Assembly (NCBI GenBank): GCA_003553945.1
Contig: PWEL01000001.1
Coordinates: 1-49,831, forward strand
DNA: 49,831 bases
Reading direction: 5' to 3'
DNA from: Mollicutes bacterium
GTDB lineage: Bacteria; Bacillota_I; Bacilli_A; Izemoplasmatales; Izemoplasmataceae
Within the stretch, counting starts at the first letter, position 1; each line of letters starts with the position of its first letter. The position numbers and the translations under genes are program-made. Shown here piece after piece: positions 1-49,831 of the stretch. The notes under the pieces were generated by a model, which saw only the letters and a program-made list of their open reading frames with translations, was not told the origin of the DNA and did no database searches.

Positions 1-115
1 CCTTGGGGCTGCTCATTTTTTCTTTCACTCTTTGGATGGCTGTCCGGATGAACTGTTTCTTGTTTCTCCCTTTGAGCACCAGATCGCCATAACGGACCAG
101 TATTCTCTCTGGCAT
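1..115 (-). CDS. thiI: ThiI N-terminus, partial (tRNA 4-thiouridine synthase)
   Basis: Only the first 38 codons lie inside the window; the gene runs off the left edge. ThiI activates tRNA uridine-8 for sulfur transfer to give 4-thiouridine, and in some bacteria also feeds sulfur to thiamine synthesis. The translated start reads MPERILVRYGDLVLKGRNKK, which matches the conserved ThiI opening (I-L-x-R-[YF]-G-[DE]-L-x-L-K-G-[KR]-N). The ATG at 115 follows a GAGGTG ribosome site at a normal distance. THUMP and PP-loop domains should follow outside the window. SufS or another cysteine desulfurase would be the sulfur donor. Confidence 0.8.
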   Translation of the reverse strand, partial: MPERILVRYGDLVLKGRNKKQFIRTAIQRVKEKMSSPK

Positions 116-202
116 GCCGAATCACCTCGTAAACATATCCATTGTATCATATCCATTGCATTTTCACCGCTTTTTTTATATCATTCGGGTGAGGTGAAGG
201 CT

Positions 203-682
203 ATGTTCATTCCTGTAGAAAAAAGCAAGGACAAGACGACAAACTATGAGCGGCTTCTGGATACCCTCCCCCACTACATAGACCAAAAGGACCCCTGGTA
301 CACGGTCTTATCCAACGCATCCGCCATCATCGACTACTTCCTCGATGAGATCAACTGGATCGGCTTTTATGTCAATGAAGAGGATGCGCTTTATCTCGGC
401 CCCTTCCAGGGCGTCGCCGCCTGCACGAAGATTCACATCGGCCATGGCGTGTGCGGCACCGCCGCGGAAAAAAGAGAAACCGTCAAGGTCGATGATGTGG
501 AGGCGTTCCCCGGCCATATCACCTGCGACGCCGATTCGAAGAGCGAGATTGTCGTCCCGCTCATCAGGGAGGACGTCCTGCTCGGAGTCCTCGACATCGA
601 CAGCCCTGTGCTCGGGCGTTTCGACGAGACCGACAGGGACTATCTCGAAAAGGCGGCCGCACTTATAGTTGACAAAATATAA
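203..682 (+). CDS. msrC: Free methionine-(R)-sulfoxide reductase, GAF-type
   Basis: This 159-residue single GAF-domain protein reduces free methionine-(R)-sulfoxide in the cytoplasm, repairing oxidised free methionine. The family signature is clear: GPFQG, then A-C-T-K-I, then G-V-C-G-T-A, then F-P-G-H-I-T-C-D-A, then S-E-I-V-V-P-L. All three family cysteines are present. The frame stays open upstream to base 32, but the ATG at 203 is chosen because GAGGTGAAGG sits just before it and the protein then has the normal family length. It is divergent from thiI. The -35 box of the rpsD promoter lies inside its last codons. Confidence 0.88.
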   Translation: MFIPVEKSKDKTTNYERLLDTLPHYIDQKDPWYTVLSNASAIIDYFLDEINWIGFYVNEEDALYLGPFQGVAACTKIHIGHGVCGTAAEKRETVKVDDVEAFPGHITCDADSKSEIVVPLIREDVLLGVLDIDSPVLGRFDETDRDYLEKAAALIVDKI

Positions 683-697
683 CCCCTGTCATATAAT
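669..697 (+). promoter_or_regulatory. Consensus promoter of rpsD
   Basis: TTGACA at 669-674 and TATAAT at 692-697 are separated by exactly 17 bases, a perfect sigma-A type promoter. The -35 lies within the end of the preceding gene. Transcription should begin near 704, leaving a leader of about 165 bases before rpsD. Confidence 0.88.
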
Positions 698-704
698 GTT
701 CTAG

Positions 705-868
705 CATGCGTAATAAAGGCAGCTACACATATCGCTTGGGCGAACAGGACGATCCGCGTTAGCGGCCTTCTAGTAGTCTCTGCTGGCGAGACGAACGTCG
801 TAAAATCGTTCTGCACTCAAGGGGTTGTGGACTCCTTCATGCGCAAAAACATAAAAGGAGGAATACGT
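705..868 (+). ncRNA. Structured 5' leader of rpsD (probable S4 autoregulatory leader)
   Basis: This is the untranslated stretch between the perfect promoter and the rpsD start. By eye it contains several hairpins: CCGC/GCGG at 754-765, GTCTC/GAGAC at 776-792 and GAACG/CGTTC at 793-811. In Bacillus, S4 represses its own mRNA by binding such a leader, so autoregulation is a reasonable inference. I could not align it to a known model, and the fold is only read by eye. No convincing leader peptide was seen. Confidence 0.5.
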
Positions 869-1468
869 ATGGCCCGTTACACAGGCCCGCAATGGAAGAT
901 TTCAAGACGCCTGCGCTACTCGACGCTCGAGACAGGCAAGGAACTCGGAAAACGTCCCTATCCCCCCGGACAGCACGGACAGCGTCGCGGAAAACCCAGC
1001 GAATACGCGCTTCAGCTTCAGGAGAAACAGAAGGTCCGTCACACCTACGGTGTGAACGAACGCCAGTTCAAGAAGATCTTCAACGAAGCGCACAGGATGA
1101 AAGGCCGCCATGGCGAGAACTTCCTGTTCTTGCTTGAAAGCCGCCTCGACAACCTCGTCTATCGCGCCGGTTTCGCAAAGACACGCCGTCAGGCACGTCA
1201 GCTTGTCAACCACGGACATTTCCGCGTCGATGGCAAGAGCATCGACATCCCTTCCTACCGCGTCAGGGTCGGCCAGAAGGTCGAACTCAAGGACCGGGCG
1301 AAGGATTTCGAGTTCATCAAGGAAAATCTTGAAAGCACGGACGAGCGCCTCGGATACATCGATTACGATGATGAGAACAAAGCGTTCACTTATACACGCT
1401 TCCCCGAGCGCAGCGAGATTCTCACCGACATCAAAGAGAACTTCGTCGTCGAATTCTACAACCGTTAA
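869..1468 (+). CDS. rpsD: 30S ribosomal protein S4
   Basis: S4 is a 16S rRNA-binding primary assembly protein of the small subunit and often represses its own translation. The 199-residue product opens MARYTGPQWKISRRL and carries the S4 domain (residues about 90-155: R-L-D-N-L-V-Y-R-A-G-F, R-Q-A-R-Q-L-V-N-H-G-H-F). It ends in the usual E-F-Y-N-R-type tail. It is the cysteine-free form, without the N-terminal zinc-binding cysteines. AAAGGAGG precedes the ATG at 869; the in-frame codon at 827 is rejected as start. The gene is a single transcription unit with its own promoter and terminator. Confidence 0.97.
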   Translation: MARYTGPQWKISRRLRYSTLETGKELGKRPYPPGQHGQRRGKPSEYALQLQEKQKVRHTYGVNERQFKKIFNEAHRMKGRHGENFLFLLESRLDNLVYRAGFAKTRRQARQLVNHGHFRVDGKSIDIPSYRVRVGQKVELKDRAKDFEFIKENLESTDERLGYIDYDDENKAFTYTRFPERSEILTDIKENFVVEFYNR

Positions 1469-1476
1469 ACCACACC

Positions 1477-1509
1477 AAGCGATGCCCGGCCATGGGCATC
1501 GCTTTTTTA
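1477..1509 (+). terminator. Rho-independent terminator after rpsD
   Basis: A ten-pair stem, AGCGATGCCC at 1478-1487 with GGGCATCGCT at 1494-1503, is followed by a T run. Confidence 0.88.
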
Positions 1510-1510
1510 T

Positions 1511-1540
1511 TAAAAAAGCAGGCCCGCTATCCGGGCCTGC
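1511..1540 (-). terminator. Rho-independent terminator after tpiA
   Basis: The stem GCAGGCCCG (1518-1526) with CGGGCCTGC (1532-1540) is followed on the minus strand by a T run (A run at 1512-1517 on the plus strand). It ends the pgk-HPr-tpiA transcript and sits back to back with the rpsD terminator. Confidence 0.85.
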
Positions 1541-1544
1541 CTAT

Positions 1545-2309
1545 TCATGAAACAGTCTTGAGCGCCGCATCCACCATGTAGAGGAAATCCTTGGCGGAGA
1601 GGCTCGCCCCTCCGACTAGAGCGCCGTCGATTTCAGGCATGTTGACAATCTCATCGATGTTCTTGCGCTTGACACTCCCTCCGTAGAGGATGCGGGTGTC
1701 ATCGCTCACTGAGGCGTCATAGAGAGTCTCGATCGTCTCACGGATCACACCGATGGCGTCATTGGCCTGATCGCTCGTCGCGGTCTTGCCGGTCCCGATG
1801 GCCCAGATGGGCTCATAAGCGATGACAATGCGTTTCACCTGCTCGCTTCCGAGACCTTCGAGCGCCTTTTTGACCTGCCCGCGCACGAACGTATCCGTAT
1901 CACCGGCTTCGCGTGTCTCCAGGCTCTCACCGACGCAGACAATCGGCGTGATGCCATAGCGGAAGGCCTGATGAATCTTTTTGTTGACGGCGGTGTCGGT
2001 CTCGTTGTAATAAGCCCTGCGTTCGCTGTGACCTATAATGACGTAGCCGACTCCCAGATTCTCCAGAAGATCCGCCGAGACCTCTCCGGTATAGGCGCCC
2101 TCGCTCTCTTCATGAATGTTCTGGGCACCGATGCGGAGATAATCCCCCTGACGCTTGACCAGATCCCTGAGAAGCGGAGCCTGCGGACACACAACAGAAT
2201 CGACGTATTCCTTGTTAGGAACCTGCATGTTGACGCTGTAGATGAACTGCAGTGCTTCATCGCGGTTCTTGTGCATCTTCCAGTTCCCTGCGATAACAGG
2301 CTTTCTCAT
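1545..2309 (-). CDS. tpiA: Triosephosphate isomerase
   Basis: This enzyme interconverts dihydroxyacetone phosphate and glyceraldehyde 3-phosphate in glycolysis. The 254-residue TIM-barrel protein has the three catalytic signatures: G-N-W-K-M-H near the start (Lys), I-I-G-H-S-E-R-R (His) and A-Y-E-P-I-W-A-I-G-T-G (Glu base), plus the late phosphate-binding L-Y-G-G-S-V and G-A-L-V-G-G-A-S. The start is the ATG at 2309 (MRKPVIAGNW); the longer open frame to 2393 would run into the HPr-like gene. Only a weak GGGGATT ribosome site precedes it, and translation is probably coupled to the gene 13 bases upstream. It is last in the pgk-HPr-tpiA operon. Confidence 0.97.
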   Translation of the reverse strand: MRKPVIAGNWKMHKNRDEALQFIYSVNMQVPNKEYVDSVVCPQAPLLRDLVKRQGDYLRIGAQNIHEESEGAYTGEVSADLLENLGVGYVIIGHSERRAYYNETDTAVNKKIHQAFRYGITPIVCVGESLETREAGDTDTFVRGQVKKALEGLGSEQVKRIVIAYEPIWAIGTGKTATSDQANDAIGVIRETIETLYDASVSDDTRILYGGSVKRKNIDEIVNMPEIDGALVGGASLSAKDFLYMVDAALKTVS

Positions 2310-2322
2310 CACAATCAATCCC

Positions 2323-2568
2323 CTATTCCAATAATTTCTCGATCTCGCCCAGTGCTTCCCCGGCATCCGGTCCCTCGGCGATGACATTGACATTCTCGCC
2401 GCTCGGGATGGCGAGAGAGATCAAGCTGAGGACGGACTTGGCGTCCACTGTCTGGTCCGCGTACTCCAGACGCACATCGGCGTCCATGTTTGAAGCGAGC
2501 TGGACAAGCTTAGAGGCCAGCACGGCGTGCAGGCCTTCTGTATTGTTGATGGTCATCTCTCGTTTCAT
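2323..2568 (-). CDS. HPr-like phosphocarrier protein with altered active-site loop
   Basis: This 81-residue protein has the HPr fold and both classic phosphorylation positions: His14 in G-L-H-A (HPr His15) and Ser45 in A-K-S-V-L-S-L (HPr Ser46). Normal HPr carries phosphate from enzyme I to sugar transporters, and its Ser46-phosphate form acts with CcpA. Here the residues after the His are Val-Leu instead of the nearly invariant Arg17-Pro18. Arg17 helps phosphotransfer, so sugar-PTS function is doubtful. A regulatory, Crh-like role is possible, though Crh lacks the His. It lies between pgk and tpiA with 24- and 13-base gaps, and AAAGGGG precedes the ATG. No other PTS gene is in the window. 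Confidence 0.85.
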   Translation of the reverse strand: MKREMTINNTEGLHAVLASKLVQLASNMDADVRLEYADQTVDAKSVLSLISLAIPSGENVNVIAEGPDAGEALGEIEKLLE

Positions 2569-2592
2569 CGGTATCCCCTTTCATGGAGGGTT

Positions 2593-3783
2593 TTATTTTT
2601 CATCGACACATTCAATGCCGGGCAGCGACTTGCCTTCAAGATATTCAAGGCTCGCGCCGCCGCCGGTGGAGATGTGGTCGATGGCATCTTCATAGCCGAA
2701 ATTTATCGCTGCGGAGGCGCTGTCGCCGCCGCCGAGAATGGTGGAGGCGTCAAGTCCGGATAACGTCTCGAGAAGCGCCTTGGTCCCTTTGGCGAAGTTG
2801 GAGAACTCGAAGACGCCGACGGGACCGTTCCATACAATGGTGTTGGCGTTCTGCAGAAGCTCGCGGTATCGCTCGACGGTCTTGGGGCCGATATCGAGGC
2901 CCTCTTCGCCTTCCCTGAGGTCGTCATAGTCGGCCACACGGCTTTCAGCGTCATTGGAGAACTCCGTCGCTGTGCGGAAATCCGTAGGGAGGAACAGCTT
3001 GCCCTCGGCTTTTTCCAGCAACGACTTAGCGAGGTCGATCTTGTCCTCTTCTACAACGCTGTTGCCGACTTCGAGGCCTTGAGCCTTCATGAACGTATAG
3101 CTCATTCCACCGCCAATCAGAATCATATCGGCCTTCTCAAGCAGGTTCTCGAGCACGCCGATCTTGTCGCTGACCTTGACGCCGCCCATGATGGCGATGA
3201 AAGGGCGGTCGGGGTTCTCGACAGCGTTGCCGAGGAACTTTATCTCTTTCTCAAGCAGGAACCCGGCGGCCACCTCGTCGGTATTCGAGGCGATGCCGAC
3301 ATTCGATGCGTGTTCCCTATGTGCGGTCCCGAAGGCGTCATTGACGAAAACATCGCCCAGGGAGGCCCAGTATTTTCCGAGTTCGCCGTCGTTTTTCGAT
3401 TCTTTCTTGCCATTCACATCTTCAAATCTCGTATTTTCAACCATGAGCACTTCGGAGGACTCGAGAGATGCGATCGCTGATTCGAGTGTTTCGCCGCGTG
3501 TCTCGGGAACGAATTTGACCTCGCGGCCGAGGTGTTCAGCCAGCGCTTCGCTGACAGGCTTCAAGGACTTTCCTTCCTTGTCCTTCTCTTCCTTGACGCG
3601 TCCCAGGTGGGAGAAAAGCACAATCCTGGCCTTCTTCTCGATAAGTGTCCTGATGGTGGGCAGCGCCTGCCTGATGCGGTTGTCATCAGTGATCCGGCCG
3701 TCCTCCATCGGTACATTGAAATCCACACGTACGAGTACGGTCTTGCCTTCTACCTCTACATCGCGGATTGTCTTCTTAGCCAT
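2593..3783 (-). CDS. pgk: Phosphoglycerate kinase
   Basis: This enzyme makes ATP from 1,3-bisphosphoglycerate in glycolysis. The 396-residue protein has the two-domain PGK pattern: [10 protein letters not shown] near the start, [32 protein letters not shown], and the nucleotide loop G-G-G-D-S-A-S-A near the C-terminus. The start [11 protein letters not shown] at 3783 follows AAGGAG. An ATG two codons earlier (3789) is also possible. It is the first gene of the pgk-HPr-tpiA operon, with a promoter at 3831-3860. Confidence 0.97.
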
Positions 3784-3830
3784 GAACATCAATCTCCTTT
3801 TCAACGCATTATTCGAATATTACCAAATAT

Positions 3831-3860
3831 ATTATACTAAATAAGCGCGCATTAATCCAA
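3831..3860 (-). promoter_or_regulatory. Promoter of the pgk operon
   Basis: On the minus strand TTGGAT (3855-3860) and a perfect TATAAT (3831-3836) are 18 bases apart, about 45 bases upstream of pgk. Confidence 0.6.
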
Positions 3861-3903
3861 CAGAGACATTGCTTGAAAACACTTTCTTTTCCAAAAAACG
3901 CTT

Positions 3904-4320
3904 TCATCGACTGCTGAGCGATAACATCTTGATGCGTCGCAGAAAGGCCTTGGTTCCTTGATGTCGTCTATGCATCCTTTCGTATGGGACGTCCAGCAGG
4001 AGGACAGAGAGGTCCTTGAACAATATCTCGGTGCGTCCACCGAGGTCGCGGAGACTGAGCACGTCGAAAAAATTCACATAGACCGCCTCCGGCCGTCTTA
4101 TGGGCGCACTCCCGTAGAAACACATCGTCTCATTGATGTAGACGGGAAGGTTGTAGCGTCTCTCAAAGTGCTTCTTGAGGGCATCCATCCTCCCCTTGAA
4201 GGTCGTGAGCTCTTTGAGACAGAGACTGTTGAAGACCGATTGCATGCCTGAAGAAAGTGTATGGACCGTGTGGCCGTCATAAACTTCCACACCACCGGCG
4301 TTGCGCTTTATATAATACAT
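3904..4320 (-). CDS. ComK-like competence transcription factor
   Basis: This is a 138-residue basic protein. Its middle resembles ComK, the master activator of competence genes in Bacillus and relatives: L-P-V-Y-I-N-E-T-M-C-F-Y-G-S (compare the ComK block around C-R-F-F-G-S) followed by R-R-P-E-A-V-Y-V-N-F-F-D-V-L-S. It is shorter than B. subtilis ComK, as are other minimal ComK-like proteins. The ATG at 4320 has AAAGGAG seven bases upstream. It stands alone between the tkt terminator and the pgk promoter region. No K-box (AAAA-N5-TTTT) search was possible. If not ComK, it is an unknown small regulator. Confidence 0.55.
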   Translation of the reverse strand: MYYIKRNAGGVEVYDGHTVHTLSSGMQSVFNSLCLKELTTFKGRMDALKKHFERRYNLPVYINETMCFYGSAPIRRPEAVYVNFFDVLSLRDLGGRTEILFKDLSVLLLDVPYERMHRRHQGTKAFLRRIKMLSLSSR

Positions 4321-4390
4321 GTCATTCTCCTTTCACCCGGAATATACGCAGATGAAGGCGTCCTTTCTTTTCAGGCGCGCGGCTTTCATA

Positions 4391-4426
4391 AAAAGAACGG
4401 CGCAGTGCATCCTGCGCCGTTCTTTT
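4391..4426 (-). terminator. Terminator after transketolase
   Basis: A long stem, GAACGGCGCAG with CTGCGCCGTTC and a six-base loop, is followed on the minus strand by a T-rich tail. The structure is nearly symmetric, so it could act in both directions. Confidence 0.85.
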
Positions 4427-6377
4427 ACTGTTCAAGGTCTAGAAACCGCTCTGCGATAGCCTCGGGGGTGAAGCCGAAGTCCTCGAGAATCTTTCCGCCC
4501 TTCGCGCTCTTTCCGAACTTCTCGAGCCCCTTGACGTCCCGGGCGAACTGATACCATTGTCCGGCGCTTCCTAGCTCGATCGCCAGACGGCGGGTGCAGC
4601 TTGAGGGGAGAACCTTCTCCCTGATTGATTCCGGTTGCCGTTTGAATGCTTCCATGGACGGCATGGAGACAACCCGGACTTTGACGCCGTGTGTCTCTTC
4701 GAGGATCTCCTGCGCTTTCAGGGCAAGCTCCACCTCGCTGCCCGTCGCGATCAGGATTCCTTCGAAATCCTCGCGGTCGCTCGCGACATAGGCTCCCTGC
4801 TTAAAGGTCTCATAGGTGACATCGTTAAGCAGCGTGACCTTTTGCCGCGTCAGGGCCACAATTGTCGGTGTCGTGGTCTGTTCGACCGCATAGCGGAGTG
4901 CGTGCTTGGTCTCATTGGCGTTCGCCGGACGCAGCACATCGGTGTTCGGCGTGGCGCGGTAGACGCTCAGCTGTTCGATCGGTTCATGCGTCGGGCCGTC
5001 CTCGCCGACCGCAATGCTGTCATGAGTGAACAGGAAGATCGACGGTATGTGGGAGAGCGCCGCGATGCGGATGGCCGGTTTCATATAGTCGCTGAAGATG
5101 AGAAAGCCGCTCCCGACGCCTCTGAGTCCGGAGAGCGTGAGGCCGTTGACAATGGCGCCCATCGCGTGCTCGCGGACACCGAAGTTGATATTGCGGCCGG
5201 TGCGGTTCGTCCTGGTGAAATTGCCGTCGTTCCCTTTGACTTTCGTCGAGCCGCTCAAGTCAGCGGAACCACCGATGAGCGAGGGGAGCTCGTTGCTTAC
5301 TTCAGTGAATGCGGCTCCCATGCTTTTGCGCGTCGCATCAACCGTGCCGATGGGTTCAGGCTTGAGAATCTCGTTCCAATCAATATCCACATCGCTGTTC
5401 ATGATGCGTTTGAATGTCTCATAATCCTCGGGATAGCGTTTCTTGTATTTTTCGCAAGTGGCTCGCCAGTCTTCATAAGCCTTGTCGTTGGGTTCGACGA
5501 ACTGGTCGATGAAATCCTGATAGACGGATTTAGGAGGATCGAACGGCGCATAGGTATAGCCGAAGGCCTGACGCATATCCTCCGTCTCCTCCTTGCCTAT
5601 GGGAGCGCCATGCACAGCGCTCGTACCTGCTTTCGGCGATCCGTAGCCGATGATGCTCTTTATCTCTATGAAACTGGGGGTCTCAGTCGACTTGGCGTTT
5701 TCAATCGCTTTATCGAGCGCTTCAATGTCGTTCGAATCCTCGATGTACTGATAATCCCAGTTCATGCTTTCGACTTTCTGCCTCATGTCGTCGCTCACGC
5801 ATTCTTCCGTCGGACCGTCCAGCTGGACGTCGTTGGAATCGAACAGCACAATCAGCCGCTCGAGTCCGAGATGACCCGCAAGCGACATGCTCTCCATGGC
5901 GACACCTTCCTGGAGGTCGCCGTCCCCGACGAGCGTATAGGTGTAATGGTCGACAAGGTTGATGTCGTCCTTGTTGAACTTCCCGCGCAGGTGCGCTTCG
6001 GCGATCGCCATGCCGACGGCGGTGGAAATCCCCTGTCCGAGCGGACCTGTCGTCGCCTCGACACCGTCGGTCATTCCGTATTCGGGATGGCCGGGGGTGA
6101 TGGAGTCAAGCTGACGGAATCTTTTAAGGTCGTCGATGGTGATATCATAACCGGCGAAATGGAGCGTGGTGTAAAGCAGTGCGGACCCATGGCCCGCGGA
6201 GAGGACGAACCGGTCGCGGTTGAACCATTCTGATGCGTTGGGCGTCGCTTTCATGTGTTTCGTGAACAATCGATACACAACCGGCGCGGCGCCGAGTACA
6301 ATGCCCGGATGGCCGCTCTCGGCTTTATTGCACATGTCCACGCCTGTGAAGCGTATGGCGTTGATGCTATCCTTCAT
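4425..6377 (-). CDS. tkt: Transketolase
   Basis: This thiamine-diphosphate enzyme moves two-carbon units in the non-oxidative pentose phosphate pathway. The 650-residue protein has the full three-domain order. The thiamine/Mg motif G-D-G-D-L-Q-E-G begins near residue 147 and ends in S-N-D. The N-terminal block S-G-H-P-G and S-A-G-H-G-S-A-L-L-Y is present. The catalytic Glu block F-G-V-R-E-H-A-M-G is near residue 400, and F-L-F-T-H-D-S-I-A-V-G-E-D-G-P-T-H-E-P follows. MKDSINAIRF at 6377 is chosen because AAGGAGGAG is six bases upstream. It is a single-gene unit with its own terminator. Confidence 0.96.
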   Translation of the reverse strand: MKDSINAIRFTGVDMCNKAESGHPGIVLGAAPVVYRLFTKHMKATPNASEWFNRDRFVLSAGHGSALLYTTLHFAGYDITIDDLKRFRQLDSITPGHPEYGMTDGVEATTGPLGQGISTAVGMAIAEAHLRGKFNKDDINLVDHYTYTLVGDGDLQEGVAMESMSLAGHLGLERLIVLFDSNDVQLDGPTEECVSDDMRQKVESMNWDYQYIEDSNDIEALDKAIENAKSTETPSFIEIKSIIGYGSPKAGTSAVHGAPIGKEETEDMRQAFGYTYAPFDPPKSVYQDFIDQFVEPNDKAYEDWRATCEKYKKRYPEDYETFKRIMNSDVDIDWNEILKPEPIGTVDATRKSMGAAFTEVSNELPSLIGGSADLSGSTKVKGNDGNFTRTNRTGRNINFGVREHAMGAIVNGLTLSGLRGVGSGFLIFSDYMKPAIRIAALSHIPSIFLFTHDSIAVGEDGPTHEPIEQLSVYRATPNTDVLRPANANETKHALRYAVEQTTTPTIVALTRQKVTLLNDVTYETFKQGAYVASDREDFEGILIATGSEVELALKAQEILEETHGVKVRVVSMPSMEAFKRQPESIREKVLPSSCTRRLAIELGSAGQWYQFARDVKGLEKFGKSAKGGKILEDFGFTPEAIAERFLDLEQ

Positions 6378-6407
6378 AAGTAACTCCTCCTTGAACATTA
6401 TCACCGT

Positions 6408-6436
6408 ATTATAACGCAAAGGACGAAAAAATTAAA
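6408..6436 (-). promoter_or_regulatory. Probable promoter of tkt
   Basis: A perfect TATAAT (6408-6413, minus strand) is preceded at 17 bases by a weak -35 (TTTAAT). It lies about 30 bases upstream of the tkt ATG. Confidence 0.45.
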
Positions 6437-6464
6437 TCCCTTCCGACGGGTAAGCGTTTTTGTC

Positions 6465-7883
6465 TCAGCCGATGGAGCCTTCCATCTCCAGCTTGATGAG
6501 CTGGTTGAGCTCGACGGCGTATTCCATGGGGAGTTCTTTTGCAAAGGGCTCGATGAAGCCCATGACAATCATCTCCACGGCCTCGGATTCATCCAGACCG
6601 CGGCTCATCAGATAGAAGAGCTGCTCCTCGTCGACTTTCGACACACTCGCCTCATGCCTCACCTGTGCGGCATTGTTCTTGACGATATTGTGGGGGATGG
6701 TGTCCGACGTGCTCCTTTCATCGAGAATCATCGTATCGCATTCGACGTTGCTTCTAGCACCCAAGGCATCGTCCCCGTGATGGATGAGTCCCCGGTAGTT
6801 GACCTTGCCGCCGCGGGCGCTCATCGATTTCGAGACGATGGAGCTCGTCGTGTCCTTGCCGAGATGGACCATCTTGGCTCCCGTATCCTGGTGCATGCCT
6901 TCTCCGGCGAACGCTATGGAGATGGTCGTGCCCTTCGCACGGTCCCCTTTCAAGACACAGGCCGGGTATTTCATGTTGATGCCGCTGCCGATGTTGCCAT
7001 CAACCCACTCCATGTGCGCGTCTTCTTCAACAATGGCGCGTTTTGTGACGAGATTGACGATATTGTTGGCCCAGTTCTGGATGGTCGTGTAGCGGGCGTG
7101 GCCGCCCTTCTTCACATAAATCTCCACCGTTGCGGCGTGCAGACTGTCCGTCGTATATACCGGAGCGGTGCATCCTTCAACGTAATGCAGGCTAGCGCCT
7201 TCATCGACGATGATCAGCGTCCGCTCGAACTGCCCCATCTGTTCCGAGTTGATGCGGAAATAGGACTGCAATGGTTTCTCGACATGGACGCCCTTCGGTA
7301 CGTATATGAATGAACCGCCGCTCCACACCGCGCTGTTGAGCGCGGCATACTTGTTATCTTCAGGGGTCACCACTTTGGAGAAGTATTCCTTGAAGAGTTC
7401 CGGGTATTCCCTGAGGGCGGTGTCGGTGTCTAAAAAGACCACGCCCTGCGCCTCGAGCTCCTCAAGTGTCGAATGATAGACAACCTCGCTCTCGAACTGC
7501 GCACCGACGCCGGCGAGGAACTTCTGCTCGGCCTCGGGGATGCCGAGTCTGTCGAATGTGTTCTTGATATTCTCCGGGACATCGTCCCAGGAACGCTCGC
7601 TCTGCTCGGAAGGTTTCTTATAATAGGTGATGTCATCGAAATCCACACCGGAGAGGTCCGGGCCCCATGTAGGGATGGGTTTCCTCTTGAACGATTCATA
7701 CGCCTTCAGCCGGAAATCGAGCATCCATCGAGGTTCGTCCTTGATCCGCGATATGTCGCGGACGATATCCTCCGTGAGTCCCTTCCCGGTATCATAAAGG
7801 GGGTCGGCATCGGTTTTGAACCCGTATTTGTACTGTCCGATGATATCCTGTATCTTCTTTTTCGTCCCATCACTCATCATCAT
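6465..7883 (-). CDS. sufB: Fe-S cluster assembly scaffold SufB
   Basis: SufB is the core scaffold of the SufBCD complex, where Fe-S clusters are built in the cytoplasm. The protein of about 472 residues shows the family blocks: [40 protein letters not shown] and the C-terminal F-Y-L-M-S-R-G-L. Several ATG/GTG codons cluster at 7877-7889. I take the ATG at 7883, which overlaps the end of sufU, so translation is likely coupled. It is last in the sufC-D-S-U-B operon, the usual Bacillota order. Confidence 0.96.
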
Positions 7884-8307
7884 CACCACCGAGGGTGTCC
7901 TCGAACGCCTGCCAGGCTATGGTCGCACACTTGATGCGGGCGGGGAACTGCTTAACACCCTGATAGGCCTCCGCATCCTCGAGTTCGACATCGGTGTCAT
8001 ACGATTGGCCGCTCACCATGTTGACGTACTGTGTGCTGATATATTGCGCTTCCTCGACGGGACGTCTCTTGAGCAGCGCGCTCAGGACACTCGCGCTCGA
8101 ACAACAGATACTGCAGCCGCTGCCTTCATGACGGATGTCCTTGACCTCGCCCCCTTCGACCAATGTCTGGATGGTCACATCGTCACCACAGCTCGGATTC
8201 CTTATATGGCTTTTGTTATAACGTTCATCATCCACAAGCCCCTTGTTCCTGGGGTTCTTGTAGTGTTCCATGATAATCTGTCTATAGAGATTCTCCATTC
8301 TGTTCAT
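7870..8307 (-). CDS. sufU: SufU zinc-dependent sulfur-transfer protein
   Basis: SufU accepts sulfur from the cysteine desulfurase SufS and passes it on for Fe-S assembly. In Gram-positives it is a zinc-dependent partner rather than an IscU scaffold. The 145-residue protein has the ligands in N-P-S-C-G-D-D, the cysteine-rich [12 protein letters not shown] and the late R-I-K-C-A-T-I-A-W. The region around residues 75-105 includes the insertion typical of SufU. AGGAGG overlaps the sufS stop. It is 4 bases from the ATG at 8310 and 7 from the ATG at 8307, so the latter is preferred. Confidence 0.95.
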
Positions 8308-8318
8308 CATGCATCCTC

Positions 8319-9527
8319 CTAGAGTCCTGCATCCTTGAAGAAGTCGCGGGCGCGCTTGAGGCTCTCGATGAGCCTGTCTATGTCGTCACGCGTGTTATAA
8401 AGATAGAAAGAGGCCCTGAGCGTCGCCGCAACGGACAGCCACTGCATCACCAGCTGCGCGCAATGATGGCCCGCTCTCAAAGCGATATTGTCATCGTCGA
8501 GCACCGTCACCACATCATGCGGGTGGACACCCTTGAGATTGAAGGTGATGATGCCCGCATCCGCGTCCTTGTTGTAAATCACAACATCCTCAAGGCCGGA
8601 AAGGGCTTTGTGCGCATATTCGGCGAGCCTCTTCTCATGTTCTCTGATGGTCTCCAAGCCCTTCTCCTCAAGATAATCGATAGCTTCCGCGAAGCCGATC
8701 GCCTCCGCGATCGGGGGCGTCCCCGTCTCGAACTTCAAGGGCGGCTTCTGATAGGTCAGAGTGTCCTTTTCAGCGATGCCGACCATGTCGCCGCCGAACT
8801 CAACCGGCTCGAAAGCATCGAGGTGTTTCCGCTTTCCATAAAGGATGCCGAAGCCTGTCGGCCCGAGCATCTTATGGGCGGAGAACGCCAGAAAATCACA
8901 GTCGATACGCTTTACGTCCACTTCCATGTGCGGCACCGACTGCGCAGCGTCGACACTCACATACGCACCGTGCGCATGCGCGAGCTCGGTGATCTTTTCA
9001 ATCGGCGTCAAATATCCCATGACATTGGAGACATGCGTCAGAGCGACCACCCTGGTGCGCGGGCTCAGGACATTCTTGAACGCCTGCAGCTGGATGCGCC
9101 CGTTCTGATCCAGCGGGACGAAGATAAGCTTCGCCCCACGTTCCTTGGCGATGCGCTGCCATGGAAGAAAATGGGAATGGTGCTCGAGTTCGCTGGTTAT
9201 GATCTCATCGCCTTCCTGTATGTATGGCGCAAGCATTCTGGCGACCATGTTCAAAGCGTTCGACGCACCGCGCGTGAACACGACTTCATCTTCTTCAGCG
9301 TTGATGAGACGCGCCACCGTGCGGCGCGCATCGTTATAGAGCTCCGTAGCTTCATGAGAAAGCCGATAGACGCCACGGTGCACGTTCGCGGAATATTTCC
9401 TGTAATAGTCATTCATCTTGTGAAGCACCCTGTGCGGCGTCAAAGAGGTCGCCGCAGTATCAAGGTAGACGAGGGTCTCGTCATCGAGGACGGGGAAATC
9501 CGCCCTTATATCGAAATCGAGGTCCAT
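8319..9527 (-). CDS. sufS: Cysteine desulfurase SufS
   Basis: SufS is a pyridoxal-phosphate enzyme that takes sulfur from cysteine and hands it to SufU as a persulfide. The 402-residue protein shows L-D-T-A-A-T-S near the start, the E-L-E-H-H-S-H cofactor block, the PLP lysine in F-S-A-H-K-M-L-G-P and the catalytic cysteine in R-A-G-H-H-C-A-Q. This is the group II (SufS/CsdA) pattern. AGGTG precedes the ATG at 9527 and overlaps the sufD stop region. It could also supply sulfur to ThiI, but that is inference. Confidence 0.97.
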   Translation of the reverse strand: MDLDFDIRADFPVLDDETLVYLDTAATSLTPHRVLHKMNDYYRKYSANVHRGVYRLSHEATELYNDARRTVARLINAEEDEVVFTRGASNALNMVARMLAPYIQEGDEIITSELEHHSHFLPWQRIAKERGAKLIFVPLDQNGRIQLQAFKNVLSPRTRVVALTHVSNVMGYLTPIEKITELAHAHGAYVSVDAAQSVPHMEVDVKRIDCDFLAFSAHKMLGPTGFGILYGKRKHLDAFEPVEFGGDMVGIAEKDTLTYQKPPLKFETGTPPIAEAIGFAEAIDYLEEKGLETIREHEKRLAEYAHKALSGLEDVVIYNKDADAGIITFNLKGVHPHDVVTVLDDDNIALRAGHHCAQLVMQWLSVAATLRASFYLYNTRDDIDRLIESLKRARDFFKDAGL

Positions 9528-9535
9528 GTAATCAC

Positions 9536-10543
9536 CTACTCGATCTTTTCTGAAAGTCTGGCCTGTATGTGCCGCTCGAAGGTCTCATCCTGCAACATCT
9601 CATCAAGAGGCTGCAGGAAACCACGGATGATCAACCGCTGCGCCGCGGTCTCATCGAGTCCGCGGCTCATGAGGTAGTAGAGCTGTTCTTCATCCATTTG
9701 GCCGATCGCGGCGCCGTGGGATGCCTCGACATCGTGTTCGTCGATATAGAGAAGGGGTGTCGCATCGATGCGCGCCTTATCGCCGAGGACGATGCCCCGG
9801 TTGATCTGTCTGGCGATGCTTCCGGCATTGCCCTTTTCAATGGCGCCAGCCCCTTCGAACGCCAGAAAGCTCTCTGCACCCGCGACGCCGTAGTGCGCGA
9901 TACGGCCTTCGCTCGCGGGCGCCCTATGACGTATCTCTGTGTTGAACACCACTTCCTGCCGCCTGTCGGTCACACCGACCGCGTTGACCTCCGCGTACGC
10001 ATTCTGTCCCTCGAGATGCACAATTCCGGCCTCGAAGGCGCGGCTGTCACCGAACTGCGCGCTTCCATACGAAAGGCTCGCAGCGCGCGCAAGCCGCATC
10101 AATCGATGCACCGTGACCGATGCATCCGCCGGATAGTCCGAAAGGACCGTATAGTGCAGGGATGCGCCGGAAGCTATGTCCGCTTTCACTACATGATTCA
10201 TAGTCACAGCCGATTGTGCATAGTCGAACTCATATACACGGATCGAGGCGTTCTCGCCAAGACGTAGGACGACACGCTGCGCGATGGAATCACCGGGTGT
10301 GAAGAAAAGATGCAGCGGTTCATCGATGTCGACGCCGGAAGGGACATCGATAACGAGCGTTTGGAAGCTCTCTTTGGCGTTCTCCTCTAGAAGCGCGTTG
10401 TCTTCAATATCGGGGACGGGGTCCTCATCCCGCCATTCGATATGGACGCGCTCGGGGAGGGAGGCATCCCTGAATGTGCCACCCTCGATGAAGACGGCGT
10501 ACTTGAGACGTGAACGTTCGGCCCGCGTATCGAGGGTCCTCAT
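9536..10543 (-). CDS. sufD: Fe-S cluster assembly protein SufD
   Basis: SufD pairs with SufB in the SufBC2D scaffold and helps bring in iron. The 335-residue protein is shorter than SufB and shares its right-handed beta-helix core. Its conserved C-terminal block is E-A-S-H-G-A-A-I-G-Q, E-E-Q-L-Y-Y-L-M-S-R-G-L, followed by I-I-R-G-F-L-Q-P. The start MRTLDTRAERS at 10543 overlaps the sufC stop by an ATGA junction, with AAGGAG upstream. The open frame reaching to 10570 is not favoured. Confidence 0.93.
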   Translation of the reverse strand: MRTLDTRAERSRLKYAVFIEGGTFRDASLPERVHIEWRDEDPVPDIEDNALLEENAKESFQTLVIDVPSGVDIDEPLHLFFTPGDSIAQRVVLRLGENASIRVYEFDYAQSAVTMNHVVKADIASGASLHYTVLSDYPADASVTVHRLMRLARAASLSYGSAQFGDSRAFEAGIVHLEGQNAYAEVNAVGVTDRRQEVVFNTEIRHRAPASEGRIAHYGVAGAESFLAFEGAGAIEKGNAGSIARQINRGIVLGDKARIDATPLLYIDEHDVEASHGAAIGQMDEEQLYYLMSRGLDETAAQRLIIRGFLQPLDEMLQDETFERHIQARLSEKIE

Positions 10544-11370
10544 TCGTTGAACGACTCCTTGACTGCACACTCACCGAGCGCGGTGCGGGCTTCATCTTCA
10601 GGGATGACACGCTCATCCTCGATGCCGAGTTCTTCCTTGATCCAATCATATCCATGGGAATCGACCTTCTGCATCAGCTCTCTATCGCCGCTTTTGACAA
10701 TCCTGCCCTGCATCATGATATGCACATGATCCGCGGAAATATAATCAAGAATCCTCTGATAATGCGTAATCAGGAGCATGCCGAGCGAATCGTCCTTCAT
10801 CGACGTGACATTCTCCCCGACCACTTTGAGCGCATCGATGTCGAGACCGGAATCAATCTCGTCGAGAATGACGATCGAAGGCTTGAGCATGCGCATCTGA
10901 AGGATTTCATTGCGTTTTTTCTCCCCGCCGCTGAAACCATCGTTGAGATAGCGATGTGGCAGGTCCTCCCGCATCCTGAGATCGGCGACGGCTTTATCAT
11001 ATTGCTTGATGAACTTGAAGAGCGATATCGGGTCGTCCTCTTCCCGGCGCGCATTCATGGCCGCCTTGATGAAATCGCTGTTGGTGACCCCGGGCACTTC
11101 TGCGGGACTTTGCATCGCAAGAAAAAGGCCCGCCCGGGCTCTCTCATCTGTCGACATCTTTTGCACATCCTCACCGTCGAGGGTGATGCGACCCTTCGTA
11201 ATCTCATATCTGGGATGCCCCATGATCACGCTGGCGAGCGTACTTTTGCCTGTACCATTAGGGCCCATTATGGCATGGGATTCTCCGCCTTCTATGGTCA
11301 GATTGACACCTTTCAAAATCTCATGGCCTTCCGCTTGTGCATGAAGGTCCTCAATCTTCAATGTCGCCAT
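10540..11370 (-). CDS. sufC: Fe-S assembly ATPase SufC
   Basis: SufC is the ABC-type ATPase that drives structural change in the SufBCD scaffold. The 276-residue protein has Walker A (G-P-N-G-T-G-K-S-T, near residue 36), the signature F-S-G-G-E-K-K-R, Walker B V-I-L-D-E-I-D-S-G-L-D, and the switch I-T-H-Y. The C-terminus is about 25 residues longer and more acidic than the usual family length. The ATG at 11370 has AAGGAGG seven bases upstream. It is the first gene of the suf operon and divergent from the flavoprotein gene. No clear -35/-10 pair was assigned on its side; a TAGAAT lies near 11400. Confidence 0.97.
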   Translation of the reverse strand: MATLKIEDLHAQAEGHEILKGVNLTIEGGESHAIMGPNGTGKSTLASVIMGHPRYEITKGRITLDGEDVQKMSTDERARAGLFLAMQSPAEVPGVTNSDFIKAAMNARREEDDPISLFKFIKQYDKAVADLRMREDLPHRYLNDGFSGGEKKRNEILQMRMLKPSIVILDEIDSGLDIDALKVVGENVTSMKDDSLGMLLITHYQRILDYISADHVHIMMQGRIVKSGDRELMQKVDSHGYDWIKEELGIEDERVIPEDEARTALGECAVKESFNE

Positions 11371-11474
11371 GATTCAACCTCCTTAAAAAACTCATGTATA
11401 TTCTATACGAATACCGCTTTTTTTTCTAACAAAACGATTAAATTTCTTCCTGCAGGCGACGTTTTTTTGGGATA

Positions 11475-11483
11475 TGCTATAAT
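11475..11483 (+). promoter_or_regulatory. Extended -10 promoter of the flavoprotein gene
   Basis: TGC-TATAAT gives a perfect -10 with the extended TG. The -35 position (around 11455) is poor. The site is 22 bases upstream of the ATG at 11506. Confidence 0.55.
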
Positions 11484-11505
11484 GGATATTGAAGAGGTGG
11501 TCCCC

Positions 11506-12852
11506 ATGAACAAAGACGCATCCCCCATCGTTATCATAGGTGCTGGTTTCGCCGGGCTCTCGGCGGCGATAGAAGCCGCGAAGCACCATCCGGTCGTTGT
11601 TCTCGAGAAGATGGCGGCGCCGGGCGGCAACTCCATCATCAGCGACGGCGGCATCGCCGTCCCCTCCACTCCCCAGCAGAAAGCCGCGGGTATAGAGGAT
11701 TCCCCGGCCTTGATGGCAGAGGATATCCTGCGTGCCGGCGGGGGTTATCCCGACCTCGTCGAAAAGGTCACCTCGGAAGCTCTGGAGGCATTCAACTTCC
11801 TTAAGGAGAGCGGTGTTGAATTCAGTGAGAGCGTCGAAAAATTCGGCGGCCATAGCGTGGCAAGATGCATCGCCCCGAAAGAGGCGCTGAGCGGGAGGAT
11901 CATCCTCAAGGCCCTCGAGAAAAGGGCCGTGAAGATGCACATCGACCTGAGGCGGCGCGCATACGCATCAAGACTGATCAAAGACAATGAAGGCCGAGTC
12001 AGTGCGGTTGAAGTCACCTATCATTCTAACAGAACACACCGCAAAGACAAAGCGCGCATTCATGCTGAAAACGTCATCATCACAACGGGCGGATTCGGTG
12101 CCGATGCCAAGCTGCTCTCACGCCTCGACGCCTCGCTTGAAGGCGTACCGACAACGAATTCACCTTCCGCAAGCGGGGATATGCTCATAGAGGCCGAGAG
12201 GATCGGCGCCGAACTCATCGACATGGACGCCATACAGCTCGCTCCCTGGACATCACCGGATGAAAAGGGGTTCGGCGAAGGGCCTTCCTTCGGAGAATAC
12301 ATCGCCCATCCCTATGGCATCGCCGTCGATGAGAGCGGAAACCGTTTTGTCAACGAACGGCTCGATAGAAAAACCGTCGCCGATGCAATGCTAGCGCTCT
12401 CCTCGCCTCCCGTCGCCATCGCTGATAAGACCGCTGTCCAACATTCAGGAAAGAACCTTGAGAAACCTCTGAAGAAGGGCATCGTCAAACGCTGCGACAC
12501 CATCGAGGCCCTCGCTGAGGCATGCAATCTTCCCAAGAGCAACCTTGCGCGCACCATCGGCGCATATAATGCAGGCGTTGGAAAGGATGGAGCCCCGGAT
12601 GCCATGCCTATTGATACGCCCCCCTTCTATGCGATGAGACTCAAGCCCAAGATCCACCACACCATGGGCGGAATCAAGATCGACGTGCAGGCGCGCGCTT
12701 TAGGAAAGGAGGGCGCTTTAGTCCCCGGGCTCTTCGCCGCCGGCGAGGCGGCCGGCGGTGTGCACGGCAGAAACCGTCTCGGGGGTGCGGCGATCACCGA
12801 CTGCATTGTCATGGGGCGAATCGCGGGCGGAAGCGCAACGTATCAATCATAA
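11506..12852 (+). CDS. Soluble fumarate reductase-like FAD flavoprotein
   Basis: This 448-residue FAD_binding_2 protein resembles the flavin domain of flavocytochrome c fumarate reductases. It shows the FAD dinucleotide motif I-I-G-A-G-F-A-G-L-S-A-A near residue 10, P-G-G-N-S, the active-site region H-P-Y-G-I-A-V-D-E-S-G-N-R-F-V-N-E with its Arg, the H-H-T-M-G-G-I block, and the late G-V-H-G-R-N-R-L-G-G-A-A-I. It has no signal peptide, heme domain or FMN-binding domain. It is probably cytoplasmic and reduces fumarate or a related enoate with an unknown donor. The frame continues upstream to 10510, but that part is antisense to sufC. GAGGTGG precedes the ATG at 11506. Confidence 0.85.
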   Translation: MNKDASPIVIIGAGFAGLSAAIEAAKHHPVVVLEKMAAPGGNSIISDGGIAVPSTPQQKAAGIEDSPALMAEDILRAGGGYPDLVEKVTSEALEAFNFLKESGVEFSESVEKFGGHSVARCIAPKEALSGRIILKALEKRAVKMHIDLRRRAYASRLIKDNEGRVSAVEVTYHSNRTHRKDKARIHAENVIITTGGFGADAKLLSRLDASLEGVPTTNSPSASGDMLIEAERIGAELIDMDAIQLAPWTSPDEKGFGEGPSFGEYIAHPYGIAVDESGNRFVNERLDRKTVADAMLALSSPPVAIADKTAVQHSGKNLEKPLKKGIVKRCDTIEALAEACNLPKSNLARTIGAYNAGVGKDGAPDAMPIDTPPFYAMRLKPKIHHTMGGIKIDVQARALGKEGALVPGLFAAGEAAGGVHGRNRLGGAAITDCIVMGRIAGGSATYQS

Positions 12853-12880
12853 AAAAAGAGCCTCGCGCGAGGCTCTTTGT
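12851..12880. terminator. Shared bidirectional terminator
   Basis: The stem AGAGCCTCG with CGAGGCTCT has T-rich flanks on both strands, stronger on the minus strand. It separates the flavoprotein gene from the convergent MgtC-like gene. Confidence 0.85.
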
Positions 12881-12888
12881 TATGCGTT

Positions 12889-13410
12889 TCAATGCTGCTC
12901 ATCGATATTGTAACGGACGAAATTCTTGATGATGGTGAGTACGAACAGTGTAGTCAAGGACACAGCGATACCGATGGTATACATGCCGTAGCCGAATATA
13001 ATGCCTATCATCGCGCAGATCCATAGTGTCGCCGCGGTCGTGAGACCGCTGACATGCCCCTGTGTCTTGAGAATCGTACCAGTGCCGAGGAAACCGATCC
13101 CGGAGATGATCTGAGCGACAAGACGCTGGCGCTGGATGGTCAGGTCCGCGTATTTGAGCACATCCGTGGTCCCTTCGGCGATATGCTGCTCAATGAAGGT
13201 GATATTGTCGAACACCATCACCTGCTGGACAATTGTTATGCCGGCGGCGCCGATAGCGACGAGGAGGTGCGTGGTCAGTCCGGCAATCTTATTCCGCCGC
13301 TGCCGCTCGAAACCGATCAGACCGACGAAAAGCACCGTCAGCCCCAGGCTTTGCAGGATGTAGGGGAGGTCGACTGGGGGGTTGAGTCCCATAGCCACGA
13401 AAAATGTCAT
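12889..13410 (-). CDS. MgtC/SapB family membrane protein
   Basis: This is a 173-residue membrane protein with about five hydrophobic segments. Family marks are G-F-E-R-Q-R-R-N-K-I-A-G-L-T-T-H near residue 35 and G-I-G-F-L-G-T-G-T-I-L with G-L-T-T-A-A-T-L-W in the second half. MgtC-like proteins help cells cope with low magnesium and can modulate ATP synthase or other membrane ATPases; the short form here lacks the C-terminal ACT-like domain of pathogen MgtC. The ATG at 13410 is preferred over the in-frame GTG at 13419 because GAGTGG is at the right distance. It has its own promoter and terminator. Confidence 0.88.
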   Translation of the reverse strand: MTFFVAMGLNPPVDLPYILQSLGLTVLFVGLIGFERQRRNKIAGLTTHLLVAIGAAGITIVQQVMVFDNITFIEQHIAEGTTDVLKYADLTIQRQRLVAQIISGIGFLGTGTILKTQGHVSGLTTAATLWICAMIGIIFGYGMYTIGIAVSLTTLFVLTIIKNFVRYNIDEQH

Positions 13411-13475
13411 ATCAACCACTCTTTCACTTCTTAAGATTCAGAACAATGCCGCTATTTCGCTATATTTAACTACAT

Positions 13476-13504
13476 ATTATAAACGCTTGCGGAAAAAATT
13501 GCAA
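13476..13504 (-). promoter_or_regulatory. Promoter of the mgtC-like gene
   Basis: TTGCAA (13499-13504) and TATAAT (13476-13481) lie 17 bases apart on the minus strand, leaving a 5' leader of about 60 bases. Confidence 0.65.
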
Positions 13505-13518
13505 TAGGTCGCACAGTG

Positions 13519-13550
13519 AAAGAAGGTGTCGTCGAAGCGACACCTTCTTG
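13519..13550 (-). terminator. Terminator-like hairpin after PFOR
   Basis: AGAAGGTGTCG pairs with CGACACCTTCT around a TCGAAG loop just after the PFOR stop. The T tail is short on the minus strand, so it may also act as an mRNA stabiliser. Confidence 0.65.
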
Positions 13551-13568
13551 ATTGTCATGTTTCGTTTG

Positions 13569-16500
13569 TCACGATTCGTTATCTTCCGCCTCTTCGCTGT
13601 AGTCCATCGCCGCAAAGCGCTTATACATGCGATAACGCCGTTTGGCGTCTTCGATGTTCGCTTTGAGGAGTTCGTCAGCCTTTTCAGGGTTGATATCATG
13701 GAGCTGGGCATAACGGGCCTCGTTGAGCAGGAAGTCTTCGTATTGATCCCATTTGGGTTCCTTGGAGTCGATCTGGAAGGGGTTCTTGCCTTTCTTTCTG
13801 AGGCGGGGGTCGAAACGGAAAGTGGGCCAATAGCCAACCTGTGTCGCAAGCTTCGCCTGTTCTTGGGATTGCGTGAGACCGCCTTTGATCTTGTGGGCGA
13901 TGCAGGGGCTGTAGGCGATGATTACCGAGGGGCCGGGATAGGATTCGGCTTCGCGGAACGCTTTGACCACTTGCTGCTGGCTGGCGCCGTGCGATACTTG
14001 CGCTACGTAGACATCACCATAGCTTGTCGCGAGTGTCGCCAGATCCTTGCGCTGTCCACTCTTGCCGGCCGCTGTGAACGCCGCGATGGAACCTGCGGGA
14101 GCGGCTTTGGAGGACTGTCCGCCAGTGTTGGAGTATACCTGGGTATCGAGGACGAGGATATTGACATCATCGCCGCTGGCGATTACGTGGTCGAGGCCGC
14201 CGTAGCCGATGTCATAAGCCCATCCGTCGCCGCCGATGATCCAATTGGACTGTTTGACTGCGTACGGGAGGAGTTCAAGAAGTTCATCCTTGAGCTCACC
14301 GTCATATGCTTCGACTTTCGGACGGAGCTTCTTATAGAGTTCCAACGTCTTATCGCCGTCATAGCGGTTCTCGACCCACTCTTCAAGGAGTCCCTTGATC
14401 TCAGCGGGGAGCGATTCCTTGTTTTCGGCTATGAAGTTCTGGAGCCTGTCGCGCATTGTCTCTTCAGCGAGATACATGCCATAGCCGAACTCGGCATTGT
14501 CCTCGAAGAGGCTGCTCGCCCAGGCAGGGCCTCTGCCGTCTTCGTTGGTTGTGTATGGTGTTGCCGGGAACGAACCGCCGTAGATCGAGGAACAGCCGGT
14601 CGCATTGGCGATGACCATGCGTTCGCCGAACAGCTGTGTGGCGACCTTCACATAAGGTGTCTCACCGCAGCCGGCACAAGCGCCGCTGAATTCAAACAGG
14701 GGCTCGGCGAACTGCGAGTTCTTCGCGTTGGTCTTCTTGACAAGATCCTCTTTGGAGGACACTTCGTTATAGAGATATTCAGCTTTTCGGGCTTCGCCTT
14801 TTTCAAGTTCCTCACCGATCGGGCTCATCTCAAGCGCCTTCTCGGGTGCGGGGCAGACTTCCACGCAGACACCGCAGCCGGTACAGTCAAGGGTCGAGAC
14901 CTGGATGCGGTAATTCAGGTCGCTGATGCCCTTGCCGCGTGCGTCAAGTGTCGTGGTGCCTTCAGGCGCATTTTTGAGCTCCTCGTCCGTAAGCAGATAA
15001 GGACGGATGACCGAATGCGGACAGGCGAAGGCGCACTGGTTGCACTGGATGCAGTTCTCTTCAATCCAGCGGGGCACTTTATTCGCTATGCCGCGTTTCT
15101 CATAGGCTGTGGAGCCTTGTTCCATGGTGCCGTCATAATAATCCTCGAACGCAGAGACCGGAAGGTCGTATCCTTCCAACGCACCGACAGGCTCCGCAAT
15201 CTCACGTACATATTTGGGCTTGTCTTCATCTTCAGTCGAAGGTTCGTCCTCAAGGTTCTTCCATTCGTCCTTGACTTCGACCTTGACGAGGCCTTCTTTA
15301 CCCTTGTCGATCGCCTGGAAGTTCTTTTCAACGACTTCCTTGCCCTGACGGCCGTACGCCTTCTCGGCATAGTCCTTCATGAGCTCTTGCGCGCGCTCAT
15401 ACGGAATGATGTGGTCGTTGAGGGCGAAGAACGCGGACTGCATGATGGTGTTGATGCGTTCGCCGAGACCGATCTCCTCAGCGAGGTCGACAGCGTTGAT
15501 GATATAGAATGTGGCGTTCTTTTCAGCTAACTGACGCTTCACCTTGTTGGGGAGGAAGGCTTCGACATCCTCCTTGGATTTGTTCGTGTTCAATAGGAAC
15601 GTGCCGTCGTCGCGCATACCTTTCAGCATATCGTACTTGAACAGGTAGGAATCCTTCGAGCAGCTGACGAAATGCGGATGGGACACGAGATAGGTGCTCC
15701 TGATCGGCTTCTCGCTGAACCTAAGATACATACGGGTGATGCCGCCGGATTTCTTGGAGTCATACCCGGCATAGGCCTGGCCGTAGAGGTCCGTATTCTC
15801 ACCGATGATCTTGATTGTGTTCTTGGACGCACCGACGGTGCCGTCGCTGCCGAAACCGAAAAAGAGGAGTTCCGTCGTCGTCGGGTCGGTGGTGCGGATC
15901 TCTTCGGGAAGTTCAAGGGAAGTGTGGTTCACATCGTCTTCGATGCCGATGGTGAAACGATTCTTCTGTTCTCCCGCGAGATTCTGATAGACGGCCTTGA
16001 TCTGCGTGGGTGTGGTGTCCTTGCTCGAGAGTCCGTAGCGGCCGCCGAGAATGAGGGGGGCGTTCTCCTTGCCGTAATAGGCACTGCGGACATCGAGGTA
16101 GAGCGGTTCGCCGATAGAACCGTTCTCCTTCGTCCTGTCGAGGACCGCGATGCGCTCGACGCTTTCAGGCATGGCGTCGAAGAAATATTTCTCGCTGAAG
16201 GGTCGATAGAGATGCACTGTGAGCAGACCCACCTTGCGCCCTTCTTTATCGCGCAGATAATCGATCGTCTCGCGGATGGTCTCGGTCACGGAGCCCATCG
16301 CGACGATGACATCCGTCGCATCCTCATCACCATAATAGGTGAAGGGAGCGTATTCACGGCCTGTCTCCTTGCTGATCTCTTTCATATAGTCCGCAACGAT
16401 GTCAGGGATATCGAAATAGAATTTCTCCTGGATCTCCCGGTTCTGCATGTAGACATCATCGTTCTGCGCGCTGCCGCGGGTGACCGGGTTGTTCGAGCTG

Positions 16501-17126
16501 AGCGCCCTCGCTTTGAAGTCACGCACAGCCTGCCTATCGAGCAGACGGTCGTACACGTCATAGGGCATGACCTCGATCTTGTTCACTTCATTCGAAGTCC
16601 TGAACCCGTCAAAGAAATGGACGAATGGTACGCTGGACTTGATCGCCGCTAGATGGGCGACGCCGCCTAGGTCCATGACTTGTTGTACGGAACCTGTCGC
16701 AAGCATCGCGAACCCTGTCTGGCGCGCAGCCATGACGTCCTGATGGTCGCCGAAGATGGAAAGCGCCTGGACGGAGATGCTTCTGGCGGAGATGTGGATT
16801 ACACCGGGCAGAAGTTCTCCTGCGATCTTATACATGTTGGGCACTTTAAGCAAAAGCCCCTGGGATGCAGTGTAAGTGGTCGTCAAGGCACCGCCCTGCA
16901 AAGAGCCGTGCACAGCACCGGCCGCGCCGGCTTCTGATTGCATCTCGACGACTTTGACCGGCATGCCGAAAAGATTCTTCTTGCCTTGTGATGCCCAAAG
17001 GTCAGTAAGTTCGGCCATGGGCGATGATGGTGTGATGGGATAGATTCCCGCTACTTCGGTGAAGGCATAGGCCGCATGCGCCGCCGCCTGATTACCATCC
17101 ATCGATTGAAATTGTTTAGTCGCCAT
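13569..17126 (-). CDS. nifJ: Pyruvate:ferredoxin (flavodoxin) oxidoreductase, single-chain
   Basis: PFOR oxidises pyruvate to acetyl-CoA and CO2 and reduces ferredoxin, the central reaction of many anaerobic fermenters. The 1185-residue chain has the expected domain order. An N-terminal pyrimidine-binding domain carries Y-P-I-T-P-S-S-P-M-A-E. The ferredoxin-like domain has two 4Fe-4S motifs, C-I-Q-C-N-Q-C-A-F-A-C-P near residue 690 and C-T-G-C-G-V-C-V-E-V-C-P near 745. C-A-G-C-G-E-T near 815 helps hold the proximal cluster. The thiamine motif G-D-G-W-A-Y-D-I-G-Y-G-G is near 965. GGAGG is eight bases before the ATG. It is a monocistronic unit, and the suf operon nearby supplies Fe-S clusters. 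Confidence 0.97.
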   Translation of the reverse strand: MATKQFQSMDGNQAAAHAAYAFTEVAGIYPITPSSPMAELTDLWASQGKKNLFGMPVKVVEMQSEAGAAGAVHGSLQGGALTTTYTASQGLLLKVPNMYKIAGELLPGVIHISARSISVQALSIFGDHQDVMAARQTGFAMLATGSVQQVMDLGGVAHLAAIKSSVPFVHFFDGFRTSNEVNKIEVMPYDVYDRLLDRQAVRDFKARALSSNNPVTRGSAQNDDVYMQNREIQEKFYFDIPDIVADYMKEISKETGREYAPFTYYGDEDATDVIVAMGSVTETIRETIDYLRDKEGRKVGLLTVHLYRPFSEKYFFDAMPESVERIAVLDRTKENGSIGEPLYLDVRSAYYGKENAPLILGGRYGLSSKDTTPTQIKAVYQNLAGEQKNRFTIGIEDDVNHTSLELPEEIRTTDPTTTELLFFGFGSDGTVGASKNTIKIIGENTDLYGQAYAGYDSKKSGGITRMYLRFSEKPIRSTYLVSHPHFVSCSKDSYLFKYDMLKGMRDDGTFLLNTNKSKEDVEAFLPNKVKRQLAEKNATFYIINAVDLAEEIGLGERINTIMQSAFFALNDHIIPYERAQELMKDYAEKAYGRQGKEVVEKNFQAIDKGKEGLVKVEVKDEWKNLEDEPSTEDEDKPKYVREIAEPVGALEGYDLPVSAFEDYYDGTMEQGSTAYEKRGIANKVPRWIEENCIQCNQCAFACPHSVIRPYLLTDEELKNAPEGTTTLDARGKGISDLNYRIQVSTLDCTGCGVCVEVCPAPEKALEMSPIGEELEKGEARKAEYLYNEVSSKEDLVKKTNAKNSQFAEPLFEFSGACAGCGETPYVKVATQLFGERMVIANATGCSSIYGGSFPATPYTTNEDGRGPAWASSLFEDNAEFGYGMYLAEETMRDRLQNFIAENKESLPAEIKGLLEEWVENRYDGDKTLELYKKLRPKVEAYDGELKDELLELLPYAVKQSNWIIGGDGWAYDIGYGGLDHVIASGDDVNILVLDTQVYSNTGGQSSKAAPAGSIAAFTAAGKSGQRKDLATLATSYGDVYVAQVSHGASQQQVVKAFREAESYPGPSVIIAYSPCIAHKIKGGLTQSQEQAKLATQVGYWPTFRFDPRLRKKGKNPFQIDSKEPKWDQYEDFLLNEARYAQLHDINPEKADELLKANIEDAKRRYRMYKRFAAMDYSEEAEDNES

Positions 17127-17172
17127 CGCAACTACCTCCTATAAATAATGTTGCATCTTGTCATACAGGTTT

Positions 17173-17201
17173 ATTATACAATACTGAATGCTTTTATACA
17201 A
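17173..17201 (-). promoter_or_regulatory. Promoter of the PFOR gene
   Basis: TTGTAT (17196-17201) and a perfect TATAAT (17173-17178) are 17 bases apart on the minus strand, with a leader of about 40 bases. Confidence 0.75.
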
Positions 17202-17210
17202 CGGCAAACC

Positions 17211-17275
17211 GGCGGTTAAAATAAAGAAAACACTTTCAATACGAAGTGTCTTCTGTTATTTAGAAAAAAACCGCC
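17211..17275 (-). terminator. Compound terminator after the choline kinase-like gene
   Basis: An inner hairpin ACACTT/AAGTGT (about 17230-17250) with a T-rich tail on the minus strand is enclosed by an outer pairing, GGCGGTT (17211-17217) with AACCGCC (17269-17275). The outer arm lies directly after the stop codon. The inner hairpin alone could terminate; the outer pairing may be a second structure. Confidence 0.6.
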
Positions 17276-17277
17276 GT

Positions 17278-18150
17278 TCATTCTAATCTGGAAAGCAGGG
17301 ATTCCGCAAGGTCGAGATATCCTTCAGCGACCGCGGAAAAATCGATGGCCAGATCCTCCGAAAGTCCTATGAAACCTTTGAAAAGCGCTACGTTATGCCA
17401 CATAAGCGCCTGATACAACCGCCATAGATAAAGCCGTCTGTACTCATCCTTCCGCGGCGTCCTCTCGAGATACACCGGCAGGATCGCTATCGCATGGTCG
17501 AAGTTGTCATTGCCGAAACAGGCGATATCATGAAACGGGTCGTGCTGCCCGGCGAACTCCCAGTCTGTAAGATAGACCTTCTCTTCCGCCACTACGAAGT
17601 TGCTGAGCTGGGCATCGCCGTGCACGAATGTCTTTTCCCCCTGTTCGAGAAAGGGTCGCTCCCTTATAAGCGCGCGCTTATACTCCTTGTACCGTGCATC
17701 ATGGGTGAATTCAAAGGCATCCAGGTGGCCCTCGTATCTTTCAAGACGCCTGAAAGGAGCGTAATCATGCGGCGAGACGATTCCGCTGCGATGAATCTTC
17801 TTGATGATGTCGGCGGCGCCGCATAGATAATCATAAGGATGCATCCTGTCCATCGGGACGCCTTCTATGTACTCGGCGATCTTCACACCGCTTTCAAGGT
17901 CGAAATGCACCGTCCTGTTATTGATCTCAAGAGGCTCCGAAAGCTCCAGATGATCCTTCTCCACCCCGCGTTCGACGAAAGCCTCGGCGCGTTTGCCGGG
18001 AATGCGGAACGTATACTTCTTCTTTCCGACAGCGATGACATAGGTGAAATTCGAGCGTCCCCCCATGAGACGGTGCAAGATCCTAACACTGTCCCTCTTA
18101 GTGTCGAACACGCGCGCGCATGTATCCTTGATATAGTCAGAGTGTTCCAC
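17278..18150 (-). CDS. Choline/ethanolamine kinase-like phosphotransferase (LicA/APH fold)
   Basis: This 290-residue protein belongs to the aminoglycoside phosphotransferase/choline kinase superfamily. It has the catalytic loop F-V-H-G-D-A-Q-L-S-N-F (Brenner motif) and the metal-binding L-T-D-W-E-F-A-G, both typical of LicA-type choline kinases, and an N-terminal G-G-R-S-N-F-T-Y-V loop. It may phosphorylate choline or ethanolamine for surface decoration or phospholipid synthesis; the substrate is not proven. The start is the GTG at 18150, with AAGGAGG six to seven bases upstream; the frame beyond it overlaps the upstream gene. It follows the WalJ-like gene by 11 bases, so the two are probably co-transcribed. 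Confidence 0.78.
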   Translation of the reverse strand: MEHSDYIKDTCARVFDTKRDSVRILHRLMGGRSNFTYVIAVGKKKYTFRIPGKRAEAFVERGVEKDHLELSEPLEINNRTVHFDLESGVKIAEYIEGVPMDRMHPYDYLCGAADIIKKIHRSGIVSPHDYAPFRRLERYEGHLDAFEFTHDARYKEYKRALIRERPFLEQGEKTFVHGDAQLSNFVVAEEKVYLTDWEFAGQHDPFHDIACFGNDNFDHAIAILPVYLERTPRKDEYRRLYLWRLYQALMWHNVALFKGFIGLSEDLAIDFSAVAEGYLDLAESLLSRLE

Positions 18151-18161
18151 GATAAGCCTCC

Positions 18162-18932
18162 TTATACTTTCAGCCACGGAGTCGGGGTATCTTGTTTCGC
18201 TACATGAACCTCGATGCCTGTAAGCTCGAGCGCATAGCTCTTGAACACAGACGAGAGCGTATCGAGCGCCTTCGTCTCCGTATTGCATTCCTCAGAGGCA
18301 TGCGCAAGGACAAGCGTCCTGGTTTTCTCACCGACAAGCCGGGTCAGATAATAAGCGGCATCGCTGTTGGAGAGATGCCCCTTCACCGAATCGATGCGTC
18401 GTTTCAGATAATATGGCCGTTCTGAGGAAAACAGCATCCCGGCGTCATAATTGGATTCAAAGATATAGAGGTCGCAGTTCGAAAGATGCTCATAGTCGGA
18501 TTCGGGGATGAATCCCGTATCCATGACATAGGCGACACGCTTCCCCTCGGCTTCGAAGACAAACCCCAGCGTCGCTTCAGAATCATGTGAGAGTTCGACC
18601 GGGAAAACATACACATCATTGAAAGCGAAGGGGCGCGCCCCTTCGACCTCCATGAATTCAGGCGCTATGTCGAGACGCTTCTTGGTTTCCGCATATGAGG
18701 GCTTCGTGGTATAAAGCGGCGGCGTCTGCTTTCTATACAGTCCGCGCAGCCCCTTGGTATGGTCGCTGTGCGAATGGGTAAGCAAAAGCCCATCGATATC
18801 CGGCAGTCCACCCTCCAGGCGTTCCTGCATAGCCTTCATGGAGATGCCGGCATCGATGAGCAGCGTCGTCGATTCTGTCTTCAAAAGGGTCGCATTGCCT
18901 TTCGACCCGCTCGCTAGGACGATGACTTCCAT
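18162..18932 (-). CDS. WalJ/YycJ-type metallo-beta-lactamase fold hydrolase
   Basis: This is a 256-residue MBL-fold protein with the metal motif L-T-H-S-H-S-D-H-T-K-G near residue 60. Later His/Asp positions lie in L-S-H-D-S, V-M-D-T-G, N-Y-D and G-H-L-S-N-S. It opens MEVIVLASGSKGNATLL, the hallmark of the YycJ/WalJ family, an exonuclease-like protein linked to cell division and DNA repair and usually next to walRK. No walRK genes are here; the neighbour is a choline kinase-like gene. The ATG at 18932 has GGAGGG nearby. The longer frame to 19001 would span the promoter. Confidence 0.88.
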   Translation of the reverse strand: MEVIVLASGSKGNATLLKTESTTLLIDAGISMKAMQERLEGGLPDIDGLLLTHSHSDHTKGLRGLYRKQTPPLYTTKPSYAETKKRLDIAPEFMEVEGARPFAFNDVYVFPVELSHDSEATLGFVFEAEGKRVAYVMDTGFIPESDYEHLSNCDLYIFESNYDAGMLFSSERPYYLKRRIDSVKGHLSNSDAAYYLTRLVGEKTRTLVLAHASEECNTETKALDTLSSVFKSYALELTGIEVHVAKQDTPTPWLKV

Positions 18933-18957
18933 GGTCTTCCCTCCAGTTCCTACGGGT

Positions 18958-18985
18958 ATTATACACCATGGCATGATGAATGCAA
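18958..18985 (-). promoter_or_regulatory. Promoter of the WalJ-like/kinase unit
   Basis: TTGCAT (18980-18985) and TATAAT (18958-18963) are 16 bases apart on the minus strand, about 25 bases upstream of the start codon. Confidence 0.65.
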
Positions 18986-19028
18986 GCATCCAATACATCA
19001 AGTATGATGAATTTCAGACCTTTTGTAG

Positions 19029-19057
19029 TTGTCTCTGGACAGGATAAATGGTATCAT
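19029..19057 (+). promoter_or_regulatory. Promoter of the acidic PrsA-like gene
   Basis: TTGTCT (19029-19034) and TATCAT (19052-19057) lie 17 bases apart, with AAGGAG and the ATG at 19090 downstream. Confidence 0.6.
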
Positions 19058-19089
19058 AGTTGTTGCGTATTTTATAAGGAGTGATCGAC

Positions 19090-21675
19090 ATGGACAACCC
19101 AATAGCTAAACGTATCTTGATCGTAGGCACGATCTTCGTGCTGATCATCGTCCTCGCTGTCGCATGCAATGAGATTCTCGATGACGATGACGACCCCACC
19201 GTCAGCAACCCTGAGGAACCCTTTTTCACCTACGGTGAGAACGTCATCACACGTGGAGAACTATACGACCGCATGAAAGCGGCGGACGGCACTATCCAAT
19301 TGATCGACTACATCGACCAGAAGCTGCTTGAAGATGAGATAGAAGCCATCGAAGACGAAGACGTCGAGGAAGAGATCAAGTGGCTCACCTACGACACCAA
19401 CGACCCCGATGAAATCGATCGGCTGAGCGAGCGCGAGAAAGAAGAGATGGAACAGGAATTCGCCGACCTTGTGCTCATGTCCGGTTTCGACCCGGATGAT
19501 GAGGACAGCGTCGACCGCTATGTGCGCATTCAGCTCGCCAAGGAATCCTACACAAAGAGCCAGTTCCAAAACGACGATGAGGACGAACCCTTCTACGTCA
19601 GCGACGAAGACCTAGAACGCTACTACGAGGACTATAAGCAGGGCGACCTCTCTGCGATATCCCTCCGCTTCTATAATGAAGAGGAATATGAAAACGTGCT
19701 GAACCATTTCAACCTCGTCGATGACTATGAAGACGGATTCGGACTCTACACGGGCGATGAAGATATCGATGACGTCGAAGAGTTCGACGATGAAGACATC
19801 GAGGCGCTCGACGAAGAAGAGACCCTTGAATATTACATCCGCATCCACAACTACCTCTACGCCTATCGGGACACTGTCGATGAGGATTTGGACCTCGAAT
19901 CACTCATCGAGCTGGACTACGAATATTTCCAATATAATCAAGGCGACCTGCAGGAGAAAGCAGCTACACGCGACGAACCATTCTTCGCCGAACTGAGCGA
20001 GACACTCTATCACGACCTGGATGTCGGCGAATTCACAAGCGAGTCTGTCGCTTATGAATTCGAACCCGAGACAGACCCTCAGGACGACCCCTGGCAACAG
20101 CCCCCCGAAGAAGAAGAGGACGATTTCGACGACGTATTCCTCTTCTATGTCCTCGACCGCGAAGAGGTCACGGACTTTGAAGACCTCGCAAGCGGCACCA
20201 AGGCTGTACTCATGGATGAATACACCGAGGACCTGGTAGGGGAGACACAGATCGTCCAGGCCTTCGAACAGCTTCATGAAGAAATCGGCCTCACAATCTA
20301 CGACCAGGGCCTCGCGATGTTCTACGCCGAACAGTTCCAGACGCAACGCGACCTCTACAGTGAGGATTTCGACGGCGAGAACATCGCCACCCTTGACGAT
20401 TTCGACGTCCATATCGACGAGTATTTCGACTACATGGCCGACCGCGTCGGCGCTATCTACGGTTCAGACCTGCTCAAGGAGAAGATCCTCCTCGAGAGCG
20501 AATACTTCATCGAACACTTCGGCGTCCACCAGGAGGCGATCTACGGACAGCGGACCCTGTTCGAAAGACTCCGCGACGCTGTCACTGATGAGGACCGCGC
20601 GAAGAACCGCGACCTCGTCCAGGGCTGGCACGAACAGCTAAGGGACATGCGCGAGCAGGTCGAGGAGATGGGCTTCGAATGGGAGCTCTACTTAGAGCTT
20701 CAGATGTCCGTCACCTCCAACCGCGCCTTCATCAACCGACAAGTCGCCAATTACCTCCAGGGTGATTACATCATGGACAGGGTGGATTTCGACAACGAAG
20801 TGCTCCCCTATCTCGAAGACGCCTATGAGAACTATCTGGACATGGAAAACACCGGTGTTGTATTCTATCTTGACAGGGAAGACGAACTGATAGAGGAAGA
20901 CATAGATGAATATCTCGAGACGCTCTCCAGCGACGAACAAGACGCCTTTGAAAATCTGCTCGAAGACCTTGAAGATACTTTCACAGAAGCTTACGAAGCG
21001 CTCGACGAAGATGAGGACGAAACCCTCGAGGACCTCATCGAGGAGTATGAAACCGCACTGCGCGGCACAGATGAAGATGACGATGACTACAGCCGCTGGG
21101 GCGTCTTCAAGAACGTCGGACTGCGCATCGACACCGATGAGCGCGGCCGCATCACATACAGCGACATCCGTGAAGAGGATGAAGAACTCCGGAACGGCCT
21201 GCGAACTGTATACGAGGCCTTGCTCGAATCCGACGACGATGTGCTGATCTCTGAGAGCCTGACAAAGACCGAGACAGCTTTCCATCTTTTCCAAGCCGAA
21301 CGCACAGATGACACAGAGCGTCCGAGCGCCGCTTTTGACAATGAGGACAATCTCTACGACGAAGGTTTCGAAAACAGCGACGACTTCCCTACCATCGAGC
21401 AGCTCAGTCTCTACAGTCAATACCTCATTGAAGAAAGCAGAGAAACCCCTGCAGAGACGAATGTCCCCGAAGAAGTCGAAGACGCGCTCGATGCATTGTA
21501 CCTAGAGACTCATTCAAGTTTCTTCGGCCAGGCCAACGCCACGATTGTCGTCATCAACGAACTGCTCGAAGGGGACTTCGAAGCGAGCGAGAACGAAGAA
21601 CACCACCGCCACATGCTCGACACAGTGAGCGATATCTTCTACCGCATGCAGTTCCCGCCGATCGAAGACGACTAG
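19090..21675 (+). CDS. Very acidic membrane-anchored protein with SurA/PrsA-like N-terminal domain
   Basis: This is an 861-residue exported protein. A short basic start is followed by a hydrophobic segment (about residues 9-26) ending L-A-V-A-C, which may be a lipobox or part of a plain membrane anchor. The next block, F-F-T-Y-G-E-N-V-I-T-R-G-E-L-Y-D-R-M then L-I-D-Y-I-D-Q-K-L-L, matches the N-terminal chaperone segment of PrsA/SurA foldases. The remaining 750 or so residues are dominated by Asp and Glu with scattered aromatics. No clear parvulin PPIase motif is visible. It is far longer than usual PrsA (about 300). It probably acts outside the membrane, perhaps as a salt-adapted folding factor; function is inferred only from the start. 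It has its own promoter and terminator. Confidence 0.7.
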   Translation: MDNPIAKRILIVGTIFVLIIVLAVACNEILDDDDDPTVSNPEEPFFTYGENVITRGELYDRMKAADGTIQLIDYIDQKLLEDEIEAIEDEDVEEEIKWLTYDTNDPDEIDRLSEREKEEMEQEFADLVLMSGFDPDDEDSVDRYVRIQLAKESYTKSQFQNDDEDEPFYVSDEDLERYYEDYKQGDLSAISLRFYNEEEYENVLNHFNLVDDYEDGFGLYTGDEDIDDVEEFDDEDIEALDEEETLEYYIRIHNYLYAYRDTVDEDLDLESLIELDYEYFQYNQGDLQEKAATRDEPFFAELSETLYHDLDVGEFTSESVAYEFEPETDPQDDPWQQPPEEEEDDFDDVFLFYVLDREEVTDFEDLASGTKAVLMDEYTEDLVGETQIVQAFEQLHEEIGLTIYDQGLAMFYAEQFQTQRDLYSEDFDGENIATLDDFDVHIDEYFDYMADRVGAIYGSDLLKEKILLESEYFIEHFGVHQEAIYGQRTLFERLRDAVTDEDRAKNRDLVQGWHEQLRDMREQVEEMGFEWELYLELQMSVTSNRAFINRQVANYLQGDYIMDRVDFDNEVLPYLEDAYENYLDMENTGVVFYLDREDELIEEDIDEYLETLSSDEQDAFENLLEDLEDTFTEAYEALDEDEDETLEDLIEEYETALRGTDEDDDDYSRWGVFKNVGLRIDTDERGRITYSDIREEDEELRNGLRTVYEALLESDDDVLISESLTKTETAFHLFQAERTDDTERPSAAFDNEDNLYDEGFENSDDFPTIEQLSLYSQYLIEESRETPAETNVPEEVEDALDALYLETHSSFFGQANATIVVINELLEGDFEASENEEHHRHMLDTVSDIFYRMQFPPIEDD

Positions 21676-21700
21676 ACATACCCCTGCACAAAAACCATTA

Positions 21701-21735
21701 AAAAAATCCCGCCAATTTTCGTTGGCGGGATTTTG
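21701..21735. terminator. Bidirectional terminator between the acidic protein gene and rplY
   Basis: ATCCCGCCAA (21706-21715) pairs with TTGGCGGGAT (21722-21731), with a T run after it on the plus strand and an A run before it, which gives a T tail on the minus strand. Confidence 0.88.
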
Positions 21736-21749
21736 CATTATGCACTGTC

Positions 21750-22397
21750 TTACTCTTCTTCGCTTTCTTCTTCAGAAGCGGATTCCTCTTCCTCATCCTC
21801 GTCCTTCTGCTTGATCGCTTCGACTTCGAGGTCTTCTTCCTCTTCTTCGAGCACTTCTTCTTCCTCTTCTTCCTGCGGGAAGGATGTGCTGACGATGACC
21901 CTGTCTTCAGGGATGAGGACCTTGAACCCTTCTGGAAGGTCCAAATCGGCGACTGTGAGAGTCTCATTTCCATCAAGTCCCTCTACATCGACTTCAAAGC
22001 TGCTGATGCCGGCGCCGACGGGGAACTCGGTCTCGACCGTCTGCGCGATCAGCTCGACGACAAGGCCGCGGGCTTCGACTTCCTCCCTGTTGAGGACTTC
22101 AACAGGAATCTCGGCAGTGATGGTGTCGCTGGCGCTGACCTTGTGCAAGTCGAAATGGAGGACACGGCCCTGACGCAGCGGGTCGGTCTGGACTTCCTTG
22201 AAATACACCTGGTGCGTCTCGCCGTCCAAATCGGCCTCGAAGGTCATGCTTTTTCCATAGGACTGGATGGTTCTTATGAAATCCTTATAAGCGACCTCGA
22301 TCGGTGTCGATTCCATTTCTCTCCCGTAGATGACGCCGGGTATGCGCTGCTCGTTTCGAACGTCGCTCAAGCTTCTGTTTCGTTTAGACAGTTTCAT
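21750..22397 (-). CDS. rplY: 50S ribosomal protein L25/Ctc (long TL5-type) with acidic tail
   Basis: L25/Ctc binds 5S rRNA in the large subunit. The 215-residue protein has the N-terminal L25 beta-barrel (L-S-K-R-N-R-S, I-P-G-V-I-Y-G, F-D-L-H-K-V-S) and the C-terminal TL5 domain (I-P-V-E-V-L-N-R-E-E-V-E-A-R-G). A long tail of almost only Glu/Asp follows, which may be disordered. In Bacillus, ctc is a general stress gene; no SigB-type promoter was recognised here. The ATG at 22397 is chosen because GAGGAG precedes it; an in-frame GTG lies three codons upstream. Confidence 0.94.
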   Translation of the reverse strand: MKLSKRNRSLSDVRNEQRIPGVIYGREMESTPIEVAYKDFIRTIQSYGKSMTFEADLDGETHQVYFKEVQTDPLRQGRVLHFDLHKVSASDTITAEIPVEVLNREEVEARGLVVELIAQTVETEFPVGAGISSFEVDVEGLDGNETLTVADLDLPEGFKVLIPEDRVIVSTSFPQEEEEEEVLEEEEEDLEVEAIKQKDEDEEEESASEEESEEE

Positions 22398-22449
22398 GGT
22401 TTTCACTCCTCTGTGCGTACAATGGTGCCTTGTGGCACGTCGATTTGGT

Positions 22450-22478
22450 ATGATATCACACTTTTTTGTGTTTGTCTA
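22450..22478 (-). promoter_or_regulatory. Promoter of rplY
   Basis: TAGACA (22473-22478) and TATCAT (22450-22455) are 17 bases apart on the minus strand. The -35 overlaps the stop codon of the upstream yhaM-like gene, so rplY can be transcribed apart from it. The leader is about 50 bases. Confidence 0.65.
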
Positions 22479-23387
22479 TTCTTTTTTTCCACGCTTCGAC
22501 TTGTAGTAACGCTCCCGGTCGAGTACGCCGAGTGACTGCGTGAACTCCCCTGGCTCGGTCTCCTCGAGCGCTTCTTTCAAGACGGCGAACTTGGAATCGA
22601 TGTTGTCGATGAAATGAAGGGCGAGCGCCTCGGGCGTCGCCGGTTTCTTCGGAGAGCCGAAATTGCCGTAGTAGTGATGCGCAAGCAGCATATGCTGTAG
22701 GAGCATCCGCTCTTCCGTCTCATAGAGCCCCTTCTCGCGCGCCATGTCCCCGATGGCCTCGCTACCCATGGCGATATGGCCGAGAAGGCGTCCTTCCTCG
22801 GTGTATTCAGGGGCATAGTAGTTGGAGAGCTCGACAGTCTTGAAAAGGTCGTGCAGTAATATGCCGGCGATCAGAAGGTCGTGGTCGAGAAAATCATAGA
22901 CGCTGACGATGCCGTCCGAGAGCTCGAGCATCGTCGCTGTATGATGGGCGACGCCGCCGACATAGGCATGGTGGAATCGCGTCGCCGCCGGATAGAGGTA
23001 GAAATCCTCTTTATAGCGTTCATATAGCGCTTGAGTGATTTCGCGGGTCGCTTCATCTTCGATGCGCGAGAGATATTTCTCGACCGTCCGGCGGGTCGTC
23101 TTGATATCGACGGGGGCGAAAGGATAGAATTCGCGCATCACCGCGAACTTCTCCTCGAGCGTGATGTCACAGCCGCTGATATGGGTGAACTCGTGGACGA
23201 GATATTGCTGGCGTTCCTTGAATTCAATCGGTTCGGTGACGAAAAAATAGACCTCGTCTTCCTTGATGTCCTTGTTCTCATCGATACGAAGCGTTCGGCG
23301 GGTGTCGTCACGCAGGATGACGGAGAGGGTGTTGGTGTCATAAGTGGTGAGGTTGTAGCTGATGATCTTGGCATAGAAACGTTCCAT
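22476..23387 (-). CDS. yhaM: YhaM-like 3'-5' exonuclease (HD domain)
   Basis: This 303-residue protein is like B. subtilis YhaM, a 3'-5' exonuclease on RNA and single-stranded DNA. An N-terminal region of about 130 residues is in the place of the OB-fold domain. The HD domain follows: F-H-H-A-Y-V-G-G-V-A-H-H-T, L-I-A-G-I-L-L-H-D-L-F-K-T and H-M-L-L-A-H-H, giving the metal-binding His and Asp set. The ATG at 23387 has GGAGG, which overlaps the pulA stop region; the two genes are 3 bases apart and clearly one operon with cca. Confidence 0.85.
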   Translation of the reverse strand: MERFYAKIISYNLTTYDTNTLSVILRDDTRRTLRIDENKDIKEDEVYFFVTEPIEFKERQQYLVHEFTHISGCDITLEEKFAVMREFYPFAPVDIKTTRRTVEKYLSRIEDEATREITQALYERYKEDFYLYPAATRFHHAYVGGVAHHTATMLELSDGIVSVYDFLDHDLLIAGILLHDLFKTVELSNYYAPEYTEEGRLLGHIAMGSEAIGDMAREKGLYETEERMLLQHMLLAHHYYGNFGSPKKPATPEALALHFIDNIDSKFAVLKEALEETEPGEFTQSLGVLDRERYYKSKRGKKE

Positions 23388-23390
23388 GTT

Positions 23391-25469
23391 TTAGCCTCCT
23401 AGGGTGCGCAGCACTGTGGTGCTAATCTCGTCGAGCGAAAGCGACGAGGTCGTCTCATGCTCAGCAGGTTCTGAATGATAGAGGACCTCCTGAGGGGTTT
23501 CAAATTCAAAGGTCTCTTCTTTCTTGTTGTTCTTGAAGATGACCGTGAGATGCTCCGTTTCATCGAATATTTCATAGAGGCATGTGCCGCTCTGGCGCAT
23601 CCTCACACGTGTCGAGTGCTTGACTTCATAAGCGGTGTTGAGCCTGAACAGCGGGAAATCCTTGCGAATTCCGACGAGACGCTTGAAATCATCCACATCA
23701 TCCGCGTGCGTGTCGCGTTTCGACCATTCTATGCGGTTGATGCTGTCGGGGCTCTTGTAGGAGTTTCGCACCCCCCGCTTCGAGCGGTAGAACTCCTGTC
23801 CGCTATGGATGAAGGGCACGCCCTGCATCAGAAGCACCATGCTTGTCGCGAGCTTCTGTGCACGTTTCCTATCCTCCCGCGGAGCGTCGGGCATGGCCTT
23901 TCTGGCCTTGTCATAGAAGGTATGGTCGTCATGACACTCGACATAGTTCACACTCTGGGCGGGATACTTGATCGCACCCTTCTGGACCGTGCTGCCTCTA
24001 AGGATGGCCTTGACCGTCTCCGGACGGCGGTTGCTTCCCATCGAATAACCTGAGTCCTCGGCCTGGAAGGTCGAGCCCTTGATGATATCGCGCGTCATGT
24101 CGTTGAAGAAGCCGATGTTGAAGAGGACGTCGTTGTTCTGCAGGTGGGTGAGGCGACGGCTTTCGACGACAGTGGGGATGTTCCATCCTTCGCCATAGAC
24201 AATGATGCTCGGGTCGTACGCCTCGAGCTTCTGCCTTGCTAGATGCATGGTCTCGACATCGATAAGGCCCATCAGGTCGAAACGGAACCCGTCGATGCCG
24301 TACACTCTGGCCCAGTGCATCAGGGAATCGACGATGAACTTGCGGACCATGCGCCGTTCCGTGGCGAGATCCGACCCGCAGCCGCTGGCGTTTGTCAGTT
24401 TGCCGTTCTCATCCACGCGGTAGGCGTAGCCGGGAACCATCTTGCCAAAGGGGAAGGTGTTCACATCATAGACATGATTGTAGACGACATCCATCACCAC
24501 GCCCAGCCCGGACCGGTGCAGGGTGTCTATCATGTATTGAAGCTCGCGGATACGGGAATAAGGGTCTTCCGGGTGTGTGGCGTAGGAACCTTCCGGGACG
24601 TTGTACTGGGAAGGGTTGTACCCCCAGTTGTAAGAAGCTTCCGGGTCGAGTTCGTCCACACCCTCGAAATCATTGAAAGGCATGAACTGGACATGCGTGA
24701 TACCTAGTTCGCGAAGATAGTCGAAGCCGGCGGTCTTGTTCTTCTTCGTTCTGAGACCGCGTTCAACGACACCCCGGAACTTGCCTCGGTGCCTGGCGGA
24801 GATGGCCGGGTCCATAGTGAGGTCCCTGACAGAGGTCTCGTATATGATCGCATCTGTCCCCCTCCTGCCTTCGAAGGGGGCCGGGGTATTCAGCTTCGCA
24901 GGATCGATGACATAGTTCGAGCAGCCGTTCGGACCCGAAGCGATGGCATAGGGGTCCAGAAACGAGCGCCCCTTGCCGTTCACATAGGCTTCATAATAAT
25001 AGGCGGCACCTTCAAGGTCGTCTTCGATGGTCACTTTCCAAAGGCCGCGGTTATCATACTCGAGAGGAATCCTGTCGGTCTTTTCCTTCCGCATCAGGAT
25101 AAGATTGACAGACTTCGCGACAGGGGTCCAGACCTTGAAAACGGTCTCCCAGGGCGTGTAGAAGTGCCCGAGGTCGCCATCATAGTAATAGAGCTCATCG
25201 AAAAGGGACGAGCGTACGATCTCGCCGGTATAGAGCTCGCACTTATGGCCGGTATTGTCATGAATGAAATAGGTCTTGTTGAGGAGGATGAACCCCTCGA
25301 AACGCGCGCGGTATTTAAAGAACGCTTCATAGGTCTTCTCCTCTACGATCTCAAGGGGAAGAGTCTCTCTCTCCCCTTTTACGTAAAAGGGCGGTTCAAT
25401 CGGCTCAGTACGGGGAATCAACAGGGAAATCTCGTGGAAACTTTCAAGATACGCCTCGAATTCAGCCAT
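23391..25469 (-). CDS. pulA: Type I pullulanase (GH13), cytoplasmic
   Basis: This 692-residue enzyme cuts alpha-1,6 branch bonds in pullulan, glycogen or limit dextrins. An N-terminal part and CBM48-like domain (to about residue 190) precede the GH13 barrel. The type I pullulanase motif Y-N-W-G-Y-N-P is near residue 290. Then come V-V-M-D-V-V-Y-N-H, the nucleophile in G-F-R-F-D-L-M-G near 395, the acid/base Glu in Y-G-E-G-W-N near 426, and E-C-H-D-D-H near 510. There is no signal peptide, so it likely acts on internal glycogen or imported maltodextrin. It overlaps the end of cca by 8 bases and has AAGGAG seven bases from the ATG. Confidence 0.95.
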   Translation of the reverse strand: MAEFEAYLESFHEISLLIPRTEPIEPPFYVKGERETLPLEIVEEKTYEAFFKYRARFEGFILLNKTYFIHDNTGHKCELYTGEIVRSSLFDELYYYDGDLGHFYTPWETVFKVWTPVAKSVNLILMRKEKTDRIPLEYDNRGLWKVTIEDDLEGAAYYYEAYVNGKGRSFLDPYAIASGPNGCSNYVIDPAKLNTPAPFEGRRGTDAIIYETSVRDLTMDPAISARHRGKFRGVVERGLRTKKNKTAGFDYLRELGITHVQFMPFNDFEGVDELDPEASYNWGYNPSQYNVPEGSYATHPEDPYSRIRELQYMIDTLHRSGLGVVMDVVYNHVYDVNTFPFGKMVPGYAYRVDENGKLTNASGCGSDLATERRMVRKFIVDSLMHWARVYGIDGFRFDLMGLIDVETMHLARQKLEAYDPSIIVYGEGWNIPTVVESRRLTHLQNNDVLFNIGFFNDMTRDIIKGSTFQAEDSGYSMGSNRRPETVKAILRGSTVQKGAIKYPAQSVNYVECHDDHTFYDKARKAMPDAPREDRKRAQKLATSMVLLMQGVPFIHSGQEFYRSKRGVRNSYKSPDSINRIEWSKRDTHADDVDDFKRLVGIRKDFPLFRLNTAYEVKHSTRVRMRQSGTCLYEIFDETEHLTVIFKNNKKEETFEFETPQEVLYHSEPAEHETTSSLSLDEISTTVLRTLGG

Positions 25470-26643
25470 GATCTCGCTCCTTTAATTGTTCTATGATATG
25501 CATTGCCTCGCGCCTCAGCGCCTGATATTCATTATCGACTTCTCCATCGAGCACGCGCTCGATGAGAAGCTCCAGGGTTTCCTTGATGTGCGAGGGCTTG
25601 CCGATGGGAAGCGCGCGGATGTCCTTGCCGCCGAGCGCCAGTTCGCGACGGTCTTCAATGACAAGGCCACGCGCAATCGAACGAATCGTGGAAGCCTTAT
25701 CGTCGCCGCCGAGCATTCGATGGACGATGTTGACACTCTCGAGCACTGCCTCACCGTGGTCGAAGAGCAGTTTCGGGGTGATGCGTTTCAACGGCAAAAG
25801 ATCCATGACGGTCCGGATGTGCTTTTTATATCTGTTGGAGAGGTGCCAGACCTCCTCGTCGAGACCATCTTCGGCCTCAAAGACCGCAAAGGCCTCCAGC
25901 GGGCCATATTCAATGTCCACATCCTTAAGGATTGACAGCCCGTTGGCGAGTCGGAGGGCTTTATGAAATCCCGCCGCGACCATCGAACGGATGGCGTGCT
26001 TTTTATAAGGTGCGTCGAAGAGCTTGAACAATTCCTCCTGAACGCGTTCTATGGAGATTCTGCGGATGAGGCGTGCATGGCGCTCGATGGCTTCGAGCGT
26101 CCTCTCCTCGATGGTGAAATCGAGCTTGCCGGCGAACCTGAACGCCCTCAGCATCCTGAGCGCATCCTCGGTAAGCCTTTCATCCGGGGCCCCGATGGTG
26201 CGTATACGCTTGAGGGAAAGGTCCTCTTTCCCACCGTGATGGTCATGGATATTTCCGTCCTGGTCCATCACGAGCTGATTGATGGTGAAGTCCCTGCGGG
26301 CGAGGTCTTCTTCAAGCGTGTCGCTATAGCGGATCGAATTGGGGTGGCGATGATTGTCATAAACGGTCTCACGCCGGTATGTGGTGATCTCGAAAGGCAC
26401 TTTATCCACCAGAACCGTCATCGTTCCGAACGCCCTTCCTGTCGCCTTGACACGGGAAAAGAGCGCTTCGATCTCCTCCGGCCTCGCGTTCGTCGTGATA
26501 TCGATATCCTCCGTCGAAAGACCGAGCAGATAATCGCGCACGAACCCTCCGACGAAAAAAGCCTCGTAACCGGCCTCGTTCAATGTCTTTAGGACTTGAA
26601 GACCCAATCTGTGATTTTTATCCACTCTCATCACCGGTTTCAT
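25462..26643 (-). CDS. cca: CCA tRNA nucleotidyltransferase (class II)
   Basis: This enzyme adds or repairs the CCA end of tRNAs. The 393-residue protein has the nucleotidyltransferase head with G-G-F-V-R-D (residues 32-37) and the metal pair D46-x-D48, then R-R-D-F-T-I-N-Q-L near 120 and the E-D-A-L-R-M-L-R-A-F-R-F block. The C-terminal half, about 230 residues, is helical. The first ATG (26643) lacks a ribosome site; MRVDKN at 26631 is also possible. TATAGT sits a few bases upstream of 26643, so the mRNA may be almost leaderless. It is the first gene of a cca-pulA-yhaM operon. Confidence 0.93.
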   Translation of the reverse strand: MKPVMRVDKNHRLGLQVLKTLNEAGYEAFFVGGFVRDYLLGLSTEDIDITTNARPEEIEALFSRVKATGRAFGTMTVLVDKVPFEITTYRRETVYDNHRHPNSIRYSDTLEEDLARRDFTINQLVMDQDGNIHDHHGGKEDLSLKRIRTIGAPDERLTEDALRMLRAFRFAGKLDFTIEERTLEAIERHARLIRRISIERVQEELFKLFDAPYKKHAIRSMVAAGFHKALRLANGLSILKDVDIEYGPLEAFAVFEAEDGLDEEVWHLSNRYKKHIRTVMDLLPLKRITPKLLFDHGEAVLESVNIVHRMLGGDDKASTIRSIARGLVIEDRRELALGGKDIRALPIGKPSHIKETLELLIERVLDGEVDNEYQALRREAMHIIEQLKERDHG

Positions 26644-26679
26644 TGTACTATACGCGCCGTGCTTTTTCTACAACACATA

Positions 26680-26709
26680 TTCACGTTTTTCAAATAAAAA
26701 TGGTATGAT
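26680..26709 (+). promoter_or_regulatory. Possible promoter of yigZ-like gene
   Basis: TTCACG (26680-26685) and TATGAT (26704-26709) are 18 bases apart, 27 bases before the ATG. Confidence 0.4.
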
Positions 26710-26735
26710 GTTCATAGCCGGAAGGAGGCGCCTCC

Positions 26736-27359
26736 ATGAAAAGCATCGTAGAAACTGTCATGACCTCGTTCGAGATCAGGAAGTCTTCGTTCATCACCTA
26801 TCTTCATCCCGTCCGCGACGAAGACGGGGTCGAAAAGCAACTCGCCGCCGTCAAAAAGGCCCACCCCGACGCTGCCCATCACTGCTATGCCTATAGAATC
26901 GGCGCACAGGCCGAGGTGCAGCGTTTCGAAGACGACGGCGAACCCTTGGGGACAGCCGGCCGTCCCATTCTCGAGGTGCTCAGAAAGAATGACATGACCC
27001 ACATCCTCTGCGTCGTCGTCCGCTATTTCGGAGGCATAAAACTCGGAGCCGGCGGTCTTGTCCGCGCCTATAAAAAGGGCGCAAGCACCGCACTCCAGAG
27101 CGCCAGGATAAGCGAGCAACGAGCACACACTCGCTATACGCTCAAGCTTTCCCATGAACTCGCCCCGAAGCTCGAAGAGTTCCTGCAGCACCGGGGCACC
27201 ATCCAACAAAGGTCCTATGAAAGCGACGGTGTGTTCATCGGCCTCTCCATCCCTTCCGAGGAAGAGGAGCGCTTTGTCGCAAAGCTCAAAGAACAATCCC
27301 AGGGGAAAGCGTCCGTGGAAAAAAAGAAAAGGCGCCTTTACTATACACCTATCAAGTGA
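26736..27359 (+). CDS. YigZ/YvyE family protein (IMPACT domain)
   Basis: This 207-residue IMPACT-family protein has the hallmark D-D-G-E-P-L-G-T-A-G-R-P-I-L-E-V-L near residue 70 and V-V-R-Y-F-G-G-I-K-L-G-A-G-G-L-V-R-A-Y near 100. A C-terminal domain of about 70 residues with an EF-G domain IV-like fold follows. The biochemical role of bacterial members is not settled; eukaryotic IMPACT regulates translation via GCN2. AAGGAGG is seven bases from the ATG. Its 3' end overlaps the convergent DUF1146 gene by 8 bases. Confidence 0.93.
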   Translation: MKSIVETVMTSFEIRKSSFITYLHPVRDEDGVEKQLAAVKKAHPDAAHHCYAYRIGAQAEVQRFEDDGEPLGTAGRPILEVLRKNDMTHILCVVVRYFGGIKLGAGGLVRAYKKGASTALQSARISEQRAHTRYTLKLSHELAPKLEEFLQHRGTIQQRSYESDGVFIGLSIPSEEEERFVAKLKEQSQGKASVEKKKRRLYYTPIK

Positions 27360-27576
27360 ACAAGCGCCTTGTGATATTAATGAGATTCATGACCGCCTGC
27401 AACACGAGAAAGCTAAGGCCGATGCTCAAAAAGATGTAGATGATCTGCATCTGCCAGACGGCGCCTTTTTGAAAATATTTCGTGATGTCAAGACGCATCA
27501 TCGCCTGGAACGTAATGCCCAGCAGAACAAAAAACAGAATCGCTTCGAACATGTCGAAAAACATCTGATCCATCAT
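27352..27576 (-). CDS. DUF1146 (YwzB-like) small membrane protein
   Basis: This 74-residue protein has two hydrophobic helices (about residues 8-25 and 43-66) around a basic loop with L-D-I-T-K-Y-F-Q-K-G-x-x-x-Q-M-Q-I-I-Y-I-F-L-S-I. That layout matches the DUF1146/YwzB family, which in many Bacillota sits near the ATP synthase operon; its function is unknown. AGGAGG is 4 bases from the ATG at 27576 and 7 from the next ATG at 27573, so either may be used. It follows the NusG-II gene by 8 bases on the same transcript. Confidence 0.7.
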   Translation of the reverse strand: MMDQMFFDMFEAILFFVLLGITFQAMMRLDITKYFQKGAVWQMQIIYIFLSIGLSFLVLQAVMNLINITRRLFT

Positions 27577-27584
27577 GATTCCTC

Positions 27585-28010
27585 CTATTGAATAATACCG
27601 TCTGTATCCTCATCGGCGGCCCGACGGATGCGAATGACGACATCGTTGGGCAGACACGTCAATGCCTTATAGGGACTGTTCGTATGCCCTTGATGCTCGC
27701 AGATATCCCGCGGGCTCGTCTGGTCGATGACATTGACACCGTGATCCTCGTAGGCGATGGTGACAGGACCCAGCGTCCCTTCCACCACATAGACTTGCTC
27801 GTCTTCATCGATTTCGATGACATAAGCCTCTTCATGCACTGTGGGCGTTCCGTCCTCAAGGTCTATGGAAAGGACCATCACCCCTTGATAGAGCACTTCC
27901 GCGCTTCCATCCTCGACCCTGCTACGCGCTTCAAGCATCTGCACAGCGAAAAAGAGGCCAAAGGAGATGGCCAGTACCAGCCCTATGAGCAAAAGGTCAT
28001 TGCGTCTCAT
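27585..28010 (-). CDS. NusG domain II-containing membrane protein (EetA-like)
   Basis: This 141-residue protein has one N-terminal membrane helix (about residues 6-25) and an extracytoplasmic beta-rich domain. The signature is C-E-H-Q-G-H followed by L-T-C-L-P-N-D-V-V-I-R-I, typical of the NusG_II (DUF1312) family. Such proteins occur beside Gx-transporter, FMN-binding and ApbE genes, including in Rnf-linked and Listeria-type extracellular electron transfer loci, where a similar protein is called EetA. The same partners lie within 3 kb here. The function of the domain is unknown; the two cysteines could be redox-active. It has a promoter at 28059-28088. Confidence 0.75.
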   Translation of the reverse strand: MRRNDLLLIGLVLAISFGLFFAVQMLEARSRVEDGSAEVLYQGVMVLSIDLEDGTPTVHEEAYVIEIDEDEQVYVVEGTLGPVTIAYEDHGVNVIDQTSPRDICEHQGHTNSPYKALTCLPNDVVIRIRRAADEDTDGIIQ

Positions 28011-28058
28011 CGCTCTCGCCTCTTTCCAGCACCGATTCCTGCAACAAGGACATCATTC

Positions 28059-28088
28059 AGTATACTCGATATCCCCCGCTTCTTGCAA
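28059..28088 (-). promoter_or_regulatory. Promoter of the NusG-II/DUF1146 unit
   Basis: TTGCAA (28083-28088) and TATACT (28059-28064) are 18 bases apart on the minus strand. It is back to back with the promoter of the FMN-binding lipoprotein gene. Confidence 0.6.
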
Positions 28089-28116
28089 CAACCATGCAAT
28101 ACACACCGCAAAACAG

Positions 28117-28145
28117 TTGACATATCCTACTAATTCCATTATACT
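28117..28145 (+). promoter_or_regulatory. Strong promoter of the FMN-binding lipoprotein gene
   Basis: A perfect TTGACA (28117-28122) and TATACT (28140-28145) are exactly 17 bases apart. The following AAGGAGG and ATG at 28186 are well placed, so this gene is likely highly expressed. Confidence 0.85.
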
Positions 28146-28185
28146 TTTTGCAGAAAAAATTAGGAAAAAATAAGGAGGCAACATC

Positions 28186-29046
28186 ATGAAAAAGTTACTG
28201 GCTCTGACAGGTGCCATTCTGCTTGTCTTCACGCTTGCAGCCTGCGGGAATGACTACGGTGATTACGCACCGGGGCTGCACCTCGGGTATACAGAAGGCA
28301 ATGAACCCGACATCGCCTATGTCTATGTAAACGCGGATGGCTACATAGAGGATGTCATCTTCGACAGCGCCTATGAAATCAACGAGGACGACGAGGACTA
28401 CGGACATCTTCAGCTCAATGCGACCAAGCGCGCGTTCGACTACGGACAAGATTACATCATGAGCGACAATGAATATCTCTGGGTCGAACAAATCGACATG
28501 CTCGCTGAAGACATCGTTGAACATCAGGGCAATCCTGAATACGACATCGAAGACGGCAAGTTCGAAGACCCGAGCGATGCAGTCGCAGGCGTCACAATCA
28601 CAGTGAGCGGTTTCATCGGAGCCCTCGAGGACGCGCTCGACCGTGCTTCACTCGGTGAAGACGAAAGTCCTGCCGATTACGATGTAGCGGATGCATCCGG
28701 CGATTACACACCGGGCATCAACTTCGGCTACTACCACACCGAGGATGACTACGACTATGCCATCGTCGCCGTCAATGAAGACGGAGGCCTGGCGCACATC
28801 AAGATCGACTCCGGCTATGAAAGCGAAGGCGACTCCATCACGAAACGTGCGCTCGACTACGGAGAAGGCTACATCATGGATGAAGACGGCTACCTCTGGG
28901 TCGAACAGGTCAATATGCTCGGTGAAGACATCGTGGACCAGCAGGAAGTTCCTGATTACGACCTCGATGACCCGAGTGACGCAATCGCGGGTGTCACTAT
29001 AACCATCAACGGCTACATTGAAGCCGTCAAGGACGCCATCGAGTAA
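28186..29046 (+). CDS. Lipoprotein with two FMN-binding-like repeats (PplA-like)
   Basis: This is a 286-residue acidic surface lipoprotein. The signal peptide ends in the lipobox L-A-A-C (Cys20). Two similar domains follow (about 27-150 and 170-286), each opening with Y-x-P-G-[LI]-[HN]-[LF]-G-Y and sharing T-K-R-A-[FL]-D-Y-G and L-W-V-E-Q. They end in D-A-V-A-G-V-T-I-T (Thr137) and D-A-I-A-G-V-T-I-T (Thr271). These ends match the flavinylation site D-x-x-[SA]-G-[AV]-T, where ApbE attaches FMN to Thr. Listeria PplA has the same two-domain lipoprotein plan and carries electrons to outside acceptors. The next gene is apbE. Covalent FMN here is inferred; the repeats use A-G-V-T and not S-G-A-T. 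Confidence 0.8.
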   Translation: MKKLLALTGAILLVFTLAACGNDYGDYAPGLHLGYTEGNEPDIAYVYVNADGYIEDVIFDSAYEINEDDEDYGHLQLNATKRAFDYGQDYIMSDNEYLWVEQIDMLAEDIVEHQGNPEYDIEDGKFEDPSDAVAGVTITVSGFIGALEDALDRASLGEDESPADYDVADASGDYTPGINFGYYHTEDDYDYAIVAVNEDGGLAHIKIDSGYESEGDSITKRALDYGEGYIMDEDGYLWVEQVNMLGEDIVDQQEVPDYDLDDPSDAIAGVTITINGYIEAVKDAIE

Positions 29047-29048
29047 TC

Positions 29049-29075
29049 AAGCACCGCTTTGGCGGTGCTTTTTTC
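29049..29075 (+). terminator. Terminator after the FMN-binding lipoprotein gene
   Basis: AAGCACCGC (29049-29057) pairs with GCGGTGCTT (29062-29070), followed by a T run. Confidence 0.88.
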
Positions 29076-29078
29076 ATA

Positions 29079-29106
29079 TTAAAACGCACCTTTAACATGA
29101 TACAAT
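29079..29106 (+). promoter_or_regulatory. Probable promoter of apbE
   Basis: TTAAAA (29079-29084) and TACAAT (29101-29106, with an extended TG two bases upstream) are 16 bases apart. Together with the terminator before it, this gives apbE its own transcript. Confidence 0.5.
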
Positions 29107-29135
29107 AAGTTCAAAGAAGAAAAGGAAGATGCGCC

Positions 29136-30428
29136 ATGAAAACCCTCTTCACGCTAGCGCTTCTCGCTTTCCTCATGGTGTCCACAGCACCCCTTGAGGC
29201 TGAAAGCGACGTCGTGAGCACAGAAAGGAAATACACATCCTACTACGACACCACCATCGATGTCACAATCTATCACGACGGTGCGGACATGGATGCTGTA
29301 TTTTCTGAATTCGAGGACGCGCTGCAGGAAATCCACCAGCTCGCCGACCAATACGAAGCGTATGAAGGCATCACAAACCTCAAGACTATCAATGATAACC
29401 CCGGTGAAGCGCACGAAGTGGACCCGCACCTTTTCGAGATGATCAGCACGGGGAAGGACTATTACGACAAGACGGACGGCTATTTCAACATCGCGCTCGG
29501 CCCCGTCATCAACATATGGCAGGATCTGCTGGATCAGTGCGTAGGAATCGAATGCACATTCGAAAGGGATGCACTTCCCGAGAGTGAGACGCTCGAAGCG
29601 GCCGACGCTTATACCGACGTAGAGGACATCTCCCTGAACGCCGATGATCTTACTGTACAGATCGAAGAGGGCATGCATCTGGACCTAGGCGGCATCGCCA
29701 AGGGGTATGGCGCCGAGGTCGCCGCGGAAGTGCTCAAGGATCGAGAAGGCATCGAAGCATTCATCCTGAATGCCGGCACCTCCAACATCGAAGTCTACGG
29801 AGAGAACCCCGAGAGGGAGAGCGGCCTCTGGCGAATCGATATCGTCGACCCTGCCTTCGAACCGGACTTCATCGGCTCCTTGTTCCGTCAGAGGGAGCAT
29901 TTCGCGACCGTCTATCTCGAAGACGGACAGCACATCGTCGGCAGCGGCAACTACGAACGCTTCTTCACCGTCGACGGCGTGCGCTATCATCATCTCATCG
30001 ACCCCTACACACTCTATCCGACAGGCGCTCTCGAAGAGGACATCTCCTTCCTGGAGAACGCGCAGCAGCAATTGCTCTGCCAAACGGAGCGCGATTACTT
30101 CCTCGGCACATGGCTCATCACGGATGATGGCTACAAAGGCGATATCCATGTCACCGCCGCCTATCTGATGGACGTCGAGAGAAGCATCGACTACGTCGAA
30201 CGCCTCGAGGAGACGGAAGGGGTCTTCTTCGGCGCTGATGAGAGAATCTTCAGGACTGAAAATTTCGACGCCGAACTGCATGATGGCTACGAATACAGCG
30301 ACCTCGGCGACCGTGCACCGTGCATACTTCCCGTCGTTGCAATCGGCGGCGGTTTCATCGTCATCGCCGGCGGCGGCGTCGCCTTCACCACAATCAAAAA
30401 CAAGCGAAAACAAATAGAGACCGCATGA
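29136..30428 (+). CDS. apbE: FAD:protein FMN transferase (ApbE), exported, with C-terminal membrane anchor
   Basis: ApbE takes FMN from FAD and links it to a Thr or Ser of extracytoplasmic flavoproteins. The 430-residue protein has a cleavable-type signal peptide (residues 1-22) and the ApbE core with L-D-L-G-G-I-A-K-G-Y-G near 185. H-L-I-D-P-Y-T-L-Y-P-T-G near 290 follows; the usual Gly after the Thr is Leu here. D-I-H-V-T near 335 could be the metal site. Unusually, it ends with a hydrophobic helix (about 399-418) and a basic tail, so it is probably anchored at both ends or held by the C-terminus. AAGGAAG precedes the ATG. The obvious substrate is the lipoprotein encoded just upstream. Confidence 0.9.
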   Translation: MKTLFTLALLAFLMVSTAPLEAESDVVSTERKYTSYYDTTIDVTIYHDGADMDAVFSEFEDALQEIHQLADQYEAYEGITNLKTINDNPGEAHEVDPHLFEMISTGKDYYDKTDGYFNIALGPVINIWQDLLDQCVGIECTFERDALPESETLEAADAYTDVEDISLNADDLTVQIEEGMHLDLGGIAKGYGAEVAAEVLKDREGIEAFILNAGTSNIEVYGENPERESGLWRIDIVDPAFEPDFIGSLFRQREHFATVYLEDGQHIVGSGNYERFFTVDGVRYHHLIDPYTLYPTGALEEDISFLENAQQQLLCQTERDYFLGTWLITDDGYKGDIHVTAAYLMDVERSIDYVERLEETEGVFFGADERIFRTENFDAELHDGYEYSDLGDRAPCILPVVAIGGGFIVIAGGGVAFTTIKNKRKQIETA

Positions 30429-30477
30429 ACCTGTCTGTCTCCTGCCTGAAGGTCTCCTGATCGCCCTTCAATAATGA

Positions 30478-30514
30478 AAACGCCCTTGCCGGAGAAAATC
30501 CGTCAAGGGCTTTC
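30478..30514. terminator. Bidirectional terminator between apbE and the Gx transporter gene
   Basis: GCCCTTGCCGGA (30482-30493) pairs with TCCGTCAAGGGC (30499-30510) with one mismatch, and short T runs follow on both strands. Confidence 0.75.
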
Positions 30515-31022
30515 AATATCTGAGTATCGGCATCTTCTCACGCATCAGCCTGATGAGACGGCGGGCGACCAACCCGGTGAATATACCGGTCGGAACGCTC
30601 ATCAGCAAAAAGATCGGCAATGTGAAGATGATCTCCTCGGTTTCAAGCAAAAACATGGCCATCATGATCTGTCCTACGGCATGGCCGATAGCGCCCATGA
30701 CACTGACGCTTACAATGGTGAACCGCTCCATACGGCTGAAAAGCCACATCAGGAAGAAGGCCAGGAACCCGCCGGAGAGGCTCAGTGCGAAAGCGATCAC
30801 CCCGGCATAAAGCAGACTGACAAGCGCGATGCGCAGGATAAGCACCGCAAATGCGTCTCTCGTGCCATACACATAAAGCACGATAAGGACGACGATATTC
30901 GCAAGCCCCAGCCTGAGCATCGGCAGATTGGTGAAACCGCCGAGCGCCACGCGCTCGACGATATTGAGCACGATGCTCATCGCCAGCAATATAGCGAGAA
31001 ATGTCAATCTGCGCGTTTTCAT
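30513..31022 (-). CDS. Gx transporter family / heptaprenyl diphosphate synthase component I-like membrane protein (EetB-like)
   Basis: This 169-residue membrane protein has about five helices and the family pattern N-L-P-M-L-R-L-G-L-A-N-I-V near residue 35 and V-M-G-A-I-G-H-A-V-G-Q-I near 110. The family is often annotated as HepS subunit I but resembles an ECF-type substrate-binding membrane protein. In Listeria a member (EetB) is needed for extracellular electron transfer and has been linked to flavin export. Here it converges on apbE. The start at 31022 has only a weak GGTGATGG site. The substrate is unknown. Confidence 0.8.
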   Translation of the reverse strand: MKTRRLTFLAILLAMSIVLNIVERVALGGFTNLPMLRLGLANIVVLIVLYVYGTRDAFAVLILRIALVSLLYAGVIAFALSLSGGFLAFFLMWLFSRMERFTIVSVSVMGAIGHAVGQIMMAMFLLETEEIIFTLPIFLLMSVPTGIFTGLVARRLIRLMREKMPILRY

Positions 31023-31037
31023 ACCATCACCGGACGT

Positions 31038-31066
31038 AGTCTACCACAGCTGCGCATGCGATACAA
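31038..31066 (-). promoter_or_regulatory. Promoter of the Gx transporter gene
   Basis: TTGTAT (31061-31066) and TAGACT (31038-31043) are 17 bases apart on the minus strand, 16 bases from the start codon. Confidence 0.55.
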
Positions 31067-31107
31067 TTCATATATACTGAATATGTGGGAACCTGCAAAA
31101 CCTCGGC

Positions 31108-31986
31108 CTAATTCGGTCTCTTCGCCTTGTCGAGGTCGAAATAGGCGATGCCGACAGTCCCCACGCCCGTGTGCGCTCCGATGACCGGCGTGATCGGTGC
31201 CGCATAAGCCGGGACATCCTCATAATGTTCGTCTATGCGACTCTTCACATACTCGAAGCCTTCCTTGTTGTCGCTGGTGTTGTAGGTGATGACGATATTG
31301 TCGAGGGACTCCAGGTCGGCGAGGACGTGTTCGACCATCTTTGTGAGCGCCTTCTGCTGTGTCCGCACCTTCTCGAACGGGACTATCTTGCCATCATCGT
31401 TCACCTCGAGGATCGGCTTGATCTTGAACACGCGCCCCAGGAAGCCGCTCGCACCCGAGAGGCGTCCGTTCTTGACGAGCAGACGGAGATTGTCGACCAT
31501 GAAATACTGCTTTCGCGCAAGCGCGAGGCGTTCAAGATAAGGCACGATGGTCTTTGCGGTTTTGCCCTCTTCGATGAGCTTGAGTGCTTCAATGGAGAGG
31601 AATCCTTCACTGATGGCGGCGTTCTTCGTGTCGACGAGATGGATTTCCAGATCGCCTTCATAGGACTTCTTGGCCATCTCGGCGGTCTGCAGGGTGCCGG
31701 AAAGCTCTGAAGAGATCGTGTTGAAGATGACTTCCTCGTATCCCTGTTTCTCGATCTCCTCGAAGGTCTCGAGCATCTCTCCGAGCGAGGGCATGGAGGA
31801 GGTGGGCACAAGCGATGTGTCGGACTTGATGGTCTCGTAGAATGTGTCGGCGTTGAGGTCGACGAAATCGTTGTAGCTCTTGTCGTCGAGAATAATCTTG
31901 CAGCGTACGATGAAGAGATTGTCATAGGAAATGTCGAGATAATCCAGACAACCGGTGCTGACTGCGATGACAGCGGTTTTCTTCAT
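31108..31986 (-). CDS. DegV family lipid-binding protein (DegV-1)
   Basis: DegV/FakB proteins bind a fatty acid so that FakA can phosphorylate it. This 292-residue copy has N-T-I-S-S-E-L-S-G-T, L-V-K-N-G-R-L-S-G-A-S-G-F, I-K-P-I-L and the end block G-A-H-T-G-V-G-T-V-G-I. The P-T-S-S-M-P-S loop holds the Thr-Ser used for the fatty-acid head group. The usual opening T-D-S-x-x-D is replaced by V-S-T-G-C-L-D-Y. The ATG overlaps the stop of the HAAS gene (ATGA), with AAGGGG upstream. It is last in a degV-marR-padR-HAAS-degV operon. FakA is not in the window. Confidence 0.93.
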   Translation of the reverse strand: MKKTAVIAVSTGCLDYLDISYDNLFIVRCKIILDDKSYNDFVDLNADTFYETIKSDTSLVPTSSMPSLGEMLETFEEIEKQGYEEVIFNTISSELSGTLQTAEMAKKSYEGDLEIHLVDTKNAAISEGFLSIEALKLIEEGKTAKTIVPYLERLALARKQYFMVDNLRLLVKNGRLSGASGFLGRVFKIKPILEVNDDGKIVPFEKVRTQQKALTKMVEHVLADLESLDNIVITYNTSDNKEGFEYVKSRIDEHYEDVPAYAAPITPVIGAHTGVGTVGIAYFDLDKAKRPN

Positions 31987-32423
31987 GATAGATCCCCTTT
32001 TCTATTTAAAAATTTATATAAGAGCGATAATGGCCAGAAGAGAACGCCCAGCGCAAGGACGGGAGACCAGGGAAGCGAGAGGTACTCCGTGTCCCTTAGG
32101 AGCACGAAATTGATGAACAGCAGGATGACGATGATCAAAAGCGTGCCGAGGGATGCGAACAAGAACGAGTTTTTGTAGTGAGCAAGCGTCTTGCGGCGCT
32201 TGTGCCGTCTCTTCTCCCGCTCGATGTGCGGTGCATAATAATCATTTGCATCACCGAACTCTGCGATTGTCTTATCGACAGCCTCGCTTTCGCTGTAGCC
32301 TTCCTCTTGCAAATCCTCGACCTTCTCCTCGAGCATCTCGATCAGCTGATCGACGCTTACATCCTTCGGGGCATGGTGCTTGAACGCTCTCTTCACAAAT
32401 GTCTCGATATTCCGGTTCTTCAT
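31983..32423 (-). CDS. HAAS/DUF1700-type regulator-associated membrane protein
   Basis: This 146-residue protein has an N-terminal helical domain (about residues 20-70) with V-D-Q-L-I-E-M-L-E-E-K, E-G-Y-S-E-S-E-A-V-D-K-T-I-A-E-F-G-D. This is the pattern of the HAAS or permease-prefix domain found beside PadR regulators. A basic stretch (K-R-R-H-K-R-R-K) and two membrane helices (about 86-107 and 116-137) follow. HAAS proteins are thought to transmit a membrane signal to the partner PadR repressor. It overlaps padR upstream and degV-1 downstream by ATGA junctions, so all three are translationally coupled. Confidence 0.75.
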   Translation of the reverse strand: MKNRNIETFVKRAFKHHAPKDVSVDQLIEMLEEKVEDLQEEGYSESEAVDKTIAEFGDANDYYAPHIEREKRRHKRRKTLAHYKNSFLFASLGTLLIIVILLFINFVLLRDTEYLSLPWSPVLALGVLFWPLSLLYKFLNRKGDLS

Positions 32424-32758
32424 GACTCACCCTCCAAAAAAAACGCCATGATATCCTTGAGTGCCTGCCACTCTTCCTTCTTCTCCTGCAGATAAGCCTT
32501 CCCCAGCGGTGTGATGCGGTAATACCTGCGCTTGCCGCCATGACTTCTCTCTCCGATGTAGGAAATGATCATTTCCTTCTTTTCCAGTCGCTGAATTATG
32601 GAATAAAGCGTCGCCTCTTTCATCGTGAAGGTGTGGTCCGTGCGCTCACGAATCTCGCGTGCTATCTCATAACCGTAACGGTCCTTCTCGATGATCAATT
32701 TCAGAATCACGCTTTCAAGATGTCCTCTGAGAACGTCGGAGGTTATAGTCACGCGCAT
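32420..32758 (-). CDS. PadR family transcriptional regulator
   Basis: This winged-helix repressor of about 112 residues has the PadR pattern: L-R-G-H-L-E-S-V-I-L-K-L-I, G-Y-E-I-A-R-E-I-R-E-R, the Y-S-I-I-Q-R-L-E-K-K wing region and G-G-K-R-R-Y-Y-R-I-T-P-L-G. PadR proteins of this short type usually repress their own operon and a membrane partner. GGAGGG directly abuts the ATG at 32758 but is six bases from the GTG at 32752, so the GTG is likely the real start. The frame upstream to 32803 overlaps marR and is rejected. The HAAS gene overlaps its stop. Confidence 0.92.
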   Translation of the reverse strand: MRVTITSDVLRGHLESVILKLIIEKDRYGYEIAREIRERTDHTFTMKEATLYSIIQRLEKKEMIISYIGERSHGGKRRYYRITPLGKAYLQEKKEEWQALKDIMAFFLEGES

Positions 32759-32765
32759 CCCTCCG

Positions 32766-33230
32766 TCAGTACTTTTCCTTGAAATAAGCGACCAGGCGTT
32801 CAAGCGATTCTATAAGCAGGGTGTTGTCTTCAAGCTTAAGATCTTCAAGCGTGGCCTCGATCATCTCCTCGTGGAAATCATCATGCACAGCGAGGACCTC
32901 CTCCGCTTTTTCCGTAAGGCGCAGGAACACCTTGCGCTTGTCACCCGGGCGGCGGTGCCGTTCGCAATAACCCTTCTCGACAAGGCGGTTGATCGAGGTC
33001 GTAAGTGTCCCCACGGTCACACGGAGGCGTCTCGCCACATTCGACATGGTCGCCTCCTCGCTCTTCTTGATCGCTTCAAGCACGTGCACTTCATTCATCG
33101 AGAGATTCACGCCCTGCTCGCGAAGATGCTGCTGCTCGATGCTCAGGATGTGGTTGAACACATCGACGAGCAGCTCGTTGATCACCTCTTTAGGCGAGGA
33201 GCCTTTGCGGTTCGGGGATTTTTCCGACAT
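32766..33230 (-). CDS. MarR family transcriptional regulator (FabT-like context)
   Basis: This 154-residue winged-helix regulator has the MarR order: L-S-M-N-E-V-H-V-L-E-A-I, the recognition helix V-A-R-R-L-R-V-T-V-G-T-L-T-T-S-I-N-R-L, and the wing E-K-G-Y-C-E-R-H-R-R-P-G-D-K-R-K-V-F-L-R-L-T. The T-V-G-T-L-T-T-x-I-x-x-L helix is like that of FabT, the fatty acid synthesis repressor. Flanking degV genes and an upstream TTTGA-N3-TCAAA palindrome support a fatty-acid link, but the ligand is unproven. AGGAGG is eight bases from the ATG. It follows degV-2 by 33 bases. Confidence 0.92.
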   Translation of the reverse strand: MSEKSPNRKGSSPKEVINELLVDVFNHILSIEQQHLREQGVNLSMNEVHVLEAIKKSEEATMSNVARRLRVTVGTLTTSINRLVEKGYCERHRRPGDKRKVFLRLTEKAEEVLAVHDDFHEEMIEATLEDLKLEDNTLLIESLERLVAYFKEKY

Positions 33231-33263
33231 AGTCCATGCCTCCTATAGCAATGTCACGGGACA

Positions 33264-34118
33264 CTATTCCTTGATGATCCAGCCGATGGCCAGCGCGCCG
33301 GGCCCGGCATGCGCCCCGACAACCGGCGTGAGCGGATAGTCCTCGATAGTCCCCAGCTCCGGGCGCACCTCTAAAATCCGGTTTTTCACATCGTCTAGTG
33401 CATCGAAGGCGTTGGCGTGCACCAAAAACACCTCCAGATTCTCTTCCGTTCTTTCTTTGAGAAACTTCTCCACAATCCGGTTGATGGCCTTTTTACGCGT
33501 GCGGATCTTCTCGATGGGCTCCACGCGGCCTTCCCTTGTAAGATGCAGCATGGGCTTGATCTTGAGAAAGGACCCCATCAATCCGCTCGCCCCCGATAGA
33601 CGCCCGTTCTTGACGAGGAACTTCAATGTGTCGACCGACACAAGAAGGCCTTGATTCTCCCGTATATGCGAGAGCTTGTCAATGATCTCGGGCACGGATT
33701 TCCCCTGAGTGGCCATCTCGGCCGCTGTGAGAATCATATACGCCTCCCCGTAGGCGACCGACTTGGAATCGAAGACATGCACGTTCACGTCATCGATCAT
33801 ATTGCCGGCGATGCGCGCCCCTTCATAGGTGCCGCTCAATTTGGAAGAGATCGTCACCACGATGATGTCCGTATAGCCATCCGCCTTGAGCATTTCATAC
33901 GTCTCGAGGATGACGCCGGTCGCCGTCTGCGCCGTTGTGGGGTGAAGTTCGGGGTTCTCCTTGAGACTTTGATAGAAATCCTCGGCTTTGATATCGATAA
34001 AGTCCGTATACTCCTCATCGCCGAAAATGAGTGTCGAACGGATAACCCTGATGTCGTAGTCGTGATCGATGTAGTCGATGCCTGAATTGCCGCATACTAC
34101 CAAACCTGTTTTAGCCAT
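33264..34118 (-). CDS. DegV family lipid-binding protein (DegV-2)
   Basis: This 284-residue DegV/FakB-type protein is first in the five-gene operon. It has V-T-I-S-S-K-L-S-G-T-Y-E-G, L-V-K-N-G-R-L-S-G-A-S-G-L, I-K-P-M-L and G-A-H-A-G-P-G-A-L-A-I-G. In place of the usual T-S-Q-P-S loop it has P-T-T-A-Q-T-A-T-G, and the N-terminus reads V-V-C-G-N-S-G-I-D-Y-I-D-H-D-Y-D-I, shared in part with DegV-3. It may bind a different acyl chain. The ATG at 34118 has GGAGG five bases upstream; the frame to 34187 would cover the promoter and is rejected. Confidence 0.93.
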   Translation of the reverse strand: MAKTGLVVCGNSGIDYIDHDYDIRVIRSTLIFGDEEYTDFIDIKAEDFYQSLKENPELHPTTAQTATGVILETYEMLKADGYTDIIVVTISSKLSGTYEGARIAGNMIDDVNVHVFDSKSVAYGEAYMILTAAEMATQGKSVPEIIDKLSHIRENQGLLVSVDTLKFLVKNGRLSGASGLMGSFLKIKPMLHLTREGRVEPIEKIRTRKKAINRIVEKFLKERTEENLEVFLVHANAFDALDDVKNRILEVRPELGTIEDYPLTPVVGAHAGPGALAIGWIIKE

Positions 34119-34133
34119 GATGACCTCCATTTG

Positions 34134-34146
34134 TTTGAATTTCAAA
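34134..34146. promoter_or_regulatory. Perfect palindrome TTTGAATTTCAAA, probable FabT-type operator
   Basis: A 13-base perfect inverted repeat (TTTGA-N3-TCAAA) lies between the -10 box and the ribosome site of degV-2, roughly at +6 to +18. The half-sites and three-base spacing equal the core of the FabT operator known from streptococci (TTTGATTATCAAA). A MarR protein is encoded two genes in, so autoregulation is the natural reading. I saw no second copy in the window by eye. Confidence 0.65.
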
Positions 34147-34158
34147 GTAACTATAACG

Positions 34159-34187
34159 AGTTTAGCAATATTCCACCGGAATGTCAA
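34159..34187 (-). promoter_or_regulatory. Promoter of the degV-marR-padR-HAAS-degV operon
   Basis: A perfect TTGACA (34182-34187) and TAAACT (34159-34164, preceded by an extended TGC) are 17 bases apart on the minus strand. The -35 abuts the stop codon of the preceding zinc-ribbon gene. Confidence 0.78.
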
Positions 34188-34478
34188 TCATGACCTTTCA
34201 TGACTGCAATACGGACAGACATCGTCCTCTTCATAAATCGGCGCACTGCAGGATGGACAGACGACCATTTCACGCTCCCGGCGCCGCTCCTCCTCTTTCA
34301 ACGTGAGCACCGCCGCAAAGAGCTGCGCGGCGATGAAAAAGATGGAAAAGACAATGATCGCAGCGATAAAGATGAGTGTGCTGAAGGTCTCGAGATTGAA
34401 CGCGACGATCAAGAGCACCGCAGCGCTCAGAATACCGAAGAGAAAGAGCGCCCTGGAAAGACGGAAATGAAAAATCAT
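34188..34478 (-). CDS. Small membrane protein with C-terminal zinc ribbon
   Basis: This 96-residue protein has two membrane helices (about residues 8-27 and 34-58), a charged linker (K-E-E-E-R-R-R-E-R) and a C-terminal zinc ribbon with C-P-S-C-S-A-P-I and C-P-Y-C. The ribbon should face the cytoplasm if the helices form a hairpin. Function unknown. It overlaps the smr gene by an ATGA junction, and the operon promoter of degV-2 starts right after its stop. Confidence 0.7.
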   Translation of the reverse strand: MIFHFRLSRALFLFGILSAAVLLIVAFNLETFSTLIFIAAIIVFSIFFIAAQLFAAVLTLKEEERRREREMVVCPSCSAPIYEEDDVCPYCSHERS

Positions 34479-34708
34479 TCGATCTCTATGATGGTCTCGC
34501 CCTGATTCATGGTGTAACGGCGGCCGACAATGCGCCGGCTGCGAATCTTGTTGGGATCGCGGACCATCTCCCTGAGCGTATCGCCCTTGTTATAGCCGTG
34601 GATGACCCGGATGGCCTCCACGCCGCTTTCGGCACGCTTGATGACATCCTCGAGGTGCTTGATCGCATCATATTCCGTCATGCCATGAATATCGACAGTA
34701 ATCTCCAT
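34475..34708 (-). CDS. Stand-alone Smr domain protein
   Basis: This 77-residue protein is just one Smr domain: V-D-I-H-G-M-T-x-x-D-A near the start and I-R-V-I-H-G-Y-N-K-G-D-T-L-R-E-M-V in the middle, matching the conserved D-x-H-G and H-G-x-G patterns. Smr domains bind or nick nucleic acids; free-standing ones have been tied to RNA cleavage or collided-ribosome rescue, but none of that is shown here. The second glycine of H-G-x-G is displaced (H-G-Y-N-K-G). The ATG at 34708 has AAGGAGG seven bases upstream, better than the GTG at 34711. Confidence 0.82.
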   Translation of the reverse strand: MEITVDIHGMTEYDAIKHLEDVIKRAESGVEAIRVIHGYNKGDTLREMVRDPNKIRSRRIVGRRYTMNQGETIIEIE

Positions 34709-34724
34709 CACTATTCCTCCTTAT

Positions 34725-35636
34725 TCAAACCAGACGCTCGAGGTCCAATGCACCGCTGTAATCATCGACGGCGATTGCCTCGAGTGTCTTCTGCACGTGC
34801 TCAAGCATCTTCCGTCTGCTCTCTTCGGCCATACCACCGCAGTGCGGGCTCATCACCACATTATCCAACGTATGGAGAGGATAATTCGAAGGCAGCGTGG
34901 GGGCATGCCCTTCGGGGTATTCGTACCATACATCGCTCGCGAACGCGGCGAGCGTTCCATCTCTAGCGGCTTCATAGAGGGCCTTTTCCTCAATAATCTT
35001 TCCACGGCCGATGTTCACTAGCGTCCCCCCTTCCATCCGGGAGAGGATATCCTGGTCGAACGCACCTTCCGTCTTTCGATTGAGCGGAGCGGCGATGAGG
35101 ACGATATCACAGGTCTCGACCAGCGCCTCAAGGGTGGGGACAGTCTTGACGCCCGGATAGTCCTTCCCCCTGTCGATGACGAAAATTTCGGGGGCGAACG
35201 GGGCGATGAGGCGGGCGAATGTCCTACCGATTCGCCCGTAGCCATAGATGCCGACCCGCTTGCCATAAAGCGACTGCCAAGGAGGAAAGCCTTCCTCCCA
35301 TGCGCGCCATTGGCCCTGTTTCAACCGTGTATGTGCGAATACAATGCGGCCGAGCGCCGACAACATGAGCTGAAGGGCGCGCTCGGCGACGTAGGGGGCG
35401 TGCACAGTGGTGTTGAAAAGCGCGAGACGGCGGCGTTTCATGTAATCTATATCGATCTTGTCATGGGCCGTGAAAGGGATGACGACGGCCTTCAATGCAT
35501 CATGGTCGTCCGCTTCGGTGAACGCGTCGCTGACGAGCACCTCGGCCTGCTTCGGATCATCCGTGATGACAATCCTTTCGGAGGAATGCCGTCTGAGATA
35601 CTCTTCATGAGAAGAGAAGCGGCTGTATACTCGCAT
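34725..35636 (-). CDS. D-isomer-specific 2-hydroxyacid dehydrogenase family protein
   Basis: This 303-residue NAD(P)-dependent dehydrogenase reduces a 2-keto acid or oxidises a D-2-hydroxy acid. The Rossmann motif is G-I-Y-G-Y-G-R-I-G-R-T-F, followed by the catalytic Arg in V-N-I-G-R-G-K, and His in S-P-H-C-G-G-M. The N-terminal catalytic part is short, so the substrate cannot be named. The start MRVYSRFSSHEE at 35636 has AGGAGG that overlaps the end of the methyltransferase gene; the frame to 35699 is rejected. Confidence 0.88.
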   Translation of the reverse strand: MRVYSRFSSHEEYLRRHSSERIVITDDPKQAEVLVSDAFTEADDHDALKAVVIPFTAHDKIDIDYMKRRRLALFNTTVHAPYVAERALQLMLSALGRIVFAHTRLKQGQWRAWEEGFPPWQSLYGKRVGIYGYGRIGRTFARLIAPFAPEIFVIDRGKDYPGVKTVPTLEALVETCDIVLIAAPLNRKTEGAFDQDILSRMEGGTLVNIGRGKIIEEKALYEAARDGTLAAFASDVWYEYPEGHAPTLPSNYPLHTLDNVVMSPHCGGMAEESRRKMLEHVQKTLEAIAVDDYSGALDLERLV

Positions 35637-35637
35637 G

Positions 35638-36297
35638 TCAGAACCTCCTGAATGTAAAAATCTTCGCTTTATCGCTATAGGCCCAAGTAAGGTACGCATC
35701 CCGGATCAGCACATCGAGGGATCGTTCAGTGAAGAATGCGATGTGCGTCTCATCGCGCCTGTACCACCAGGACAGGAAATCCCCATCCTTCTCAGGGCGC
35801 AGCGATGTCATGATTGAAAGATGACCGCCGCGATTCAATATCCTGTATAGCCGCGCGATCTCCCTCCGGGGATGACTCATATGCTCAAACACCTCTGTCG
35901 CGGTAATCACATCGTATGTCTCCTCGAAAACAGTCTCGTCGGCCCTGTAGAAAGGGTCGTAATGTCTGGCTTCATAGCCCCGCAGGCGCAAAAGCTCATA
36001 GAGCACAGGCCCCGGCCCGCTCCCGAAATCGAGCGCCTTTCCTCCGCGAACGAACGGTTCGACCGCTTCATCGAGGAAGCTTTCAAGCATATCCACATAT
36101 CCCTGATGCTCGAGCGTATTCTCGTGCTGGTCGTAGGATGCCCTCTCCTGTTCGGGGCTGGGATGAAAACGGGGCTGCTTGTAGGTGAAACCGCAGACAT
36201 GACACACATCATAACGGCAGACTAGCAGCGGGTCGGACAGTTCATATGTGCCTCCCCCGCACACGATGCATTCAGCGGATGATCTTTTTGCGTTCAT
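35638..36297 (-). CDS. SAM-dependent methyltransferase with N-terminal zinc ribbon
   Basis: This 219-residue class I methyltransferase begins with a zinc ribbon (C-I-V-C-G-G-G and C-H-V-C-G, residues about 10-40). The SAM motif A-L-D-F-G-S-G-P-G-P-V-L is near residue 90, the acidic strand end is H-Y-D-P-F-Y, and D-V-I-T-A-T-E-V-F-E-H-M lies near 130. The substrate is unknown; related ribbon-methyltransferases often act on sugars or small metabolites. The ATG at 36297 has no clear ribosome site and lies inside the end of the LURP-one gene, which implies translational coupling. The longer frame to 36372 is not favoured. Confidence 0.82.
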   Translation of the reverse strand: MNAKRSSAECIVCGGGTYELSDPLLVCRYDVCHVCGFTYKQPRFHPSPEQERASYDQHENTLEHQGYVDMLESFLDEAVEPFVRGGKALDFGSGPGPVLYELLRLRGYEARHYDPFYRADETVFEETYDVITATEVFEHMSHPRREIARLYRILNRGGHLSIMTSLRPEKDGDFLSWWYRRDETHIAFFTERSLDVLIRDAYLTWAYSDKAKIFTFRRF

Positions 36298-36763
36298 GCA
36301 GGAACTGATCGATGGCGATGAGGAGGAACAGGCATAGATGCGGACGGGGGGATGTGCCCACATCGATCTCATAAGCGTCGCCCGCGGGGAAGACCTTCTT
36401 TTCCATGCGCACGTCGATATGCGCGCCTGCTAGTGAAAAACGGTGCTGATAGAGCGAGCCTTCGGGGACGATGACTTCACCATCAAGCGTCACATTCACA
36501 CGTGGTCGCAGGAGCCCGTAGGCCTTCGAAAGCTCCGCCGCTTTCTTATCCTGTGCGTCTAGAACATTGTAGCGCCTGTAGATGCCGAGCGTATAGCGCC
36601 TCTTGATTCTATAGACTGATTCACCTTCAACCGTCCGCATCTCCAAGGAGCGCATCCCGAAGAGGAAACGGCCTTTGACTTCGAAGGCTTTCTCCTGGTT
36701 TGCGTCACGGACGATGAAGCGTCTTTTCTTAGCGAAATGCGTGGGGCTGATATAGAATTTCAC
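36272..36763 (-). CDS. LURP-one/Tubby-C-like (YxjI) family protein
   Basis: This 163-residue protein fits the LURP-one-related fold: a 12-stranded beta barrel around a central helix. It begins M-K-F-Y-I-S-P and shows repeated short strands such as F-I-V-R-D-A-N-Q-E-K-A-F-E-V-K-G, Y-R-I-K-R-R-Y and V-N-V-T-L-D-G-E, ending with a hydrophobic helix (C-L-F-L-L-I-A-I). Family members (YxjI, scramblase-like) may bind membranes or lipids, with no firm bacterial function. The start is a GTG at 36763 after AGGATGAGG. It overlaps the methyltransferase gene by 26 bases. Confidence 0.75.
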   Translation of the reverse strand: MKFYISPTHFAKKRRFIVRDANQEKAFEVKGRFLFGMRSLEMRTVEGESVYRIKRRYTLGIYRRYNVLDAQDKKAAELSKAYGLLRPRVNVTLDGEVIVPEGSLYQHRFSLAGAHIDVRMEKKVFPAGDAYEIDVGTSPRPHLCLFLLIAIDQFLHERKKIIR

Positions 36764-36808
36764 CGTGCCTCATCCTTTCTTACTTCAATTGTAAGACATT
36801 CGGCGCGG

Positions 36809-36837
36809 ATTATAAAGCGGAATCCGCCCTGTTTTCA
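36809..36837 (-). promoter_or_regulatory. Possible promoter before the LURP-one gene
   Basis: TATAAT (36809-36814) and a weak TGAAAA (36832-36837) are 17 bases apart on the minus strand, overlapping the 3' end of the OLD nuclease gene. A small GGATT/AATCC hairpin overlaps the -10. Confidence 0.4.
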
Positions 36838-37991
36838 TAATCTTTTAGTATCGACGCCAGTTCACGGACGAACACGTGTGATGCATGCAGATGATGCGCA
36901 GGGTAGGATGAGATCACCCGTTTGAAGGTCTCCTCTTCAACATTGAGTCTTGAGAAAAGCGCGTGCTTCTTCGGCGGGGGCGATGTGAAATCCGTCTCGA
37001 ACCGGGCATTCAAGAACTCAATATCGGCGTAGAGTTCAATAACATCCCGGCTCAGTGCATAATCCCCGCCGTATGCGTCCCCGTCCGTGACCGAGAGCGT
37101 CCTGAAACCCGCCTTCCTGAGCTGAGCCTCCACTGTTTTGATATTGCCGTGCCCGCCGCAGGGGACCACGCGGTAGGATTTGAACTTCCCCAGATGGATC
37201 AGGGCGTTTTCAAACCAGGGAACGTCATATTTACCTTCGACGAGAATGAACGGTTTCCTTTGAGAAGGTCTGAGCGGTTCAGTGAGCGTGGTGAGCTCCT
37301 TGTCCATCTCTCTCCTGTAGAGCGGATAGATTGTATAAGGGAAGGCATTGATGAAATTCTTCTGACGCGAGACAAGCAGCACCTGTACGAAGGACGCGTG
37401 GAGACTCTCCATATCCTCGGGGCGGATATGGTTCTCGACCACATCGATGCCCAGGATCACGCGGCCTTTCAAACGCGTAAGCCATGTCGCAAGCAACGCT
37501 TTCCTATCCTTAGGAGAAAGCCCGTCATCAACTTCTACGTCCCTTTCCACTCTGGCATCGACAAAACGCAAGGGACACGCAGATTCTTCCGCGAAGAGAT
37601 TTGCATTCTCGAGCAATAGTGCCTTATAATGAACACGTTGCAGTGTATAATGAAAGTGTTCGAGAGGGAGCGGGCTTCTGGGGATGTAGACATAGTCCCA
37701 TTCCGTGAGCTTCGAGAAATCCCCTTCGCACTTGCCGTAATCGATGAGAAAATGCGGCGGGGAGAACACCTTCTTGAAGTATGCATCGCCGATGCGGCAC
37801 CTGATGGAAACCGGCTTACGCTTGTTGCGCACGCTGCTATAGGGCAGGGAATGATTGAAGAAGGCATCCAGGGCCTCGAGCACCGTGGTCTTTCCGCTCT
37901 TATGCGTCCCGATCAGCATCGTGTGGTTGCCGAGGACGATCGTCTCCTCCTTGAACGCCTTGAAGTTCTCGATGTGCACATATTCAATCAT
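36810..37991 (-). CDS. Compact OLD-family ATP-dependent endonuclease (AAA + TOPRIM)
   Basis: This 393-residue protein opens like SMC/RecF ATPases (Y-V-H-I-E-N-F-K-A-F-K-E) with Walker A G-T-H-K-S-G-K-T-T near residue 28. A possible Walker B remnant (V-I-L-G-I-D-V-V-E-N-H-I) is near 180, but no convincing ABC signature. The C-terminal TOPRIM domain has I-L-V-E-G-K-Y-D near 252 and V-T-D-G-D-A-Y-G-G-D-Y near 300, the acidic metal sites of OLD nucleases. It is shorter than typical class 1 or 2 OLD proteins (500-700). No gabB-type helicase is next to it; the neighbour is a divergent photolyase 29 bases away. Its role may be DNA repair or phage defence. GGGAGG precedes the ATG. Confidence 0.8.
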   Translation of the reverse strand: MIEYVHIENFKAFKEETIVLGNHTMLIGTHKSGKTTVLEALDAFFNHSLPYSSVRNKRKPVSIRCRIGDAYFKKVFSPPHFLIDYGKCEGDFSKLTEWDYVYIPRSPLPLEHFHYTLQRVHYKALLLENANLFAEESACPLRFVDARVERDVEVDDGLSPKDRKALLATWLTRLKGRVILGIDVVENHIRPEDMESLHASFVQVLLVSRQKNFINAFPYTIYPLYRREMDKELTTLTEPLRPSQRKPFILVEGKYDVPWFENALIHLGKFKSYRVVPCGGHGNIKTVEAQLRKAGFRTLSVTDGDAYGGDYALSRDVIELYADIEFLNARFETDFTSPPPKKHALFSRLNVEEETFKRVISSYPAHHLHASHVFVRELASILKDYENRADSAL

Positions 37992-38020
37992 AGCGACTCC
38001 TCCCGAAAGGATGCGATATC

Positions 38021-39385
38021 ATGCATAACGCCCGTCTGAATGTAAGAAACGAAGCCCCCATCGAACAAGGGGACTATGTCCTCTACTGGATGCAGCAATC
38101 ACAGCGCATCGAGAATAATTTCGCCCTCGCCTACGCGATCAAGGAGGCCAACCGGCTCGCCATCCCCTTGCGCGTCGTCATGAGCATCGACAAATCCTTC
38201 AAGGATGCCAACATGCGGCACTTCATCTTTTTGGTCGAAGGCTTCAAGTCGCTCGCGGGGTCCTTCAAGCAGATGGGGGTCGATTTCAGGGTGGAGCGCG
38301 GCCCCTTCACAACAACCATCCCGCCCCACATGGACCGCGCCGCGCTTTTCGTCATGGACAAGCCTTATCTGAGGGAACTTCGAGAGACGCGCCGGGACAT
38401 GAGCAGAATCGCAGCGGAAGCCAACCTCTTCACCGTGGAGGTCGAATCCGAACTGATCGTTCCCGTCGAACACGCGAGTAACAAGCTCGAACACGCCGCG
38501 CGCACGATACGGCCGAAGATCCACAAGCAGCTGGAGGAATTTCTTGAAGAGGCTTTGATCGGGCCCTTGCGCGTTCAAAGTCCGAATTATCCGAAAATCC
38601 TTGAAGCCCCCATAGAAGAGATCCTGGACGGAGTCTACGAAGACGGCATGCCGGGGAAGAGCTACTACTTCTACGGCGGCGAGCGCGAAGGGAAGAAACT
38701 GCTCGAACAGTTCATCGAGGAGAAGCTCCCCTACTACCTCGAAAGCAACGACCCCTCGAAACGTCTGATCAGCCGTCTGAGCCCGTATCTTCATTTCGGA
38801 CATCTCTCGCCGCTCACCATCTATAAATACGTCGAAGAGAGCAGGGCCATGGGCCAAACCCCGACGAAGGCCGCGGAGGCCTTCATAGAACAGCTCATCA
38901 TCCGCCGCGACCTGGCCTTCAACTTCGTCTATTATGAACCGGGCTACGACGCTTTCGACTCGATGAGCGTCCCCTGGGCGTATGAGACCATGAAGGTCCA
39001 CGAGGACGATATCCGGGAACGGCACTATACGATCGAGGACTATGAAAACCTAGCGACCCACGACCCCTACTTCAATGCCGCCATGCGGGAGATGCAGAAG
39101 AGCGGGCACATGCACAACTACATGCGGATGTACTGGGGAAAGCGCATCATCGTCTGGAGTCCCACCTACAGGGAAGCCTACGAGACCATGCTTCACCTCA
39201 ACAACAAGTACTTCCTCGACGGCCGCGACCCTAACAGCTACGCAGGTGTCGCCTGGTGTTTCGGGCGCCACGACCAGGGATTCAAGGAACGCGAGGTATT
39301 CGGAAAGCTTCGTCCGCTGACCCCCGGAGGGCTCAAACGAAAATTCAAGATCGACAAGTACGTCACCTATACCAAACGCCTCTGA
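38021..39385 (+). CDS. phrB: Class II CPD DNA photolyase
   Basis: This 454-residue flavoenzyme uses light and FADH to split cyclobutane pyrimidine dimers. It has the class II marks: Y-V-L-Y-W-M-Q-Q-S-Q-R near residue 20, L-I-S-R-L-S-P-Y-L-H-F-G-H-L-S-P near 250, I-I-R-R-D-L-A-F-N-F, H-N-Y-M-R-M-Y-W-G-K-R-I and L-D-G-R-D-P-N-S-Y-A-G with W-C-F-G-R-H-D near the end. AAAGGA lies nine bases before the ATG. It diverges from the OLD nuclease gene with only 29 bases between the start codons, so its promoter must lie inside the nuclease gene. Confidence 0.96.
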   Translation: MHNARLNVRNEAPIEQGDYVLYWMQQSQRIENNFALAYAIKEANRLAIPLRVVMSIDKSFKDANMRHFIFLVEGFKSLAGSFKQMGVDFRVERGPFTTTIPPHMDRAALFVMDKPYLRELRETRRDMSRIAAEANLFTVEVESELIVPVEHASNKLEHAARTIRPKIHKQLEEFLEEALIGPLRVQSPNYPKILEAPIEEILDGVYEDGMPGKSYYFYGGEREGKKLLEQFIEEKLPYYLESNDPSKRLISRLSPYLHFGHLSPLTIYKYVEESRAMGQTPTKAAEAFIEQLIIRRDLAFNFVYYEPGYDAFDSMSVPWAYETMKVHEDDIRERHYTIEDYENLATHDPYFNAAMREMQKSGHMHNYMRMYWGKRIIVWSPTYREAYETMLHLNNKYFLDGRDPNSYAGVAWCFGRHDQGFKEREVFGKLRPLTPGGLKRKFKIDKYVTYTKRL

Positions 39386-39407
39386 TGCCGCTTCCGCGGC
39401 ATTTTTT
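39385..39407 (+). terminator. Terminator after photolyase
   Basis: ATGCCGC (39385-39391) pairs with GCGGCAT (39396-39402) around a TTCC loop, followed by a T run. It overlaps the last base of the stop codon and abuts the convergent ABC gene. Confidence 0.85.
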
Positions 39408-41800
39408 CATAGGTCGTAGGTGCTGTGGATCTCCGCCGGCGTTCGCCTGAGAAGGTTCAGAAGCGGAGCGATGCCGAAAAGAAGGTTGATCGCATACACC
39501 ACGAGCAGACCGCCGACGACGGTGAAAGGCGTTATGCGGAATAGTTCGATAAGCTGTTCAGTCTCCCCCTGTATGCGATGCAGGACATACGTCGCCGCGA
39601 GATAGCCGATCGCGCTCGTCGCTGTGGTGAGGGCGATCGCCTCCGCGGAGAAGAGATGCAGGAGGTCCGTGCGCCGGACCCCCAAGGAACGGTAGACACC
39701 GATCTCATAGACGCGCTGCATCATCGAGGAGCGGATAATGAAATAGAAGCTGAGCCCTGTCGCTAAAAGCGCCGCAATGGAGAACACATAAAGGCCGCTG
39801 TAGTCCTGGAGCATGCTGGTGCGCTCGGCGCTTCTTCTCTCATCATAGAGGTTCCTGTATGCGATGTTCAATTCATCCAGATATTCCTCCATCGCATCGG
39901 AATCGTCCGTGTAGAGGAGCCTCCGGCTATCCTCGCCGTGGGTGGTGTGATAGTACTGCTTGTGCATCGCTTCGCCTGAGAGCAACGGGCCCTCGGAAAA
40001 CTCGGAGGCGTAGAGTCCGACGACATCGTAGGTCTCATCGCGGACAATGCGTTCATGGACTTCGAAGTCCTCCATCTCGTCCACGTGGCTCAGAATTTCC
40101 GTCTCATCCTCCGGCATGCGGCCGTCCGTAAGTTCTGCCTTATCGGTCGCGAAAAGGAAATCATGCGTAGCAATCTGACCATCGAGACGCTCCGTGATGT
40201 ATAAATCATCCGCGAAATATGCGTTCGCATTACTTTCCACAATGCCGGTGATCCCCCCCGTAGCGAAGGAAGCGGGCATAGGCAACCGATGGGACAGGCC
40301 GACGAAATCCTCGGGATCGTCAAAGCCGAGCGCGTTCAAGCGCGGTGCATTGGCCATCTCTTCCGCGAGGCGTTCGCTCAGGACAATATCGCCGGGCGCT
40401 TCCGGCATCGCCCCGGCGACGAGTTCCCCTTCAGCCGCCGCTAACGGCGCCAGATACACATCCGAACTGTAGGTGGGCGGGGCCTGATAGAAAAAGGGCA
40501 GGTCGATCTCCAGTCTTTCACTGTCTCGCTTAAGGGCATGGCCCTCCGCAGGTGCATCGAGGTAAAGTGATTCAAAGGCGCCGTAGTCACTCATCGCTCC
40601 ATCCTCGACTTCAAACGCATAGCGCGGTTCCTCGAGGAAGGAGGCTTCATCGGGGGAGACGATATTGGCGAGTATATAGAGAGAGGCGGCGAAGAACACC
40701 GCGCCGAGCGCGAACGCCGCATACAGTACTTTAGTGAATTTCGAGCGTCCTTTGAAACGCCGCTTCACGCGCTCGAATATATAGGAGGGCGGGAACGCAC
40801 GCCGATACCCCTTCTTCTCCACCCGGAAGTCGGAGCTGTATGTATAAATCATGGGCGCGCTCTCATCCTCAGACTCTTCACTCGAGCCCTCTTGTACGGA
40901 GACTTCGGAATCCTCGTCGATGACGTGCACATCCTTGAATGCCTCGCCGGCATCGACATAGAGGGTATTGTTCTTGACGATCAGACGCACATTGAAAGGT
41001 TTTTTCAACGTGTCGTCGCTATAGAGGGTGACATTGCCGGCATCGCCCTTTTCCTCCGTTATACGGTCCAGGTCGCCGAGATGGATATCGCTCTCGAATG
41101 CGCCTTCGCTGTATTCCTCCACTCCTTTAAGAGAGGCCTCCTCGAGCACACCGTCATCGAGGGAGTAGACACGGTCGGCATAATGGGCGGCCAGTGCCTT
41201 TTCGTGCGTCACCATGATGACAAGCTTCTCTTGTGATATGGCCTTGAGGATGCGCATGATCTCTACAGTATTCTTATGATCGAGGTTTCCGGTCGGTTCA
41301 TCCGCGATGATGACATCGGGATCCTTCGCCAGAGCGCGGACGATGGCGACACGCTGCATCTGCCCGCCCGAAAGACGCGAGGCGCGGCGGTTCTTATAAC
41401 GGCTCAGATGCACAAGCTCGAGCAGATGGTTGATGCGTCGTTGGATCTCGCGTTCATCATCGATGCCGACCATCCTGAGGGTGAGACGGATGTTCTCATA
41501 GACCGTCTCCTCCGGCAGGAGATAGTAGTTCTGAAAGACATAGCCGATGCGCTGCGCGCGCAATTGGTCAATATGCCTCGGTACGTAACGCTCGAAATGC
41601 GCATCGGCGAACGAGACCGAACCGCTGTCGGGCTTGTCAAGACCGCCGATGATATTGAGCAATGTCGTCTTGCCGCTGCCGGAATCACCCAGTATGACAG
41701 TGAACTCCCGCCGCGTCGCGGAGAAATCCACGCTGCTGAGGACCTGACGGCGCCCGCGCTTTTTGCCGTAAGCCTTGTCGATGCCTTTGATTTCTATCAT
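39407..41800 (-). CDS. Fused ABC transporter, ATPase plus FtsX-like permease (second of pair)
   Basis: This 797-residue single chain of the MacB/FtsX (type VII) class has its ATPase first: Walker [10 protein letters not shown] (residues 38-46), Q-loop F-Q-N-Y-Y, signature L-S-G-G-Q-M-Q-R and Walker [13 protein letters not shown] linker of about 130 residues with acidic patches follows. Then come one membrane helix near 370, an extracytoplasmic domain of about 270 residues, and three C-terminal helices with the FtsX motif [10 protein letters not shown]. It overlaps its partner gene by ATGA. Such pairs act as heterodimers that export or remove peptides and lipids; no substrate gene is adjacent. 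Confidence 0.9.
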
Positions 41801-43947
41801 GTCTCATCCCCCGCTTCCTTGAACGCTCTCGCGACACTGCGGGAAAATATGCGGACATTGAACCGCCGCGAAAGAAGCAATGACAATGCGAGTAATGCAA
41901 CCACCATGAACAGATAATTGAGCGGTGTGTAATAACGGATATAATCCGGGAAGGGACCGTCGAGCATACTGTTCAGGTGCATGCCGGCGAACACAATGAC
42001 AAGCGCCGCCGCCATGATGAAGAGTAACTCCGCCGATATGATGCGGTAAAGGTCCTTCCTGCGCGCACCGAGCGAGCGGAAGACGATGAAGTCCTTGACA
42101 CGGGACTGCATGGCGTTCCTGAGCGCGATGAAAGCGATGAAATAGACCGCGCCCAGAAGACCGATGCTCACACCGCCGAGAAACAGCGAGAAGACGACCT
42201 GCGCCATCGCATCGGTGCCGGATTCGTATTCCGCGGGATAGACTGCCAGATACTCCTCGGGGAGTCCGTCCATCACGCGGGCGGCGTCGTAGCCGTCGCG
42301 CACGACCAATGCGGCCTGTCTTGAAGGGACATCGTCGAAAAGGCCGTAGAGGTCGTCCGGATGTATTTTGAACATGGCGTTGATGTCCTCATCTTCGAAC
42401 TGTTCGCTGATCGTGAAACTCTCTTCGAGGATTGCATCGCTTCCGCGGGGTTGAAACAAAAGAGTCATCGTTTCATGCACCCCTGGCGACTCGAGGTTCC
42501 CGGCATTCACATGCACTGTGCCGGTCTCGACATCCTCATCGGCGACATAGGAACGAGGGGTGAAGTCTCTCGTGATGTCGCCGAGCGCGAACTGCATGTC
42601 GGAATGGGTGAAAAGGGCCCGGAATCGCGCGGCGCTAGTGTCAAAGAAATCATCATGGAAATAGACGGCCGAGACACTATCGGCTTCAATCACACCGACG
42701 ATTTCGAATTCCAGCGCATCAAGGACTTCCCGGTCAACGAAAAGGGACGTATGCGACATGGGGACCTCCACCGTTTCACCCACCCGAACGTCGCCCCTTA
42801 TGATGATCTCTTCTGCCTTTTCAGGGGGACGGCCAACATCAAGGGCACCTGATTCCAAAGCGGCCGCGTGTTGAAAATATACAGTGCGATGGAAGGCTTG
42901 CCGGGTATCGGCCAGGATGTGAAGCCTCTCATCAAGTATGGTGTCATACGGTATGACGGCGCGAACGCCTTCCATGGCTTCAAGCGACTCCATCGCCGTT
43001 TCATCGAACGCCCCGCCGTCCCGGGTCACCACCACACGGTTTGCGGCGGGGTTGGAGAAATGCGGATGGAATGAAGTCGTCCCGGCATGGGTCTGTTCCA
43101 CATAGGCGCCGTATACAAAAGAAAAGGCCACCACAATACCCAGCGCTATCAACCCCGTGAACAGCGTGCGTCTCGGCATGGCCTTAAGATTCTTCAATGC
43201 GATCTTCACCCACAGGGAAAAGGACAGTGTCTCTTCATGTTCCTGCCTGATAGGCTTTTCGATGCCCGCCTCTGAAAAGGCGCGATCCTCGATCACGCGG
43301 CCGTCGAAGAGGCGGACATGCCTTGTCGCGTGCGTGCGTGCGATATCGGCGCTGTGCGAGACAAGGAGGACGAGCTTGTCTTCACTGAGTTCCTTGAGCA
43401 GGGAGAGGATGTTCTCACCGCTGTCCTTGTCGAGGTTGCCGGTCGGCTCGTCCGCAATGATGATCGGCGCGTCCTTCGCGAGCGCGCGGGCGATAGCCAC
43501 ACGCTGTTTCTCGCCGCCCGAAAGCTCAGAAGTCTTCTGATGCATCTGATCCTCGAGCCCCACACGCTCGATGATACGTTTGATGCGCCCGCGGCGGTCG
43601 GATGCGTCCGCCCCTGAAAAAAGCAGTGCCGCCTCGACATTCTCATATGTCGTATAAGCGTCGACGATATTGTAGTCCTGGAAGATGAAACCTATGTTCT
43701 GACGGCGATGGCGTTCGAAATCCTCGCGGCTGTAATGCGACGTCTCCGACCCTTCAATCAGCATTTCGCCTTCCTCATAGTCATCAAGGCCGCTGATCAC
43801 GTTGAGGAGCGTGCTCTTGCCGCTGCCGCTCGCGCCGGTTACCACAACGAACTCCCCGCGTCTGAACACGAGGTCCACTCTATCGAGTGCACGCGTCACT
43901 GACTCATGATCGACATAGTACTTGGAAAGACGCTTGAGTTCAATCAT
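41797..43947 (-). CDS. Fused ABC transporter, ATPase plus FtsX-like permease (first of pair)
   Basis: This 716-residue chain has the same plan as the following gene, with a shorter linker. Walker A is G-A-S-G-S-G-K-S-T (residues 38-46), then F-Q-D-Y-N-I-V, L-S-G-G-E-K-Q-R and [12 protein letters not shown]. The first membrane helix is near 270, followed by an extracytoplasmic domain and three C-terminal helices with F-I-V-F-R-S-L-G-A-R-R. The ATPase halves of the two genes are clearly similar, so the pair likely came from a duplication. AAGGAG precedes the ATG, 11 bases after the YgjV-like gene. Confidence 0.9.
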   Translation of the reverse strand: MIELKRLSKYYVDHESVTRALDRVDLVFRRGEFVVVTGASGSGKSTLLNVISGLDDYEEGEMLIEGSETSHYSREDFERHRRQNIGFIFQDYNIVDAYTTYENVEAALLFSGADASDRRGRIKRIIERVGLEDQMHQKTSELSGGEKQRVAIARALAKDAPIIIADEPTGNLDKDSGENILSLLKELSEDKLVLLVSHSADIARTHATRHVRLFDGRVIEDRAFSEAGIEKPIRQEHEETLSFSLWVKIALKNLKAMPRRTLFTGLIALGIVVAFSFVYGAYVEQTHAGTTSFHPHFSNPAANRVVVTRDGGAFDETAMESLEAMEGVRAVIPYDTILDERLHILADTRQAFHRTVYFQHAAALESGALDVGRPPEKAEEIIIRGDVRVGETVEVPMSHTSLFVDREVLDALEFEIVGVIEADSVSAVYFHDDFFDTSAARFRALFTHSDMQFALGDITRDFTPRSYVADEDVETGTVHVNAGNLESPGVHETMTLLFQPRGSDAILEESFTISEQFEDEDINAMFKIHPDDLYGLFDDVPSRQAALVVRDGYDAARVMDGLPEEYLAVYPAEYESGTDAMAQVVFSLFLGGVSIGLLGAVYFIAFIALRNAMQSRVKDFIVFRSLGARRKDLYRIISAELLFIMAAALVIVFAGMHLNSMLDGPFPDYIRYYTPLNYLFMVVALLALSLLLSRRFNVRIFSRSVARAFKEAGDET

Positions 43948-43958
43948 GTAAACACTCC

Positions 43959-44588
43959 TTAGACAGCTTTGATATAGGCATCCCTGTCTTCACGTATTGT
44001 CGGCTCGAACCCCATCTTTTCAAGGTAGTTCTTATGGGGATCGCTCGCGGGGAAGGCTATGAATGAATCATACCCCGCCTCCTTGAAGCGGTGGCGTTCC
44101 TTCTCATAGATGTGCGCACCGGTCTTGAAGTCCTGAAAGGGTCTTATCGCATAATCGACGGTGACTTCGACAGTCGTTCTGTCGTATGCTCTGGCAAGGA
44201 AGATGCCCGCAGGGACCATGTTGCGGAGGACGAGGAATCGGAACGTGCTGCGCCGCAATATATCATCCGGCAAGGGCATGAAGCGTTCGATGTCCTTACG
44301 GTGGAAATCGATGAGCGCCTCGGAATAATCGCCTGCGCGCTCGATGGGAAGCACGGTGAAATACTCCTTCGAGGCGAAGAATTGCTTGAGATAATAGAGA
44401 TTGATCAATGCGATGCCTGTATTCATGATCATCACCGGGGGAGAATCGATGAGCGCCCCGTAGACGGCGAAGATCACGGCACCGACAGTGTTGATGATGC
44501 GGAGGCGTTTGAGGGAACGCATGAGAAGCGATACGAGAATGATGAATGACGCTGTATAGCCGATCCATTCGATAAGTTCAAAAGACAT
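43959..44588 (-). CDS. YgjV-like membrane protein with C-terminal GNAT-like domain
   Basis: This 209-residue protein starts with three membrane helices (to about residue 70) carrying L-R-I-I-N-T-V-G-A-V-I-F-A-V-Y-G and M-I-M-N-T-G-I-A-L-I-N-L-Y-Y-L, the YgjV family pattern. A soluble half follows and ends Y-D-S-F-I-A-F-P-A-S, then N-Y-L-E-K-M-G-F, which resembles the end of GNAT acyltransferases, although the acetyl-CoA loop is not obvious. Function unknown. It is the first gene of a three-gene unit with the two fused ABC transporters, so it may modify or sense their substrate. AAGGAAG precedes the ATG. Confidence 0.7.
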   Translation of the reverse strand: MSFELIEWIGYTASFIILVSLLMRSLKRLRIINTVGAVIFAVYGALIDSPPVMIMNTGIALINLYYLKQFFASKEYFTVLPIERAGDYSEALIDFHRKDIERFMPLPDDILRRSTFRFLVLRNMVPAGIFLARAYDRTTVEVTVDYAIRPFQDFKTGAHIYEKERHRFKEAGYDSFIAFPASDPHKNYLEKMGFEPTIREDRDAYIKAV

Positions 44589-44689
44589 GTACGATCTTCC
44601 TTATGATATTTTCTTTATTTTAACACAAAATCCAATTTTCCGTCAGTCTGAAGACAGGCGGAAAAACCTAGTGCATGAATGAATATACA

Positions 44690-44698
44690 TGATATAAT
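44690..44698 (+). promoter_or_regulatory. Extended -10 promoter of the HD-GYP gene
   Basis: TGA-TATAAT is a perfect -10 with an extended TG; the -35 (AGTGCA at 17 bases) is weak. It lies 25 bases from the start codon. Confidence 0.45.
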
Positions 44699-44722
44699 GA
44701 TTAGCGAAAGCGAGTGAAGGAC

Positions 44723-46753
44723 ATGCCGACATTTGCAGAACGCCTCAGGAAAATCAATCCTTTAGAAACCGGCGCATTTTTTCTTTCTGCGCTGACGCCG
44801 GCCCTCGGACATGCATTCACACTGGGGGCCTTCGATGCCAGCATCATATGGCCGACGATCGGCGTCGCCCTTGCATTCTACACCTTCCGCCGACGCAGGG
44901 GAATGGCGATTGCGCTGTTCCTTGGTGTTTTCACAGGCTATCTCTTCAGCTACAGCATCCTGCAGGATGTCGAGCCTGCACTCATCCTCCCCCGCTCTCT
45001 ATTTTCGACAGCGGGTACGATCATCAGCGTGCTCGCTGGCGTCTGGACATTAGGAAAACTCCGCTTCTTTCCGCTATTAAAGAAAAGAAAGCTCCCATGC
45101 CTCATCCCCGTCTTCATACTTATTTCACTCATCAACGCATTGATCGGGAACATCTCACTCGCTCTCCTCGAGGGCATGAGAGGAAGCCAGCTTTTGGAAA
45201 GCTTCATCATCTGGGCGGCCGGCGATCTGAGCGGACTGCTGATCATCGGGGTCCCATTGCTTCTGGCACTGGTCTATGACAAAAAACCCACTGCCCTGAC
45301 TTTAAGGCATGAGATACTCTTTTTACTTGTTTTGACGCTCTTTTCCATTCTATTCTTCAGTGACAACATCCCCTATATAAATTACGGCATCCACAATTTC
45401 GCTTATATCCCCTTCACTGTGGTGGCCGCTGTCTTCCTCTCCTACCGCATGCTGTTCATCGGCTTTCTCATTTTCCTCACCCTGATGGCAATCTATCCGC
45501 CTTTCTTGTTCGAGGTGGGCTATCGAACATACATGCTTGAGATCAACATGTTTCTGACTTTCAACGTGCTCGCCTTCATCGCCATACGCTTCATCAGGGA
45601 CGACATCCGGAACAAAGAGCGCAACCTGCAACATAGAAAAAGACGGCTCGAACAACTTTTCGAATCCGCGGAATACTTCTTCTCGCTATCCTCGACACCC
45701 GGCAGCGAGGACATCGAAGGCCGGAAGGCCTACGCTAAAAAGATGTTCAGAATGGTCTTCAGTCTCTTCGATACAATCGATTACGGCGCCTGTCTAGTAC
45801 AGAAGGACGGACAGGTCCAATATATCGACACCGTCGGCCATGACATTGACTACCTCAACAGCATTTCCGACAACATCGAACACTGGCTGTTCGATTTGAA
45901 AAAGCCCCTGCACCATACCCACATGGAGACACGTTTGAAAGAAAGCATGGACGAAGAGACCTACGCAGCCTACAGCCAACGTAACCCAGCTTTGAAAGAG
46001 AGCATCCTCATGAGTTTCAACCTATCTGAAAACACGACCTGCGAGATGAGCTTCGACATCGGTGAAGGAAGCTCTCGCACCTTCGACTCGCACATGTATG
46101 AGTATTTCGTCTCCCTCCATGCGCTGCTCAACAGCTTCTTCGAAATCGAGGACACACTGCAGGAACACGATGTCCTCAAACAACAGATGATCTCCGCGCT
46201 TCTCAAAACGCTCGCGCTCTACGAAAGCTACACCAAGGCCCACAGCGAGGACGTCGCGCATCTGGCCTATCAGATAGGCGAAAGGCTCCGGCTGCATCCG
46301 GAAACACTCGATCAGCTCTTCTGGTCCGGCATCGTCCATGACCTCGGCAAACTCGGGCTCCCTCCTGAGATCACAAAGAAAAAAGGCGTGTTCAGCGTTG
46401 AGGAATACGAACAGATGCAATCCCATCCAAAACTCGGGGCGGATGTCATCAGGATGACGAACACACTAGAGGACGTGGCCGACTATGTCGCACACCACCA
46501 CGAACGCTATGATGGAAAGGGCTATCCCGAAAGACTCAAAGGCGGCGAGATGTCGGTTGAATCCGGAGTCCTGGCTATCAGTGAAGCCATCGGCGCCATG
46601 ATGCATGAAAGGCCCTGGGCCAAAAAGAAATCCAGGAAAGAGATCATCAAGACCCTGAAACAGGAACGTGGCGCACAATTCATGCCTGAATGCGTCGATG
46701 CGGCAGTCGAGCTTATCGAAGAGGGCCTGATCGACCACCAATACAACCGATAA
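44723..46753 (+). CDS. MASE1-type membrane sensor with HD-GYP phosphodiesterase domain
   Basis: This protein of about 676 residues has eight or so membrane helices in a MASE1-like sensor (to about residue 290, with I-I-W-P-T-I-G-V-A-L-A). A GAF-like middle (about 310-480) and a C-terminal HD-GYP domain follow: T-K-A-H-S-E-D-V-A, I-V-H-D-L-G-K-L-G, H-P-K-L-G-A and H-H-E-R-Y-D-G-K-G-Y-P-E-R-L-K-G. HD-GYP enzymes break down cyclic di-GMP or related dinucleotides. The usual late block V-A-D-A-F-D-A-M reads I-S-E-A-I-G-A-M here, changing two Asp residues, so activity is uncertain. The start is the ATG at 44723 or the GTG at 44714. Confidence 0.87.
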   Translation: MPTFAERLRKINPLETGAFFLSALTPALGHAFTLGAFDASIIWPTIGVALAFYTFRRRRGMAIALFLGVFTGYLFSYSILQDVEPALILPRSLFSTAGTIISVLAGVWTLGKLRFFPLLKKRKLPCLIPVFILISLINALIGNISLALLEGMRGSQLLESFIIWAAGDLSGLLIIGVPLLLALVYDKKPTALTLRHEILFLLVLTLFSILFFSDNIPYINYGIHNFAYIPFTVVAAVFLSYRMLFIGFLIFLTLMAIYPPFLFEVGYRTYMLEINMFLTFNVLAFIAIRFIRDDIRNKERNLQHRKRRLEQLFESAEYFFSLSSTPGSEDIEGRKAYAKKMFRMVFSLFDTIDYGACLVQKDGQVQYIDTVGHDIDYLNSISDNIEHWLFDLKKPLHHTHMETRLKESMDEETYAAYSQRNPALKESILMSFNLSENTTCEMSFDIGEGSSRTFDSHMYEYFVSLHALLNSFFEIEDTLQEHDVLKQQMISALLKTLALYESYTKAHSEDVAHLAYQIGERLRLHPETLDQLFWSGIVHDLGKLGLPPEITKKKGVFSVEEYEQMQSHPKLGADVIRMTNTLEDVADYVAHHHERYDGKGYPERLKGGEMSVESGVLAISEAIGAMMHERPWAKKKSRKEIIKTLKQERGAQFMPECVDAAVELIEEGLIDHQYNR

Positions 46754-46775
46754 AAAAACCACCGGCATACGGTGG
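46751..46775 (-). terminator. Terminator of the minus-strand unit
   Basis: CCACCG (46759-46764) pairs with CGGTGG (46770-46775), followed on the minus strand by a seven-T run. It ends the transcript from cob/degV genes and lies right after the HD-GYP stop. Confidence 0.8.
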
Positions 46776-46776
46776 C

Positions 46777-47112
46777 CTATCCGAACGTCCAGGCGATGAC
46801 ATACTGCAAATATATGAAGATCAGCACGAAAACAGCATAGATGAACATGGCATTGAAGAGGACGCCGAGGACGAGATTGACGACATTCATGGGATGGATC
46901 TCCTGGATGTCGTCTTTTTTCGTAGCATCATAAAGCTTGATGGCGAGAACGAAATAGCGTATGAGGAATGCCAGATTCACAATGGCCACGAGGATTCCGA
47001 CACCTACAGCCGGCGGTGTCCTCTCGATGGCATACGCCACTAGAAGCAGATGATTCATCGTGGCCAGCAGTACGATCAGTTCACTCTTGAAAAAACGCTT
47101 CGGATCCAGCAA
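46777..47112 (-). CDS. Small three-helix membrane protein, unknown
   Basis: This 111-residue protein has three predicted membrane helices (about residues 12-30, 35-57 and 78-107) and a polar loop K-K-D-D-I-Q-E-I-H-P. I do not recognise a family. The start is a TTG at 47112 with GGGGTGAG about six bases upstream; the first in-frame ATG would remove the first helix. It follows the larger membrane protein gene by 6 bases and is last in the operon. Confidence 0.6.
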   Translation of the reverse strand: MLDPKRFFKSELIVLLATMNHLLLVAYAIERTPPAVGVGILVAIVNLAFLIRYFVLAIKLYDATKKDDIQEIHPMNVVNLVLGVLFNAMFIYAVFVLIFIYLQYVIAWTFG

Positions 47113-47118
47113 ATCATC

Positions 47119-48252
47119 TCACCCCCGCCCTTCGAGGATTGAGACCAGGGGCACGATCAAAAAGCCCAGCCAGGCATAATGGAACCCGTCGAGAAAGACG
47201 CCTATGAGCGTGAATACCGCTATGGCGGCAAGCGCGCTCAACACAGTAAAGACCTTCGTCTCCCGTCGCTTCCTTATAGCGCCTAGCGCGGGGATCGTGA
47301 GCAGGATCAGCCATGAGACGCGCACAGCCATCACCATGCTCGAAAGGACAAACACCCCGACAACAACCAGGGCGGTGCCCGCTTCAGCCCGGCTTTTGAA
47401 AAGCCGCCAAGCAGTGCGCTGATTCACCCTCCACACCGCCAGAAGTACAAAGGGCAGAAAAACGAAAAGCGCACGGAGAGGATCCGCTTGTGACAGCAGC
47501 AAATAAAGCAGCGCCGCTGCGATGAGCAAAAGAACCAGCGACATTCGGATGCGGAGATCCCTTTCATAAAAGCTGAACGCGAGCGGAATCAGCACCAATA
47601 AGAGCCATGTCGGATGATATGTTGTGAAGTAGCCGGTCCAGACGAACACAAGGGGCGCCACGCAAAGACTCAAGAAAGCGAAGAACACCCGCCGGGAAAG
47701 CCTGTGACGCGAGTGCGAAAGCGCAAAAAGCGGCATCAGGATGTAGAGCGACCATAGCGGATGCCAAAGGCCATAGGCGAAGCCGCCGAACAACAATACA
47801 GCACTGGCCCAGTACGGAGTGAGCGCCGAAAGGACATGTCTCTCCCCTTCATTGACCATGCCGGCGACGACCTTGCCCATGACGGGCAGGACAAACACCA
47901 CCCATCCGGGGTGCCACAGCCCCCACATCACACCAAGAATAAGATAGAGCACGGCGGCGAGCAATGCCGTAGCCCCCGCCAGCAGCAAAGAAGAGACCCT
48001 CTCAGCGCCGCCATACATTTGCTTCAGACGTTCATGGATCATCTCCGGGCTCTGTAGCGCATCCCTACCGGAGGAGGAAAGCAAGGAAGCGACTCTGCGG
48101 CGCTCTTCACGCAGTATGGACGCCTTCTCTTCACTACCGACACCGTATTCATCGAGCATCGAGGAGAACCCTCGCAAGTAGTCCTCCAGAAGCGCTTCAT
48201 CAGTCTTCTTCAATGTATCCAAGCCCGATCGCTCCCGGGCCGGCATGCGCAC
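47119..48252 (-). CDS. Multi-helix membrane protein with HAAS-like N-terminus, unknown
   Basis: This protein of up to 377 residues has a soluble helical N-terminus of about 75 residues (E-A-L-L-E-D-Y-L, E-E-K-A-S-I-L-R-E-E-R, P-E-M-I-H-E-R-L-K). The pattern is like HAAS or permease-prefix domains. At least nine membrane helices follow, with repeated short loops such as G-L-W-H-P-[GL]-W and Y-H-P-T-W. Function is unknown. The start is uncertain: ATGs at 48252 and 48246 follow a GTAGGTG site but lie inside degV-3, while TTG codons at 48213 and further in are alternatives. It follows degV-3 in the same operon. Confidence 0.6.
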   Translation of the reverse strand: MRMPARERSGLDTLKKTDEALLEDYLRGFSSMLDEYGVGSEEKASILREERRRVASLLSSSGRDALQSPEMIHERLKQMYGGAERVSSLLLAGATALLAAVLYLILGVMWGLWHPGWVVFVLPVMGKVVAGMVNEGERHVLSALTPYWASAVLLFGGFAYGLWHPLWSLYILMPLFALSHSRHRLSRRVFFAFLSLCVAPLVFVWTGYFTTYHPTWLLLVLIPLAFSFYERDLRIRMSLVLLLIAAALLYLLLSQADPLRALFVFLPFVLLAVWRVNQRTAWRLFKSRAEAGTALVVVGVFVLSSMVMAVRVSWLILLTIPALGAIRKRRETKVFTVLSALAAIAVFTLIGVFLDGFHYAWLGFLIVPLVSILEGRG

Positions 48253-49054
48253 CTACCGCAGGAGTGAGCGGCATGCTGAAGACAGATTCGATTGAAGGGT
48301 CGTTCTCCTTGAGCCTCGCTTCTATCCTATCCCTCACATCGGGATTATGCGCGTGACAGATGAACGGCTCGACCTTCTTCCCCTTCGTCTCCTCGATATA
48401 CATATCCACAACCCGGTTCACCGCTTTCTTGAATGTCCGGATCTTCTCTATGTTCTCAACCGTGCCTTCCTTGGATATATGCAGAAGAGGCTTGATCTTC
48501 AACATGCTGCCGAGGAAACCCTGTGCATTCGATAAACGTCCATTTTTCACTAAATAGGCGAGGGTGTCCACGGCGAAATAGATATGATTCCTAGTCCTTA
48601 TCCTGTCCAATGCTTCGAGGATCTCCTCTACAGAAGCGCCCCTTTCAGACAGCTCGGCGGCCTTGAGAGCCATTCTCGCCTGCGGGTATGCGACAGAACG
48701 CGAATCGAAGACATGCACATTGATGTCCGGAACTTCCTTGGCCGCGACCTGCGCCGCTCCGAATATACCGCTCATCTGTGAAGAGATGGTCACAACGACA
48801 AGGTCCGTGTATCCCTTTTTCTGCATCTTTTCGTACGTTTCAACCATCTCCGAAGTCGGGGGCTGGGATGTACGCGGAAAAATATCCGGATCGGATTCAA
48901 TCGCGTCATAGAACTCATCCGCTGTCAAATCGACGTGGTCGCGATATTCCTTCTCCCCCAGATGAATGATCGAACGAAGAATAGGAATATCATAATCGTG
49001 GTCGAAATAATCCAAACAGGCGTTCGTACACGCCACCACACCTATGCTGGACAT
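48200..49054 (-). CDS. DegV family lipid-binding protein (DegV-3)
   Basis: This 284-residue DegV/FakB-type protein has V-T-I-S-S-Q-M-S-G-I-F-G, L-V-K-N-G-R-L-S-N-A-Q-G-F, I-K-P-L-L and G-A-H-A-G-P-G-A-I-G-L-G. The head-group loop P-R-T-S-Q-P-P-T-S-E keeps Thr-Ser. The N-terminus V-A-C-T-N-A-C-L-D-Y-F-D-H-D-Y-D-I resembles DegV-2 and again lacks T-D-S-x-x-D. The ATG at 49054 has GGAAGG about nine bases upstream; the frame to 49111 starts with GTG inside the upstream gene. It sits between the adenosyltransferase gene and a HAAS-like membrane protein gene. Confidence 0.92.
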   Translation of the reverse strand: MSSIGVVACTNACLDYFDHDYDIPILRSIIHLGEKEYRDHVDLTADEFYDAIESDPDIFPRTSQPPTSEMVETYEKMQKKGYTDLVVVTISSQMSGIFGAAQVAAKEVPDINVHVFDSRSVAYPQARMALKAAELSERGASVEEILEALDRIRTRNHIYFAVDTLAYLVKNGRLSNAQGFLGSMLKIKPLLHISKEGTVENIEKIRTFKKAVNRVVDMYIEETKGKKVEPFICHAHNPDVRDRIEARLKENDPSIESVFSMPLTPAVGAHAGPGAIGLGYIEED

Positions 49055-49070
49055 ATAGAAACACCTTCCT

Positions 49071-49604
49071 TCATCCTTTAAAATTCCTAGCGAGCAGAAA
49101 CAGCAGGTCACTCAGACGGTTCAGATACTTCCTCGGATATGCGAGGTCATCACGCGTCTTCGCATTGATGAAACGAACCAGCGTCCGCTCCGCCCGCCTG
49201 CACACCGCACGTGCATAATCGAAATACGCATTGGGCAGGGACGCTTCGCTGCCGGGAAGATAGAAACGATTGTCGACCTCTTGAGCGACCAGGAGCTTCT
49301 CCTCCTGTTCCTCGATGAAGTCGATATCCTCGGCATCAATCGACCTTAGCGCCTCATAACGCTCGGAATTATCCGGGTTGGTCGCTATGAGGGAGTTGAT
49401 CGCCTGCAATGTATCCTGGATTGTCTTGATCTGTTCATAGCGGGCATAGTGAAACGTCAGCCCCAAAAGCGCGCTGAGTTCATCGACGGTCCCCAGCGTG
49501 TCAAACAGAAGGTCATCCTTGGGCAATGTTTCATCAGAATAATTGCGGCTCTTTCCTTCGTCTCCCTTAGTCGTGGAAATATGTCGCACATCCTTAATTC
49601 CCAT
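49071..49604 (-). CDS. Corrinoid adenosyltransferase, PduO type
   Basis: This enzyme moves the adenosyl group of ATP to cob(I)alamin to make coenzyme B12. The 177-residue helical protein has T-K-G-D-E-G-K-S-R-N-Y near the start (ATP loop, less glycine/threonine-rich than usual), K-D-D-L-L-F-D-T-L-G-T-V-D-E-L-S-A-L-L-G, C-R-R-A-E-R-T-L-V and Y-L-N-R-L-S-D-L-L-F-L-L-A-R near the end. The start MGIKDVRHIS at 49604 has AAGGAG nine bases upstream; the frame to 49679 crosses the promoter. It leads the operon with degV-3 and two membrane protein genes. No B12-dependent enzyme is in the window. Confidence 0.9.
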   Translation of the reverse strand: MGIKDVRHISTTKGDEGKSRNYSDETLPKDDLLFDTLGTVDELSALLGLTFHYARYEQIKTIQDTLQAINSLIATNPDNSERYEALRSIDAEDIDFIEEQEEKLLVAQEVDNRFYLPGSEASLPNAYFDYARAVCRRAERTLVRFINAKTRDDLAYPRKYLNRLSDLLFLLARNFKG

Positions 49605-49626
49605 GACATCACTCTCCTTTATGCAC

Positions 49627-49635
49627 ATTGTAGCA
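49627..49635 (-). promoter_or_regulatory. Extended -10 promoter of the adenosyltransferase operon
   Basis: On the minus strand TGC-TACAAT forms an extended -10 about 23 bases from the start; the -35 is weak. Confidence 0.45.
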
Positions 49636-49694
49636 TATGAAACGCGTGTGTGGCACAAAATTATGACATGGCAAAACATCGACAGCAGCTAATA

Positions 49695-49703
49695 TGATAT
49701 AAT
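49695..49703 (+). promoter_or_regulatory. Plus-strand promoter at the window end
   Basis: TGA-TATAAT is a perfect extended -10. It should direct transcription off the right edge of the window. Confidence 0.5.
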
Positions 49704-49831
49704 GAAAAAACGCTCTGTTTAAGAAAAGTACTGATACTATGAATATACTTTCTGAATATCAATGGGGAACGGAGTTGAATAGATCGAACTAATCAAGAAC
49801 CTCACCCATTCCCTGATGGAATGATTCATCG
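49704..49831 (+). other. Start of an unresolved plus-strand transcript
   Basis: Downstream of the promoter there is no convincing gene start. A 17-codon frame (ATG at 49739) lacks a ribosome site. A hairpin CATTCC/GGAATG lies at 49807-49823. The region may be a leader RNA for a gene beyond the edge. Confidence 0.3.

Follow-up and report, generated by a model that had tools for sequence, protein, structure and literature searches.

A slimmed-down flavinylation locus with a two-repeat FMN_bind lipoprotein, most likely fed by Rnf, in a Mollicutes bacterium

The window analysed here is a DNA stretch of 49,831 nucleotides from a Mollicutes bacterium, whose source genome is a MAG that is 64% complete. 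Positions 27585-31022 contain, on both strands, four gene types that the initial annotation had likened to EetA, PplA, FmnB and EetB of Listeria. Pfam profile searches confirm all four genes at these coordinates and bear out their kinship to the Listeria proteins, with the NusG-II and Gx matches exceeding the Pfam cut-off. An Rfam search of the locus gave no match. The genes of the locus, their neighbours on either side and the signals between them are as follows.

25462-26643, minus strand: CCA tRNA nucleotidyltransferase, before YigZ in the left frame (Pfam/NCBIfam; order-wide neighbour)
26736-27359, plus strand: YigZ, conserved left frame of the locus (26736..27576; Pfam/NCBIfam; order-wide neighbour)
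27352-27576, minus strand: DUF1146, conserved left frame (Pfam/NCBIfam; order-wide neighbour)
27585-28010, minus strand: NusG-II membrane protein, EetA-like (Pfam NusG_II PF07009, E=7.7e-14)
28117-28145, plus strand: sigma-70-type promoter of the lipoprotein gene (TTGACA-17-TATACT, 11/12 matches)
28186-29046, plus strand: PplA-like acidic lipoprotein of 286 aa with two FMN_bind repeats (PF04205, E=3.9e-11)
28576-28596, plus strand: putative flavin-attachment motif of lipoprotein repeat 1 (D131-A-V-A-G-V-T137, motif scan)
28978-28998, plus strand: putative flavin-attachment motif of lipoprotein repeat 2 (D265-A-I-A-G-V-T271, motif scan)
29049-29070, plus strand: terminator-like hairpin between the lipoprotein gene and apbE (9-pair stem, then a T run)
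29136-30428, plus strand: ApbE, FAD:protein FMN transferase (Pfam PF02424, E=9.7e-54)
30513-31022, minus strand: Gx / Hpre_diP_synt_I membrane protein, EetB-like ECF-S component (PF07456, E=3.7e-34)
31108-31986, minus strand: DegV-family protein, conserved right frame (Pfam; order-wide neighbour)

The lipoprotein carries the lipobox LAAC with Cys20, and 24% of its residues are Asp or Glu. Failure of profile searches to place it in the FMN-binding family had been set beforehand as what would refute the electron-transfer reading of the locus; the search does place it there, with a match that scores 43.9 bits (cut-off 22) and covers two stretches. Having two FMN_bind repeats, it is an extracytosolic, lipid-anchored protein with multiple FMN-binding domains. 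Comparison of the repeats with RnfG domains in HHalign gave a probability of 10% from shallow profiles; stronger evidence for the family placement comes from the Pfam match. A PDB sequence search with the lipoprotein returned chance matches only and no solved relative, and the AlphaFold models (pLDDT 30 from a two-row alignment; pLDDT 38 for a single domain from four rows) were too poor for a fold comparison.

Compared with the flavinylation consensus Dxx[ST]GA[ST], the motifs DAVAGVT and DAIAGVT keep the Asp, Gly and Thr and differ at two further positions. Orthologues of the lipoprotein are present in the genus and outside it, and across the order the attachment motif reads GV[TS] instead of GAT/S, with the Asp and the Thr/Ser conserved. 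When Ala was changed to Val at the same motif position in another protein, about 50% of the flavinylation remained (PMC12052999). Genus g5, represented by genomes G009 (96% complete) and G024, retains a one-domain lipoprotein whose putative attachment residue is Ser; searches of both genomes found neither ApbE nor NusG-II, and RnfC was also not found in G009.

The promoter of the lipoprotein gene had been called near perfect, and its match at 11 of 12 positions lies far above chance, with two sites as good in the window against 0.01 expected. The companion claim that each gene has its own promoter is not supported for the other three genes, whose candidates reach 9/12, the level of shuffled sequence. 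The hairpin that follows the lipoprotein gene is clear by eye, with the count of such matches in the region at chance level. Given its own strong promoter and the hairpin before apbE, the lipoprotein gene is not clearly co-transcribed with apbE.

ApbE has a hydrophobic segment at each terminus, and its nearest solved structure is Listeria FmnB (7esa). In an alignment of 20 family members the catalytic Ser270, His285/286 and Asp336 are conserved, and a genus-specific insertion of about 23 residues is present. It is the single ApbE found in the whole MAG. NusG-II consists of one N-terminal transmembrane segment and an external domain with two cysteines. Gx has several transmembrane segments and a weaker match to ECF_trnsprt (E=8e-4). 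The function in its Pfam name, a component of heptaprenyl diphosphate synthase, was dropped because EetB of the same family binds FAD (PMC9973259). A search for ECF-T found one CbiQ-family gene in each genus relative searched, none in the 64% complete MAG and none at the locus.

ApbE, Gx and NusG-II occur together in the window, the genus, the order and the class. All three are present in 85 of the 139 genomes of the class, and they lie no more than 20 kb apart in 47 genomes. NusG-II is found in 86, and Gx in 87, of the 88 genomes with ApbE, and NusG-II without ApbE is seen in none of the 139. Each of the three pairings gives a Fisher p of about 1e-31 to 1e-36 over these genomes, uncorrected for kinship. 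Gx is fused to NusG-II in G025, and shared open frames indicate the same for the rest of family f2. Published work describes EetB/Gx as an ECF-S FAD exporter that serves ApbE and reports Rnf and EET systems as the main genomic neighbours of eetB (PMC9973259). Class-wide co-occurrence and FAD export by EetB together indicate that the trio is a kit for flavinylation, so that three of the four genes would not be electron carriers. This revises the initial reading, in which all four genes made up an electron-transfer chain. That reading is also countered by the normal EET activity of a Listeria eetA deletion (PMC9973259) and by families f3 and f2, where nothing PplA-like lies within the trio and canonical Rnf is encoded elsewhere.

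Comparison of gene order in relatives, which had been proposed as a check, shows that the order is kept throughout the genus and in G006, with Gx on a separate contig in G004. This synteny indicates that the four-gene grouping is not due to chance. Across the order there is a constant frame, CCA-YigZ-DUF1146-NusG-II-[slot]-ApbE-Gx-DegV, in which the slot between NusG-II and ApbE is empty or holds an RnfC/RnfD-like pair (five relatives), a hydrogenase-Rnf operon (six relatives) or the FMN lipoprotein alone. Throughout the genus, and in G006 and G017, the slot is occupied by the lipoprotein, and in relatives an FMN-type lipoprotein often stands beside Rnf-type contents at the same place. The RnfC/D pair is absent from the window. 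Its RnfC-like member in relatives is a 4Fe-4S protein; in the copies checked no significant NADH-binding domain was found, with one weak match. On a tree of a flanking gene the window's genus, with only the lipoprotein in its slot, is nested in a clade with Rnf-type slots, and the slot states need four changes in total against a minimum possible of three.

The genome also encodes an Rnf operon, C-D-G-E-A-B, on contig C44; it is not adjacent to the locus in the window's genus. The flavinylation motif is STGAT in its RnfG and AGAT in its RnfD, beside GVT in the lipoprotein. Canonical Rnf operons that were inspected retain the RnfG motif, with a few variants. The window also contains an enzyme that could supply Rnf with reduced ferredoxin.

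13569-17126, minus strand: pyruvate:ferredoxin oxidoreductase, PFOR (Pfam POR_N, E=3.5e-71, and others)

The absence of ndh2, first noted for the window, extends to the genus: in four genomes, of which three reach 91% completeness or more, no Ndh2-type protein was found among the Pyr_redox_2 matches, which are lipoamide dehydrogenase, CoA-disulfide reductase, thioredoxin reductase, SoxA-like and other non-Ndh2 proteins. The search for dmkA gave one lone UbiA-family gene in the genome itself. It lies on contig C44, where a scan of its flanks found housekeeping genes (uvrC and others) but neither a quinone gene nor Ndh2, which indicates that it is not in a quinone cluster; UbiA was not found in G001 (96% complete) or G003 (91%). 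The lack of Ndh2, the Rnf operon and the constant frame with its exchanged slot indicate that the locus is most likely a slimmed-down variant fed by Rnf. This supports the earlier suggestion that the locus is reduced and draws on ferredoxin, with PFOR and Rnf both in the genome.

These observations can be combined into a model to which we give about an even chance: a flavinylation module with an extra client lipoprotein, in which Rnf replaces Ndh2 and demethylmenaquinone and electrons pass to an external acceptor. Going by published work on the families, Gx would be the substrate-binding subunit of an ECF-type transporter and export FAD, NusG-II would assist flavin export or attachment, and the membrane-anchored ApbE would move FMN from the exported FAD onto proteins outside the membrane. 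Its clients would be two subunits of the Rnf complex encoded on contig C44, RnfG and RnfD, and the neighbouring two-domain lipoprotein is probably a further one. Ferredoxin, reduced for instance by PFOR, may feed Rnf. The lipoprotein, lipid-anchored on the outer face of the membrane, would probably accept electrons from the external Rnf flavins and probably give them to an acceptor outside the cell, in a PplA-like role. As judged from sequence, extracellular electron transfer by the locus is plausible, and among the four genes the claim hangs on the lipoprotein only, with its off-consensus motif. Points against the model are this motif, the ApbE-less genus g5, the separate promoter and the hairpin, the distant Rnf operon, the failure of the PDB search to find a solved relative of the lipoprotein, its weak profile match to RnfG domains, the absence of an identified acceptor gene and the incompleteness of the MAG. 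A wider reading is tentative and in our view rather doubtful: quinone-free electron export in fermenting Mollicutes-related bacteria, from ferredoxin through Rnf flavins to a multi-flavin lipoprotein, with NusG-II, ApbE and Gx as a dock and an ApbE adapted to GVT/S. The clients fitted to the dock during evolution would be hydrogenase-Rnf, the RnfC/D pair or the lipoprotein alone.

It is unlikely, though the strongest of the alternatives, that the trio is a housekeeping kit that matures RnfG and RnfD only, with the lipoprotein an unrelated neighbour and no electron export. The trios of families f3 and f2, the retained RnfG motif, the off-consensus lipoprotein motif and the lipoprotein of ApbE-less genus g5 all fit such a kit. 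Against it are the fixed place of the lipoprotein in the slot across the genus, G006 and G017, its two retained repeats with conserved Asp and Thr/Ser, and the recurrence of FMN-type lipoproteins beside other slot contents. The initial annotation had named, as a finding that would refute its own reading, that Gx and NusG-II serve only an unrelated Rnf or isoprenoid system. This holds in part: the two probably serve flavinylation of Rnf and also the lipoprotein.

The GV[TS] motif across the family, and the Ser kept at the attachment site in genus g5, would also suit a lipoprotein that binds FMN non-covalently or weakly and works in ferric iron reduction for uptake or in oxidant defence. We consider this quite improbable, as a Pfam scan of 26.7-34.2 kb found no iron-transport gene among the immediate neighbours and ApbE directly adjoins the lipoprotein in the whole genus. 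Still less credible is a true Listeria-type pathway, in which a type II dehydrogenase would pass electrons from NADH by way of demethylmenaquinone to flavin and PplA. In its favour, each of the four genes has its counterpart among EetA, PplA, FmnB and EetB, and the lone UbiA-family gene could belong to it, but the lack of Ndh2 in the four genus genomes, the absence of UbiA from G001 and G003 and the flanks of the genome's own UbiA weigh against it. This pathway was set aside after the Ndh2 and UbiA searches.

EetA, EetB and ApbE, which are often taken as a signature of EET, are a flavinylation kit that tracks its clients, Rnf among them. Genome surveys in which EetA and EetB alone count as evidence of EET may therefore over-call it. 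The Rnf-fed model offers a testable case in which Rnf, and not an NADH dehydrogenase with quinone, feeds a multi-flavin lipoprotein in small-genome fermenters. The locus is also a defined chromosomal place at which slot contents can be compared over an order.

Within the collection of papers searched, none dealt directly with the NusG-II/Gx/FMN-binding combination or with hydrogenase-Rnf clusters, and four known systems were compared. The flavin-based EET locus of Listeria monocytogenes (eetA, eetB, pplA, fmnB, fmnA, ndh2, dmkA, dmkB) likewise holds NusG-II, Gx, ApbE and a two-FMN_bind lipoprotein in one cluster. It differs from the locus here, which lacks an identified Ndh2, a dmkA context and an ECF-T at the locus, and which has genes on both strands, a GVT lipoprotein motif and an Rnf operon in the genome. 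The single-path NQR/RNF-like systems (PMC8238504) resemble the relatives with an RnfC-like/RnfD-like pair in the same slot; in contrast, the RnfC-like partner there is a 4Fe-4S protein that, one weak match aside, shows no significant NADH-binding domain in the copies checked, and the window is without the pair. Multi-flavinylated proteins (Meheust et al. 2021, PMC8238504; Huang et al. 2024, PMC11334425) often adjoin known membrane electron-transfer systems (PMC8238504). Like the lipoprotein, they have more than one FMN-binding domain and are secreted, lipid-anchored and encoded beside apbE, whereas the lipoprotein domains of this order have Val for Ala in the predicted attachment motif. The eetB-apbE-Rnf clusters of Firmicutes (Rivera-Lugo et al. 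2023, PMC9973259) share the presence of Gx, NusG-II and ApbE in Rnf-bearing genomes, as well as the EetA-EetB fusion, which occurs in 14 genomes there and in family f2 here. Unlike in those clusters, Rnf is on another contig here and the slot holds the FMN lipoprotein only.

The four gene types named in the initial annotation, which had read them as a possibly reduced or rewired Listeria-like extracellular electron transfer (EET) locus, are all present, and Pfam profiles confirmed their identities:

27585–28010 (−), NusG-II membrane protein (EetA in Listeria)
28186–29046 (+), lipoprotein (PplA)
29136–30428 (+), ApbE (FmnB)
30513–31022 (−), Gx-type membrane protein (EetB)

The nearest solved structure to the window ApbE is Listeria FmnB, in which the catalytic triad is Ser-His-Asp (PMC12052999). 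In a 20-member family alignment, the window protein has the conserved SG, HH, and D(x)3T residues (Ser-270, His-285/286, and Asp-336), so that the enzyme should be active as judged from its sequence. The same alignment reveals an insertion of ∼23 residues, including a Cys, directly ahead of the catalytic Asp (residues about 299–325), in six of six genus members and absent in other genera. The source genome, a metagenome-assembled genome (1.17 Mb, 64% complete), and the 91–96% complete genus members were each found to hold one ApbE copy, and this single ApbE should therefore serve Rnf as well.

Among 139 genomes of the class, ApbE occurs in 88, NusG-II in 86, Gx in 89, and all three in 85, with no genome containing NusG-II without ApbE (Fisher p about 4e-36 for the two, each genome counted as independent despite shared ancestry). 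Published results fit this pattern: EetB is an FAD-binding ECF-S subunit required for PplA flavinylation, EET is normal in Listeria after eetA deletion, and eetB, mostly accompanied by Rnf or EET systems, neighbors eetA in 3,328 genomes and apbE in 2,169 (PMC9973259). The trio is therefore best read as a flavinylation kit, and very probably forms such a module in the window. In L. plantarum, flavin-dependent EET is affected by eetA/B deletion (PMC9888254), a phenotype that, by our own reasoning, would equally follow from lost FAD export. The gene types match the Listeria-type EET signature, but three of them very probably belong to the flavinylation kit; it is solely on the lipoprotein that the electron export claim rests.

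The lipoprotein has a lipobox and two repeats, each resembling an FMN-binding domain, and is strongly acidic (Asp + Glu, 24%). Its promoter is indeed near perfect (TTGACA-17-TATACT), the ribosome-binding site is strong as judged by eye, and a terminator-like hairpin separates the gene from apbE. Given the promoter and the hairpin, the gene looks like a strongly expressed transcription unit of its own. The proposal that each gene has its own promoter is not supported for NusG-II, ApbE, or Gx, at which a promoter scan gave no above-chance candidate.

We moderately favor the lipoprotein as a true flavinylated client. Its position beside ApbE is fixed across the whole genus, both repeats keep the Asp and Thr/Ser, and FMN-type lipoproteins sit at the matching place in relatives with an Rnf-type complex between NusG-II and ApbE. 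However, the lipoprotein domains inspected across the order carry GV[TS] rather than GA[TS], and an Ala-to-Val change at the matching position of one tested protein left about half of the flavinylation (PMC12052999). Furthermore, genus g5, in which neither ApbE nor NusG-II was found, keeps a one-domain FMN lipoprotein with Ser at the site. A live alternative is therefore that flavinylation is partial or lost, or that the FMN is held non-covalently. The g5 lipoproteins (L035:6891–7412 in G009 and L036:7235–7843 in G024) lie near a groEL-like gene.

The gene order comparison suggested in the initial annotation, with the relatives' regions annotated through homology to window genes, shows that three families largely share the frame pullulanase-CCA transferase-YigZ-DUF1146-NusG-II ... 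ApbE-Gx-DegV. The contents of the slot between NusG-II and ApbE vary:

Empty or an unrelated gene: related families f2 and f3
RnfC-like/RnfD-like pair: genomes G008, G012, G014, G018, and G023; fragments in G007 and G022
[FeFe]-hydrogenase-like subunit and RnfC, D, G, E, A operon, with extra lipoproteins: G010, G011, G013, G015, G016, and G021
FMN lipoprotein only: the window's genus, G006, and G017

A single open frame holds both Gx and NusG-II in f2, with Pfam confirmation in G025. On the tree of the flanking CCA transferase, the slot states need four changes (minimum three), and the lipoprotein-only clade is nested among Rnf-bearing slots. With f2 and f3 as outgroup, this nesting suggests that the slot first gained Rnf-type cargo and was later reduced, an order we infer from a tree with some unresolved deep forks.

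The hydrogenase-like subunit heads a second Rnf operon, which has no RnfB gene. The first Cys of TSCCP is gone in four of the six genomes (HydA-like genes L046:10210–11907, L052, L041, and L053; genomes G010, G013, G021, and G015); the remaining Cys positions of the H-cluster and the full set of 15 N-terminal Cys are kept in these proteins, and in L040 and L054 every motif is intact. The altered subunit may have turned into an electron conduit of the Rnf-like complex. The slot RnfG2 proteins of relatives (roughly 500–780 residues) have several attachment-like motifs.

A search for rnf genes located an Rnf operon on contig C44 of the source genome, ordered C-D-G-E-A-B, with attachment motifs in RnfG (STGAT) and RnfD (AGAT). 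PFOR, the suggested source of reduced ferredoxin, is present in the window. The pyridine-nucleotide flavoproteins of four genus genomes (three 91–96% complete) are lipoamide dehydrogenase, CoA-disulfide reductase, thioredoxin reductase, and a few others, with none of the Ndh2 type. Of the quinone enzymes, a UbiA-family gene was not found in two better genus genomes, and a solitary one occurs in the source genome. A Listeria-type NADH-Ndh2-demethylmenaquinone route is therefore unlikely. That Rnf, not Ndh2 and quinone, supplies the electrons has about an even chance, and the whole chain as far as an outside acceptor an even or slightly lower one.

Across the order, RnfB is only ∼100 residues long (L028:7787–8089 in the source genome; Rnf loci L104–L107, L110–L113, L116, and L117). 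It consists of a membrane segment and a single FeS domain and lacks the 2x[4Fe-4S] ferredoxin domain found in the usual RnfB. The source genome's RnfG is enlarged (479 residues, L028:9642–11081); it has a single FMN_bind domain and may contain additional, degenerate ones.

The closest named relative of the lipoprotein comes from "Mollicutes bacterium T1Sed10_57" of the window's genus. Sample names of this style are used in papers on hypersaline soda-lake sediments, and such sediment is thus probably the habitat. Elsewhere in the window, 11455–12852 (+) encodes a flavocytochrome c/fumarate reductase-like flavoprotein (TIGR01813, 404.6 bits; lacking a clear signal peptide) with relatives in G001 and G004. 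A protein with a MASE1 sensor domain fused to an HD (HD-GYP-like) domain (44714–46753, +) may act in cyclic-nucleotide signaling. A very acidic, secreted or anchored protein of 864 residues (19081–21675, +) is conserved in the genus and gave no match in a Pfam search.

The locus works in part like the Listeria EET system, but we do not class it as a member because Ndh2, a defining component, was sought and not found. The literature examined holds no description of an exchangeable slot or of a lipoprotein-only reduced form. The trio, the Rnf link, the fusion, and multi-flavin proteins are already published, and the locus is therefore a variant of known systems.
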